Shown in pieces: positions 1-43,104 of a stretch of DNA of 43,104 nucleotides. The stretch covers positions 1 to 43,104 of the forward strand of contig CALGWV010000013.1 in NCBI GenBank assembly GCA_937936325.1, given 5' to 3'. Numbering within the stretch: position 1 is the first letter of the stretch; every line of letters begins with the position of its first letter. Both the position numbers and the translations under genes were made by a program. The notes beneath the pieces were generated by a model. That model was not told the origin of the DNA. It was given only the letters and a program-made list of their open reading frames with translations, and ran no database searches. Source of the stretch: an uncultured Bdellovibrionales bacterium (lineage in GTDB: Bacteria; Bdellovibrionota; Bdellovibrionia; Bdellovibrionales; UBA1609).

Positions 1-254
1 TGAGGTCTTGAGAGATATAAAAAGTAAAGGAAGAAAAAAGTGGAAGCTAGACAGTGGATATTCTAGGAGGTCTATTTCAGAAACAGCCATGTTCAGATTT
101 AAAGCTATTTTTGGAGATCGGTTAAGCTCAAGGAATTTTGATGCTCAAGCCCAAGAAGCCATCATAAAAACTAAAATTTTAAACCTCTTCAAATGTCCGG
201 CGGTTCTCTAGGATTTATGATATTAAGTTAGGAGGACCTGTGTGCAACAACGCC
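1..254 (+). mobile_element. Right end of an IS5-family insertion sequence (cut by window edge)
   Basis: The window opens inside a transposase gene. About 43 bases after its stop, the sequence ending ...GTGTGCAACAACGCC (ending near 254) looks like an IS terminus: read inward it starts GGCGTTGTTGCACAC, similar to the GGCTTTGTTGCA-type ends of the IS5 family (IS903-like). Immediately beyond it the caspase-like reading frame becomes recognisable, which fixes the junction near 254/255. The left end and target duplication are outside the window, so the exact boundary is inferred. Confidence 0.7.
2..211 (+). CDS. IS5-family transposase, C-terminal part
   Basis: The frame is open to the window edge and ends at 211, giving about 69 residues. 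The segment GYSRRSISETAMFRFKAIFG followed by DRLSSRNFDAQAQEA is the characteristic C-terminal block of IS5-family DDE transposases, containing the last catalytic Glu in the SETAM context. Typical relatives end with a short tail after a KxxxLN motif; here the tail is FKCPAVL, so the gene seems to stop normally. The N-terminal two thirds lie outside the window. Confidence 0.85.
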   Translation, partial: EVLRDIKSKGRKKWKLDSGYSRRSISETAMFRFKAIFGDRLSSRNFDAQAQEAIIKTKILNLFKCPAVL

Positions 255-627
255 TTACAATTCTATTCTTCGCCGGGGAATCATTTATAAGGGTTAAAAC
301 ATCATTTAGTGAGAGCCCTTCATCTCCATTTTTCGACTCCGATGTTAGTAGATAGCCACCGATGGGCTCTACATGCCCATGTCCCGCAAAGTAAAATAAA
401 GCAATTTCTAAATCTGCTGAAAAAAGACTTTTCAAATTATCAAGTAAATCACGCCTAGTAACAGACGAAGCACCATTAGAAGCAGCTAATAATTGACAAT
501 CGAAATTAACGCTACCATCGCTATGTCTTTCCAGTGAAGATTTAACTGAATGAGCGTCATTAACACAACCATATAAATCACTTCCATTTTCGTAGTGGTT
601 TATCCCTACTAATAAAGCTGCACGCAT
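223..627 (-). pseudogene. Caspase-like (peptidase C14) protease, truncated by IS insertion
   Basis: The N-terminus MRAALLVGINHYEN and a CVNDAHSVK segment are typical of bacterial caspase-fold proteases (metacaspase/C14). The catalytic His is visible in FYFAGHGHVEPIGGYLL (about residue 83). The frame then runs into the insertion sequence near base 255: the last dozen residues (RRCCTQVLLT and neighbours) come from the IS end, and the catalytic DxCHSG block expected next is missing. It starts with a good GGAG ribosome site 17 bases after the TIR-like gene, so the two form an operon. In TIR/caspase (Thoeris type IV-like) systems the protease is the effector activated by the TIR product. This copy should be catalytically dead unless the gene resumes beyond the insertion and is repaired by excision. 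Confidence 0.8.
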
Positions 628-644
628 AAACTGCTCCTTACTAT

Positions 645-1016
645 TTAGAGGGCATCAATAAAATTCTTAATGTTATCCCATGTCCAACTTACAGTTTTGA
701 CGCCGCTAATGTTGGTTTTATCATCTTTGTAAGCCCAGACGCCAAGTATTTTCTTTCCTTCCTCTCTTGCGCACTGAATCTCCCACTTCTGCCCACTTGA
801 ATCTAGAGAGCTTTTGCTAATTAGTGCGATCACACCATCGGAGCGCTTGATGCGAGTTTTTACTTTATCTTTCCAGTCTTTATCGTACGCTTTTTTTACT
901 GACATATCTATGTATTCAAAAGGAGAATTCGTGTTAAGTGACTGACCTTTGAGAAAATCTCTCTGTCTTTCATCTTTCATCGCAAATGCTATAAAAATTG
1001 TCTTTTTGGTGGGCAT
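645..1016 (-). CDS. TIR-like protein, ThsB type (DUF1863 / MTH538 TIR-like fold)
   Basis: A 123-residue protein with the hallmarks of Thoeris ThsB-type TIR-like domains: beta strand KKTIFIAFAMKDERQRDFL, then SPFEYIDMSVKK, TRIKRSDGVIALIS and the WEIQCAREEGKKILGVW block. Glu79 in KWEIQCA is the likely NAD-cleaving residue by family analogy. ThsB proteins sense phage and make a cyclic ADP-ribose isomer that switches on a partner effector. The partner here is the downstream caspase-like gene rather than a SIR2 or ion-channel protein, which points to a type IV-like Thoeris arrangement. The start has an AAGGAG site 7 bases upstream. The TIR gene itself looks complete, although its effector is broken. 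Confidence 0.82.
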   Translation of the reverse strand: MPTKKTIFIAFAMKDERQRDFLKGQSLNTNSPFEYIDMSVKKAYDKDWKDKVKTRIKRSDGVIALISKSSLDSSGQKWEIQCAREEGKKILGVWAYKDDKTNISGVKTVSWTWDNIKNFIDAL

Positions 1017-1230
1017 GTGTTCTCCTTATTTCTGGCTCTAGCTTAGAAACTTCTAAATATACTAAATTTATTTATAGGTGTTTAGTTTTTTCTAAGAGGT
1101 TCATTATAAAACTCTACTTGAGTTAGCATAAAATTTATTTATCAAAAAACACTGAAAAATTTTCGTACTCCTGTAAACAGTCGCTATTTACTTGTGGTCT
1201 GAAAACCGCTTTAGTAGCGTTGTTTGGAAG
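1017..1230. other. Intergenic region between divergent TIR and signalling operons
   Basis: AT-rich, no convincing gene. A 60-codon frame on the minus strand (1135-1317) covers the operator repeats and has no family resemblance, so I do not call it. A TATAAT hexamer on the minus strand (around 1102-1107) could be a -10 for the TIR gene, but no good -35 was found. Confidence 0.4.
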
Positions 1231-1396
1231 GTTGACCATGAAAGGGGTCAGCTTAAATGGGGATACACCGGAATTGACCCGAGCAGTGGTCACAAAGAAA
1301 TCATCTTGAGAAATCATAAAAAGTTTATTGATTTCAACTAGCTAACTTACTTACACACTTCTTCCCCAAATGACGTTGACCCCAGTGGTGGTCAAC
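1231..1396. promoter_or_regulatory. Three copies of a dyad operator, TTGACC-N8-GGTCA
   Basis: Sites at 1232-1250 (spacer ATGAAAGG), 1274-1293 (spacer CGAGCAGT) and 1376-1396 (spacer CCAGTGGT) all have TTGACC, exactly eight bases, then GGTCA. The third is the best, GTTGACC/GGTCAAC. The first two are 42 bases apart (four helical turns) and the third lies about 48 bases upstream of the sigma-54 -24 element. This is the layout of upstream activating sequences for an NtrC-type activator. The response regulator encoded just downstream is the obvious candidate to bind here. Confidence 0.75.
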
Positions 1397-1443
1397 AACG
1401 TAGAGCAAGAGGGGCTTAAACACGTTTTAATTTGAATACAGCT

Positions 1444-1459
1444 TGGCACAGCCCGTGCT
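1444..1459 (+). promoter_or_regulatory. Sigma-54 (-24/-12) promoter
   Basis: TGGCACAGCCCGTGCT matches the consensus TGGCAC-N5-TTGCA/T at every key position, with GG and GC separated by the canonical ten bases. It lies about 77 bases before the response regulator start. A small leader hairpin (GAAAGT-TTA-ACTTTC, 1486-1500) and a GGAGGG ribosome site (1520-1525) follow. Confidence 0.85.
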
Positions 1460-1535
1460 CTATCCGTAATACGATTGGCAAACCGGAAAGTTTAACTTTC
1501 AGACAGAGTTTGCTTTGAAGGAGGGATAGACAGCT

Positions 1536-2954
1536 ATGAATTACAAAATCTTGATTGCAGACGATCAACTGATGGTTCTTGATAACTTCAGGGATAAATT
1601 AATAAACCATCTTGATATTGAGCCAACTTTTACGAACCAAGCGGCAGAGGTTATAAAACTCATACAAGAAGACCCCTTTGAGTATGCGGTTGTTCTCTTG
1701 GACTATCACTTTGAAGGGCAAAATCTAAACGGTGCTCAAATCGCTGAAGAAATTTTAAAAATAAACCCAAAGCTGATTGTGCTTGTTTGCACAGGTGATG
1801 GTGGAAGAGACGCACCGATTTCTTGTTTAAAGGCCGGGGTGAGTGATTTTATTCAAAAAGATGAGCCAATAGACGAGGTCATTGCAAAGGTGAGATCAAA
1901 CTGTCGTAAGTTTGATGAGCTTTCAAGGGTGGTGACCAAAAAGTTTAACAACAATAAGCAAAACTTAGAAAATTCATCATGGATTTCAAAAATTGATATG
2001 GTCGGCTGGTCTACTTCAATGGCTGGTGTTGCAAAACAGATTTTAAGCCTTAGTGATAACGGTGCTGGAAAATCAACGGTTTTGATTCGAGGAGAGTCAG
2101 GAACTGGTAAAGAACTGATTGCAAAAGCTATTCATAAAAACTCCTCTAGAAAACTTCAACCCTTTATAAGCTTAAACTGTGCATCTATTCCATCGGGACT
2201 TTTAGAGTCAGAACTTTTTGGTCATGAAAAAGGAGCCTTTACGGGGGCTGATAAAAAACGCCTTGGAAAATTTCAAGCAGCAACAGGTGGAACAATTTTT
2301 CTAGATGAGATCGGAGAGATGCAACCTGAACTGCAAGCAAAGCTTTTAAGGGTGTTGCAAGAAAAAACAATAGAGCCTGTTGGTTCAAATAAACCTATCG
2401 CTGTTGATGTCCGCGTACTGGCGGCAACCCATGTGGATTTAGAAGAGCAAATTAGAGATGGAGTTTTTAGGGAAGACTTATTTTATAGGCTTAACCAAAT
2501 TCCATTATTTGTCCCCTCTCTAAGAGAGAGACCTGAGGACATTGCACCGTTGGTCACTCACTTCATGTCAAAACATCCAGCGGGTAAGAAGAAAAGGCTT
2601 ATGTACAAAACCCTTCAGTACTTACAAACCTATGACTGGAGGGGAAACATAAGAGAGTTAGAGAATATGGTAAATCAGCTTCTTGTACTTACTCCAGATG
2701 AAGAGATTCGCCCTGAACACTTAAATGCTAAGATTTTTGAATCTAATATACACAATCCAGTTTCATACACTGATTTTAGGAAAAAACTAGATAAAGAAAT
2801 TGAAGAGCGAGAGCGTGATTTCTTGGTCGCAAAAATTAGAGGTCATGAATCTTTAAGAGCTGCATCAAGAGCTTTAGATATGCCTAATAGCACTTTACAA
2901 AAGAAACTTTTGAAGTGGGGCTACAGATTAAAAGATGGTGTGGTGTGCGCATGA
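1536..2954 (+). CDS. Sigma-54-dependent response regulator (NtrC family)
   Basis: A 472-residue activator with the full three-domain plan. The N-terminal receiver has the acidic pair Asp9/Asp10 and phospho-acceptor Asp56 (VVLLDYHF). The central AAA+ domain has Walker A GESGTGKE (about 186-193), the sigma-54-contacting GAFTGA loop (about 233-238) and Walker B GGTIFLDEIGEM. The C-terminal Fis-type helix-turn-helix is at about 440-468 (SLRAASRALDMPNSTLQKKL). It is first in a five-gene operon whose last gene is a hybrid histidine kinase, its probable partner. It is itself preceded by a sigma-54 promoter and three dyad sites, so it probably autoregulates the operon and may also act on other ICE promoters. 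Family and mechanism are secure; the regulon is inferred. Confidence 0.95.
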   Translation: MNYKILIADDQLMVLDNFRDKLINHLDIEPTFTNQAAEVIKLIQEDPFEYAVVLLDYHFEGQNLNGAQIAEEILKINPKLIVLVCTGDGGRDAPISCLKAGVSDFIQKDEPIDEVIAKVRSNCRKFDELSRVVTKKFNNNKQNLENSSWISKIDMVGWSTSMAGVAKQILSLSDNGAGKSTVLIRGESGTGKELIAKAIHKNSSRKLQPFISLNCASIPSGLLESELFGHEKGAFTGADKKRLGKFQAATGGTIFLDEIGEMQPELQAKLLRVLQEKTIEPVGSNKPIAVDVRVLAATHVDLEEQIRDGVFREDLFYRLNQIPLFVPSLRERPEDIAPLVTHFMSKHPAGKKKRLMYKTLQYLQTYDWRGNIRELENMVNQLLVLTPDEEIRPEHLNAKIFESNIHNPVSYTDFRKKLDKEIEERERDFLVAKIRGHESLRAASRALDMPNSTLQKKLLKWGYRLKDGVVCA

Positions 2955-4030
2955 ATTTTTTAAGAAAAATAGAAGACTACGCTCTCACTAAAGCTGTTAA
3001 GAAAATTGGCGGCCAAGAGTATATGTCTATTCAGCTAGATGTCACAAACGCATGTAACTTGAGATGTTCTCACTGCTATCATCCCAACCATAAAAATACG
3101 GGCGCGATAGGTCTAAACGATTGGATGGAAATTTTAAATCAATACGACCAGATGCTAAAAAGCTTAAAGCTAAAACCAAGTATTCTAATATGTGGCGGAG
3201 AGCCAACAATAAGCCCCTATTTATTTTCAATTTTAAAAAGAGCAAATGAACTCTGGGAAAATCCTCCGATTGCTATTCTTACCAACGGTACAAAACTGAA
3301 TGACAAGCTTTTATCAATGCTTAGCCAGTACAAAATTGAATTTCAAGTTTCCATTGATGGCCCAGATGCTAAAAGACACGACATTATTCGCGGAGAAGGA
3401 AACTTTGAGAAAGCTCTTAGGGGAGCGAGGCTTGCCAAAGAGTATGGAATCAAAACAAATATTCTGGGGGTTTTGTCGAAAAAGACCTCGGCCTGGATTC
3501 CTGAGTTTTTTGAAATGGCCAAAGCCAATGGTTTAGCTTCGATGAACTTCACACGCTTTATACCGCAAGGATATGGCTCAGGTTTAGTTGATCGAGGAGA
3601 GGATGACTCTTTGTATGGGCTAGAGCTTAGAGATGCCCTGAAGGCGATAGTGAGAGGATCTGCGAAACATAGCGTTTCAACATCAACTAATGCTCCGCTT
3701 TACAATCTGATAGATCCAACCCTTGGGTCAAATGGACGCTTTGGATTTCAGGGGCTAGTTGTGGACTATAAGGGCAACCTCAAGGTCTCAAGCCGTGCAG
3801 ATTTCACCATTGGCAATGTGCTAGAAAGTGGGCTGCAAAATTTATTTCTTAACCATCCGTTAATGAAGGATCTAAGAAATAAAAAAATTAATGGGTGTGG
3901 TGATTGTATTTATTATTCCAGGTGTGGTGGAGATAGAAATATCAGCTTTGCCACAACTGGGAGTTTTTTAGAAAAAGATAAAGGCTGTTGGATTGATCCA
4001 GAGCAAAACAAAAAGGGGAAAATAGCATGA
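2951..4030 (+). CDS. Radical SAM enzyme with SPASM-like C-terminus
   Basis: I place the start at the ATG overlapping the previous stop (ATGA), giving 359 residues. The radical SAM cluster motif CxxxCxxC is Cys35-Cys39-Cys42 in NACNLRCSHCYHP. The GGEP motif follows (ICGGEPTISP), then ILTNGTKL and QVSIDGPD, typical of the SAM-binding barrel. Near the C-terminus GCGDCIYYSRCGG plus a later GCW give a Cys pattern for an auxiliary iron-sulfur cluster, as in SPASM/Twitch peptide-modifying enzymes. Such enzymes usually modify a short peptide or protein encoded next door; the adjacent 113-aa Tat-signal protein is the obvious candidate, although it has no Cys. Neighbours overlap by 4 bp on both sides, so expression is coupled. 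Exact reaction unknown. Confidence 0.9.
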   Translation: MNFLRKIEDYALTKAVKKIGGQEYMSIQLDVTNACNLRCSHCYHPNHKNTGAIGLNDWMEILNQYDQMLKSLKLKPSILICGGEPTISPYLFSILKRANELWENPPIAILTNGTKLNDKLLSMLSQYKIEFQVSIDGPDAKRHDIIRGEGNFEKALRGARLAKEYGIKTNILGVLSKKTSAWIPEFFEMAKANGLASMNFTRFIPQGYGSGLVDRGEDDSLYGLELRDALKAIVRGSAKHSVSTSTNAPLYNLIDPTLGSNGRFGFQGLVVDYKGNLKVSSRADFTIGNVLESGLQNLFLNHPLMKDLRNKKINGCGDCIYYSRCGGDRNISFATTGSFLEKDKGCWIDPEQNKKGKIA

Positions 4031-4368
4031 AAAAGCACACAAGAAGAAGTATTTTAGGAATACTGTCGATGCTGCCAATAAGTTCCGTTGCATTCGCATC
4101 CGACTTTTCTGCAAGGTTGGGTGGGGGTAATATGCCTGATGGTGATTTTGATTATGAGGGCGAGATGATGCGAAGACTTGATGAGGGAACATTGGGCGAT
4201 AAATACTACGATTTTTTAAATCGCCACAAAGTCGAGCCTCAAGATTTGGCTGCACCTAAGTTTTTAAAGCACAGAGTGAGGTTAACTAAAGAGTTTGTAA
4301 GTGATATTCATAACCCAAAAATGGACCAATTGGTTGCTGCTACTTTAAGCGCCATACCACCAAATTAA
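4027..4368 (+). CDS. Small exported protein with twin-arginine signal; candidate radical SAM substrate
   Basis: A 113-residue protein I do not recognise. It begins MKKHTRRSILGILSMLPISS and a likely signal peptidase site follows at AFA/SD (about residue 24-25). The TRRSIL stretch fits a twin-arginine (Tat) signal, meaning the protein may be folded or modified in the cytoplasm before export. The mature part is short, charged and lacks Cys, with a LGGGNMPDGDFDYEG segment after the signal and the C-terminus LVAATLSAIPPN. It overlaps the radical SAM stop by 4 bp and has an AGGGG ribosome site. The position between a peptide-modifying enzyme and a peptide-binding receptor suggests it is a precursor or a maturation substrate, which is an inference. 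Confidence 0.75.
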   Translation: MKKHTRRSILGILSMLPISSVAFASDFSARLGGGNMPDGDFDYEGEMMRRLDEGTLGDKYYDFLNRHKVEPQDLAAPKFLKHRVRLTKEFVSDIHNPKMDQLVAATLSAIPPN

Positions 4369-4380
4369 GGACTGTTAACT

Positions 4381-5910
4381 ATGAAAAAACTCGTGGTGTT
4401 GATTATGATTTTAGCAACAGTAGGTATAAGCTATTTAGCTTTGAATCAAAAAGAAAGTGAAGAAAGAGTATTGAGGGTCGGCTACCCTGGGGAGTGGAAT
4501 GATCTCATTCCAACTCTACAGCACACAGCCTATGCTGATGCTCTTATGCACAATCAGTTTGAGCCCTTAGTTGTTCTTGGTGAGAGCGGCACAATCACTG
4601 AAATGGCTGCAAAGTCTTGGTCAATTAGTAAAGACAAGAAAGAGTTTACTTTTGACATAGACACCACAAAAAAGTTCTCAAACGGCGTGTCATTAACTGC
4701 AAAGCATTTTAAAGATTCTTGGGAGTACAGTTTAACTGTTACTCCCAAGTCAGCAAAAAACAGTTTGCTTGATGTGCTTTATAAAATCGAAGGTATTGAA
4801 GATTTTAAGAAAAACGGAGAGATTACAGGTCTTAAAGTGCTTGATGATAAAACTTTGAAAATTGTTTTTAAAGAGTCATTTAGGATGGGGCTAAGTCACC
4901 TTGGTGGGACAAGAATGGCAGCTTTTGTAAAAGACGGTGATAAGTATTTGGGAACAGGCCCTTACGTCATCAATGAAATCAGTAAAACTGAACTTCTGCT
5001 TACTAAGAATAAGTACAGCACAACTCCGGCAGGTTTTCCTAAAGTGAGTGTTAAAGTCATTCCTTTCGAGCAGTCGAGAGAAGCCCTCAAAAATGGTGAT
5101 ATAGATTTATATGCTTTTGCTGAAGTTGCCCAGGTGAAATCATGTGAAGACTCTTTTATGAAGTGTGTGTCTGGAGCAGAAAACAGACATATGACCTTAG
5201 TTCTCAACGGAAAGAAGGGAAGACTTTTAAGTAATCCAAACCACAGAAAGGCATTTCAATACTTGTTTTTTGAAGGTCTTTCTTTAAAGGATATACCTGA
5301 AAAAGACAGAGTAAAAAGTCAAATCGATCCGCAAATATTTTTACCAATGCAGGCAGGACACCTTCCTGTTGAAAAAGTGAATGAGATTGTTGCCGAAGGT
5401 AAAAAACATGTGGATGCTTTTATAAAGGCTACTCAAAGTCAGCCATTGTACTTTGCTCATACCAAAGGGACTCGCTGGTACAGAGATTATTTGAGTGAAA
5501 AAGGGATTGTTCTTTCTAAAAAGACAGAAGAGGTAAAGGGGCGAAGGCTTCTGGAGATGTATTACCAAACCCATGAGCCAGATGCGCTCCCCATGTATTT
5601 AAGTGTGTTTAGTGGTGATCCAGATGGAATCTACCACGCTATTGGTTTAAATGGCGCTATCAGTTCGCCAATGCTCCACAGAAACAAAGTCACGGCACTG
5701 TTAGAAGAAGGGCGTAAAATTCTAGATTTTAAAGATGTCGGTCCACATTATCAAAAAGTTACAAAGAGCGTTTTAGAAGAGGTTCCTTTTATCCATATGG
5801 GTTTTTTAAAAGACATGGTGATTTTAAGAAAAGACCAGGTAGAAATCGATAGAAAATACGTTGGTAGAGAAGGTGGCCGGTTCACAGCTTATAGGCCTGT
5901 GGGTATGTGA
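4381..5910 (+). CDS. OppA/DppA-like peptide-binding protein, membrane-anchored
   Basis: A 509-residue member of the extracellular solute-binding family 5 (peptide/nickel). VLRVGYPGEWNDLIPTL near the N-terminus, a FEPLV block and the KKFSNGVSLTAKHFKDSWEY segment are family landmarks. The N-terminus has one hydrophobic helix (about 4-21) and no lipobox Cys, so it is either anchored by that helix or cleaved to the periplasm. No permease or ATPase genes are nearby, which is unusual for an importer and fits a receptor role feeding the downstream kinase. A comparable logic is known for peptide-binding lipoproteins in enterococcal pheromone plasmids. The gene lies 12 bp after the small exported protein, with an AAGGA site. 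Confidence 0.85.
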   Translation: MKKLVVLIMILATVGISYLALNQKESEERVLRVGYPGEWNDLIPTLQHTAYADALMHNQFEPLVVLGESGTITEMAAKSWSISKDKKEFTFDIDTTKKFSNGVSLTAKHFKDSWEYSLTVTPKSAKNSLLDVLYKIEGIEDFKKNGEITGLKVLDDKTLKIVFKESFRMGLSHLGGTRMAAFVKDGDKYLGTGPYVINEISKTELLLTKNKYSTTPAGFPKVSVKVIPFEQSREALKNGDIDLYAFAEVAQVKSCEDSFMKCVSGAENRHMTLVLNGKKGRLLSNPNHRKAFQYLFFEGLSLKDIPEKDRVKSQIDPQIFLPMQAGHLPVEKVNEIVAEGKKHVDAFIKATQSQPLYFAHTKGTRWYRDYLSEKGIVLSKKTEEVKGRRLLEMYYQTHEPDALPMYLSVFSGDPDGIYHAIGLNGAISSPMLHRNKVTALLEEGRKILDFKDVGPHYQKVTKSVLEEVPFIHMGFLKDMVILRKDQVEIDRKYVGREGGRFTAYRPVGM

Positions 5911-7586
5911 TGCAAACAACATCGCTGAACAAATGGTTCTTTAGAAACACGAGACTTCCACTATTTGCTTTGGCAGTAGTTGTTGCTTTGGTACAAGTTT
6001 GTTTTAGCTACTACACCCATAACAAATCAAAAAATGAGCAAATAAGTGCAATTGAATCTTTGGTGGCGACTGTCGCAAATATCGGGATTGAGCAAGGAAA
6101 CAGGCCTCTTCTTGAATCTTCGTTTCAGCTCGCTATCCAAGAATTAGGTGTGAACTCCATCTTAGTTTGTGAAAAAGAAAGGAAGTTGTTTCACCAGCCG
6201 ATGGGGTTTGGAAGTTGCCCTGTTCCTCCTAAAGTCACATCTATGCAGTCGATGATTCAGGTGACGCCTTCAGGATTTAAAGATTTTAAACTTTATTTTT
6301 ATGTCGATAAATTTCACTTCACAACTCCATTCATTATCCTAAACCTAGTGATTTTTCTTATGCTTGGAATTGTACTAGCCATCATCCACAACATTCAAAC
6401 AAGGCTCACTAAAGATATACTGGAGCCTTTAGAGAGAGATCTTTCGGGAGAAGATGATTTAAAAATCAGTGAGCTAAATGTTATCCGCGAAAAGTTCAAA
6501 GATTATCTTGAGTCTATAGAAAAGCGCGCAGCTGCGGGTGCGATTTTAGAGCAGAACATGAGTATTAGTCATAATATTCAGTCTATTAGGCAAACACTCG
6601 AAGTGCTTCGCTCGGGAGCGTTTACCAGTGACAGTCAGAGAAGTCGATTTGAGCAAATTTCTGATCAGATCAAAGCCATTATGGTGAAAATTGCAGAACA
6701 AACACCAGATAAAAACACAGCGGAGCTGATAGTTTCTGATGAAACTTTCTATAAGCATATGGAAAAGGAAAATGAGAAGAAAACAAAAGTGAATGTTTTT
6801 AACTTATTTGAAACTGCAATTGAGCTGAAAAAAATTGAGCTACAAAAAAGTAAAAATCAACCAAAAATAAATTTTATCCATGAACCTGGAATAAATAAAA
6901 AATTTATCGAGGCTGTTGGTCCCGAGTTAAGAGATGTTTTATCTAATTTGATGAACAACTCAATTCAGGCTGGAGCCAACAATATCGACATTGAAGTCAA
7001 ACTAGAAAATGAAAACCTTGTGTGCCTTTTACGAGATGATGGCTGTAGTATTGAAGCAGAAATTAGAAAGACTATTTTTGAAAGAGGTTTCACAAAGGGC
7101 AAAGAGGATGGAACGGGTTATGGTCTTTATCACGCTAAGAAATTTATAGAGTCTTGGGGTGGTGATATTTCTCTTTCAGAGGCGGAGGAGGCCTCTACAG
7201 AATTTGTGATCACTTTACCTCTTTGGCAGACTCCACAAATGAGGCTCGAGCACACTGGCGGTGTGGTGGTTTTAGATGATGAGGACTCCATTCATCAAAT
7301 GTGGCGAAACAAGGTTTCCAGACTAAACCCATCGGCCACAGTGAGAAGCTTTAAAACCTATGCTGATCTTTATAACTGGTTTGAGAGCTGTGATGATGCT
7401 CATAGGTATATTTTCTTAATTGATAGCGATTTTGGGGATGAGAACATGCCAGGTGAGAAGGTCATTGATGAGCTTGGAATCAACGAATCAGCCTTTCTGG
7501 TGACCAATCACTACAATAAGCCAGCCTTGGTTCAGTGGTGCGATGAGAGGGCTATAGGAGTGGTGCCAAAGGCTGCTGTGTGCTGA
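5910..7586 (+). CDS. Membrane hybrid histidine kinase with C-terminal receiver domain
   Basis: I use the ATG at 5910, overlapping the previous stop by one base; a GTG lies one codon earlier. The protein (558 aa) has a first membrane helix at about 18-38, a periplasmic region of about 100 residues containing two Cys, a second helix at about 140-160, and a non-standard phospho-acceptor helix with His221 in MSISHNIQSIRQTL. An HATPase domain follows, with the N-box LSNLMNNSIQAG, the GCSIEA G1-like segment and GTGYGLYHAKKF. The C-terminal receiver has Asp456/457, phospho-acceptor Asp505 (LIDSDFGD) and a conserved-type Lys in VVPKAA, so it looks functional. It is the operon's last gene and probable partner of the sigma-54 regulator, perhaps sensing the ligand-loaded binding protein. 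Confidence 0.92.
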   Translation: MQTTSLNKWFFRNTRLPLFALAVVVALVQVCFSYYTHNKSKNEQISAIESLVATVANIGIEQGNRPLLESSFQLAIQELGVNSILVCEKERKLFHQPMGFGSCPVPPKVTSMQSMIQVTPSGFKDFKLYFYVDKFHFTTPFIILNLVIFLMLGIVLAIIHNIQTRLTKDILEPLERDLSGEDDLKISELNVIREKFKDYLESIEKRAAAGAILEQNMSISHNIQSIRQTLEVLRSGAFTSDSQRSRFEQISDQIKAIMVKIAEQTPDKNTAELIVSDETFYKHMEKENEKKTKVNVFNLFETAIELKKIELQKSKNQPKINFIHEPGINKKFIEAVGPELRDVLSNLMNNSIQAGANNIDIEVKLENENLVCLLRDDGCSIEAEIRKTIFERGFTKGKEDGTGYGLYHAKKFIESWGGDISLSEAEEASTEFVITLPLWQTPQMRLEHTGGVVVLDDEDSIHQMWRNKVSRLNPSATVRSFKTYADLYNWFESCDDAHRYIFLIDSDFGDENMPGEKVIDELGINESAFLVTNHYNKPALVQWCDERAIGVVPKAAVC

Positions 7587-7647
7587 TAGGTGGGAGACAC
7601 AATAATCTATTGGGGTGGCACATAAAGAATAGAAAGCCAGATGCGTG

Positions 7648-7678
7648 TTCTACCGGTAGAATATAGCCTTTAAGCTAT
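7648..7678. other. Adjacent palindrome and hairpin after the signalling operon
   Basis: TTCTACCGGTAGAA (7648-7661) is a perfect 14-base palindrome, followed at once by ATAGC-CTTTAA-GCTAT (7663-7678), a 5-bp hairpin. No T-run follows, so a simple terminator is unlikely. It could be an operator for the downstream protease gene. Confidence 0.35.
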
Positions 7679-7794
7679 GAGGATTGACAGTTTAGAGTTC
7701 GAAAAATGGGCAAAATAAGCATTTATCGTCAATATTTTCTAACCCAATGTGAAATTATTGTGATACTCAAGACTTTGTTAAAAAGGGGGCTGTT

Positions 7795-8994
7795 TTGGTT
7801 CTAAGGTTGTTTTTTATAGCAAATTTATTACTGCCAATTGTATCGATTGCTGAACCTGTCTCTTGGGTCGAATCCGTAGAGGTTAAATTTGAAAATGTAA
7901 AATTTGATGTCGATGGGGAGTATTATGAATATAACTTTTCTTTCAATCTTGTAAGTGATTCTCTTTCTATTCAACTCGATAGTTATCTAGAGGGTGTCGA
8001 AATTTATATTGCGGGCCTCAAGCTGGAAAGTCTGCAAAAAGACTACGTGTCAAAAATTACTCCAGAGTTTGAATTAGCCTATCAACAGATTCTTGATTTT
8101 TATGATTACTCTCATTCTTTGGGACTAAATGAGTCTTTGAGAAAGATAGACAAAGAAGCCTTTAAGACAATTTTTTCTCAAAATCCAGTTGGTGATTCTT
8201 TGTATGCGGATCAGCGTTCTTTGCAATTCCCGAACTACACTACGGATAAATTAGTTCCAAAGGGAAAGTATATAATTAAGGTTCTATCGAAAGCTGAAGC
8301 TTTAGATCCGTCCAAGCTAATTTCTGTTTACAGGAAAACAGTATCAGATGTTTTCTTTACTAATCTTTATACTGATGAGAATGCTCTATCAGAAATTGAC
8401 TATTACGGGCGATTAAACTTAAACATTATCTATATTCCTTCACCTGAAATTAGCACTTTACAAGTTTCTACAGCTGTAGAAAAACTTGAGAAATTTTTCT
8501 TTAATAAGACAAAGATAAAGTTGAACAAAAAAATATTTACTTTTGACGAATGGAAACAAGAATCAGGCCAGAAAGCAGAACAATCTGTTGTTAATCTATT
8601 TTTTATTAATGAAGATATCAATTTTTCGGTTCCTGCGTTAGGTTTATCAGTAGGTATTCCAGGCCCCCTTTCTTTTAGTAATGATGGCTCTAGAGCTTTA
8701 AGAAAGTCTGTCATTTTACACAGTGAGACCTTAAAAACTGACACAAGTAATATTATTACACATGAGATCTTACATTACCTTGGTCTGGAGCATGTTTGCG
8801 TGAGCACTGGTGTTCTTTTTGGCAAGTGGAGAGACAGAATTGATGATACAAGTTGTTTTCCTGTTGAAGACGAGGGAAATATCATGTTTGACGGTGGTAT
8901 GTTAATTTCTAATGTGTTTAGACAAGGAATAACAAAGCAGCAACTTCAGACTCTATATAGAAACTTGAATGTTCAGATTCATAAAAGCAATTAA
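7795..8994 (+). CDS. Secreted zinc metalloprotease (HExxHxxGxxH)
   Basis: A 399-residue protein starting at TTG after a GGGGG ribosome site. The N-terminus (VLRLFFIANLLLPIVSIA/EP) is a signal peptide. The catalytic zinc motif THEILHYLGLEHVC gives His323, Glu324, His327, Gly330 and His333, the metzincin-type HExxHxxGxxH signature. I see no family resemblance upstream of it; the long N-terminal half is rich in beta-strand-like sequence. It sits alone between the signalling operon and the transfer operon. It could process an exported peptide, act on the cell envelope during mating, or be unrelated cargo. The protease call is solid, the role is not. Confidence 0.8.
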   Translation: MVLRLFFIANLLLPIVSIAEPVSWVESVEVKFENVKFDVDGEYYEYNFSFNLVSDSLSIQLDSYLEGVEIYIAGLKLESLQKDYVSKITPEFELAYQQILDFYDYSHSLGLNESLRKIDKEAFKTIFSQNPVGDSLYADQRSLQFPNYTTDKLVPKGKYIIKVLSKAEALDPSKLISVYRKTVSDVFFTNLYTDENALSEIDYYGRLNLNIIYIPSPEISTLQVSTAVEKLEKFFFNKTKIKLNKKIFTFDEWKQESGQKAEQSVVNLFFINEDINFSVPALGLSVGIPGPLSFSNDGSRALRKSVILHSETLKTDTSNIITHEILHYLGLEHVCVSTGVLFGKWRDRIDDTSCFPVEDEGNIMFDGGMLISNVFRQGITKQQLQTLYRNLNVQIHKSN

Positions 8995-9460
8995 ATGGAT
9001 AAAGACTAATGTGACTAAAGGCCAACCGAAAGTAACACATTTAAAAAATAAAAAAAATGTTGGAGTATTTGCCAAGCTAGAATCTTATTTCAGTTCTAAA
9101 TGCAATCAGGGATCACAGTTTCCCCTTATTTTTTTGTTCTGAAAACATGTAGTCACAGCTCTTCTATACGCATAATAATAGTTAGCATCTCGAATTAAAC
9201 TCAATTTCAGATTACTGACCACGCTCAAATCAATAATAATGTCTTTTTCCACGGCTGTGGTCAGCCCAAATCTATTTAAATATGCGTTCACGCAAAAAAT
9301 CAAAATTTTGTGGTCACGACCACGCCGTGGGTCAACCAATAAAAAATAAAATTCAATAAAAACAATTACTTATCAACTTGGCACTTTTGGCTTTCTTCAT
9401 GCTCTAGAGAGGTATGAGGGGAATGGGTCCTCTCTTAACAGCAAGGAGGTTTCAAAAGCT
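8995..9460. promoter_or_regulatory. Putative control region of the transfer operon with degenerate operator motifs
   Basis: 466 bases without a convincing gene. GACC-N8-GGTCAA lies at 9318-9335 (CGACC ACGCCGTG GGTCAACC), TTTTCC-N8-GGTCAG at 9245-9264 and a lone TGACC half-site at 9216-9220. These resemble the operators upstream of the response regulator. GTGGTC-AC-GACCAC (9310-9323) is a further perfect dyad. TTGGCAC (9378-9384) resembles a sigma-54 -24 element, but the next GC is two bases too close (GG-N8-GC), so I would not call it a full promoter. The GGAGGT at 9445-9450 is the ribosome site of the first gene. Confidence 0.45.
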
Positions 9461-9676
9461 GTGGAGAAGTATCAAACAAAAAGTTGTTTGCGTTGTGAAG
9501 AACATGCTTGTGAAAAAGCGGGCTTTCAATACAGGTGTCGGTCCTGTGGTTTTGTAGAAGAAATTGAAGACGAGTACGAGAACTCAATTGATTCGGTTCA
9601 GAAAAAATACAACCGAACTTTAGATCTTGTAGAAATTTTTAGTTTTGCGAATGAAAAAAGATCAAACGGCTTATGA
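9461..9676 (+). CDS. Small zinc-ribbon protein
   Basis: A 71-residue protein starting at GTG behind a strong AAGGAGGT site. It has two CxxC pairs, KSCLRCEEH and YRCRSCGF, about 15 residues apart plus one extra Cys, the pattern of a zinc ribbon. The rest is acidic and helical (EIEDEYENSIDSVQKKYN). It is first in the transfer operon and overlaps the next gene by 4 bp. Small zinc ribbons at this position could bind DNA or regulate transfer; no specific family recognised. Confidence 0.65.
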   Translation: MEKYQTKSCLRCEEHACEKAGFQYRCRSCGFVEEIEDEYENSIDSVQKKYNRTLDLVEIFSFANEKRSNGL

Positions 9677-9849
9677 GCGAAGAGCAAAAAGTGAATGAGT
9701 TTAAAGATGAGGGGAATATGAAAGAGTTAGAGATGATCAATCAAAAATCAGAGCTTCAGAAGAGGAAGTCGGCTTATGAAAGAAAGTACCGTCGGCAAAT
9801 CAAAGAGAAGCTTAAAAACGTAATGAATCAATTTAAAAGGGGAATCTAA
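9673..9849 (+). CDS. Small basic coiled-coil-like protein (58 aa)
   Basis: A short gene whose ATG overlaps the previous stop (ATGA). The product begins MSEEQKVNEFKDEGNMKELE, continues with a highly basic helical stretch (KRKSAYERKYRRQIKEKLK) and ends NQFKRGI. Charge and helix content fit a DNA- or protein-binding accessory factor, for example a relaxosome component, but no family is recognised. Tight spacing to both neighbours (4 bp overlap and 4 bp gap) supports its being real. Confidence 0.6.
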   Translation: MSEEQKVNEFKDEGNMKELEMINQKSELQKRKSAYERKYRRQIKEKLKNVMNQFKRGI

Positions 9850-9853
9850 GTAA

Positions 9854-10219
9854 ATGAAAAATTTAAATAATAAAGATGAGTTTTACTATATGTCTTGGTT
9901 TTGTCCACAAACAGGGTCAAGAGAAATTGCTGGTGTTGCTTACTACAACGAAGAGTCTAGTGATTACAGGTTAATTATTAATTTTTTTCCAGAGAATAAC
10001 TACTTTCTCAAATGCTCAGAAGTTTTAGACGGTGTTTGTCACTACAAACTTCTGGCTGTTAAGCAAAGAGGTGGAGCATCAAGTCGCTTCTTTCAAGGAA
10101 ATGGAGTTCTCAATAGAGGAAAAAATGAAATCACTATAAAGGTAGCTCCTTTTTCAAAGCTGCTAATTATTAATTTAAATGGCCAGCCGGCCAGAAACCA
10201 AAAGGAGATAAAAGCTTAA
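9854..10219 (+). CDS. Hypothetical protein of the transfer operon (121 aa)
   Basis: No signal peptide or membrane segment. It is soluble-looking and rich in beta-type sequence, for example FYYMSWFCPQTGSREIAGVA and SDYRLIINFFPENNYF. The C-terminus LLIINLNGQPARNQKEIKA is followed directly by the pilin gene. The position right before VirB2 suggests a conjugation accessory role. The ATG has a GGGG run 13 bases upstream. Function unknown. Confidence 0.6.
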   Translation: MKNLNNKDEFYYMSWFCPQTGSREIAGVAYYNEESSDYRLIINFFPENNYFLKCSEVLDGVCHYKLLAVKQRGGASSRFFQGNGVLNRGKNEITIKVAPFSKLLIINLNGQPARNQKEIKA

Positions 10220-10522
10220 ATGAAGAAGTATCAAGGAATCATATTGATGAGCGTTTTGGTTGGAGTTTGTTTTGTACTACCAGAGTTTGCAGATGCGGCA
10301 GTGGTGAAATCAGGGTTTGAAAATAAAATGGCGAATCTTCAGCAAAAGTTCTCATCATTTATTTTACCAGTGATGAGTGTGCTCGGCTTAGTCATGGCAG
10401 CAATTTTAGCAGCTATGGGTAATGAGGGGGCTAAATCAAAAATTTACTTCTGTTTAGTTGGAAGTGGAGTTGGTTTCTTAGCACCCTACATTATTGGATG
10501 GATTCAAGGGATTTTAAACTGA
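10220..10522 (+). CDS. virB2: VirB2/TraA-like pilin precursor
   Basis: A 100-residue protein with a long signal peptide (about 1-26, ending FADA/A) and two hydrophobic helices (about 49-67 and 77-97) separated by a short NEGAKSK loop. This is the size and topology of conjugative pilins of the VirB2/TrbC family. It comes first among the secretion genes, before VirB3, as in the VirB operon. The next start overlaps its stop. Confidence 0.8.
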   Translation: MKKYQGIILMSVLVGVCFVLPEFADAAVVKSGFENKMANLQQKFSSFILPVMSVLGLVMAAILAAMGNEGAKSKIYFCLVGSGVGFLAPYIIGWIQGILN

Positions 10523-10845
10523 TGAGTCTTGACCGTTCAGTCGTTCATAGAAACCTAGATTCAAAAATAAAGTTTTTGGGTATGGAGTTATTTGATGTCA
10601 TCGGAGTCGGTGCCTTTGCTTCAATTATGAACCTCATATTTGGTCAAACTAACATAGCGGGGGTGATGGTCTTTGGCCTCCCCGCGCTTTTAAGTGTGAT
10701 CATTTATTTGGGAAAGAAGGGAAAGCCTGAGAGGTTTTTACAAGATTACATTAGATTTTCAGTTCTTCCTGGGGTTTTTTGCGTGGGTGAAGACCTAAGC
10801 TTTGAAAATCAAAGAAGGAGGGAAGTTGTCTTTAAATCCAAATAG
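10522..10845 (+). CDS. virB3: VirB3-like inner-membrane protein
   Basis: I use the ATG overlapping the pilin stop (10522), giving 107 residues. The pattern is typical of VirB3/TraL-type proteins: a short charged N-terminus (SLDRSVVHRNLDSKIKFLGM), two closely spaced membrane helices (about 25-60) and a charged tail. Its place between VirB2 and VirB4 agrees. It overlaps the VirB4 start by 20 bp. Confidence 0.75.
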   Translation: MSLDRSVVHRNLDSKIKFLGMELFDVIGVGAFASIMNLIFGQTNIAGVMVFGLPALLSVIIYLGKKGKPERFLQDYIRFSVLPGVFCVGEDLSFENQRRREVVFKSK

Positions 10846-12223
10846 TATCGGAGACTTTTTAAATATCTGGCATTTCTTTGGTGACCTGATGGTTTTTGGG
10901 GACGGATCGCTTGGGTGTGGTTTTAAGCTTAGTGGAAAAGATATTTCTTGTGTGACTGATGAGGAAGTGAGTCAGTTCACTCGAAAATTAGAAAATATGG
11001 TGACAAGTCTCGATGAAGGACTTTCTTTTCAGTTTTTCTATAAACTTGAATCTAATGTTTTAAGAAAAATAGAAGAACACGAAAGCCTATCTTCAGATTG
11101 TAAGATCAATGGATATGAGAAAATACTTAACTCAAGAGTTGATCAGTTTAAGAAAAACTCAAGAGATGGGCATTTTTTTAACCCACAAGTTTATTTTTTT
11201 CTAAGAGGAAGGCCTTATACTTTTAAAAGAAAAAAACTACTTCAAAAAGAAAAAGACTTTACTCAGGTGCAAGAGGAAGATTTTAAAGTTCATGCTGAAG
11301 ACTTCGAGCGTTCTATCAACCAGGTGGAGTCTTCTTTAAAAGACAGCTTCTTGTTTGACGACCGCTTAGCAAAAGAAGACTGGTTTGCACTTTTATATGA
11401 GCATTTCAATCTTGATAGGTCAGAGGCACATGAGGCACCAAAACTTAAAGGTCCAAGGGTATTTTCACCGAGTTCTTTGCTAAATCAAATGCTGTTAAGT
11501 GATATTTCGCTTAGTAAAAACTATCTAGAGGTTGGAAAATACAAATTTAGAACTGTAAGTTTAAAGACTCTTCCAGATGAAACTTATTCAGGTTTAATTA
11601 ATGGCCTATTGGGTATGAGCTTTCACTGTTGGATCAGCCAGGTTGCTAAGGTCTGCAATCAATCTAAAGAATATAATTCTTTACAACTCAAAAGGCGTGT
11701 CGCTCATTCTATGGCCTGTGGAAATAGTAATGTAAGTGATATGGAGAGTGAGTCTAAGCTTGGTCAAATTGAAGGGCTTTTAGGCGAGCTGATTGACAGT
11801 TCAGAAAAAGTTGTTGAGGTGGATCTAAATGTCATCGTTTGGGGTGAGACAGAAAGAGAACTTGAAGAAAAGTGTGACGAGGTTCTTAGGACTTTTAAAA
11901 AACTCAACCATTCAGAAGCTTTAGTTGAAACTTATGCAGCTTTTGACTCGTTTATCAAAGCAGCCCCCGGTCTTTGTCTCATTAACAGAGCAAAGAAGAT
12001 GAAGTCATCAAATCTTTCGCATTTGATCCCAGCATTTTCATATTGGAGAGGTAATAATAAACCAAGCTGCTTGCTTCCAAATAGAGACAATGTCCTGGTT
12101 TCAATAGACCCATTTGCTCCAGAGCTACCAAACTGGAATGGATTTATTGTGGGCTCATCAGGCAGTGGAAAGTCTTTCACCATAAACCAAATGATTTTGA
12201 TGTTTATAGGAGATCAACAGTGA
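10826..12223 (+). CDS. virB4: VirB4-type ATPase, N-terminal part up to Walker A
   Basis: The TTG at 10826 has GGAGGG just upstream; a TTG at 10802 is also in frame. The 465-residue product carries the VirB4/TraC N-terminal domain and ends shortly after Walker A, GSSGSGKSFT (about 443-452), stopping at MFIGDQQ. Normal VirB4 proteins are about 800 residues, with Walker A and B in one chain. The remainder is encoded by the next gene in the -1 frame, starting at a GTG that overlaps this stop. VirB4 energises pilus assembly and substrate transfer at the inner membrane. Whether the split is natural or a frameshift (real or sequencing) is open. Confidence 0.85.
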   Translation: MSLNPNSIGDFLNIWHFFGDLMVFGDGSLGCGFKLSGKDISCVTDEEVSQFTRKLENMVTSLDEGLSFQFFYKLESNVLRKIEEHESLSSDCKINGYEKILNSRVDQFKKNSRDGHFFNPQVYFFLRGRPYTFKRKKLLQKEKDFTQVQEEDFKVHAEDFERSINQVESSLKDSFLFDDRLAKEDWFALLYEHFNLDRSEAHEAPKLKGPRVFSPSSLLNQMLLSDISLSKNYLEVGKYKFRTVSLKTLPDETYSGLINGLLGMSFHCWISQVAKVCNQSKEYNSLQLKRRVAHSMACGNSNVSDMESESKLGQIEGLLGELIDSSEKVVEVDLNVIVWGETERELEEKCDEVLRTFKKLNHSEALVETYAAFDSFIKAAPGLCLINRAKKMKSSNLSHLIPAFSYWRGNNKPSCLLPNRDNVLVSIDPFAPELPNWNGFIVGSSGSGKSFTINQMILMFIGDQQ

Positions 12224-13284
12224 AAAGTGATCTTCAAAATGACGTTTCAAAGTCAAAAGTGGTGTGGATAGACAATGGCGCTTCGTCTCAGGGAATGGTT
12301 GAGTCATTAGATGGTCAATTTATTGATCTAAGTCTTGAAAGTGGCCTTGTGCTCAATGCCTTTCAACTCGATGAGGGTGAGAGTCAGGTTTCCCCTACAA
12401 AGAAAAAACTTCTTTTAGGAGTTATTGAGTCCATTTGTAAAGAGGATGATTCACATGGTTTGCCAAAAAGAGAGAAGGCTCTTTTAGAGCAAGCAATTGC
12501 TGACACCTATGAAGTTTGTCGGGATAAGTCGCCAACAATGAGTGACTTTAAAAACACTCTAGAGAATCACCGTTTAGAGGAAATGAGAAAGTATGCAGAC
12601 ATCTTGTACTCATGGACAGGAAAGACGGCCTACGGAAAACTTCTTGATGGACAAACCAATATAGAGCTTTCTAAGCCTTTGGTGTCTATCGAGGTTAAGG
12701 GGCTAGATATTTACCCAGACCTTCAAAGGGTTTTACTGCTAATTCTTACAGAGCACATTATGAATGAAGCTTCTAAGAATCCAAGCCAGCGGTATTTGTT
12801 AATTGTTGATGAGATTTGGAAGGTATTGCAAAACGAGAGTGCTGCCCAGTTTATTATTGAGTGCTACAGGACCATGAGAAAGTTTTATGGAGGAATTTGG
12901 GGTGTCACCCAGTCCATAAAAGACTTTATGTTTGACCCAGAGATTGCAGCAGCAATTATGCAAAACACTCCGAGCCGAGTCATTCTCAAGCAAAGAGGGG
13001 TTGATTGGAAAGAGTTTCAAGAAATTTTATCTCTTAATGATGCTGAAGTTGAAGCTGTAAAGTCGCTTCGTTCAGAAAAGGGTAAGTTTTCAGAGCATCT
13101 TTATATCCAAGATGAGCAAAAGGCTATTTTAAAAATAGAACCCGATGCTCTTTCATATTGGATTTGCACAACTGACCCTCAAGATAAAACTGTAATAAAC
13201 GAATTCAAAACAAAATATCCAGACCTAAAATACATAGAGGTGTTGGAAAAAATTGTTGAAAAACAAAAAGGAGAAAACAACTAA
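12220..13284 (+). CDS. virB4: VirB4-type ATPase, C-terminal part with Walker B
   Basis: A 354-residue continuation of VirB4: VVWIDNGASSQGMVESLDG and GQFIDLSL are what follows Walker A in TraC/VirB4 proteins. Walker B is YLLIVDEIWKVL, followed by YRTMRKFYGGIWGVTQS. The two pieces add to about 820 residues, the normal size. GTG is preceded at 7 bases by AGGAG (12208-12212), a proper ribosome site, so the fragment could be translated by reinitiation. The upstream frame is also open for some distance, so a -1 frameshift mutation is equally compatible. No slippery heptamer was seen at the junction. Confidence 0.85.
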   Translation: MKSDLQNDVSKSKVVWIDNGASSQGMVESLDGQFIDLSLESGLVLNAFQLDEGESQVSPTKKKLLLGVIESICKEDDSHGLPKREKALLEQAIADTYEVCRDKSPTMSDFKNTLENHRLEEMRKYADILYSWTGKTAYGKLLDGQTNIELSKPLVSIEVKGLDIYPDLQRVLLLILTEHIMNEASKNPSQRYLLIVDEIWKVLQNESAAQFIIECYRTMRKFYGGIWGVTQSIKDFMFDPEIAAAIMQNTPSRVILKQRGVDWKEFQEILSLNDAEVEAVKSLRSEKGKFSEHLYIQDEQKAILKIEPDALSYWICTTDPQDKTVINEFKTKYPDLKYIEVLEKIVEKQKGENN

Positions 13285-13285
13285 A

Positions 13286-13981
13286 GTGAAATTTTTAGTA
13301 ATCCCATTGTGTGCAATTATTATTGGCGTAGGAACTCCTAAAAAAAGCCATGCTTTATTTGGTGCAGATGCTGCGGCCATGATTCCATTTCTAGTAAAAA
13401 TATTGGCCCAAGCCGTTAAGCAGTATCATCAAATGAAAACTCTCTATGAGAACGCTAAGAATCATAAAGAGATGTTTCGGTCCATTAACGATGGCCTTAA
13501 TGCAGCGATTGGACTTTTAGAGAGTTTACCTATTGAAGATGAAAATATTTTAGGTGAATTAAAGACATTTCGCCGAGCAATGAACGAGATAGAACAGATC
13601 TATGGTGCTATTCCAAAGGGTAAAGAAGAGCTTTTGATGAGGCTACACGACAATACTGTTGCTGAGTCGATTAAAATTTCAAACTCTTTAAAGCAGTACG
13701 CTAAGTCTCAAGAGAAAAATTCAAATAGAATTGCAAGGCAAGCAGCTCATGTCAGTCCAAAGGGAGCTGCAAGAGTTAATGTTCAAACAAATGCGGCCAT
13801 TCTACATACACTAAATCAGCTTTTGAGAGTGAACGGTCAGATGCTTAAACTTCAAAGTGAAAACCTGGCTATGACTAACAAGACTGCTAAAGAGTCAAAT
13901 TACCATTTCAGTAAGGTGACTAAAGATCTTGGAAGTAGTTTTAAGAGTTTTGAAGCCAGTTTTAGGACGCCAAAGTTTTAA
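13286..13981 (+). CDS. virB5: VirB5/TrbJ-like periplasmic protein
   Basis: I use the GTG at 13286, just after the VirB4 stop, giving 231 residues; an in-frame TTG lies upstream at 13253. A signal peptide (KFLVIPLCAIIIGVGTP... ending SHA/LFG) is followed by a long alpha-helical protein with many Gln, Asn and Lys residues. The pattern is typical of the VirB5/TrbJ minor pilus component. Its position between VirB4 and VirB6 matches the VirB order. Confidence 0.65.
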   Translation: MKFLVIPLCAIIIGVGTPKKSHALFGADAAAMIPFLVKILAQAVKQYHQMKTLYENAKNHKEMFRSINDGLNAAIGLLESLPIEDENILGELKTFRRAMNEIEQIYGAIPKGKEELLMRLHDNTVAESIKISNSLKQYAKSQEKNSNRIARQAAHVSPKGAARVNVQTNAAILHTLNQLLRVNGQMLKLQSENLAMTNKTAKESNYHFSKVTKDLGSSFKSFEASFRTPKF

Positions 13982-14961
13982 TGTATGATTGGCTACCGGA
14001 AGTTTGTCGAGAAATCAGAGGAAATTTACTTGAGATTTATTGGTTGTCCATAGTTCCCCTGACTCTTTTGTTGATCATTTTAGAATTTTTTAAATTACCA
14101 GAGCGAGAGCCAAATGCTTTGGGAGTTATAAAGCGGGCTGCGATTTCAATAATTCTCTTAATGAGTTTTGATGAAGTTATACATACGATTGCAGCTATTG
14201 GCGATGGTATTGTGCTCTCTATTAGCCCTAAGCCTCATATCAATCAGGTTTTAGACGAGGTGTGGAAGTTTGTTCAAAGTGTTGAGCTGAGTTGGCTGAA
14301 ATATAAAGAGACTATCATTTGGGTGTTTAGTCTCATGTCATTTATATTTGCATATCTTGGTGCCTTTATAGCAGATGCGTTGGTTCATTTCTGTTGGGCG
14401 ATTCTGTATATCCTCTCGCCACTGATGATCCTTGCTTACATTCCTCAATCGACGGCTAAGATTGCCATAGGGCTTTATAGAAGTCTTTGTACAGTCATGA
14501 CCTGGAAAGTGATGTGGGCAGTACTCGGGGTGATTTTATTAAAGTTTACAACTAATGTTCCAATAACCGAGGCTGATAACTACAACGCCGTTTTGCTAAT
14601 TGTTATTAATGTTTTTATTGGCCTCAGCATGCTTTTTGTCCCGATTGCAACGAAAGCATTCTTATCAGGAGATTTTGCAGCTTATTCAGGTGCCCTAGCT
14701 ATAGCCCCGGCCATTGCTTCAAAGAAGTTAATTGTAAGTCAGCTTAAAAAAGCAGGCGGTTTTGCTGCAAAACGTGGAAAGAATTTTGCCTTTAGTGGAG
14801 TTAGAGGAACAGGCCGTGCTGTTAAAGGTTTTGGTGAAAGGTTTAAAGGTAGAAAGGACGCTTCAAATCAAAGACCAAATTATTCAGACTTAAATACAAA
14901 GACAAAGAGTGTGCGCACTCCAAAAAAATCAAATACTAACAAAGGAGATCGACGTAAATGA
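13981..14961 (+). CDS. virB6: VirB6-like polytopic membrane protein
   Basis: A 326-residue protein with about five to six hydrophobic segments (about 20-40, 50-70, 100-125, 130-150, 165-185, 195-220) and a long basic, Ser/Thr/Lys-rich tail (about 245-326). VirB6/TrbL proteins form the inner-membrane part of the secretion channel. The start overlaps the VirB5 stop by one base and its stop overlaps the next ATG. The basic tail could contact DNA or other components. Confidence 0.75.
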   Translation: MYDWLPEVCREIRGNLLEIYWLSIVPLTLLLIILEFFKLPEREPNALGVIKRAAISIILLMSFDEVIHTIAAIGDGIVLSISPKPHINQVLDEVWKFVQSVELSWLKYKETIIWVFSLMSFIFAYLGAFIADALVHFCWAILYILSPLMILAYIPQSTAKIAIGLYRSLCTVMTWKVMWAVLGVILLKFTTNVPITEADNYNAVLLIVINVFIGLSMLFVPIATKAFLSGDFAAYSGALAIAPAIASKKLIVSQLKKAGGFAAKRGKNFAFSGVRGTGRAVKGFGERFKGRKDASNQRPNYSDLNTKTKSVRTPKKSNTNKGDRRK

Positions 14962-15551
14962 TGACATTTAAATCAAAGCGTTTAGAACCTGTAAATCAAT
15001 GGATAAAGGTTAATCTTTTAATGAGAAATCTTCGTCTTGTGATTCACGGATTGCTAGTTTCAAATTTTATTCTTATGGGAACCTGTATCTACCTACTTAA
15101 CAAAGATACCTTGGTTGTTGCCTTAACAGAGTCAGACAGTCTTTATTTTATAGGCAAGAGACAAAAGAATGAAGTGAATGAAGAAGATGTTGAAAAAGCT
15201 GCAAAAAACTTTGTTCTTAACCGCTATCAGTGGAAAGACTACAGCATTGAAGCTTTAGTTAGAAATATTTCACCGCATGTGACTTATGGATTACTAAAGA
15301 AGATGACAAAGAAGTTTGAAAAATCAAAAGACTTTGTAAAAAAGAATGCGATTTCTCAAGACATTGTTGTCCAAAGTGTTGAGTTAAAAGAAAGTCATGT
15401 TGAGGTCAAATTTGATAGGGTGGTATCCGTTGGGAAAAAAGTTAAGGCCGTTCAACCCTTAGAAGTGCATCTGGAAATTATTCAAGACACTGCGAACAAA
15501 TGGAATCTAAAAGGGCTCTATGTAAATTCAATCACGGAGTTTGAACAGTGA
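14958..15551 (+). CDS. virB8: VirB8/TraE-like assembly factor
   Basis: A 197-residue protein with one N-terminal membrane helix (about 25-48) and a periplasmic domain of about 150 residues. The segment EDVEKAAKNFVLNRYQW and a beta-rich end with KWNLKGLYVN are typical of the VirB8/TraE fold. An AGGAG site precedes the overlapping start. VirB8 nucleates the inner-membrane complex and contacts VirB9 and VirB10, the next two genes. Confidence 0.7.
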   Translation: MMTFKSKRLEPVNQWIKVNLLMRNLRLVIHGLLVSNFILMGTCIYLLNKDTLVVALTESDSLYFIGKRQKNEVNEEDVEKAAKNFVLNRYQWKDYSIEALVRNISPHVTYGLLKKMTKKFEKSKDFVKKNAISQDIVVQSVELKESHVEVKFDRVVSVGKKVKAVQPLEVHLEIIQDTANKWNLKGLYVNSITEFEQ

Positions 15552-16264
15552 TAAGACCTCTGGTTCTACTTATTGTGTGTTTTTTTACAAAGCCTGCTTT
15601 TTCAAAGGTGCGGACCATTGAAATGGACTCTGGTCAAATGAAGACCATTACTCTTGCTTTGGGGAGATCTACAGTTTTGCAATTTGTAGATTCTCCCAAG
15701 AAAATAGTAAGCGGTAATAGCAACTACTTTAATATCGAGTTTACTGGAAATGATGTGACTATTCAGCCTCTTTCACAAGTTTCAAGTAATCTGTTTATAT
15801 ACAGTGGCCATAGACGCTTTGGGTTCATTTTAAAGGTTTGCCACTGTCAGAGCTATGATGACTTGGTCAAAATTTACTGGAAATACCCCAAGAAAAAAGC
15901 CGCAAAGCGATTTGTTAAGAAAAAAAATAAATTCAAATCTCAGTCCTTTCATGTTGGAAAAACCAAAGTTTACGCATCAAACATGTTTTATCATAAGTTT
16001 AATGATGTTTATGTTTTAGATGGCAGCTTTGTTCTACCAAAGGGCATGGCTAAGCCCAAAGCAAAAGACTTTTGGACTACGAAGGGTGGCAAAACGTTAA
16101 CGACATTGGATGTTGTTTTCTCAGATGAGGTAAAATTTAAGAACTATAGAAACATCAGGTTTCGGATGTTTTTAAAACTTCTTAAACCAGTGGATTTTAC
16201 CCTGAGAGCGAAATTAGGAAAAAAAGAGGGCCATGTGATCATCTATAAGAGGTGGTATCAGTGA
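15548..16264 (+). CDS. virB9: VirB9/TraK-like outer-complex protein
   Basis: A 238-residue protein with a signal peptide (about 1-18). Beta-strand-rich sequence such as GQMKTITLALGRSTVLQFV and GNDVTIQPLSQVSSNLFIY resembles the TraK/VirB9 secretin-like fold, and GFILKVCHCQSY supplies two Cys. The position before VirB10 agrees. The start overlaps the VirB8 stop. Assignment rests on the fold pattern and order. Confidence 0.65.
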   Translation: MIRPLVLLIVCFFTKPAFSKVRTIEMDSGQMKTITLALGRSTVLQFVDSPKKIVSGNSNYFNIEFTGNDVTIQPLSQVSSNLFIYSGHRRFGFILKVCHCQSYDDLVKIYWKYPKKKAAKRFVKKKNKFKSQSFHVGKTKVYASNMFYHKFNDVYVLDGSFVLPKGMAKPKAKDFWTTKGGKTLTTLDVVFSDEVKFKNYRNIRFRMFLKLLKPVDFTLRAKLGKKEGHVIIYKRWYQ

Positions 16265-17280
16265 AGCCTATTTTTAAGAGATGCTATTTGCAAATAAAAA
16301 ATATAGTTCTCGCCCCAATAAAAATTTGGGGCGAGGTGAAGTCATTTTGTGACGAGAAGTTCTTCAAGAAGTACTTTGGCAAAAAAACAATTAATCTAGC
16401 AGCTTCTATGAAATGGGGGTTTTCGCTTTTTCTAATATTGATGACTGGACTAAGTCTATTCATGTCTCCCGAAGAAGACAGTAGCTCTTATAGTACGTCA
16501 TATATAAAGGCCAAGAGTAAAGAAAGCGAAGGTGTTGATGGTGTGAAAATTGTGACACCTATTAGGCCTCTAAAGGGTACATCTAGTAGAAAACAGAACA
16601 GGATTTCAGGCGATGAATCAGCTCCGAGGCAGTTAAAGCGAGGGGCTCACTCTGCAATCAAGTATGCTGGAAAGCAGGTCTTAGTTCGGTCAAGTTCCCA
16701 AGGTGACAGAGCGTTGCCCGTGGGGACAAACCTGATTGGAAAGCTTCTATCTAGTGTTGATACACGTCAAAGCGAAAAGTTTGTGCGTGTGCTACTGCCT
16801 TATGGTGGGAAGTTCAAAAATCGAGTTGGTATTCCTAAAAATACTGTTCTGCTTGGCCAGGTCTCATACCCAAGCCGAGGAAAAAGAGTTTATCTCAATT
16901 TTCATACAGGAGTCTTGCCAAACGGTGAGGAGATCAAGGTAGCAGGGGCTGCGATGGACGCTAAGGATTTTTCTCCAGGTCTTATTGGTAATTATAACAG
17001 TGCTTTTTCCGGCAGAGCAGGAGCCACTCTAGGGTTTTCTTTTGTAGCTGGTGCAAGTGAAGTTCTTCAAGAAAAAGAAGCTCTTGGGCAGGGGCATTTT
17101 GTATCGAAAAAGGCCACTTTAAACAACGCACTTTTAAATGGAGTTTCAGAGTTTGCAAAAACAGAAGGGGCGTTTCAGTTAGAAGAGGCTCGTAGCGAAA
17201 CGGGCTTCGTCACTCTAAATCAAGGAAAAGAGTTAATCATCACTTTAACCAAAACATTTAAGAATGGAGGGGAGAACTAA
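16261..17280 (+). CDS. virB10: VirB10/TraB-like channel protein
   Basis: I prefer the GTG at 16261, overlapping the VirB9 stop and preceded by AAGAGGTGG; the frame also has a GTG at 16252. The 339-residue protein has an N-terminal cytoplasmic segment, one helix (about 52-68), a charged flexible region and a C-terminal beta-barrel-like domain. VRSSSQGDRALPVGTNLIG, VLLGQVSYPSRGKRVYLNF and LPNGEEIKVAGAAMDAKD are VirB10/TraB signatures. It spans the envelope and forms the outer-membrane pore with VirB9 and VirB7. Confidence 0.85.
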   Translation: MKPIFKRCYLQIKNIVLAPIKIWGEVKSFCDEKFFKKYFGKKTINLAASMKWGFSLFLILMTGLSLFMSPEEDSSSYSTSYIKAKSKESEGVDGVKIVTPIRPLKGTSSRKQNRISGDESAPRQLKRGAHSAIKYAGKQVLVRSSSQGDRALPVGTNLIGKLLSSVDTRQSEKFVRVLLPYGGKFKNRVGIPKNTVLLGQVSYPSRGKRVYLNFHTGVLPNGEEIKVAGAAMDAKDFSPGLIGNYNSAFSGRAGATLGFSFVAGASEVLQEKEALGQGHFVSKKATLNNALLNGVSEFAKTEGAFQLEEARSETGFVTLNQGKELIITLTKTFKNGGEN

Positions 17281-18761
17281 TGGGTAAGGAGAAAACTAAA
17301 CCAGGGATTGAACGATTGATTGAAAACGTATGTAGCTTTTTAAAAGCAATCTACTGCTATTTAATTCATGCTGGTCGAAAATTTTCGTCTCTTTCAGCTC
17401 ATTCAAAAATAAACATCTTAGGTCTTTTTGTATTGTTATATATACTTTCAGTTACAAATTTTCACTTCTGGATGATGCATAAGGCGTGGCCTATGCTCTT
17501 TTCTCAGCAATTTGTCAGAAACATGGGAATGATCTCTCTTCCAGTTAAATATCTTCTTTTAAGTGGCTTTACTCTTCTGCTGGTTGTTAAGTTCTTGGGG
17601 TGGTCAAATATAAGTAAGATGAAGGCTGTGACGAAAGGTCTAAAGCTTGCGGGGCTTAAAAATGCTGGTGGTATTGGCCCAAGGGCGACAGATATTGTGA
17701 ACCTGTCACCGTACCGTCAGAAGGTATCAATAGACTCTGAAGGTGTTCCTCTTGAGGAGTTTGAGCGCAAGAAAAATTTCATTAGATCTTGTGTGAACTC
17801 CCAAGTAGAGGCGATTATAGAAGGTGATGAGCCGAAGTACTTAGATCTTTATTTAACCAATAAGCTGCTGCCAAAGAGAGTTTCGTACGGTGAAGTTTGC
17901 TCCCATGCTTTAAAGCCGGGTCAGTTTGTAATTGGTAAAAATTATGGTCAGGTCATAACCCAAAATCTATTTGATCTGCCACACATGTTAGTCGCTGGTA
18001 GCACAGGTATGGGAAAATCTTATTTTTTAAGGCAAATGCTTTTAAATCTTCTTGAAAACACTCCTGATCTTCAGGTCTATGCTTTGGATTTTAAAGAGGG
18101 AATTTCAATGAAGCCATTTCGCTCTCATCCGAGAGTGAGGGTTATAAAAGATGTCACTCACGCCATAACTATCTTAGAAAAAATTGAATCTGAAATGAAA
18201 AAGAGATTTAAAATCCTTGAAGAAACAGATGCTGATGTGATTGATCCGAAAGTTCATAAGAGAGATCCTATTTTGGTTTTAATTGATGAGTGTTCAATGC
18301 TCTATTCGTTAGTCGCCAGAGGTAAGAGCGAAAAAGAAAGTGCTCTAAAAGCTACGCAAATTACAGACAATATTGCAAAGCTTTCAAGGGCGGCGAGGAT
18401 ACATCTCGTTCTGGGAACGCAGAAGATCACGAAAGAAACTGTAAGCACTCATATTCAAGAGAATATTGAAGGGCGTGTTTGCTTTAAAGTGACTTCAATC
18501 CAGGGGTCAGCCCTTGTAATAGGAAACAAGGCTGCAAAAGATCTACCTAAGATACCTGGCCGAGCTATTAGCAAGGTCAGTGTTGATCAGGAAGAGGTTC
18601 AAACTCCATTTATCACGACTGAGGAGATTAAGCAGAGAGTTGCTAGATTAAAAGAAGACCTTGATAAGGGAAAAAGAAAACCCAACCAAGAAATGGTTTC
18701 TGAGGTGAAGCTAAGGAAAGAAAAAGTTGAAGACAAATTTGCAGAGGTCGTAAAAACATGA
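17280..18761 (+). CDS. FtsK/VirD4-like coupling ATPase
   Basis: A 493-residue protein with two N-terminal membrane helices (about 45-65 and 88-105). The FtsK/SpoIIIE-type motor domain has Walker A AGSTGMGKSYFLRQ (240-247) and Walker B PILVLIDECSML. The downstream SRAARIHLVLGTQKITKE segment is FtsK-like. It starts at the last base of the VirB10 stop and overlaps the next gene by 4 bp. In conjugative elements with no VirD4 this type of ATPase couples the relaxase-DNA complex to the secretion channel. Confidence 0.88.
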   Translation: MGKEKTKPGIERLIENVCSFLKAIYCYLIHAGRKFSSLSAHSKINILGLFVLLYILSVTNFHFWMMHKAWPMLFSQQFVRNMGMISLPVKYLLLSGFTLLLVVKFLGWSNISKMKAVTKGLKLAGLKNAGGIGPRATDIVNLSPYRQKVSIDSEGVPLEEFERKKNFIRSCVNSQVEAIIEGDEPKYLDLYLTNKLLPKRVSYGEVCSHALKPGQFVIGKNYGQVITQNLFDLPHMLVAGSTGMGKSYFLRQMLLNLLENTPDLQVYALDFKEGISMKPFRSHPRVRVIKDVTHAITILEKIESEMKKRFKILEETDADVIDPKVHKRDPILVLIDECSMLYSLVARGKSEKESALKATQITDNIAKLSRAARIHLVLGTQKITKETVSTHIQENIEGRVCFKVTSIQGSALVIGNKAAKDLPKIPGRAISKVSVDQEEVQTPFITTEEIKQRVARLKEDLDKGKRKPNQEMVSEVKLRKEKVEDKFAEVVKT

Positions 18762-19531
18762 GCAAAAGCCATCGTTACTCTTTACGCTTAAACAATAGAG
18801 ATCGACTCTTGTTTGAATATTTATTTGTGACTAAAGGAGCCACTCGTCGACAAGTGCATAAGGATATTTTTACTGGCAGGTCTGCTCCGACGGTTCATGA
18901 TAGGCTTAGCAAGCTTGAGAAGTATGGGTATATTGAACGTTTCCCTGTTCATTTTGATGGTTCAATGCTTGGCTATCGTCTGACATACAAAACAGTAAAT
19001 GATTGTGAATTTTTCGATATTCAACCTAAAAGATCAGAGTTTAAGTCAACAAATCCAAGCCATGATTTTTCATTGATTGAGATAAGAAGAGGATTCCTTA
19101 GGGCTGAGGGATTAAAGCATTATCTAATGGAAAATGAACTACAGTCAGGCTTAATTAATGGGAAAGTCTATGAATATAACGATTTCAAGAGTCTAAATTC
19201 AGATGCTTTCATTAGATTGCGAATCGGATCCAATGAGTTTTCAGGTGCGATTGAATTCGAACAGTCAGTAAAAATGAAATCTAGGTATATTGAGCTGTTC
19301 AATTCTTATTATGATTCTGATCATGTCACATTTGTTCTTTACGTTGTTGCAAATAATCGTTTGTATTCAGCAATATTGAATTTTGAAAAGGAAGTTAGAG
19401 GTGAGCAAAGACCAAAAATATTTGCAATAACTTACAACGATTTCAAAAATGAAGACAAGTGTCTCGAGTTTAAGAATCACGATGGTCACGTTTTAAATAT
19501 AACATTAAAACAGGATGGAGGAGTTAAATGA
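18758..19531 (+). CDS. Replication-relaxation family-like protein, candidate DNA-processing factor
   Basis: A 257-residue protein. The N-terminal winged helix (about 10-75: RDRLLFEYLFVTKGATRRQV, then VHDRLSKLEKYGYIERF) is followed by a domain resembling plasmid replication-relaxation proteins (Replic_Relax). Landmarks are His102/Asp103 in PSHDFSLIEIRRG, Asp149, and Glu166-x-Glu168 followed by Lys in GAIEFEQSVKMKSRY, which can be read as a PD-(D/E)xK-type nuclease core. No classical relaxase (two-His MOB family) was recognised here, so this gene, coupled to the T4CP by a 4-bp overlap, is the best candidate for recognising or nicking the transfer origin. Function inferred. Confidence 0.6.
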   Translation: MSKSHRYSLRLNNRDRLLFEYLFVTKGATRRQVHKDIFTGRSAPTVHDRLSKLEKYGYIERFPVHFDGSMLGYRLTYKTVNDCEFFDIQPKRSEFKSTNPSHDFSLIEIRRGFLRAEGLKHYLMENELQSGLINGKVYEYNDFKSLNSDAFIRLRIGSNEFSGAIEFEQSVKMKSRYIELFNSYYDSDHVTFVLYVVANNRLYSAILNFEKEVRGEQRPKIFAITYNDFKNEDKCLEFKNHDGHVLNITLKQDGGVK

Positions 19532-19705
19532 TTATCATAATTTAAAATATTTGATCCTAATTGGAGTCTAATTTGCATCGAACTCATTTAGGAAGTTTTT
19601 CATATGCGTTTTCAGATAAGTAACTAAATTAAATCGGCTTTCTTGAATTAGGAAGTAAACTGTATTTGAGTCAGTCAATGTATATGGAGGTGTAGAATTA
19701 CATTT

Positions 19706-20176
19706 ATTAAAAATATCATATTGTGTGTGTTTGTATTTGGAAGTTTAGGTTGTTCAACAGTTGGAAAGTCGACGCTGCTGGGGGTTGGGTCAGGTGCTGG
19801 TTTAGGAGCTATGTCTGCTGCGGCATTAGCATCAAAGAATCATCAGCAAGTGACTCTTCGTGGAGCTGGAGTTGGTGCTCTTGTTGGTGGTTTAACAGGT
19901 TACCTTTTTCACAAACTAGTTGAGAAAAAAGAAACTAAAGTGAGAAGAGACACTTTGTTTAATTTGGAGTCTCATGGAATTTCAACCGGCTTTGATGGAG
20001 TGGACTTAAAAAAGTTTAATACTTTTGTCACTTCACCAGAGTTACGCGAGGGGTATATTGAAACTCATACCGTAGATGATGGCAGGAAGCTTATCCAGGG
20101 TCATAAGACGTGGACTATCATTGGAAATCCTCAATTTAATTTGGCCAGTCCAAAAAGAAAAAGAGGCTCTAGGTGA
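19706..20176 (+). CDS. Glycine-zipper lipoprotein, possible VirB7 counterpart
   Basis: A TTG at 19721 opens a 151-residue frame, but the natural lipoprotein signal seems to start earlier at an ATT (19706), giving MKNIILCVFVFGSLGCST with a lipobox-like SLGC. GGAGGT lies 14 bases upstream of that ATT. Downstream is a glycine-rich hydrophobic stretch (GVGSGAGLGAMSAAALASKN then GAGVGALVGGLTGYLF), a glycine zipper that may insert in membrane. VirB7 proteins are small lipoproteins of the outer complex, and this operon lacks another. ATT starts are rare, so the true start is uncertain. The frame overlaps the next gene by 4 bp. Confidence 0.6.
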   Translation: MKNIILCVFVFGSLGCSTVGKSTLLGVGSGAGLGAMSAAALASKNHQQVTLRGAGVGALVGGLTGYLFHKLVEKKETKVRRDTLFNLESHGISTGFDGVDLKKFNTFVTSPELREGYIETHTVDDGRKLIQGHKTWTIIGNPQFNLASPKRKRGSR

Positions 20177-20538
20177 TTCAGATTGTAAAGTCTGGGAAGA
20201 TAAGTCTTGAGCCTGAAGCTGTAGAAGCTTTGGTTCAGATGTGTAAGATTTTAAATGAGGAGAATGGTGGTGTGAAAGCATCACCTTCTCAAATTGTCAG
20301 TCAGTCCTTGATTGAATACGCTGATCGTTATTTTGAGCGAGATAAAGATCGTATTATGGCTCTTATTTTTGACAAGAGGAGTTATAATAAGGGTGTCGAT
20401 AAAAGAGCTAAGACAGACAAGGAGTATGACGAGCTTATAGAGAAGGGTAGGTCTCTGGGTAGTAAGAGGGAAAAAATACTTTCTTTAAGAGCTGCTAGAA
20501 GAGCTTCAGTGAGCGTTCAATCAGAGGACCAAAATTGA
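20173..20538 (+). CDS. Small hypothetical protein of the ICE (121 aa)
   Basis: It starts at GTG overlapping the previous stop. The sequence is charged and helical (KISLEPEAVEALVQMCKIL, SPSQIVSQSLIEYADRYFE), a bit like ribbon-helix-helix/MobC-type accessory proteins, but I do not recognise it firmly. The basic Arg/Ser-rich tail could touch DNA. A terminator-like hairpin follows immediately. Confidence 0.55.
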   Translation: MIQIVKSGKISLEPEAVEALVQMCKILNEENGGVKASPSQIVSQSLIEYADRYFERDKDRIMALIFDKRSYNKGVDKRAKTDKEYDELIEKGRSLGSKREKILSLRAARRASVSVQSEDQN

Positions 20539-20543
20539 TTTTT

Positions 20544-20570
20544 AAAATACAAAATTGCGTTTGTATTTTT
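20544..20570 (+). terminator. Rho-independent-type terminator after the transfer genes
   Basis: AAAATACAAA-ATTGCG-TTTGTATTTT forms a 10-bp stem and is followed by T residues. It is AT-rich with few GC pairs, so moderate strength. It sits just after the last transfer-operon gene. Confidence 0.55.
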
Positions 20571-20650
20571 AGGCTTAAGAGTCTGTTTTTACCTCTAAAA
20601 ACATTGAATTTAAGTAAGCAAAAAAGTATATTTACATATGAGGCACTCGT

Positions 20651-20905
20651 ATGAATGCCTCAGCCCTAAAGGGGGAATGGCTCTTTGAAAATAGAATAGA
20701 GTTTTTGATGGCATTAAATCATCACGTATTTAATGAAAAGGAAGCGGCTTTTTATTGTCGATGTGGAGTGGATAGCATTCGCTACCATGCACTTCGTACT
20801 AGAAAGCTCACGTTCTGCGACTTTACTAAAGAAGGCTTAGTTTTTCTCAAAACAGACCTTGATTCTTTCCTTATGCGTTCGCGCAAGCAAAGTTATCAAG
20901 GCTAG
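20651..20905 (+). CDS. xis: Excisionase-like small DNA-binding protein
   Basis: An 84-residue protein with a MerR/excisionase-type helix-turn-helix: FNEKEAAFYCRCGVDSIRYH then LTFCDFTKEGLVFLKTDLDS, the pattern of small Xis/HTH_17 proteins. It sits 11 bp before the integrase gene. Excisionases tip integrase-mediated recombination toward excision. Confidence 0.75.
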   Translation: MNASALKGEWLFENRIEFLMALNHHVFNEKEAAFYCRCGVDSIRYHALRTRKLTFCDFTKEGLVFLKTDLDSFLMRSRKQSYQG

Positions 20906-20916
20906 GGAGAAAAATT

Positions 20917-22257
20917 ATGAATGAATTAGTGCAAATAGAAGTTTCTTTTGAATACGCTCCGAAGGTTTATTGTTATAAAAGAGAGAATGGTTGGTATTGG
21001 AAGTTTAAATTTCCAAACAACACTTGGTTCTACGGACCTGCTCCTGGAAATACAAAAAAAGTTGCAAGGCAAAATGCCAATCTAAAAGAGCGGCAACTTG
21101 CTAAAGGACTTTTTACTCAGCGGGAAGCAGAAAAGTATAGAACAACTTCTTCTCAAGTACTGACTTTTGATGATGCAATAGAGCAGTTTATTGATCATCT
21201 TAAGTCAGAAGATGCTTCACCAAATTATTATAAGGGACTTGAAGCAACTCTCAAAGCTGCTGCAAGATACTTTATTGAAGTGCAGCGGATTGATTTTGCT
21301 CACAAGCTTACTGAAGATCATGCCTACAGGTATCGACAGAGTTTGTTGGCGCGGGTGAAGAGTGAGGAAATCAAACGAGTCACAGCTTTTAAGTTGTTAA
21401 ACAATTTTAAAAGACTTTATAAGTGGCTTAGGCGCAGAAAAAAGATTGCGTCAAACCCTTGGGTTGAAGTTGAGGCTATAGTTGTTCCAAAAGAAGAGCG
21501 ATCAAGAAGAGTAACGCCGACACCTGATATTATTCCAAAGCTTATGTCTGCCGATTATAAACATCGTTTTAATTTTCCCATAAAAGAATTTGTTTATGGA
21601 CTTTTTAGAACGGGTGCTAGAAAGCAAGAGCTTTTATATATGGAAGTGGATGATGTGGATTGGGAAACAGGTCGCTGGGAGATCAGAAAAAAGAAATGTC
21701 CGGTTAAACACGGAGATGTCTGGTTTCCTAAGTATAAAAAGTCGAGAGTTACTTTTTTACCTCAAGACGTGCTGGATTTATTCAAACCATTGGTTGAAAG
21801 AGCCAAGCTTCACAAAGTGGTCGGTTACACCCCTAATTTTAGTGGTGTGATGAAGCCCCAAGAAGCTAGGTTTATTTTCACAATGATTGATGTAAATTTA
21901 AGCAGCCCTGGTCGAAGAAAGGTCTACCGAAGGGTGGATTCGGTTCGAGGCAGTTGGGGTGGTCTTTTTATTGCTGCTGGATTGGTAGAATCAAAGCTCA
22001 CATTCAGTCGCTCAACGGCCAAATATAAAAATGGTCATAAGGTAAGGACTGATGTGGCAGTGCCCTTCACAAGGCATGATATGCGGCGAGGTTTTAACGT
22101 AGCAGCAAAGAAAGCAGGAATGTCTCTAGATGATCGAGCGATGCTCTTAGGTCATGGGCGAGATGTGAATGAGAGTAGTTACTGTGGCGAACCCGAGCTA
22201 GATGGAAGAGAAGTTCTCGAGATTATAAACAATAAAATGTGGAAAGGAGCGGTTTAA
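20917..22257 (+). CDS. int: Tyrosine recombinase (integrase) of the ICE
   Basis: A 446-residue tyrosine recombinase. The N-terminal half holds the arm-type and core-binding region (about 80-180). The catalytic domain has Arg235 (FRTGARKQELL), the H-x-x-R box His387/Arg390 (HDMRRGFN), the LGHGRD segment with His413 and nucleophile Tyr422 (ESSYCGEP). It lies 25 bp from the 3' end of tRNA-Leu, the classic position of an ICE integrase next to its attachment site. The preceding excisionase-like gene completes the recombination module. Confidence 0.93.
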   Translation: MNELVQIEVSFEYAPKVYCYKRENGWYWKFKFPNNTWFYGPAPGNTKKVARQNANLKERQLAKGLFTQREAEKYRTTSSQVLTFDDAIEQFIDHLKSEDASPNYYKGLEATLKAAARYFIEVQRIDFAHKLTEDHAYRYRQSLLARVKSEEIKRVTAFKLLNNFKRLYKWLRRRKKIASNPWVEVEAIVVPKEERSRRVTPTPDIIPKLMSADYKHRFNFPIKEFVYGLFRTGARKQELLYMEVDDVDWETGRWEIRKKKCPVKHGDVWFPKYKKSRVTFLPQDVLDLFKPLVERAKLHKVVGYTPNFSGVMKPQEARFIFTMIDVNLSSPGRRKVYRRVDSVRGSWGGLFIAAGLVESKLTFSRSTAKYKNGHKVRTDVAVPFTRHDMRRGFNVAAKKAGMSLDDRAMLLGHGRDVNESSYCGEPELDGREVLEIINNKMWKGAV

Positions 22258-22282
22258 GAATGACATGTAGCCTTGTAAAAAA

Positions 22283-22369
22283 TGGTACCGACGGCGAGAA
22301 TCGAACTCGCACATTATTGCTAATACGGGATTTTGAATCCCGCGCGTCTACCAATTCCGCCACGTCGGC
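22283..22369 (-). tRNA. tRNA-Leu (anticodon CAA), intact
   Basis: Read on the minus strand it begins GCCGACGTGGCGGAATTGGT. The anticodon arm is CGGGA-TTCAAAA-TCCCG, so the anticodon is CAA (reads UUG). A long class II variable arm (ATTA-GCAA-TAAT) and T-arm GCGAG-TTCGATT-CTCGC follow, and CCA is encoded. Positions 1 and 72 form a G-U pair. T6 follows the CCA. Its 3' end faces the integrase gene and its 5' half is repeated twice to the right, so it marks the ICE boundary. Confidence 0.93.
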
Positions 22370-22498
22370 AATTTACTATTTTGTTACAAGGCGATTTTTT
22401 CAAACAGTGAGATTTGGCAGTCTGAGTCTCACAAGTAGTTATAATGCTTAAAAAAATCAAAACTTTATTCTTTCCTTTCGTCCTTTAGACGCGTGGTT

Positions 22499-22537
22499 TT
22501 TTGAATCCTTCGTGTCTACCAATTCCACCACGTCGGC
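22499..22537 (-). pseudogene. Degenerate tRNA-Leu 5' half (copy 2)
   Basis: On the minus strand GCCGACGTGGTGGAATTGGT then AGACACGAAGGATTCAAAA matches tRNA-Leu from base 1 to the anticodon loop; the sequence then diverges, so no 3' half and no T-arm are present. The acceptor half is identical to that of the intact tRNA. Confidence 0.8.
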
Positions 22538-22666
22538 AATTTACTATTTTGTTACAAGGCGATTTTTTCAAACAGTGAGATTTGGCAGTCTGAGTCTCAC
22601 AAGTAGTTGTTATGCTTAAAAAAATCAAAACTTTATTCTTTCCTTTCTTCCTTTAGACACGCGGTA

Positions 22667-22705
22667 TTTTGAATCCAGTGTGTCTACCAATTCCACCACC
22701 GAGGC
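22667..22705 (-). pseudogene. tRNA-Leu 5' half with different acceptor (copy 3)
   Basis: On the minus strand GCCTCGGTGGTGGAATTGGT, then AGACACACTGGATTCAAAA, ends at the anticodon loop. The acceptor GCCTCGG differs from the intact gene (GCCGACG), so it descends from another tRNA-Leu, most simply the original chromosomal one. It is contiguous with the chromosomal flank that leads to the subtilisin gene. Confidence 0.75.
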
Positions 22706-22748
22706 TTTCCGTGTGGATGAATCAGTTAACAGTTGCTTGAGCCTAGGG

Positions 22749-24314
22749 TCAAGATACGGCTTTTCTTTTAGGGCGAAGAATTATTGCAGCTAGAAAAGGA
22801 AAAAGCAAAAAGACCCATCCCATTGAGCTATTTGTTTTGCCGGTGAATAACTTTAAGCTCCCAGGTTTTCCATGACCTCCCACCTGTTGGTTCATGTCAT
22901 CATAGACAGCTGTGACACGTCCACAACCTCCACCTTCGGAATAAGACCCATCATAAGAAGACTGTGAGCTGAAGCCACCCTGTCCTTGGTAGGTGGGAGT
23001 GTAGTCAGGAGAAAATGGGCTAGTGGCAGTATTTTGTTGAGCTGCGAGTACAGCACTTAACATGTTAATTCGTTTGGCGTGTTTGAGCTTAGACCCTAAG
23101 CTCGCCACATCATCGCCTGATGAGATTAAAAGTTGACCTACTTGATAAGCAGAAAGTTGAGGGGCTTCACGCCAGATCAGTGCGGCTAAACCAGAAACAA
23201 TTGGGGTCGCCATACTTGTCCCTGAAGCAAAACCATAACCACTTCCAGGTAAAAGGCTGAGTATATATTCTCCAGGGGCTGCTAAATCAACTTCAGGTCC
23301 ATAGTTAGAAAATTGAGAGAGTTCGTCAGAGTCACTCGTTGAAGCTACTGAAATCAAACTGGGGATGTCAAAATTTGCAGGATAAATAGGATTTGTGGCT
23401 GTGTTTTGTCCTTGGTTTCCAGCAGCAGCTATTGTGAGAGCCCCATAGGTGTGAGCCTTAACAAAAACTTCGTGAAGAGACCGACTGTAAGAAGGGCCCC
23501 CCCAAGAATTATTTAAAACTCGAGCCCCTTTATTTAATGCATAATTGACAGCATCGATTGCATCGGAAACAACACCTGAGCCTGAATCACTTAAGAATTT
23601 CAAAACCATGATTTTAGCACGAATATGGGAGTTGTTGGGTTCAAATAAATCTTCAGTTGCGCCAATGGCCACTCCAGCCACATGTGTCCCGTGACCAGAA
23701 TTATCACTTAAGTTTGCATTATTATCTATAAAGTTCCAGCCCCATTTGTCATCGATATAACCGTTACCATCATCATCAACTCCGGTGACACCATTAACTT
23801 CTAAGGCATTTTCCCAAACTCGGTTTTGGTTTATAAGTTCTCGGTGATTTATATCAGCTCCAGAATCTAAAATAGCAATTATGGGTGTGATCGAAGAGGT
23901 CTCGGAAACCTCTGTCCAAGACTCTTCAATTTGAATTGGCCCTTGAGTCATGTTTGTTCCACCGGTCATTTTGTAAACTTTATAGTTGGGTTCGGCAAAC
24001 TCAACATTAGGATCTTCATTGAGAGATCTTAAGAGGTCTTCGTGGTCTGTTTCATTTGAAACCTCAAATTTGATCTGAGCTAACCCAAGGTCCGGCCATT
24101 TTTTAAACTTTCTTATAGAGGGAGTAGATTCTTTTTGGGTGAGACTTGTCTTAAAGTGTGCGGTTGATGTTTGTGAGCTACTCGACTTATACTTCACTAT
24201 AAAGTCACCACGAGTGTATTCGGCACCAAAAGCAGTATTGAGCCCCATTGAAAGGCAAACAAGTGCAACGCAAGAACTAAAAACGAAGAGAACGTGAGAG
24301 TGTTTTTTAGGCAT
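22749..24314 (-). CDS. Subtilisin-like serine protease (S8) with C-terminal membrane tail
   Basis: A 521-residue secreted protease. Signal peptide at about 1-30 (ending TAFGA/EY), then an I9-type propeptide (GDFIVKYKSS to NVEFAEPNY), then the catalytic domain: Asp in IAILDSGADI, His in DNSGHGTHVAG, the oxyanion region LNNSWGG and AAAGNQG, and Ser in FASGTSMATPIV. After the protease comes a Ser/Gly-rich linker with SEGGGCGRV and a final hydrophobic helix SMGWVFLLFPFLAAIIL followed by RPKRK. That tripartite tail resembles a protein-sorting signal of the GlyGly-CTERM/rhombosortase kind. It is the first chromosomal gene beside the tRNA junction and is probably involved in envelope or extracellular proteolysis. 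Confidence 0.9.
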   Translation of the reverse strand: MPKKHSHVLFVFSSCVALVCLSMGLNTAFGAEYTRGDFIVKYKSSSSQTSTAHFKTSLTQKESTPSIRKFKKWPDLGLAQIKFEVSNETDHEDLLRSLNEDPNVEFAEPNYKVYKMTGGTNMTQGPIQIEESWTEVSETSSITPIIAILDSGADINHRELINQNRVWENALEVNGVTGVDDDGNGYIDDKWGWNFIDNNANLSDNSGHGTHVAGVAIGATEDLFEPNNSHIRAKIMVLKFLSDSGSGVVSDAIDAVNYALNKGARVLNNSWGGPSYSRSLHEVFVKAHTYGALTIAAAGNQGQNTATNPIYPANFDIPSLISVASTSDSDELSQFSNYGPEVDLAAPGEYILSLLPGSGYGFASGTSMATPIVSGLAALIWREAPQLSAYQVGQLLISSGDDVASLGSKLKHAKRINMLSAVLAAQQNTATSPFSPDYTPTYQGQGGFSSQSSYDGSYSEGGGCGRVTAVYDDMNQQVGGHGKPGSLKLFTGKTNSSMGWVFLLFPFLAAIILRPKRKAVS

Positions 24315-24643
24315 GCGTTCTTTTCGGACTTAGGTCTGTGAATGTTTAAGGCAACTTTATTAAAAATAGGAAGAAGTGTTTCGAATTAAAACACAACAGT
24401 TTATCTGTAAGGAAGTGTTGCTTTCTGGTAAAAGTATTTTTATTTTTTTTATGCTTTCACCGTGAGCAAACTATTTGTATTCAGTTCATTATTTAGATGA
24501 GTTGAGCACAGGCCGAAAATTTTTTTATGAAGCCAAGAGTCCATTTTCGAATTTGTGAGGGTGAGCATCACTGAGCTTAGATATGAGATGGGTTTTATAG
24601 CGTTGTGTTGAATTCGTCAGGCGCCCAGGTTGAGGAGCACGCG
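24315..24643. other. Intergenic region, nothing identified
   Basis: 329 bases between the subtilisin start and the end of the phosphopantetheinyl transferase gene. AT-rich, no convincing gene, hairpin terminator or repeat noticed. Confidence 0.4.
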
Positions 24644-25354
24644 CTAAGTGAGGCAGATGAGTTTCGTGTTCGACTTAATTTTCTTCTTCGAGCTAGAGCT
24701 TGAGATACATAGACTGATTAAAGAGTGATTTTTTTTATAACTTATAAATTCATAAGTCTCATTGTGGAATGTCTGTGAAAAACTCTTTTGAAACATAAAT
24801 GAACTTAAATCTAAGTCTCTAAAATTAACAAGTCGCTGGTTGGAAGAGCATTTGTATAAAGCCTCTTTGAGAGTCCAAGTCTTAGCGATATAGTAATTGG
24901 GGTTTTGTGATTTGAAGATGCTCTTCTCTTCATTTTTATGTAGCCACTTTTTTCTGTGATTTGATTTCAGGTCTTTGAAACGATTTATTGACTCTAGATC
25001 AAGTCCTATTGGGCCAAGTTCACTGAGTGCGATGCAGATCTTTTCTTGGGTATGGGAGAGGCTAAAAAAAAATTTACTCTTCAAAAGAGGGTTTGTAAAA
25101 ATGGGCTGCCCATGTTGATCTCTTTTGATCATAATTTTATTGGGTTTAAACTGTGGGAGTTTGTGTTTGATAATGAGCTTTTTAAGTAATGTGCGAGCTG
25201 ACAAATACTCTTTTCTTCTTTTATGAGAAGACATTTTGTTAAGCTCATCTAATTCAAAAGAACACAAAGTCTTTTTGTCTTGAGGAAGTTGAGATAATAA
25301 GGCTGTATATATGAATATATTACTTTTAAGTTTTATCTTTGGGGTATTATTCAT
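24644..25354 (-). CDS. 4'-phosphopantetheinyl transferase (Sfp type)
   Basis: A 236-residue protein with the Sfp-family motifs: FFSLSHTQEKICIALSELG, then PIGLDLESINRF (Mg-binding Asp-x-Glu) and WTLKEALYKCSS (KEA motif). It transfers the phosphopantetheine arm of CoA to carrier proteins of fatty-acid, polyketide or peptide synthesis. The 236-residue length is usual for Sfp-type enzymes rather than the shorter AcpS. No carrier-protein gene lies nearby. Confidence 0.85.
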   Translation of the reverse strand: MNNTPKIKLKSNIFIYTALLSQLPQDKKTLCSFELDELNKMSSHKRRKEYLSARTLLKKLIIKHKLPQFKPNKIMIKRDQHGQPIFTNPLLKSKFFFSLSHTQEKICIALSELGPIGLDLESINRFKDLKSNHRKKWLHKNEEKSIFKSQNPNYYIAKTWTLKEALYKCSSNQRLVNFRDLDLSSFMFQKSFSQTFHNETYEFISYKKNHSLISLCISSSSSKKKIKSNTKLICLT

Positions 25355-25390
25355 AAATTTTACCTAAGTGACAAAATGTAAATTCTGTAT

Positions 25391-25423
25391 AAAAAAAGCC
25401 TCTTAATTTAATTAAGAGGCTTT
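25391..25423 (-). terminator. Rho-independent terminator of the OmpA-type gene
   Basis: AAAGCCTCTTAAT-TTA-ATTAAGAGGCTTT is a near-perfect 13-bp hairpin; on the minus strand it is followed by a T7 run. It lies 27 bases past the stop of the OmpA-like gene. Confidence 0.9.
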
Positions 25424-25449
25424 CCTGTTTATAATGTTAGACGTTGAGT

Positions 25450-26256
25450 TTATCTTGCGATTTTAAAAACAACTCTTCTATTGGCTTCTTGACCTTCTTT
25501 GGTTTCGTTTGAAGCCATAGGCATTTTAGATCCCATTCCTACAGTTTTAACTCCGTTCAATTTTTCAGCAGACATCTTTGCTGATTTTGCTAAATAAGCT
25601 TTAACGCTTTTAGCCCGGGCTGTACTTAAAGTCTCGTTTGCCGTCGCTGAACCTGTTGAGTCTGTGTGCCCTTCAATAGTTAACTCCTCAAAACCAGACT
25701 TATTTAAGTAAGCCCCAAGTTTATCAAGTAACTGATGGGCATCACCGTTCAAAGCTGCAGATCCAACAGCAAACTTAATAGCCTGAGAATAAAAAACTTC
25801 GCTCTTAGCTTTTGGGTCACCCACAATATCTTTTGTGGCATCGTTTAAAACTTTAGCTCCTTTAATCACACCAGAGAAAACCTTGTTCGCAGCGCCTTCA
25901 ACAAGCCCTGCCGTTCCTTTTGCAGCATCACCCACAAGGTTTGCCGTTCCGCTGGCAACATCACCAACAGCATTAACAGTCCCTTTAGCGGCATCACCCA
26001 CAAGATCAGCAGTTCCGCTTGCTACATCGCCAACAGCATTAACAGTTCCCTTGGCAGCATCTCCAACTAAACCGGCAGTGCCTTTAGCAGCATCGCCTAC
26101 AGCACCAACAGTTCCTTTGGCCACATCACCAATTAAGTTACCAGTTTTAGAAAGTGCATTTTGACCTACACCAGAAGAGCTGCAGCTTCTAAGAAAGTAA
26201 TAAGCAAAAACGACTATGAGAACCAAGAGCAGAAGACTCAATAATTTTTTTAACAT
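25450..26256 (-). CDS. OmpA-domain envelope protein with 11-residue repeats
   Basis: A 268-residue protein. One N-terminal membrane helix or uncleaved anchor (LLSLLLLVLIVVFAYYFL, about 5-22) is followed by about 100 residues of GDAAKGTVNAV/GDVASGTADLV repeats (11-residue period, alternating 22-residue units). The OmpA/Pal C-terminal domain follows, with the peptidoglycan-binding motif TIEGHTDSTGS and the ending NRRVVFKIAR. The repeats resemble LEA-like or amphipathic helical spacers, possibly spanning the periplasm so that the OmpA domain can bind peptidoglycan. The antisense frame across the repeats is a shadow. Confidence 0.85.
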   Translation of the reverse strand: MLKKLLSLLLLVLIVVFAYYFLRSCSSSGVGQNALSKTGNLIGDVAKGTVGAVGDAAKGTAGLVGDAAKGTVNAVGDVASGTADLVGDAAKGTVNAVGDVASGTANLVGDAAKGTAGLVEGAANKVFSGVIKGAKVLNDATKDIVGDPKAKSEVFYSQAIKFAVGSAALNGDAHQLLDKLGAYLNKSGFEELTIEGHTDSTGSATANETLSTARAKSVKAYLAKSAKMSAEKLNGVKTVGMGSKMPMASNETKEGQEANRRVVFKIAR

Positions 26257-26296
26257 GTTTCATCCTTTTGTTTGTTTCATGGGGTATTTAAAGGTA

Positions 26297-26310
26297 AAGC
26301 CTTAAGGCTT
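26297..26310. other. Palindrome AAGCCTTAAGGCTT upstream of two divergent genes
   Basis: Perfect 14-base palindrome in the 164-bp gap between the divergent OmpA-like and MscS-like genes; a possible operator. Low confidence. Confidence 0.25.
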
Positions 26311-26363
26311 GTCAACGCAGAGGCCATTAATCTGTTTCATGTGACCCTGAGTTATCGGCATAA

Positions 26364-26394
26364 TTTTGTCTTTTTTGGTCGAAAAGAGACAAAA
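26364..26394. other. Hairpin upstream of the MscS-like gene
   Basis: TTTTGTCTTTTT ... AAAAGAGACAAAA pairs over about 12 bp (one G-T) with a 7-base loop. No T-tail after it, so a 5' leader structure is possible, otherwise chance. Confidence 0.3.
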
Positions 26395-26420
26395 GTTAAG
26401 TTTTATGAAAGCATATGTGA

Positions 26421-27473
26421 ATGATTGATTTTATAGTGAGCTTTATCCTAGGTTGGATGCCTGCTGTCTGTGTTCTTTTTGCAAGTTTTGGAGTTTATTG
26501 GTTTATCCAAAATTTTATTTACAAAAATTCAACTCTGGACGTGTCTGGTAAGCGATGGAAAAGGCAGTTGTTGACGAGCTTCTTCTTTTTAGTATCTCTT
26601 ATTACGTTCGTATTGGTGATACCGGTCACTGAGACAATGAAGGGACAGCTTTTAAACCTGATGGGGATTGCTATCACAGCCACAATTGCATTGTCTTCGA
26701 CGACATTTGTGGGGAACACAATGGCTGGGCTTATGTTAAAAACCATAGATGGCATTAAGCCCGGGGATTTTTTAAATGTTGGTAAGCACTCAGGTCGAGT
26801 TTCGGAGCAAGGCTTGCTTCACACCGAGATTCAAACTGAAGAGCGCAACCTCACTACTTTGCCTAATTTATATCTTGTCACAACCCCGGTTACGATTGTA
26901 CGAGGGTCGGGGACCATGGTTTCGGCCCATGTTTCATTAGGTTATGATGTCCCGCGAAGCCAAGTGAATAAGTACTTAATAGAAGCTGGAGAATTGTCAG
27001 GCCTTACAGACCCTTTTGTGCTGGTTATTGAGTTAGGGGATTTTTCTGTGACTTATAGAGTTTCTGGATTTTTAGCTGATGTGAAATATCTTGTCACGCA
27101 TAGGTCAAAGCTTCGAGGACACATGTTAGATGTTTTGCATGAAAATAAAATTGAGATTGTATCCCCCAGTTTTATGAGCCAAAGGGTGTACGATCCAAGT
27201 GAAAATTTTATTCCCCGTAAGCAGTTTGTAGAAGAGGTCATAGATGAAAAACCCATAGAAGAACTCATCTTTGATAAAGCCGAAGTGGCTGGAAGCAAAG
27301 AGAGGCTGAAAGAGATTGTTTTAAAAATTGAAGAAAAACTCAAGTCTCTATATGAGCAGCAAAAAGCCCTCCCAGAAGATGTTCCTACTCTAAACAAAAT
27401 CAGTGTATTAGAAAAAAGAAAAGCCACCTTGATTGCAGGCTTGCAAGTAAAAGAAGATCAACACCAAGATTGA
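26421..27473 (+). CDS. MscS-type mechanosensitive channel-like protein
   Basis: A 350-residue protein with three hydrophobic helices (about 5-30, 50-70 and 80-105). The third, MGIAITATIALSSTTFVGN then TMAGLMLKTIDG, is the pore helix of MscS channels. The KPGDFLNVGKHSGRVSEQGL and RNLTTLPNLYLVTTPV stretches are the MscS beta domain. The C-terminus is a charged coiled-coil tail (KEIVLKIEEKLKSLYEQQK). It likely releases solutes at hypo-osmotic shock. A divergent OmpA-type gene lies upstream and another OmpA-type gene downstream. Confidence 0.88.
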   Translation: MIDFIVSFILGWMPAVCVLFASFGVYWFIQNFIYKNSTLDVSGKRWKRQLLTSFFFLVSLITFVLVIPVTETMKGQLLNLMGIAITATIALSSTTFVGNTMAGLMLKTIDGIKPGDFLNVGKHSGRVSEQGLLHTEIQTEERNLTTLPNLYLVTTPVTIVRGSGTMVSAHVSLGYDVPRSQVNKYLIEAGELSGLTDPFVLVIELGDFSVTYRVSGFLADVKYLVTHRSKLRGHMLDVLHENKIEIVSPSFMSQRVYDPSENFIPRKQFVEEVIDEKPIEELIFDKAEVAGSKERLKEIVLKIEEKLKSLYEQQKALPEDVPTLNKISVLEKRKATLIAGLQVKEDQHQD

Positions 27474-27634
27474 ATTTTGCGCCTATAGGTTAGGCGTAAA
27501 AAGCCTATCTACAAAGGATTTGGAAGTATTTTAGGAATACTCCCATTGTGCATCATGACAACAAGTTTTGTTTCCCTTAACATTTTAACTGTTCTTAATA
27601 CTTTCTATTGATAATTTTAATATTAGGGGGCGCG

Positions 27635-28180
27635 GTGTCTCGTTTTTTGGTTCCAATTCTTTTAGTTATATTTGCGGCTTGGTCTTACTATGCAACAGAT
27701 TGGTATGTCTGTTATGTCAAAAAAGAATGTGTGACGCCACAGCCTGTTGTTAGAGCAGCTCCAGTACAAGTTGAGCCGGATCCAGCACCCATAGTTGAGG
27801 AAGTTGAAAAGGCTGAGGTGCTGGAAGACGAATCTTTTGAGATAGTCGATCAAAAAATCTTATTTAAGACAGGGGCCACGTCACCTCAGGCTTCCATGAT
27901 CATCGTAAATTATGTGAAAGAACTTTCTGAAAAGTTTTTAAAAGCTTCCAGTGAGGGATCCGTTCTTGAAGTTTCGGGGCATACAGATAATGTCGGTGAT
28001 CCTATGTTCAACAAGGACTTGTCTCAAAAAAGAGCACAAGCTATTGCCGATTTGTTTATCTCTAATAAGGTTCCGAAGAATAAAATCAGAGCCATAGGTT
28101 ATGGACAAGAAAGGCCCTTAAACACGAACTCTACCCCTGATGAAAGACGTTTGAACCGAAGGGTAGAAATTAAATTTTAA
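27635..28180 (+). CDS. Membrane-anchored OmpA/MotB-type protein
   Basis: I take the GTG at 27635 (behind GGGGGCGCG) rather than the in-frame TTG at 27608; this gives 181 residues. One N-terminal helix (about 3-23) is followed by a Pro/Glu-rich linker and an OmpA domain with VLEVSGHTDNVGDPMFN and LSQKRAQAIADLF, ending with RRLNRRVEIKF. It is a likely inner-membrane anchored, peptidoglycan-contacting protein. Confidence 0.85.
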   Translation: MSRFLVPILLVIFAAWSYYATDWYVCYVKKECVTPQPVVRAAPVQVEPDPAPIVEEVEKAEVLEDESFEIVDQKILFKTGATSPQASMIIVNYVKELSEKFLKASSEGSVLEVSGHTDNVGDPMFNKDLSQKRAQAIADLFISNKVPKNKIRAIGYGQERPLNTNSTPDERRLNRRVEIKF

Positions 28181-28239
28181 TGTCTCATTTTACAATTTAC
28201 AGTATGAATTTTTAATAAAAAAGATATGGAGGTCTCTAA

Positions 28240-29475
28240 ATGTTAATTGATATTTTTTCGAGCTTTGGAAGCATAGCTACAGCTTTATTTTTCTTACTTT
28301 TTGCAGGGATTATGGGGTATATACTTCATTACTTGCTTTCCCGTAGAGGTCTGCACGCAAAGTTTGAGCTTTTAAGAAACCAGTTTTCAGGTTTTGACTC
28401 AAGACTCAATGGGGTAGATAAGAAAGTAAAATCTTTAGAGACTCAGTGGCCAAAATTTGAAGAAAGATTTCAGACTTTAGAGTCTCAGCAAGAAAATTTT
28501 GAAACAGCTCAAAATGAAGCTCATAAAAAAATAGATTTAGATTTTGGAGAGTTAAAAAAGAATCAAACCTTAAAGTTTACAAGCCTCACAACACAGCTCA
28601 CTGATGCCACTTCAGAATTAGCGGGTATGAAATCTAGTTTTACACCTTTTGAGACGGGCTTGAAGTCTCAGGCTCAAAATTTAGAGGCTCTAAAAACTAA
28701 AATGACGAGCTTAAACTCTGAAAGAGAGAAAAAAGAGGCCCAACTAGACGAAAAAATAAAATCAGCTGTAAAATCTGACGATATTAAAGACTTCATAAAA
28801 ATGAGCTCATTGGGTGAGTTTGCTAAAAAATCAGACATTCCTAGCTCTTTAACTCAAGCTGAGGTGAAGGGATTTATTGGAGAGACTGAGAAAAACTGGA
28901 TGTCTAAATTAACAGGCACAGAAAGTAAAATTAAAGATTGGTCTCCACAGATCAATCAAATGACATCTAAAGTTCAGTCCCTAGAGACTGAGAAATTAGA
29001 CAAGGTTCAATTTGAACAAGTAAAAAAACTAGAAACACAGTTGCAGTCTTTAACAGAAAACTTAAATCAGCTTAAAAAAGAAAACAAAGATCAAGATGAT
29101 GAAATTTCAGCATTAAAACTGGCCCTTAAAGAGAAGAACTCAAAACCAGTGGCAGCTCCAGCTCCAGTTAAAAAAGCAGCTCCCATTGCTATGGATTCTC
29201 GTGGAGTTCCCACTGAACCTATAGTCGACAAATTGTCTATTCGTAACATCAGGGTTCAAAGCCATGAAAAAGATGATTTGAAGCTGATTAAGGGCATTGG
29301 TCCATTTATTGAGGAAAAAGTGAATGCATTGGGAATCACGACTTTTAAGCAGGTGGCCGCTTTAACCCATGAAGATGTGGATTTAGTGACAGATGCCATT
29401 CAGTTTTTTCCTGGGCGTATTCTTAGAGACGACTGGATGTCTCAGGCTCAGCAACTCAAGAATCAAACACACTAA
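28240..29475 (+). CDS. Membrane-anchored coiled-coil protein with C-terminal helix-hairpin-helix domain
   Basis: A 411-residue protein with a good GGAGG ribosome site. One N-terminal helix (about 12-33) is followed by a very long coiled-coil (about 45-290, with KLDKVQFEQVKKLETQLQSL as an example), an Ala/Pro linker (AAPAPVKKAAPIA) and a helix-hairpin-helix-like C-terminus (LKLIKGIGPFIEEKVNALGI...FPGRILRDDW) of the kind seen in NuoE-fused and L21-like HhH domains. The coiled-coil resembles RmuC/DUF-type membrane proteins, but there is no nuclease domain. Function unknown; the HhH end may bind DNA. Confidence 0.65.
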   Translation: MLIDIFSSFGSIATALFFLLFAGIMGYILHYLLSRRGLHAKFELLRNQFSGFDSRLNGVDKKVKSLETQWPKFEERFQTLESQQENFETAQNEAHKKIDLDFGELKKNQTLKFTSLTTQLTDATSELAGMKSSFTPFETGLKSQAQNLEALKTKMTSLNSEREKKEAQLDEKIKSAVKSDDIKDFIKMSSLGEFAKKSDIPSSLTQAEVKGFIGETEKNWMSKLTGTESKIKDWSPQINQMTSKVQSLETEKLDKVQFEQVKKLETQLQSLTENLNQLKKENKDQDDEISALKLALKEKNSKPVAAPAPVKKAAPIAMDSRGVPTEPIVDKLSIRNIRVQSHEKDDLKLIKGIGPFIEEKVNALGITTFKQVAALTHEDVDLVTDAIQFFPGRILRDDWMSQAQQLKNQTH

Positions 29476-29512
29476 AACGTGACTTAGGGGCCAATTTACA
29501 TAAAATGTGAAT

Positions 29513-31921
29513 ATGACTCCTTTAATGAAACAATACTGGGATATTAAGTCCCAGCACCCTGATGAGCTCGTCTTATTTCGTATGGGCGACTTTTACGAAC
29601 TCTTTGCTGACGACGCAAAACATGCAGCTCCAATACTTGGTATCGCACTCACAGCCCGAAACAAAAAATCTGGAGATCACACACCAATGTGTGGGTTCCC
29701 CCATCATAGTTATGAAGCCTATGTTAATAAATTGGTTGAAGAAGGCCTACGCGTCGCTATTTGTGAGCAAATGGAAGACGCGAAGCTTGCAAAAGGTTTA
29801 GTTAAAAGAGCCGTCACCCGGAGATTTTCACCTTCTGTCCCTTTAAACACCGAAGCCCATGCCGAGCCTAATTTTATGGGAGCTTTTGATAAAACCGATT
29901 TAGTTATTTATGAAGCTTCAACACGTCGAGGGGAAATACACTTAAAAGCTCCTGATTTTTTGGCTCAGCTTAAGAAGTTCCAAGTAGTAGAACTTTTAGT
30001 CAAACCAGAGCAAGTTCGGGAACTCCCTTCTGATATTTTAGATCAGTGGCCCTTAACTATTATGAATGAAGAGGGCTCATTTAGTCCTTCGGAATTGATA
30101 AGGCAACATCTTAAAAATTTAGACTCAAAAACATTTGACCCTACATCTGTACAGTTTGAAAAAATACCCAAGGACGAATTTTTATTTATTTCAGACTCTA
30201 GCTTTGAGAGTTTAGAGATATTTGGTTCGTCTAAGTCAAAATCAAAATTTAGTTTTTTTTCATCGATAAACCGTACCCAAACTCCTGGTGGACACAGGTT
30301 GATACAAGACTGGGTGGCACGTCCTCTGAGTCGCGAGAAAGAGATTCTTTCAAGGCAAAGCTCAGTGACTCATTGGATAGAGAAATCAGATGAGCTTCCG
30401 TCATTAAGGCAAATACTATCTCGACTAGGAGATGTGCAAAGGCGTGTGGTCCGTTTTTCAAGTGATTATATTAAGCCTAAAGACTTTTACCGCTTAAAAG
30501 AAAGTGTGATGGCTCTTTTGGATTTAAAAGAATGTTTGGATCTATCAAATGTCGAATCTTTGCAATTGGAAGAGCTTAAAATATATTTAGAGTCTGCCCT
30601 TAATGATGAAAGTTTAATTAAAGAGGAAAGCTTTGTTCGACAAGCCTTTGATTCTGAATTTGATGAGCTCTCGAGTTTTTTGAGTCAGATTCAAGTTCAA
30701 ATTGAAGAGTTTCAAAAAGAACAAAGAGAGCTCACCTCTATTGGAAATCTAAAAGTAAAGCACAATAATATTTTTGGGTATTATATTGAAGTTAGTAAAA
30801 CTCAGAGTTCAAAGGTGCCAGAGATCTACCGGCGAAAACAGAGTCTTGTCAATGCAGAACGTTATACTCATCCTGATCTGGAATTGCTCGAAGAAAAAAT
30901 ACAAAGAGCCCAATTCCAAGTTACAGAAATCGAGTCTAAGATTTTTGACGACATTCATGGACGTATTCGACAGGACTCGGCACTTCTTTTGACCTGTGCA
31001 CAAAGGTCTAACTTCTTAGATGTTGTAAGTTCTTTAGCTTGGCTAGCCATAGAAAATAAATATTGTTTACCCGTGTTTTCAACAGATAGAACTTTAGATC
31101 TGAAGTTGTCCAGACATCCTGTTATCGAACAGGTTTTAAAATCGAACTATCAGCCCAATAGCATACAAATGAAAGCAGGGGACTGTCTTTTGATTACAGG
31201 GCCCAACATGGCTGGAAAATCAACTGTGATGAGGCAGGTGGCTTTAACAGTAATTTTGGCTCAAATGGGTTCTTATGTTCCTGCTACGCAAGCACTCTTG
31301 CCTATTTATACTTCTTTGTGGACTCGAATCGGGGCTCATGATGACTTATCAAGTGGTCAATCTACATTTATGGTGGAAATGATAGAGGCTGCTGAAATGT
31401 TGTCCCAGGGAACGGAGTCCTCTTTATTTGTTTTAGATGAAATAGGCAGAGGCACGAGCACCTATGATGGCCTAAGTTTAGCGAGGTCTATACTTGAATT
31501 TTTGTGTGTAAAAATTAAAGGCCATAGTTTGTTTTCGACTCATTATCATGAACTGACTGAGCTTAAATTAGAATCAGTGAAACAAGCTCATATGAGTGCA
31601 CAAATGAATGATGGTAAGCTCAAATTTACCTATCAGCTTTGCGAAGGCCCTAGTCAAAAATCATATGGTGTGGAGGTGGCGGCTTTAGCTGGTGTTCCAC
31701 GTGCTGTTGTTGAAAAAGCTAAGGTCTATCTCGATGAGTACGAAACACAAAAGCAGCCTACTTTAGATTTATTTAACTGGGCTCAAAGAAAGGAAGTTGT
31801 TTTCCAAGAAGAAACTTCAAAAGAGTCTATTTTGTGGAGCGAAATTCAAAACTTAAAGCTTGACGAGATCACACCGAGACAAGCCTTGGAAAGGCTCTTT
31901 CAATGGCAAAAAAGCACTTAA
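29513..31921 (+). CDS. mutS: DNA mismatch repair protein MutS
   Basis: I use the ATG at 29513 (802 aa) instead of the in-frame GTG two codons before. The mismatch-wedge motif FRMGDFYELF (about 22-31) opens the protein, then PMCGFPHHSYEAYV, the clamp/lever domains, the ATPase Walker A GPNMAGKSTVMRQ, VGAHDDL-like IGAHDDLSSGQSTFMVEM, Walker B LFVLDEIGRGTSTYDGLS and STHYHELTEL. The segment normally reading VTPGT is replaced by VTRRFSPSVP, an oddity in the connector region. It recognises base mismatches and starts repair. The gene overlaps glnD by 19 bp, so the two are probably co-transcribed. Confidence 0.97.
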   Translation: MTPLMKQYWDIKSQHPDELVLFRMGDFYELFADDAKHAAPILGIALTARNKKSGDHTPMCGFPHHSYEAYVNKLVEEGLRVAICEQMEDAKLAKGLVKRAVTRRFSPSVPLNTEAHAEPNFMGAFDKTDLVIYEASTRRGEIHLKAPDFLAQLKKFQVVELLVKPEQVRELPSDILDQWPLTIMNEEGSFSPSELIRQHLKNLDSKTFDPTSVQFEKIPKDEFLFISDSSFESLEIFGSSKSKSKFSFFSSINRTQTPGGHRLIQDWVARPLSREKEILSRQSSVTHWIEKSDELPSLRQILSRLGDVQRRVVRFSSDYIKPKDFYRLKESVMALLDLKECLDLSNVESLQLEELKIYLESALNDESLIKEESFVRQAFDSEFDELSSFLSQIQVQIEEFQKEQRELTSIGNLKVKHNNIFGYYIEVSKTQSSKVPEIYRRKQSLVNAERYTHPDLELLEEKIQRAQFQVTEIESKIFDDIHGRIRQDSALLLTCAQRSNFLDVVSSLAWLAIENKYCLPVFSTDRTLDLKLSRHPVIEQVLKSNYQPNSIQMKAGDCLLITGPNMAGKSTVMRQVALTVILAQMGSYVPATQALLPIYTSLWTRIGAHDDLSSGQSTFMVEMIEAAEMLSQGTESSLFVLDEIGRGTSTYDGLSLARSILEFLCVKIKGHSLFSTHYHELTELKLESVKQAHMSAQMNDGKLKFTYQLCEGPSQKSYGVEVAALAGVPRAVVEKAKVYLDEYETQKQPTLDLFNWAQRKEVVFQEETSKESILWSEIQNLKLDEITPRQALERLFQWQKST

Positions 31922-33999
31922 ATTTAGAAGAGCCTATTCTTGATGCTAAAGAGGCTGTTCTCGTTGGGGAGATTCAAGAGGCGCAAATTCGTTTTTCAAA
32001 ATTTTATAAAAATTTAATAAATGAATTAAACCCAAATTCGAGTTTTTATTTCTTAGGATCCTTAGGTACAAACTCATTATGCCCTTTGTCGGATATAGAT
32101 ATACTCTTTGTGGGAAGTGAAGTTGAGGCTGAGGCATGGTCTCTGAAGTTTAAAACTCTTCAACTCCCATTAAAAATAAGAGTTCCAGGAGATTTAAAGC
32201 ATTGGTCATTGGACACGGATATTTTTGGAATTTTATCTATTTTAAATGCTTCCCAAAATTCGAGGAGTGCAACTGCACTTTTAGTGGAACAAAAAAATAA
32301 GATTAGGGCTTTGGGTGCTTCGGAACTGGGAGAGTTTTACTCTCAGCTTTTGCTAGAACAAGAGCAGAGGCATAAAAGATACGGTTTAAGCTCAGGCTTA
32401 ATGCAACCTAATCTAAAATTCTCTAAAGGGGGCTTGAGAGACATCTCTCAAAGCCTGGGTCTTCTAGAATTTTACTTTTTTGATTCTATTCCAAAGAAAG
32501 ACCTCATTTTTAAACGCTTAGAGCAGATAAAGAAAAAGCTAAATCAGTACCGATTTATAGCTGCTCTATTTTATAATCAAGAAGTATTTAGTTTTGAAGT
32601 CCAACATGAAATAGCAACTCAAATTTTAAAAGTAAAAACTAAGGATTTTTCAAAGAGTTTGCAAATCCTGATGAGTGAAGCCTCCTTGCTCACTGAAGCC
32701 GTTTTTACTCAGGCCAGTGAGTGGTTTAAGGAAAACTCTAAAAAAACGCCTGAGTCACAGAGTGTGAAGCAATTTATTCAAGGCCCTCAAATTAGAACCT
32801 CAGTGGAATACACTTTGGGGCTCTCTCAGTGGAGTGATTCAGATTATTTATCTTTAAAAAAAGATTTTTTTTCACAATTAGAATTTGGTGTTCTGCCCGA
32901 GTACACAAGGTTTCTATTCGAATCCCAATCTATAGTGAAAATTATTCCTGAAATCAAACCACTTTTGGGATTAGTTCAACCTGATCATTATCACAAGTAT
33001 ACAGCGAGCCGGCATATTCTTAAAACCCTACAGGCCGTAAAAAAATTTAAAGCTGATCCCAGTTTGTTTTACTCATTAGAAAGCTTAATCAAACAAAGAG
33101 GTGATGAGCTTTGGTCTAGTTTATTTTTAACAGCACTGTTCCATGATTTAGGGAAGGGGCGAAAGACAGATCATTCTGTATTCGGGGCTCAAATTTTAAA
33201 AAAGTATCAGAGAGAAATTTCAGAAGAAAAATTTAAGAAGGTGAGCTCGTTAGTGAAACATCATCTTTGGTTGTCTCATTATAGTTTTAGAGCTCAGGTC
33301 GACCAGAGTGTTATCCTGCCAGAGGGGCTGGATAGAGAAAGTCTTACAGACTTGGCCCTCTTTACAGCTTTAGATATCTTTGGAACCCAGCCACAAGCAT
33401 GGAACCAGTGGAAAGCTCGTAGCATAGCTCATACTTATGAGGTTTTGACGTCACAGGATAGTCAGCTAGATAGCTACCCCATTCCAGACTCTGACTATGA
33501 AAAATTAGTGGAGCGGATTCAAACTGAAACCAAAGAGAAGCTCAAGGTTTATGAGCACAACTCAAGAGTGTGGTTGTGCTGGTATTTGCCATATGATGAA
33601 AAGTACATTTTAAAGAAACAAGTGGAAGCCCTTTATAGTCTGGGTTTTGATATTGATGAGGCCATAATACAGAGTTTATTTCGAAAAAACGAAGAGTCCT
33701 TTGTTTTGAACTGGTTTAAACTCTCAGAGAATGCAGATATAAAATCGGTAAAAAGCAGAATAAAGTTTTTAGATATAAATAGAGTGTCACCAGCTCCTCC
33801 TTCAGTATATAAATTTAAAAGTATAAAAAAGAAAAGCTATAACGGAGAAGAAGTTCTCGTCTATAGAGGGAAAAATCACAAAGGCATTTTGCTTGAGGCA
33901 ATAAATGATGTTTACAACAGAGGTTATAGCATCACTTGGGCCAAAGTGAACACCTGGGGTGAGCTTGTTGAAGATGTTTTTGGTATTAAAAAAAGCTAA
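31903..33999 (+). CDS. glnD: PII uridylyltransferase/uridylyl-removing enzyme GlnD-like
   Basis: A 698-residue protein. The nucleotidyltransferase domain has LGSLGTNSLCPLSDIDILFV (G-S...D-x-D). The uridylyl-removing HD domain has ALFHDLGKGRKTDHS. The C-terminus has one ACT-like stretch (GILLEAINDVYNRGYSITWA). E. coli GlnD is about 890 residues with two ACT domains, so this one is short. It controls nitrogen metabolism by modifying PII proteins. The start lies within the 3' end of mutS, a 19-bp overlap. Confidence 0.88.
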   Translation: MAKKHLNLEEPILDAKEAVLVGEIQEAQIRFSKFYKNLINELNPNSSFYFLGSLGTNSLCPLSDIDILFVGSEVEAEAWSLKFKTLQLPLKIRVPGDLKHWSLDTDIFGILSILNASQNSRSATALLVEQKNKIRALGASELGEFYSQLLLEQEQRHKRYGLSSGLMQPNLKFSKGGLRDISQSLGLLEFYFFDSIPKKDLIFKRLEQIKKKLNQYRFIAALFYNQEVFSFEVQHEIATQILKVKTKDFSKSLQILMSEASLLTEAVFTQASEWFKENSKKTPESQSVKQFIQGPQIRTSVEYTLGLSQWSDSDYLSLKKDFFSQLEFGVLPEYTRFLFESQSIVKIIPEIKPLLGLVQPDHYHKYTASRHILKTLQAVKKFKADPSLFYSLESLIKQRGDELWSSLFLTALFHDLGKGRKTDHSVFGAQILKKYQREISEEKFKKVSSLVKHHLWLSHYSFRAQVDQSVILPEGLDRESLTDLALFTALDIFGTQPQAWNQWKARSIAHTYEVLTSQDSQLDSYPIPDSDYEKLVERIQTETKEKLKVYEHNSRVWLCWYLPYDEKYILKKQVEALYSLGFDIDEAIIQSLFRKNEESFVLNWFKLSENADIKSVKSRIKFLDINRVSPAPPSVYKFKSIKKKSYNGEEVLVYRGKNHKGILLEAINDVYNRGYSITWAKVNTWGELVEDVFGIKKS

Positions 34000-34202
34000 A
34001 ATAGAATTTTTTATAGATTCTAATTGAGAGGTGTTAACGCTTAGTGTCTATGAACTTTCCTTCTTTTTAGGGTAAAAATGGACTATTTCACTGCTTTCAG
34101 TCTAGTTTCTTTCAAACAAATTGCATGAGCCTTGAGTTTTTAGGGACTTCTTGTCAGACTTTAATCTATGACCCATGGAATGGGTTTTGGAGGGAGGCAA
34201 GG

Positions 34203-34559
34203 ATGCTAAAAGACGTATTGATAAGAGAAGGGCTCTCAAACAGAGAATCTGAAGTGGCTGAGTTAGTGACACAAGGTCTATCTAACAAAGAAGTAGCCAG
34301 TAGATTGTTTGTGACAGAGAAAACAGTAAAATTTCATCTCACAAATATTTATAAAAAAATGAATGTAAAATCTAGAGCGCAGCTTATCGTTTGGTGTTTG
34401 CCTAACATGAGTTTTGTGGAAAGATCTGGAGATAGTGCAACATCTCAAAATTCAAATCATGGATCACATAATGGGGGACATAATTCTGGACCTGCAAAAG
34501 CAGCAGAACCACCACAAATCATCCCTGGTCAGGCTAATAAAATAGAATATAAGTTCTGA
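34203..34559 (+). CDS. Small LuxR-type transcription regulator
   Basis: I choose the ATG at 34203, with GGGAGG 8 bases upstream, over the ATG at 34125, giving 118 residues. The protein is mostly a LuxR/GerE helix-turn-helix: GLSNRESEVAELVTQGLSN and KEVASRLFVTEKTVKFHL then TNIYKKMNVKSRAQLIVW. The C-terminus is a low-complexity Asn/His/Gly/Ser tail. There is no ligand or receiver domain, so its input must come from elsewhere. Confidence 0.85.
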   Translation: MLKDVLIREGLSNRESEVAELVTQGLSNKEVASRLFVTEKTVKFHLTNIYKKMNVKSRAQLIVWCLPNMSFVERSGDSATSQNSNHGSHNGGHNSGPAKAAEPPQIIPGQANKIEYKF

Positions 34560-34596
34560 TAAAAAGAAATTGCCTTCTAAATGTTAATGATAAGTA

Positions 34597-34630
34597 TAAA
34601 GGATCCATCGAGGATCCTTTTTTTTTGGTT
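34597..34630 (+). terminator. Rho-independent terminator after the LuxR-type gene
   Basis: AAAGGATCC-ATCGA-GGATCCTTT is followed by a T run; a 9-bp hairpin with strong GGATCC stems. About 40 bases past the stop codon. Confidence 0.9.
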
Positions 34631-34666
34631 ATTCATGAGATAAAAAAAGTTTAATATAGAATATGA

Positions 34667-34850
34667 GGGGTTGTGGAAGGTGTGTTTGTCCAAACGAGAA
34701 GAGCAGTTCACGAGAAAGTAGATTGGGCACTGAGGAAATTAAATGAAGGCTCTAGTTGTGACTCAGGTCTGAGTTTAATTTTATCAGTGCCCACTCTAGT
34801 TTCGACTTGAGATGTTTTTTGTAGTGGACAAACACATCTTCCACAGCCCC
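34667..34850. repeat. MITE-like inverted-repeat element, copy 1 (184 bp)
   Basis: Ends are GGGGTTGTGGAAGGTGTG (34667 onward, to 34691) and its complement ending at 34850 (34826-34850); 23 of 25 terminal bases pair. Inner parts also pair (AAAGTAGATTGGGCACT with the reverse complement of AGTGCCCACTCTAGTTT), so the whole unit can fold on itself. A shorter, inverted relative occurs at 35583-35683. No gene inside. Confidence 0.8.
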
Positions 34851-34893
34851 TAACTGAAATTTTTTAAAACCAAACAGTAGCGGGAGACTTTTA

Positions 34894-35379
34894 GTGGCCG
34901 ATCAGCAATACAAACAAACAGATTCGAGTGTCATTAACACTCATTTGGTCTTACCCTCTCACACCAATGCTTTAAACAGTATTTTTGGTGGGGTCATAAT
35001 GTCATGGATCGACATCTCTGCAGCTATTGCAGCCCAACGTCATTGCCGTGGGGCCGTTGTTACAGCAAGTATTGATGCCCTGGATTTTATTGCCCCAGTT
35101 TATGTAGGTTGGGTGGTGAATTTAAAGTCTCAGGTGAATTTTGTAGCTCGAACCTCAATGGAGGTGGGGGTTCGTGTGGACGCTGAAAACCCGAGAACAG
35201 GGGAAGTCTTTCATACCGCTTCGGCTTACCTGACTTTTGTCTCCATAAACGAAGAGGGCAAACCTCAAAAAGTACCAGGCCTTTGGGTTGAAGGTGAAAA
35301 AAATAGACAACGCCAAGCCGCTGCCCAAGTCCGAAGGGATTATCGATTGAAAGAAAAAAAAGAAAAATATAAACTCTAG
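34894..35379 (+). CDS. Acyl-CoA thioesterase, hot-dog fold (YciA/BACH type)
   Basis: A 161-residue protein starting at GTG after GGGAGA. LPSHTNALNSIFGGVIMSWI is the family active-site motif (N-A-x-x-x-x-F-G-G-x-x-M-x-W-x-D), followed by ASIDALDFIAPVYVGWVVNL and the helical basic tail. It hydrolyses acyl-CoA thioesters in the cytosol. The gene is flanked by the two inverted-repeat elements. Confidence 0.88.
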   Translation: MADQQYKQTDSSVINTHLVLPSHTNALNSIFGGVIMSWIDISAAIAAQRHCRGAVVTASIDALDFIAPVYVGWVVNLKSQVNFVARTSMEVGVRVDAENPRTGEVFHTASAYLTFVSINEEGKPQKVPGLWVEGEKNRQRQAAAQVRRDYRLKEKKEKYKL

Positions 35380-35582
35380 ATACACTGCAACTTTGAGTGT
35401 TGTAGAAAAGTCCTCCCTCCATAAGATTGTGTTTGAAACAGCCCCAGGAGCTAGGAAGTGAGTAAAAAAGACACAATAATTTACATTGTAAAAAAAAGTC
35501 TATCTTTGAATAGATGTGCATAAAAAAACATACGCAATTGTAGCCAAATGCGAATCAGTGATAGTCAAAAAATGGTCGATGA
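35380..35582. other. Intergenic stretch between thioesterase gene and repeat copy 2
   Basis: About 200 bases with no gene, no terminator-like hairpin with T-tail and no familiar motif found. Confidence 0.35.
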
Positions 35583-35683
35583 GGGGTTGTGGAAGATTTG
35601 TTTGTCCGCTATAAAAAACATTTATAGTCGAAAGTAGAGTGGGCTGTTTTTCTCGTTTAGACAAATAAACCTTCCACAGCTCC
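35583..35683. repeat. MITE-like inverted-repeat element, copy 2 (101 bp, inverted)
   Basis: Ends GGGGTTGTGGAAGATTTG (35583 on, to 35607) and AGACAAATAAACCTTCCACA ... TCC (35659-35683). Read in reverse complement it matches copy 1 with about 85 central bases missing: it shares the AAACGAGAA and CCCACTCTA..TTTCGACT segments. It lies just upstream of the NlpC/P60 gene. Confidence 0.8.
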
Positions 35684-35749
35684 TAGCAGCATGTCGAGTT
35701 TGGAAAGTCGCCGAGCTGTTTCTTTAACTCAATATAACTGAGGTGTTTA

Positions 35750-36382
35750 TTGTACAAATTAAGTTTATCTCTTGTTGTTTTTCTTTTAGCTTTTCATGTA
35801 GAGGCTGTAAAAGTTTATTTCTCAAACTCGCATATTCATGGTCTTGTATATCAGAAATCATTAATTTCAGATTTTGAATTTAGAGACAAACTTCCTAAAA
35901 CTGAAATACCAAAAGCAGATTGGAAAACCTGTTGCGGTAAATATGGGCCATGGCCTTTCGTTTACCCCTTGGCTGTAGCTCCAGTTCAATATGATAAATT
36001 GACTTGGTTAAGAGATAGAGTGATTGCTGTAGCTAAAAAATATATAGGTCTACCCTATATGCATAAACACATTCCTGAAGCCGGCGGCTTAGACTGTTCT
36101 AATTTAACTTCATGGGTCTATAACTTTGGTTTGGGAATCTCTTTTACATCTAACATTAGAAAACAAGCCTATATCGCTGGTAGAAAGCTCGCAGTTTCTG
36201 AGAAAAAGAGAAAGGGCGACTTGCTCTATTTTTGAAGTAAAGACCGCAGTTGGATTTCACATTCGGCAATATATTTAAGTGAGACAGAAGTATTAGACAC
36301 CAGAGCATCCGGAGTTTCTGTTCGTGAGTTCAAAGGTTTTTATAAAAGTAATTTTGCCTGGGCCAGGCGAATTATAGAGTAG
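35750..36382 (+). pseudogene. NlpC/P60-family cell-wall peptidase interrupted by an in-frame TGA
   Basis: The gene starts at TTG (ACTGAGGTG upstream) with a signal peptide (about 1-18). The NlpC/P60 domain has the catalytic Cys116 in AGGLDCSNLTSWVYN. A TGA at codon 162 (36233-36235) stops the frame after RKGDLLYF. The same frame then continues 48 codons with SKDRSWISHSAIYLSE, where ISHSAIYL supplies the catalytic His171, and ends at TAG 36380-36382. So the C-terminal third, including the His, is separated from the Cys by one stop. TGG to TGA or CGA to TGA substitution would restore it. Most likely a pseudogene or base error. Confidence 0.8.
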
Positions 36383-36406
36383 ATTTTTTTCTCTCTCTAT
36401 TAACCA

Positions 36407-37207
36407 CTAAAGATCCACCGAATGAAAGTGGATCTTTAAAGTAGGGGCTATCCAATTTTTACAAATTTTCTGAAAGTGAACGGAGTTGTCGGTGAGGTAG
36501 AACTCATGGATAGGAGCTGAGCTATTATTATTCTTCTTAACATCGCCGTGTTCAAAACTTTGGCTTAAGGTCTTTATGCAAAACTCACCGGATTCAATAA
36601 TATGAACATGAGAAGGAAGTTTTCTTTTCAGAAGATTGATTAAAAACGGGTAGTGAGTGCATCCAAGTATAAGAGTGTCTGCTTCTTTTGGAAAACTTTT
36701 TAAATATTCATCAATAAAGAGTTCCGTGGCAGGATGATCAATATGATTTTCTTCTACAAGTGGCACCAGCATAGGGCAGGCTTGATGGAGTAAAGTCACT
36801 TGAGAGTCGATAGAGTTTATAAATAAATTATATTTATCTTGAGCAATTGTAGTTTTCGTCGCCCATAAAACCATATTTTTTGTTTTTGACTTTTCCAAAG
36901 CCTGGGCTGCTCCCATGGGGATCACACTCCAAACCGGGAAATCAGTTTCTATGGGCATTGAATCTAAAACACTTGATGCTGAGTTGCAGGCCACAATCAA
37001 TAACTTGATAGGAAATTGTTTTAAAAACTCTATATTTTTTTGCACGTAACGAGTGAGAGTTTGGGGAGATTTTGTTCCATAGGGGAGTCGAGCCGTATCT
37101 CCAAGATAGTAAAATTTTTCATGAGGGAAAGCTTTGGCGAGTGAATTAAATACAGAGACTCCCCCAAGGCCTGAGTCAAAAAGAGCAATTCCGGGCTCAG
37201 AGTTCAT
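36407..37207 (-). CDS. murI: Glutamate racemase MurI
   Basis: A 266-residue enzyme that makes D-glutamate for peptidoglycan. Key motifs: FDSGLGGVSVF (catalytic Asp region), GDTARLPYGTKS, the first catalytic Cys in VACNSASS and the second in LGCTHYPFL. Length is usual. The start overlaps the stop of the upstream membrane protein gene by 11 bp, so both are likely one transcript. Confidence 0.95.
   Translation of the reverse strand: MNSEPGIALFDSGLGGVSVFNSLAKAFPHEKFYYLGDTARLPYGTKSPQTLTRYVQKNIEFLKQFPIKLLIVACNSASSVLDSMPIETDFPVWSVIPMGAAQALEKSKTKNMVLWATKTTIAQDKYNLFINSIDSQVTLLHQACPMLVPLVEENHIDHPATELFIDEYLKSFPKEADTLILGCTHYPFLINLLKRKLPSHVHIIESGEFCIKTLSQSFEHGDVKKNNNSSAPIHEFYLTDNSVHFQKICKNWIAPTLKIHFHSVDL
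36408..36438. terminator. Hairpin between the NlpC/P60 gene and murI
   Basis: AAAGATCCAC-CGAATGAAA-GTGGATCTTT, a perfect 10-bp stem, overlapping the last codons of murI. On the plus strand there is no long T-run after it, but TTTTTTT lies about 20 bases before it. Possibly a shared terminator. Confidence 0.5.
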
Positions 37208-37898
37208 TGAGTTTCACCGTCTTATAAAGACTGACTTGAAAAGCAGTATAAGCAAAATAGGAGAAGAGATTGAGGCCTAGAATTAAAAATTTTAATATGG
37301 GCTCCGTTTTAAAACTCAAAAAATAATAGGCATAAATATAAAATAAAGTTGAGATTGCAAAGATTAAAAAGGAATAACCCCAAGTCCAACTTTTAATAGG
37401 AATTAAGCTTAAAGATTTTTGAATAGGCTCAAAATTTTCGTCTTCCATAGCTGAATCAAAAAATAAATAGGGGTAAATAAGGCTGGCTCTAAAAGAATAT
37501 ATCAGACCAGGTAAAATTAAAGCAATGGCATATAAAAGTGTTTTTGAAAAAACTTGGAGACTTAAAATAAAAAACTCTAGAATATGAGTTCTAGTAAATT
37601 CAAGGAAATGAAGTTTTGGTTTAATGAAATCTGAGAGTCGACCCATATTGTAAAAGAAGTAAAAATAAATTAAAAGAAAAATAATTTGGTTTACGGCCTC
37701 AAACATCAGAAGTGAACTTAGGGAGCTCATAATGTTGGATGACGGGTTTAAGAACATGTCCATATCAGAGGCTTCAAAAAACAGATCATTAATATACTGT
37801 GGAGCTACAAACGCAAAGTAAAGAAAACCCCAAGTGAGAGCTTTGAATTGAGAGGCAAAAATTTTGAGGTCAGAATAAAAATTTTGATGCAAAGACAT
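37197..37898 (-). CDS. Polytopic membrane protein of unknown function
   Basis: A 233-residue protein rich in Phe, Leu, Tyr and Ile, with about five hydrophobic segments (about 20-40, 55-80, 105-130, 165-185, 195-220). No signature motif recognised. Co-transcribed with murI through an 11-bp overlap. Role unknown. Confidence 0.65.
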   Translation of the reverse strand: MSLHQNFYSDLKIFASQFKALTWGFLYFAFVAPQYINDLFFEASDMDMFLNPSSNIMSSLSSLLMFEAVNQIIFLLIYFYFFYNMGRLSDFIKPKLHFLEFTRTHILEFFILSLQVFSKTLLYAIALILPGLIYSFRASLIYPYLFFDSAMEDENFEPIQKSLSLIPIKSWTWGYSFLIFAISTLFYIYAYYFLSFKTEPILKFLILGLNLFSYFAYTAFQVSLYKTVKLNEL

Positions 37899-38091
37899 GC
37901 ATTAAAACTAAATGAAAAACAGTCAGTTGGATAGCTCATCTGTTTTAAAAACAAATCGGTGTCGTGAGTTTAAGCTACGTTGATCATTCACCCAACGACT
38001 CCGACTTTGAAAGTTTGTAATTTTAAGTACAACTCAAAATTTTTTGGCTTTTAAGCTTTCACTATACGCTTGGGTGAACAAGGTCAGCTTC

Positions 38092-38481
38092 TTAAGCTTT
38101 AAGCACCCACGAAGAACACCAGTAATCCGCTTTCACGCTCCAGTTTGGAAGCAGTTGGCAAGATCCACCGGCTTCGGATAGGGCTTTGTTCTCCACGTAG
38201 AATTGACAGTTTTTACAAAATTGATCTTTGCCTTCAGTCTCACCACGTTTTACGCGTGCCTTTGGGTCAGCTTTAGAAGCTTCTACATAGTTAATATTTT
38301 GAGCACTAGAGTCAGTAGTGGGGATAAATGGATAAACCTTAGACTCAACAGCCTTTGAAGCGGGGTTGGCCGCAGGTGGAGTGTTTTTTGGGGCAGGAGC
38401 TTTCTGACCACAAGAAGATAAAAGACTTGAGGTAGCAGCTGCTGTTCCGATTCCAATGAGTGAGCGACGGGATAGTTTCAT
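38092..38481 (-). CDS. High-potential iron-sulfur protein (HiPIP) with Tat signal
   Basis: A 129-residue protein. The signal KLSRRSLIGIGTAAATSSLL has the twin-arginine motif RRSLIG and is followed by LSSCGQK, which may act as a lipobox. After a Pro/Ala-rich linker, the HiPIP core has the four cluster Cys in QFCKNCQFY (Cys-x2-Cys), GGSCQLL and YWCSSWV, in the usual spacing. HiPIPs carry electrons in the periplasm between cytochrome and reductase systems. Confidence 0.9.
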   Translation of the reverse strand: MKLSRRSLIGIGTAAATSSLLSSCGQKAPAPKNTPPAANPASKAVESKVYPFIPTTDSSAQNINYVEASKADPKARVKRGETEGKDQFCKNCQFYVENKALSEAGGSCQLLPNWSVKADYWCSSWVLKA

Positions 38482-38683
38482 TTGAACTCCTTATTGAGTT
38501 GGGTAATGCTACACAAAATGAGCACTTCCTTGATGAAAGTCAAATGATAAGCCTAAGGCAGAGATGAAATTCAAGTTCATTAAAGTCATTAAGTTTCTTT
38601 GAGACTTATATATGAGACCGTATTGACTTTAAACCCAGGGCATGGGATTTTTCTTGTTTAAATCACTGCTTTGAGGAGTAAAC

Positions 38684-38953
38684 ATGGGTCTAACACAGTC
38701 TGAAAAAGAAAAGATTGTAGCGCAATTTAAAACTAAAGATTTAGATACAGGGAGTTCTCAAGTGCAAGTGGCTTTGATTACAGCACGTATCCAAGTACTC
38801 ACTGAACATTTTAAGCTCAACAAACAGGATCATCATTCTCGTTTGGGCTTAATAAAATTGGTAAGCCAAAGACGTAAGCTTTTAGACTATCTCAAAAGAA
38901 AAAGTCAAAAAGACTATGAAACTCTTATTAAAGAGTTAGGTCTCAGAAAATAA
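38684..38953 (+). CDS. rpsO: 30S ribosomal protein S15
   Basis: An 89-residue protein with the S15 features: [20 protein letters not shown], then [20 protein letters not shown] and [11 protein letters not shown]. It binds 16S rRNA at the central domain. A GAGGAG site precedes the ATG. A terminator follows before pnp. Confidence 0.98.
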
Positions 38954-38977
38954 ACTATTTTTTCAGACTACAAGATA

Positions 38978-39002
38978 AGCGGGCAAATGCCCGCTTTTTT
39001 TT
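38978..39002 (+). terminator. Rho-independent terminator between rpsO and pnp
   Basis: AGCGGGC-AAAT-GCCCGCT is a 6-7-bp GC-rich stem followed by T8. It may be partially read through to pnp, as in other bacteria. Confidence 0.92.
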
Positions 39003-39133
39003 GGATTTAACTAGGAATGTTCACTTCTAATAAAAAAAGGCTTCTATAGACAAGGCATTCTCAGATTTTTTCCAAAAACTCATTCTTCCATTTAAAAAAT
39101 CATTAATATCTTTAAAAAAGCGAGATCATCAAT

Positions 39134-41230
39134 ATGTTAAATAACAAAAAAGTTTACACCACAGATTTAGCCGGTCGTAAGATTTCCATTGAAACAGGAC
39201 GTTTAGCCAAACAGGCCAATGGATCCGTTCTTGTGACCTGTGGAAGCAACACGGTTCTTGTAACAGCTACGGCTAGAAAAGAACCATCAGATATGGGGTT
39301 TTTTCCTTTAACTATTGAGTACTCTGAAAAATCATATTCTGCTGGACGTATTCCTGGTGGATATTTCAAGCGTGAAGGTCGCCCCACAACTTTGGCGACG
39401 CTAAATGCTCGACTTATTGATCGTCCTCTTCGTCCCTCATTTCCTGAAGGTTACCAAAATGAAACACAAGTTGTGGCTACGATTTTAAGTCACGACGGAA
39501 CTTATCCTGTTGAGTCTTTAGCCAGTCTCGGAGCTTCGGCGGCATTAAGTATCAGTGATATCCCATTCGGTGGACCCACTGTGACTTTAGTTGTGGGCCG
39601 AGTGAACTCGAAATGGGCGGTGAATCCTTCTCCTGCTGATCTTGAAAAATCGGACGCCGAGTTTTTAGTAGCCGGTACACCTAACGGGATTTTGATGGTG
39701 GAAGGTGAAGCTCATTTTATCCCTGAGTCTGAAGTTTTGGCGGCGTTAAAGTTTGCCCATGAGCAAATGAAACCTCTTTTCGAATTACAGCTTCAAATGA
39801 AAAAAGAGCTCGGTAAAGAAAAAATGCCTTTTAGTGTTTATACTCCTGATGAAACTTTGCTTCAAAGCTACAAAGAGTATTTGAAGCCTCATACGGTTTC
39901 GGCTTTAGCAGTCAGAGATAAATTAGAAAGATATAAAAAGTTATCTGAAATTAAAGATCAAGCTGTAGCCCATTTCACTGAAGGCAAGACTGAAGATGAA
40001 GCCGCTCAAGTTAAAAAAGATGTGAAAATCGCAGCAGAAAAAATAAAATATGAATTAGCCAGAAATAACGTTATTGAAAACTCTGAAAGAATTGATGGGC
40101 GTAAGTTAGATGAAGTGCGCTCTATCGAGTGTGAAGTGGATCTGTTGCCACGTACCCATGGTTCAGGTTTATTTACTCGAGGAGAGACTCAGGTTCTAGG
40201 AACTGTCACCCTCGGAACAGGAGATGATGAGCTTTCTATTGAGACTTTGTCTGGAACTATTAAGAAGAGATTTTTACTTCATTATAACTTTCCTCCTTAC
40301 TGTGTCGGTGAGGTCGGTCGAATGGGCGGCCAAAGCCGGAGAGAGATTGGACATGGGTCTTTAGCTGAAATGGCGTTGAAAAATATTATTCCTGACCAAA
40401 AAGACTTCCCCTACACCGTTCGTATCGTGAGTGAGGTTTTAGAATCTAACGGATCAAGCTCAATGGGTACTGTGTGCTCTGGAACTATGGCCTTACTGGA
40501 TGCCGGTGTGCCTATCAAAGCCAACGTAGCTGGAATTGCTATGGGTTTGATTAAAGAAGGGGACAAGGTTGCCGTTCTTACAGATATTTTAGGAGACGAA
40601 GATCACCTTGGAGACATGGATTTTAAAGTGGCCGGAACTAAAGAGGGAATCACTGCACTGCAAATGGATATTAAAATTGATTCCATTAGTTTTGATGTGA
40701 TGGAGCAAGCTTTGAAGCAGGCTCATGTGGGACGTAATCACATTTTAGATTGCATGGAAAAAGTCATTGCAGCCCCTAAAGGCAGTATTTCTGAATTTGC
40801 CCCTCGTATAGAAACTATTTTAATCAAGCCAGACAAAGTGAGAGACATCATTGGACCAGGCGGAAAAGTGATTAAATCTATCATTGAGCAAACTGGAGTA
40901 AAATTAGATATCGAAGATGGCGGCAAAGTTCACATAGCTTCGACAGATCCAAAAATGGCTCAAAAAGCCAAAGACATCATCATGGGCATATGTGCAGAAG
41001 CTGAAGTGGGCCAAGTCTATGAAGGTAAAGTCGTAAAAATCATGGATTTTGGAGCTTTAGTCGAAGTGCTTCCTAATGTGTCTGGATTACTTCATATCTC
41101 TGAAATCGCTAATGAGAGAGTACGAAATGTCACTGACGTCTTATCTGAAGGAGAAGAGGTTAAAGTGAAAGTCGTTGAGGTCGATAGGTCTGGGCGCATT
41201 CGATTATCTCGTAAAGTTTTATTAAACTAA
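39134..41230 (+). CDS. pnp: Polyribonucleotide nucleotidyltransferase (PNPase)
   Basis: A 698-residue exoribonuclease. The first RNase PH domain has FPLTIEYSEKSYSAGRIPGG; the second has RTHGSGLFTRGETQVLGTVT and SNGSSSMGTVCSGTMALLDA. The KH domain has DIIGPGGKVIKSIIEQTG, and the S1 domain has GQVYEGKVVKIMDFGALVEV. It degrades RNA 3' to 5' with phosphate. The standard rpsO-pnp-M16 order is present. Confidence 0.98.
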   Translation: MLNNKKVYTTDLAGRKISIETGRLAKQANGSVLVTCGSNTVLVTATARKEPSDMGFFPLTIEYSEKSYSAGRIPGGYFKREGRPTTLATLNARLIDRPLRPSFPEGYQNETQVVATILSHDGTYPVESLASLGASAALSISDIPFGGPTVTLVVGRVNSKWAVNPSPADLEKSDAEFLVAGTPNGILMVEGEAHFIPESEVLAALKFAHEQMKPLFELQLQMKKELGKEKMPFSVYTPDETLLQSYKEYLKPHTVSALAVRDKLERYKKLSEIKDQAVAHFTEGKTEDEAAQVKKDVKIAAEKIKYELARNNVIENSERIDGRKLDEVRSIECEVDLLPRTHGSGLFTRGETQVLGTVTLGTGDDELSIETLSGTIKKRFLLHYNFPPYCVGEVGRMGGQSRREIGHGSLAEMALKNIIPDQKDFPYTVRIVSEVLESNGSSSMGTVCSGTMALLDAGVPIKANVAGIAMGLIKEGDKVAVLTDILGDEDHLGDMDFKVAGTKEGITALQMDIKIDSISFDVMEQALKQAHVGRNHILDCMEKVIAAPKGSISEFAPRIETILIKPDKVRDIIGPGGKVIKSIIEQTGVKLDIEDGGKVHIASTDPKMAQKAKDIIMGICAEAEVGQVYEGKVVKIMDFGALVEVLPNVSGLLHISEIANERVRNVTDVLSEGEEVKVKVVEVDRSGRIRLSRKVLLN

Positions 41231-41386
41231 CCTAGATACTATGCGACTCATATTGGTTATAAAGGCCAGAGGTTGAATTGGAATTCAAATTCAAATTGAA
41301 CTGAGAGCAGATATTACCCTCGAGGAGTGGTCATAGCCTCTTTGACCCAGTTCAAGTTCTTTAAAGATAAGGTATATTAAATTAAT

Positions 41387-42649
41387 ATGAGTCTTTCACA
41401 GCCACTCAGTATGTTTAAAAAATCAGTCTTAGCCGAGGGGCTCAGTTTAGTTACGGAGCAACATCCTTGGGCTAAGTCCTGTCACTTAGGTCTATTCGTT
41501 AAAACAGGTACGCGCCACGAGCCCACAGAGCTCAGTGGCGGCGCTCATTTCATAGAGCATATGGTGTTCAAAGGAACAAAAGACCAAACAGCCCAGGAGC
41601 TTTTAAAATCCATTGAGTCTGTAGGCGGGGATATCAACGCCCATACCACAAGAGAGTACACCTGCTACACAGTCCAAATTTTAGAAAAAGACATTGAGAG
41701 AGCTTTAAAATCTCTGACGGACCTTTGCTTTTTTGCCGAGTTCAGAGAGTCAGATTTTGAAACCGAACAAAAAGTCATACTCAATGAACTTTTGATGTCT
41801 ATGGATTTGCTCGAAGAGTGGATTTTTGACCTTTATTTTGAAAAAGCATACCAAGCTCATAAGTTGGGCATGCCCATATTAGGCAGTGCCGAATCATTGG
41901 TGGCCATGACACCTCATGCTTTAAAAAAATACTACAAAAAAACCTATTCACCGGATCAAATGGTCCTGTCCGTCACAGGACCTGTAGATCACGATAAAAT
42001 AAAGAATTGGTTTGAAGCTTTTTTTAAAAAGCACAAATTCAAAAAATTAAAGAGGCCTTCTGAAGCCGAGCCAACTCAATATATTCAGCCTCAAGTTTTT
42101 AAAGAGAGCCTCCTTAAAAACAGCGAGCAAATCCATGCTCTGTGGAGTTTGCCTGCAGTGCCTTTTGGGGGAGAGGGGCGTTTTGAAGCTTACATCCTCA
42201 ACTCTTATCTCGGTGGGGGGATGACCTCAAAGCTTTACCAAAAGCTACGTGAGGACCACGGCCTGGCTTATAATGTTTACACGGTACTTCATAGTTTTGT
42301 GGATTCAGGGTCCCTGTTAATTTATGCCGGCATGAGTCCCGAGAGTTTTGATGAAGTGAAGAGGCTCATGCTGCAAGAGCTTGAGCAATTGAAAACAAAT
42401 TTTGTTTCCCAAGAAGATCTTAATTTCTATAAGTCTCAAGTGGAAGGACAAATCCTTATGGGAGCCGACGATTTAGACAACCGTATGAACTCTTTAGGCA
42501 TCAATGAGCAGGTCTTTGGAGTCTATAAAACTCCAGAAGATGTGATCCAAGAAATCAACAGTGTCACCACGGAAAGCCTTAAAGCTTATATTCAAAAATA
42601 TATGAATCTCGATCAGCTCTCAGAGCTTAGAATTGGGCCTCAAGTGTAA
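41387..42649 (+). CDS. M16-family zinc peptidase (processing-peptidase-like)
   Basis: A 420-residue protein with the inverted zinc motif HFIEHMVFKGT (H-x-x-E-H) near residue 52 and the distal Glu in KVILNELLMSMDLLE. The second domain has SYLGGGMTSKLYQKLREDHG, the R/Y pair of M16 proteins. Single-domain pair length is usual for bacterial M16B. It follows pnp, a common neighbourhood. Substrate unknown. Confidence 0.93.
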   Translation: MSLSQPLSMFKKSVLAEGLSLVTEQHPWAKSCHLGLFVKTGTRHEPTELSGGAHFIEHMVFKGTKDQTAQELLKSIESVGGDINAHTTREYTCYTVQILEKDIERALKSLTDLCFFAEFRESDFETEQKVILNELLMSMDLLEEWIFDLYFEKAYQAHKLGMPILGSAESLVAMTPHALKKYYKKTYSPDQMVLSVTGPVDHDKIKNWFEAFFKKHKFKKLKRPSEAEPTQYIQPQVFKESLLKNSEQIHALWSLPAVPFGGEGRFEAYILNSYLGGGMTSKLYQKLREDHGLAYNVYTVLHSFVDSGSLLIYAGMSPESFDEVKRLMLQELEQLKTNFVSQEDLNFYKSQVEGQILMGADDLDNRMNSLGINEQVFGVYKTPEDVIQEINSVTTESLKAYIQKYMNLDQLSELRIGPQV

Positions 42650-42854
42650 TTTGTAATCACTACTTAAATCTGGCTTCTTAAATAGAAGGGAGTGTGTAGA
42701 AATAAACTTCAGAAATGGCAATTCGAATAGTTACTTCAGGGGCTCTATCTTCTGTATCTTTTCTCATTTAAGAAAAAGAGCCCGTCACAAAGAATTCTAC
42801 GATCGTTATTAAAATATTTCTTAATAGGTAGTCGAACCTGAACTATGATGTTTT
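42650..42854. other. Intergenic region with stem-loop; IS boundary inside
   Basis: About 205 bases with no gene. GGGCTCT (42740-42746) pairs with AGAGCCC (42777-42783), with an inner TTTTCT/AGAAAA pairing. No T-tail. The left end of the next insertion sequence should lie in this region, but I could not fix its terminal repeat. Confidence 0.3.
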
Positions 42855-43103
42855 TTAAAGTACTCTAAAAAACACAAAGTCCAAATTCATTCGAAATTGT
42901 TTTAAAAACTCGAAAATATCCAGGCCCCAAAAAGCTCTCATGAGCTTTTTAAGGTTAAACGCAGCTGCAGATAAGATCGGGTTAATCTCATCTCCATCTT
43001 TTCCTGAAAGTCTGTTCAAATTCATCCGGTGATCGCTTTTCAAGTGCCCGATCACAGGTTCGATACTCGACCTCCTCTTTAGCCTCTTCTTTTTTGTAGG
43101 ACT
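42855..43103 (-). CDS. IS5-type transposase, C-terminal part (second, different element)
   Basis: The frame runs off the window end. KKKRLKRRSSIEPVIGHLK followed by SDHRMNLNRLSGKDGDEINP and ILSAAAFNLKKLMRAFWGL is the typical C-terminus of IS5-family (DDE_Tnp_1) transposases: RRxxIEPxIGHLK-x-DHR...GDxxN. It clearly differs from the transposase at the left edge (GYSRRS...SETAMFRFK), so they are two different elements. The 28 residues after LMRAFWGL form a divergent tail ending FFRVL. Confidence 0.85.
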   Translation of the reverse strand, partial: SPTKKKRLKRRSSIEPVIGHLKSDHRMNLNRLSGKDGDEINPILSAAAFNLKKLMRAFWGLDIFEFLKQFRMNLDFVFFRVL

Positions 43104-43104
43104 T

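Follow-up and report, generated by a model that had tools for sequence, protein, structure and literature searches.

Three inverted repeats of the form TTGACC-N8-GGTCA precede a sigma-54-type promoter in a 43,104-nt stretch of DNA from an uncultured Bdellovibrionales bacterium (contig CALGWV010000013.1; "the window" below means this whole stretch). They raise the question of which protein the repeats serve and which genes are controlled through them. An original prediction had described them as enhancer sites of an NtrC-type activator that regulates its own gene. It captured the sites, the promoter and the probable autoregulation, but was incomplete, as a second promoter, four co-transcribed genes and the mobile-element context had been missed. 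Without expression or binding data, we consider it likely that the sites are upstream activator sequences of an element-borne NtrC-type regulator and belong to a sigma-54 positive-feedback switch for conjugation.

Dyads, promoter 1 and the linked regulator

A pattern scan of the window found TTGACC-N8-GGTCA exactly at 1232-1250, 1274-1292 and 1376-1394; a fourth match was site 3 again, read on the opposite strand. The chance expectation is 0.01 per window and the observed count was reached in none of 100 shuffles, so that the three predicted dyads are borne out. The 18-mer TGACC-N8-GGTCA forms the symmetric unit, while the leading T lies outside the symmetry and is not kept in relatives. The units, to which no strand is assigned, are dyad 1 (TGACCATGAAAGGGGTCA, 1233..1250), a predicted upstream activator site, dyad 2 (TGACCCGAGCAGTGGTCA, 1275..1292), an exact match to the pattern, and dyad 3 (TGACCCCAGTGGTGGTCA, 1377..1394), which starts 66 bp before the start of the sigma-54 element. 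From one dyad start to the next, the distances are 42 and 102 bp. The 42 bases given in the original prediction for dyads 1 and 2 hold as a start-to-start distance, but not as a gap, which is 24 bp between the two 18-mers.

Promoter 1 (TTGGCACAGCCCGTGCTCTA, 1443..1462, forward strand) contains TGGCAC-N5-GTGCT (1444-1459), in which GG and GC are spaced as in a -24/-12 promoter (GG-N10-GC). It is the best sigma-54 match in the window (matrix score 25.5). Compared with YTGGCAC/TTGCW, TTGGCAC-N5-GTGCT is one base off, within TTGCW; it qualifies as a -24/-12 promoter and is near-canonical rather than canonical, as had been claimed. The host genome contains rpoN.

The first gene downstream is indeed that of the regulator (1536..2954, forward strand), with an ATG at 1536 preceded by GGAGGGA. 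Its product is an NtrC-type response regulator that combines a receiver domain (Response_reg, 6.8e-12), in which D9, D10, D56 and K108 are invariant in 11 orthologues, with an AAA+ domain (Sigma54_activat, 1.3e-68; Walker A motif GESGTGKE at 186, GAFTGA at 233) and a C-terminal FIS-like helix-turn-helix (HTH). The latter was read from the alignment (LRAASRALDMPNSTLQKKLLKWGY) and its pattern is conserved; no Pfam HTH match was obtained for the regulator. All three hallmarks of the NtrC family (AAA+ domain with GAFTGA, receiver aspartate and C-terminal HTH) are thus present and, judged by its sequence, the residues that phosphorylation and sigma-54 contact require are in place. NtrC itself (NR(I)) was rejected as its identity, the score being 338.7 bits versus an NCBIfam ntrC equivalog cut-off of 558.6.

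A genome-wide search for the motif had been proposed as a check. Besides the three sites, the exact 19-mer has only two matches in the 2.06 Mb genome, neither of them with a sigma-54 element found next to it. Dyads with one mismatch numbered 48, versus 34 in the reversed control; there is therefore no evidence for a wide regulon. Dyads on contigs C2 and C91 were considered as further switch sites and rejected, as they lack a sigma-54 context.

Promoter 1 in related loci

With the radical SAM protein of the operon as query, the operon was found, complete or partial, in 10 of the 141 genomes of the order; G000, G037, G076 and G100 contain two copies each. The wide loci share the gene order, although several are cut by contig ends, and enzyme identities range from 50 to 73%. 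A masked stretch interrupts the copy in L083, and the one in L084 lies at a contig end.

Promoter 1 has a counterpart before every orthologous regulator examined, and it was measured in ten loci (the window, L072, L073, L074 and L076-L081). All ten have three dyads, and the last one starts 65–67 bp before the start of the sigma-54 element. The distances from dyad to dyad fall into the classes 42–45/101–103 (window, L072-L074, in which the position of dyad 1 is thus kept) and 85–87/87–98 (L077-L081), with 91/66 in L076. The letters vary: dyads are of the TGACC type in the window, L073, L074 and L079, and of the TGTCC type in L076, L077, L078, L080 and L081, with mixed half-sites in L072 and a third form in L082. 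Symmetry is kept throughout and both half-sites mostly change together, as selection by a dimeric protein would give. At the level of sequence, the dyads and promoter 1 are real and conserved. Together with the domains of the regulator and the presence of rpoN, the layout in ten loci supports the assignment to an NtrC-type activator, and its position before the orthologous regulator supports autoregulation, both as predictions, with no binding shown.

Binding of the regulator to the dyads is inferred, and such palindromes are also typical of dimeric repressors. The dyads could accordingly belong to another DNA-binding protein, e.g. a repressor of this kind, with the sigma-54 promoter being activated from elsewhere. 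We regard this as improbable. The constant 65–67 bp to the sigma-54 element places the last dyad well upstream of the usual repressor position, matches elsewhere in the genome are in little excess, and two copies in one genome differ in their letters, following the linked regulator. In the host genome, the window copy combines TGACC dyads with PNSTL in the HTH, and the copy on contig C31 combines TGTCC dyads with SKSSL. Within the HTH motif PN[ST][ST]L, N accompanies TGACC and K accompanies TGTCC in all ten loci, if the mixed L072 is counted with the first type. Independent changes supported by the tree number only one, or two at most, and this covariation of predicted sites and HTH residues is a lead, not a result.

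The second copy of the host genome (G000 C31, L076 5260-11303) has its own promoters, and its proteins are 31–57% identical to those of the window. Additional dyads 2.5–4.6 kb upstream in L073 and L074 were rejected: most fall inside coding regions or at their ends, one is in a terminator-like hairpin, and none has a sigma-54 element. Regulator homologues from a genome-contig collection were likewise set aside as general NtrC-family proteins; among the 50 matches listed, the best was 54% identical over part of its length. A profile search of viral contigs with the radical SAM enzyme gave no match, and among the best matches in plasmids only distant NirJ-type proteins were found.

The five-gene operon and its small exported protein

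The operon encodes, in this order, the NtrC-type regulator, a radical SAM/SPASM enzyme, a small exported protein, an OppA-like binding protein and a hybrid histidine kinase, with short gaps or overlaps between the genes. The enzyme (2951..4030, forward strand) has the motif CNLRCSHC and C-terminal cysteines. It is below every curated family cut-off (best NCBIfam score 108.7 bits versus 395), and it does not qualify as a curated peptide maturase of a RaS-RiPP system. The binding protein (4381..5910, forward strand; SBP_bac_5) is of the OppA/DppE type and closest to dipeptide, oligopeptide and nickel-binding proteins. The operon contains no gene for an ABC permease or ATPase, and we infer that sensing is a more likely role for the binding protein than membership of an importer. 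The membrane kinase (5907..7586, forward strand) has an invariant H222 in SHNIQS, N and G boxes and a C-terminal receiver-like domain (D508, K555); phosphorylation of the regulator by this kinase is inferred.

The small protein (4027..4368, forward strand) has 113 amino acids, a signal peptide, a helical middle and a disordered tail, ATLSAIPPN. The radical SAM enzyme may plausibly act on this protein, and a modified peptide signal would fit, with modification, release and binding all being inferred. It might, however, be a structural or regulatory protein, e.g. a kinase inhibitor, with the enzyme acting elsewhere; this would otherwise be compatible with the proposed switch, and we give it only slightly less than an even chance. 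The AlphaFold2 model, which has a confident helical middle (43–95) besides the disordered tail, does not describe a bare peptide, no RiPP family matched the protein, and in L074 and L075 it ends before the tail. A role as signal precursor is favoured by the position of the gene, which lies between the enzyme and binding-protein genes wherever the gap is readable, by the short tail (LSAIPP, ISIGG), which is similar in most near relatives, and by the signal-peptide motif L-[AS]-x-[LMI]-P-x-x-x-[IV]-[SA]. All 17 loci have this motif (with one C for L), even where the rest is unrelated. A fold search gave no significant match, and an identity as Coq4 was rejected, as only one of 11 members matched, below the cut-off.

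As a tentative extension, which we hold to be possible but would not bet on, each member of a family of Gram-negative-type conjugative elements would use its own radical-SAM-modified secreted peptide, via the OppA-like protein and the hybrid kinase, to set off the sigma-54 positive-feedback switch for conjugation, and the diverged promoter letters would ensure that it answers only its own regulator. If so, the diverged co-resident copies would be a natural set for studying the insulation of NtrC-type regulators. The operon would also provide a functional context for a radical SAM family without assignment and for a small protein that is most conserved in its signal peptide.

A second promoter and the conjugation genes

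A similar arrangement is found in the 860-bp gap before a putative transfer operon (9461..20538, forward strand). Promoter 2 (TTGGCTTTCTTCATGCTCTA, 9387..9406, forward strand) is preceded by a dyad (CGACCACGCCGTGGGTCA, 9317..9334) at 70 bp and by a weak dyad (TTTCCACGGCTGTGGTCA, 9246..9263), neither with an assigned strand. The layout is the same in L072, again before the transfer operon, and partial in L073. Dyads with a sigma-54-like element also occur downstream of the kinase gene in L076, L077, L081 and L124, and on the divergent side in L078 and L080. Promoter 2 has a weaker -24 element and poorer dyads than promoter 1, and in L073, L076 and L080 the -24/-12 match is partial. A TTGGCAC at 9378-9384, just upstream of the -24 box, is kept in L072 and L073. 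The region between the kinase gene and promoter 2 encodes an exported protein with a weak match to matrixin-type metalloproteases (7795-8994).

We scanned for composites, i.e. a dyad 60–91 bp before a GG-containing sigma-54 match. The 332 kb of system loci gave 18 matches, of which 17 fall at promoter 1 or 2 in the expected orientation, compared with 0.33 per shuffled pass and three weak matches in 688 kb of control loci. The controls had a G+C content of 54 versus 42%, and the shuffle preserved only single-base composition. As the matrices derive from the sites of promoter 1, the matches at promoter 1 are expected by construction; those at promoter 2 are not.

The transfer operon starts with a zinc-ribbon-like ORF (9461-9676) and ORFs at 9673-9849 and 9854-10219, followed by VirB2/VirB3-like genes (10220-10845), VirB4 in two overlapping ORFs (10802-12223 and 12220-13284), and genes for TraE-like, CagX/VirB9-like, TrbI/VirB10 and FtsK/TraD-like (17280-18761) proteins, all on the forward strand. 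A tyrosine recombinase gene (Phage_integrase, 20917..22257, forward strand) marks the right end of the element, and tRNA-Leu(CAA) (22283..22369, reverse strand) is its probable integration site. With VirB4, TrbI, CagX and FtsK-like proteins and an integrase beside tRNA-Leu, the region fits an integrative conjugative element in these features. No relaxase was recognised among the scanned proteins of the window, in which the left end of the element is cut by the contig. The split of VirB4, present in L072 as well as in the window, may be natural or reflect decay, and the capacity for transfer cannot be taken for granted. Considered with regard to a left attachment site, a 25-mer of the tRNA-Leu 3′ end (22283-22307) recurs with one mismatch at positions 113-137 of both C17 and C91 of G000. 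These contigs share their first 141 bases, and the recurrence has the look of a further integration site or a second tRNA-Leu gene copy.

In each of the eight contigs of the order that are informative (the window, G076 C3 and C10, G100 C97, G037 C1 and C12, G097 C49 and G067 C25), VirB4 is at most about 25 kb away from the operon. The enzyme also turns up in six genomes from other families of the phylum, with the binding protein and the kinase where the contig allows. Among these copies, only L118 gives a tblastn match to the window regulator, while L119 has a different 464-aa receiver protein instead, and no TraC-type VirB4 was found near them on the same contig. A tie between the sensory module and conjugation therefore does not hold everywhere, and the module may be older than the link, an inference from these sequence comparisons.

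The operon could be an ordinary nutrient- or metal-sensing two-component passenger, with control of the transfer genes incidental or absent. The affinities of the binding protein, and other-family copies that are not next to VirB4, are compatible with this. It is nevertheless unlikely, if a little less so than an unrelated dyad-binding protein, as promoter 2, of the same design, lies directly before the transfer operon, VirB4 is closely associated within the order, and permease and ATPase genes are absent. Conservation among the loci establishes, as sequence features, the two promoters, the dyads with their spacing, the content of the operon and the link to conjugation. In the switch that we favour, the membrane kinase and the periplasmic OppA-like protein would sense an extracellular ligand, and the kinase would phosphorylate the regulator. 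Bound to the dyads at a near-fixed distance, the regulator would activate two sigma-54 promoters: that of its own operon, so that positive feedback and a switch-like response would result, and that of the type IV secretion/transfer operon from about 9.4 kb. The ligand is inferred to be a peptide, most plausibly derived from the small exported protein after radical SAM modification.

The proposed switch resembles NtrC/sigma-54 systems with glnAp2-type enhancers and -24/-12 promoters in its REC-AAA+-HTH regulator, GAFTGA motif, upstream dyads, GG-N10-GC and predicted autoregulation. It differs in having three dyads at a nearly fixed distance, in its location on a conjugative element and in the repeat of the design before the transfer operon. 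Enterococcal pheromone systems resemble it in using a binding protein of the OppA type and a precursor that carries a signal peptide for export. Conjugation of enterococcal pCF10 is under peptide-pheromone control via PrgZ/PrgX (PMC5552905, PMC7117660), and the likeness lies in a signal system over conjugation genes. In contrast, pCF10 relies on peptide import and a cytoplasmic repressor, whereas a membrane kinase, a sigma-54 activator and a radical SAM enzyme are predicted here and no pheromone has been shown. Streptococcal RaS-RiPPs under Rgg/SHP control (PMC13361665) likewise join cell-signalling genes to a radical SAM enzyme whose locus has a short secreted product, but the present locus has no Rgg/RRNPP regulator and no curated family match, and it comes from a different kind of bacterium and is linked to type IV secretion. 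Each part is of a known kind; the whole assembly was not found in the literature searched, a set of open full texts without most subscription papers, in which papers were judged by title and abstract. If true, the switch would be a counterpart of pheromone-controlled conjugation outside Gram-positives, and its simple promoter code (a dyad 65–70 bp before GG-N10-GC) would make the regulon predictable from sequence.

On the other side of promoter 1, the reverse strand encodes a ThsB-type TIR protein (645-1016) adjoining a caspase-like ORF (223-627) of 134 amino acids, compared with 319 in a relative. The two (223-1016) look like a Thoeris-like defence pair with an apparently shortened caspase gene, and a TIR/caspase-like pair also lies beside the operon copy in L079 (6268-7634).

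Follow-up and report, generated by a model that had tools for sequence, protein, structure and literature searches.

The window, the whole 43,104-nucleotide stretch of DNA analysed here, is contig C13 of draft genome G000, a 2.06-Mb assembly of 138 contigs. Its left half is occupied by a mobile element that carries a tyrosine integrase gene and genes of type IV secretion system (T4SS) type, and its right half is host chromosome. The analysis rests on sequence throughout, and the genomes used are mostly drafts. The features to which the text refers are as follows.

1..254, plus strand: 3′ part of an IS5-like insertion (family by sequence reading) with end repeat GTGCAACAACGCC, splitting a caspase-like gene
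264..22282, no strand: element body within the window, continuing on contig C17 beyond the insertion sequence (IS) copy; T4SS-type genes at ~10802-17277
17280-18761: FtsK-type ATPase, part of the element body
20917..22257, plus strand: tyrosine integrase, 446 aa (Pfam PF00589, E 1.2e-7)
22283..22369, minus strand: C, complete tRNA-Leu(CAA) (ARAGORN), read as carried by the element
22370..22498, minus strand: spacer 2, 129 bp, read as the P′ (right) attachment arm of the present element, beginning at the core and with one GTAACAA site
22499..22537, minus strand: B, 5′ half of a tRNA-Leu(CAA) with acceptor GCCGACG, read as cut by the present element; joined to a 3′ half on C17, a tRNA-Leu(CAA) by ARAGORN
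22538..22666, minus strand: spacer 1, 129 bp, 123/129 identical to spacer 2, read as the right attachment arm of an earlier element
22667..22705, minus strand: A, 5′ half of a resident tRNA-Leu(CAA) with acceptor GCCTCGG, ending in the loop TTCAAAA, read as the scar of an earlier integration; the same acceptor type is intact in G021 and G031
22749..24314, minus strand: S8-type protease gene (name by sequence reading), host flank beyond half A

Stacked tRNA-Leu halves beside an integrase gene

Read on the minus strand toward the integrase gene, the order is host DNA, half A, spacer 1, half B, spacer 2 and complete tRNA C. ARAGORN finds a single tRNA in the window, the tRNA-Leu(CAA) at 22283-22369 of the minus strand, which bears out the description in the earlier note of an intact gene adjoining the integrase (20917..22257). 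The two orphan 5′ halves that it reported are likewise present, at 22667-22705 and 22499-22537. Half A reads GCCTCGG...CTGGATTCAAAA (22705-22667) and half B reads GCCGACG...AAGGATTCAAAA (22537-22499), and both pass through the anticodon loop TTCAAAA before departing from tRNA sequence. A repeat search returns two 168-nt copies (22331-22498 and 22499-22666) that are 94% identical, so that the repeats noted earlier are spaced by exactly 168 but are inexact as copies. Within them, spacers 22538-22666 and 22370-22498 differ at 6/129 positions. The suggestion that half A represents the original chromosomal type agrees with the presence of intact GCCTCGG...CCGAGGT tRNA-Leu(CAA) genes in G021 and G031. 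Tyrosine integrase genes of this family occur once in the draft genome, and of the four tRNA-Leu detected there, C alone has the anticodon CAA.

The integrase matches PF00589 at 32.1 bits (cut-off 27.1). Pfam families were matched by six of the ten proteins scanned (integrase, FtsK and T4SS families), with the type IV secretion families TrbI, TraC_F_IV and TraG P-loop above cut-off and a CagX match under its own (28.5 versus 34.2 bits); no relaxase was found among these ten proteins. The VirB4/TraC-like ATPase (10802-13284) is split into two ORFs that overlap by four bases, and its relative in G025 is one 861-aa ORF (L086:5028-7613); a frameshift, decay or a sequencing error could account for the split. 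Searches of the genome_contigs set and of plasmid and phage records returned no relatives of the integrase.

The unoccupied form of this site was sought in two ways. Among 30 loci round the best S8 protease matches, a tRNA lies nearby only in the window's own locus. Comparison of 16 window flank genes with 22 tRNA-Leu(CAA) loci of relatives, all of other genera (≤3 kb each), gave no match.

The far end of the element and its attachment site

A search of the genome with the tRNA-Leu region leads to contig C17 (5,469 bp), which has a tRNA-Leu(CAA) 3′ half in its first 166 bases. This half (C17:113-166, minus strand) begins at the anticodon loop and carries acceptor CGTCGGT and stem TCCTT. Joined to B, it is called as tRNA-Leu(CAA) by ARAGORN, with 5/5 pairs in the anticodon stem (AAGGA/TCCTT) and six Watson-Crick pairs plus one G-U in the acceptor (GCCGACG/CGTCGGT). 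Joined to A, it gives no tRNA, with 3/7 acceptor positions mismatched and two stem pairs failing, and joined to C it leaves one mismatch in the anticodon stem. Thus, the C17 half completes B and not A, as expected if the present element cut B. For the far left end, the earlier note had predicted a 3′ half that begins at the anticodon loop, and such a half is there, but with the acceptor of B (CGTCGGT) rather than the predicted CCGAGGC of A. Its proposal of a crossover within the anticodon loop is upheld, since both 5′ halves and the far-end 3′ half are cut at that point. A separate ARAGORN tRNA-Leu call on C17 itself was set aside, since element DNA makes up its 5′ side.

An inverted repeat (GGCGTTGTTGCAC/GTGCAACAACGCC) bounds the unique part of each of the two contigs, and a 9-bp target duplication, TTACAATTC, flanks the IS5-like copy on either side. 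When the flanks are joined without the IS, a single open caspase-like frame spans C17 and the window. As read from these junctions, the two contigs are neighbours, interrupted only by the IS5-like copy, and the element therefore extends from C17 through the window over near 27 kb without the IS. The caspase-like gene (peptidase C14-like by eye) comprises window positions 223-627 and L005:4719-5426 on C17. A small TIR-like ORF (by eye; window 645-1016) lies beside it, and the two are possibly a defence pair.

Contigs C91 (L006:1-141) and C17 (L005:1-141) open with 141 identical bases, comprising an IS-like end, a flank and the tRNA-Leu 3′ end, after which C91 diverges within the tRNA variable loop into other DNA. 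This may reflect an assembly fork or a second copy, and part of the population may differ. This shared start counts against the interpretation favoured below, in which C91 has no place. The first 23 bases of C17, TACACAATTTAAATTACAGGCTC (L005:1-23), recur near the ends of other contigs of this genome (L075-L080) with different DNA after them, and resemble an insertion-sequence end. RelE/HigA-like toxin-antitoxin pairs (by eye) lie near the left ends of two elements, in opposite orientations (C17, L005:896-1517; G025, L087:482-1139), and a third is on C91 (L006:1669-2275).

The attachment site of the element (attP) was rebuilt for three elements from the left end, the core and the spacer of each. 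The 7-base anticodon loop makes up the core, as in G045 (7 bp); in the window, five more common bases extend it to the 12-bp AAGGATTCAAAA, common to B and C17. The arms on either side of the core in the rebuilt attP are free of tRNA sequence, with spacer, not tRNA, following the core, and neither end junction contains a tRNA rebuilt from both parts. The core-proximal arms form an imperfect inverted repeat by eye, with TAGACGCG on each side in G208 and GCGC..AAT/ATTGCGC in G045. The heptamer GTAACAA/TTGTTAC occurs at 6, 4 and 5 sites in 400 bp of left end of the three elements, counts reached by 0/2000 base shuffles. The spacers hold 1, 1 and 2 sites, with 0.026, 0.032 and 0 of the shuffles reaching these numbers. 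Candidate arm-type sites are thus present on both sides of the core, with the window spacer weak (one site). From this arrangement, the spacer is predicted to be the P′ arm of a lambda-type attachment site, at which the integrase would bind. If each spacer served as the right arm of one element, spacers 1 and 2 would be alike, as they are.

Related loci across the phylum

The integrase was searched against 368 genomes of the phylum (E ≤1e-15), yielding 16 matches in 13 genomes. Eleven loci with tRNA neighbours, the window included, were read, and in eight of these 11 a complete tRNA is preceded by a 5′ half of its own isoacceptor:

Leu CAA, half and complete tRNA: window, G208:C2, G036
Leu GAG, half and complete tRNA: G045, G176, G265 (5′ half one base short)
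Arg, half and complete tRNA, integrases ~30% identical: G043 (Arg CCT), G208:C13 (Arg TCG)

This layout is missing at G208:C11 (integrase 58% identical) and G201, and the G140 contig ends after 105 bases with no layout visible. At G208:C11 (L113:2300-2350), the related integrase lies beside a tRNA-Phe with the core-like sequence GGATTTTGAATACC and no 5′ half, an arrangement that is either different or decayed. The other five matches are G062, which ends at a contig edge, G025, treated apart below, and G022 (L085), G129 (L091) and G208:C43 (L109), where no tRNA is present in the stretch examined.

Patterns for a half plus a complete tRNA, applied independently of the integrase, were found in seven of the 368 genomes (4 CAA, 3 GAG; backward control 0), although such patterns derive from the known cases and say little about missed ones. 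All seven genomes are among the 13 integrase carriers, and the 355 genomes without the integrase have none. The occurrence of a half and a complete tRNA at this spacing is not due to chance. Upstream of the half in G036 (L092:1065-1169) are two more tRNA-Leu 5′ pieces, at spacings of 64 and 76 bp; they bear the resident acceptor GCCTCTG, and their loops differ from the CAA loop.

Two loci from different genera, G176 and G265, are identical at 150/150 bases directly upstream of the complete tRNA(GAG) and at 400/400 bases from its start downstream. Their spacers are alike over the whole distance to the core and their 5′ halves are different, and therefore the tRNA moves whole. The G045 element lies on a single contig, with the 5′ half at 390987, the complete tRNA(GAG) at 391203-391291, the integrase, and the 3′ half at ~419810-419864. 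The half and the displaced 3′ half, ~28.8 kb apart, together form a tRNA-Leu(GAG) with acceptor pairing of 7/7. The 5′ half lies 417 bp upstream of a queA-like gene (name by sequence reading), and an intact tRNA-Leu(GAG) is found within 1.5 kb upstream of the queA-like gene at 7/29 other loci. In G208, the left end of the element is joined to the 3′ half of its own supplied tRNA and the downstream DNA (132/132 identical). This junction, which could derive from a tandem array or from a circle formed via the supplied tRNA, supports re-targeting of that tRNA.

In G025, the half, spacer and complete tRNA are on C1 (L152:1480-1869) and the displaced 3′ half is on C55 (L087:1-260), a contig that ends before a tRNA beside the integrase can be identified. 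Pairing of the displaced half is full with the outer half and poorer with the complete tRNA. Because the complete tRNAs of G045 and G208 can match their displaced halves as well, this comparison separates the two options in the window and G025 only. The same flank follows both the supplied tRNA (C1) and the displaced 3′ half (C55) in G025, which the simple model presented below does not predict; the picture resembles loss of the element from some of the cells with retention of the tRNA that it had supplied. A tRNA or rRNA piece at the right end of G025 was considered and dropped; Rfam finds tRNA C and nothing else in the three scanned loci.

Proposed replacement of a resident tRNA gene and its alternatives

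We judge it likely, with a probability of roughly 0.83, that an ICE-like element breaks the resident tRNA-Leu gene in its anticodon loop and supplies a complete replacement, and that A was cut first and B afterwards. The tyrosine integrase of the T4SS-bearing element would recombine within the 7-base anticodon loop of the resident gene, splitting it so that the 5′ half stays on the integrase side and the 3′ half is displaced to the far end. The attachment site of the element has only the core in common with the tRNA, and the resident gene would therefore be broken and not rebuilt. The element would compensate with a complete tRNA-Leu of the same anticodon, placed between the spacer (its right arm) and the integrase gene. 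On this view, A was cut by an earlier element that brought B, and B in turn by the present element, which brought C. Each replacement tRNA would offer a new target to a further related element, which would explain the stacked halves; repeated integration, raised in the earlier note, is their best reading. B is preceded by a spacer arm and not by host DNA, and it therefore probably arrived with the element that had cut A.

Parts of this proposal differ in standing. Both the cut at the loop and the pairing of B with the far-end half can be read directly from the assembled contigs, as can the movement of tRNA and spacer with the element in relatives. That the complete tRNA is cargo of the element rather than a rebuilt gene is evident in those relatives and is the probable status of C in the window. 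We infer the order of A then B, the expression of C and the need for it, and the later loss of the first element. A pattern search of the draft genome for the 3′ half of A (≤2 mismatches) gave four matches, on C25, C73, C86 and C119, and this half was not found: the C25 match overlaps a complete tRNA, and the C73 match is not a tRNA on inspection. The case for the first integration therefore consists of A and spacer 1, and, given also the single integrase of this type, the first element would be lost or outside the bin. With no other tRNA-Leu(CAA) found, the host may need C, although tRNA-Leu(UAA) might read UUG instead. Promoter-like sites in the spacers number two against 1.2 expected, a scan no better than shuffles; C may be transcribed by read-through from the promoter of the broken gene.

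Tandem right ends, in which both elements are still present and the first is complete beyond C17, would depart from the favoured reading only in the survival of the first element. Nested integration would leave exactly the layout A, spacer, B, spacer, C, and the tandem or circle junction of G208 is in keeping with it. We nevertheless regard it as unlikely, given that the draft genome has a single such integrase and that the 3′ half of A was not found in it. In addition, the 112 bp after the 3′ half of B contain no integrase end by eye, and the IS-like end there is common to other contigs.

Quite improbable, in our estimation, is a single integration followed by local duplication of the 168-bp unit (spacer plus 5′ half) through slippage or unequal crossing over. 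Two head-to-tail units of this length that are 94% alike would be in keeping with such an event. However, the acceptor and anticodon stem of A are not those of B, and each half has its own core-to-spacer junction. Host DNA precedes A, whereas B is preceded by a spacer that also precedes C. Moreover, copying is not expected to yield a half whose acceptor differs and agrees with that of intact genes in relatives.

Classical tRNA integration, in which the element brings only a tRNA 3′ part, C is rebuilt on integration, and A and B are unrelated debris, shares with these loci the layout of a complete tRNA next to the integrase with a displaced far-end 3′ half (Islander, in the parts of PMC4383910 drawn on here), as well as the ability of the complete tRNA in G208 and G045 to pair with the displaced half, but is very unlikely given the better fit of the displaced half to the outer half in the window and G025, the identical spacer and complete tRNA behind different outer halves in G176 and G265, and the tRNA-free arms on either side of the core.

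Beyond this locus, the data lean modestly toward a phylum-wide group of conjugative-type elements with a host tRNA as permanent cargo, each destroying the tRNA that it finds, supplying its own and building the next landing site. If so, the tRNA-Leu of the host would pass from element to element over time, with stacks of 5′ halves remaining, and any loss of an element that was not a precise excision would deprive the host of its sole copy. The findings would extend tRNA-dependent integration from phages of Actinobacteria to T4SS-bearing elements of another phylum, covering two tRNA-Leu isoacceptors and, next to more distant integrases, two tRNA-Arg cases. The findings further suggest that island-finding programs which look for a complete tRNA plus a displaced 3′ fragment would class such elements as ordinary and miss the broken 5′ half. 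For such tRNA replacement in conjugative elements, searches of an open-access library gave no report.

The closest precedent is tRNA-dependent lysogeny, in which the short core of an actinobacteriophage leaves the tRNA unrebuilt and the phage carries a tRNA of the same isotype (Guerrero-Bustamante and Hatfull 2024, PMC10865867). As described in the portions of that paper used here, integration is lethal without the phage tRNA, and its authors raised the question of how far this form of lysogeny reaches. Common to those phages and the present elements are a tyrosine integrase, an attB in a tRNA gene, a short core (8-17 bp in the phages) and no rebuilding, together with an element-borne tRNA of the same isotype and arm-type sites, here candidates, flanking the core. 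Phage Gaia targets tRNA-Leu-CAA with an 8-bp core. The phages are temperate and their tRNA need is shown by experiment, whereas the elements described here bear a T4SS, belong to another phylum and are known from sequence. Unlike in the phages, the tRNA is fixed between an attachment arm and the integrase gene, and the supplied tRNA is probably re-used as a target. As a fresh target, it would let the chromosome record successive elements, a consequence absent from those portions of PMC10865867. Prophage Lj965 of Lactobacillus johnsonii (cited in PMC10865867) is alike in that the tRNA is not rebuilt and the prophage encodes the cognate tRNA, and differs in being a phage.

For islands in tRNA genes, the sections of PMC4383910 and of the review PMC8371274 considered here describe an intact tRNA that is reconstituted after integration. 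Classical anticodon-loop islands have in common with the present elements a tyrosine integrase, a crossover at the 7-bp anticodon loop and a displaced far-end 3′ half. The displaced far-end fragment is present here (C17:113-166), whereas a tRNA-gene fragment that would restore the gene is absent from the rebuilt attP; in those islands the intact tRNA is rebuilt from both parts, and here it is not. The tRNA-Thr locus of Caldiarchaeum, as presented in the consulted part of PMC3293823, resembles the window in that a 5′ tRNA fragment precedes a full tRNA at a recombinase-bearing insertion. It differs in being archaeal, in involving intron gain and in a separation of 1.8 kb, and its authors read it as recombination of a tRNA-containing attP with attB.
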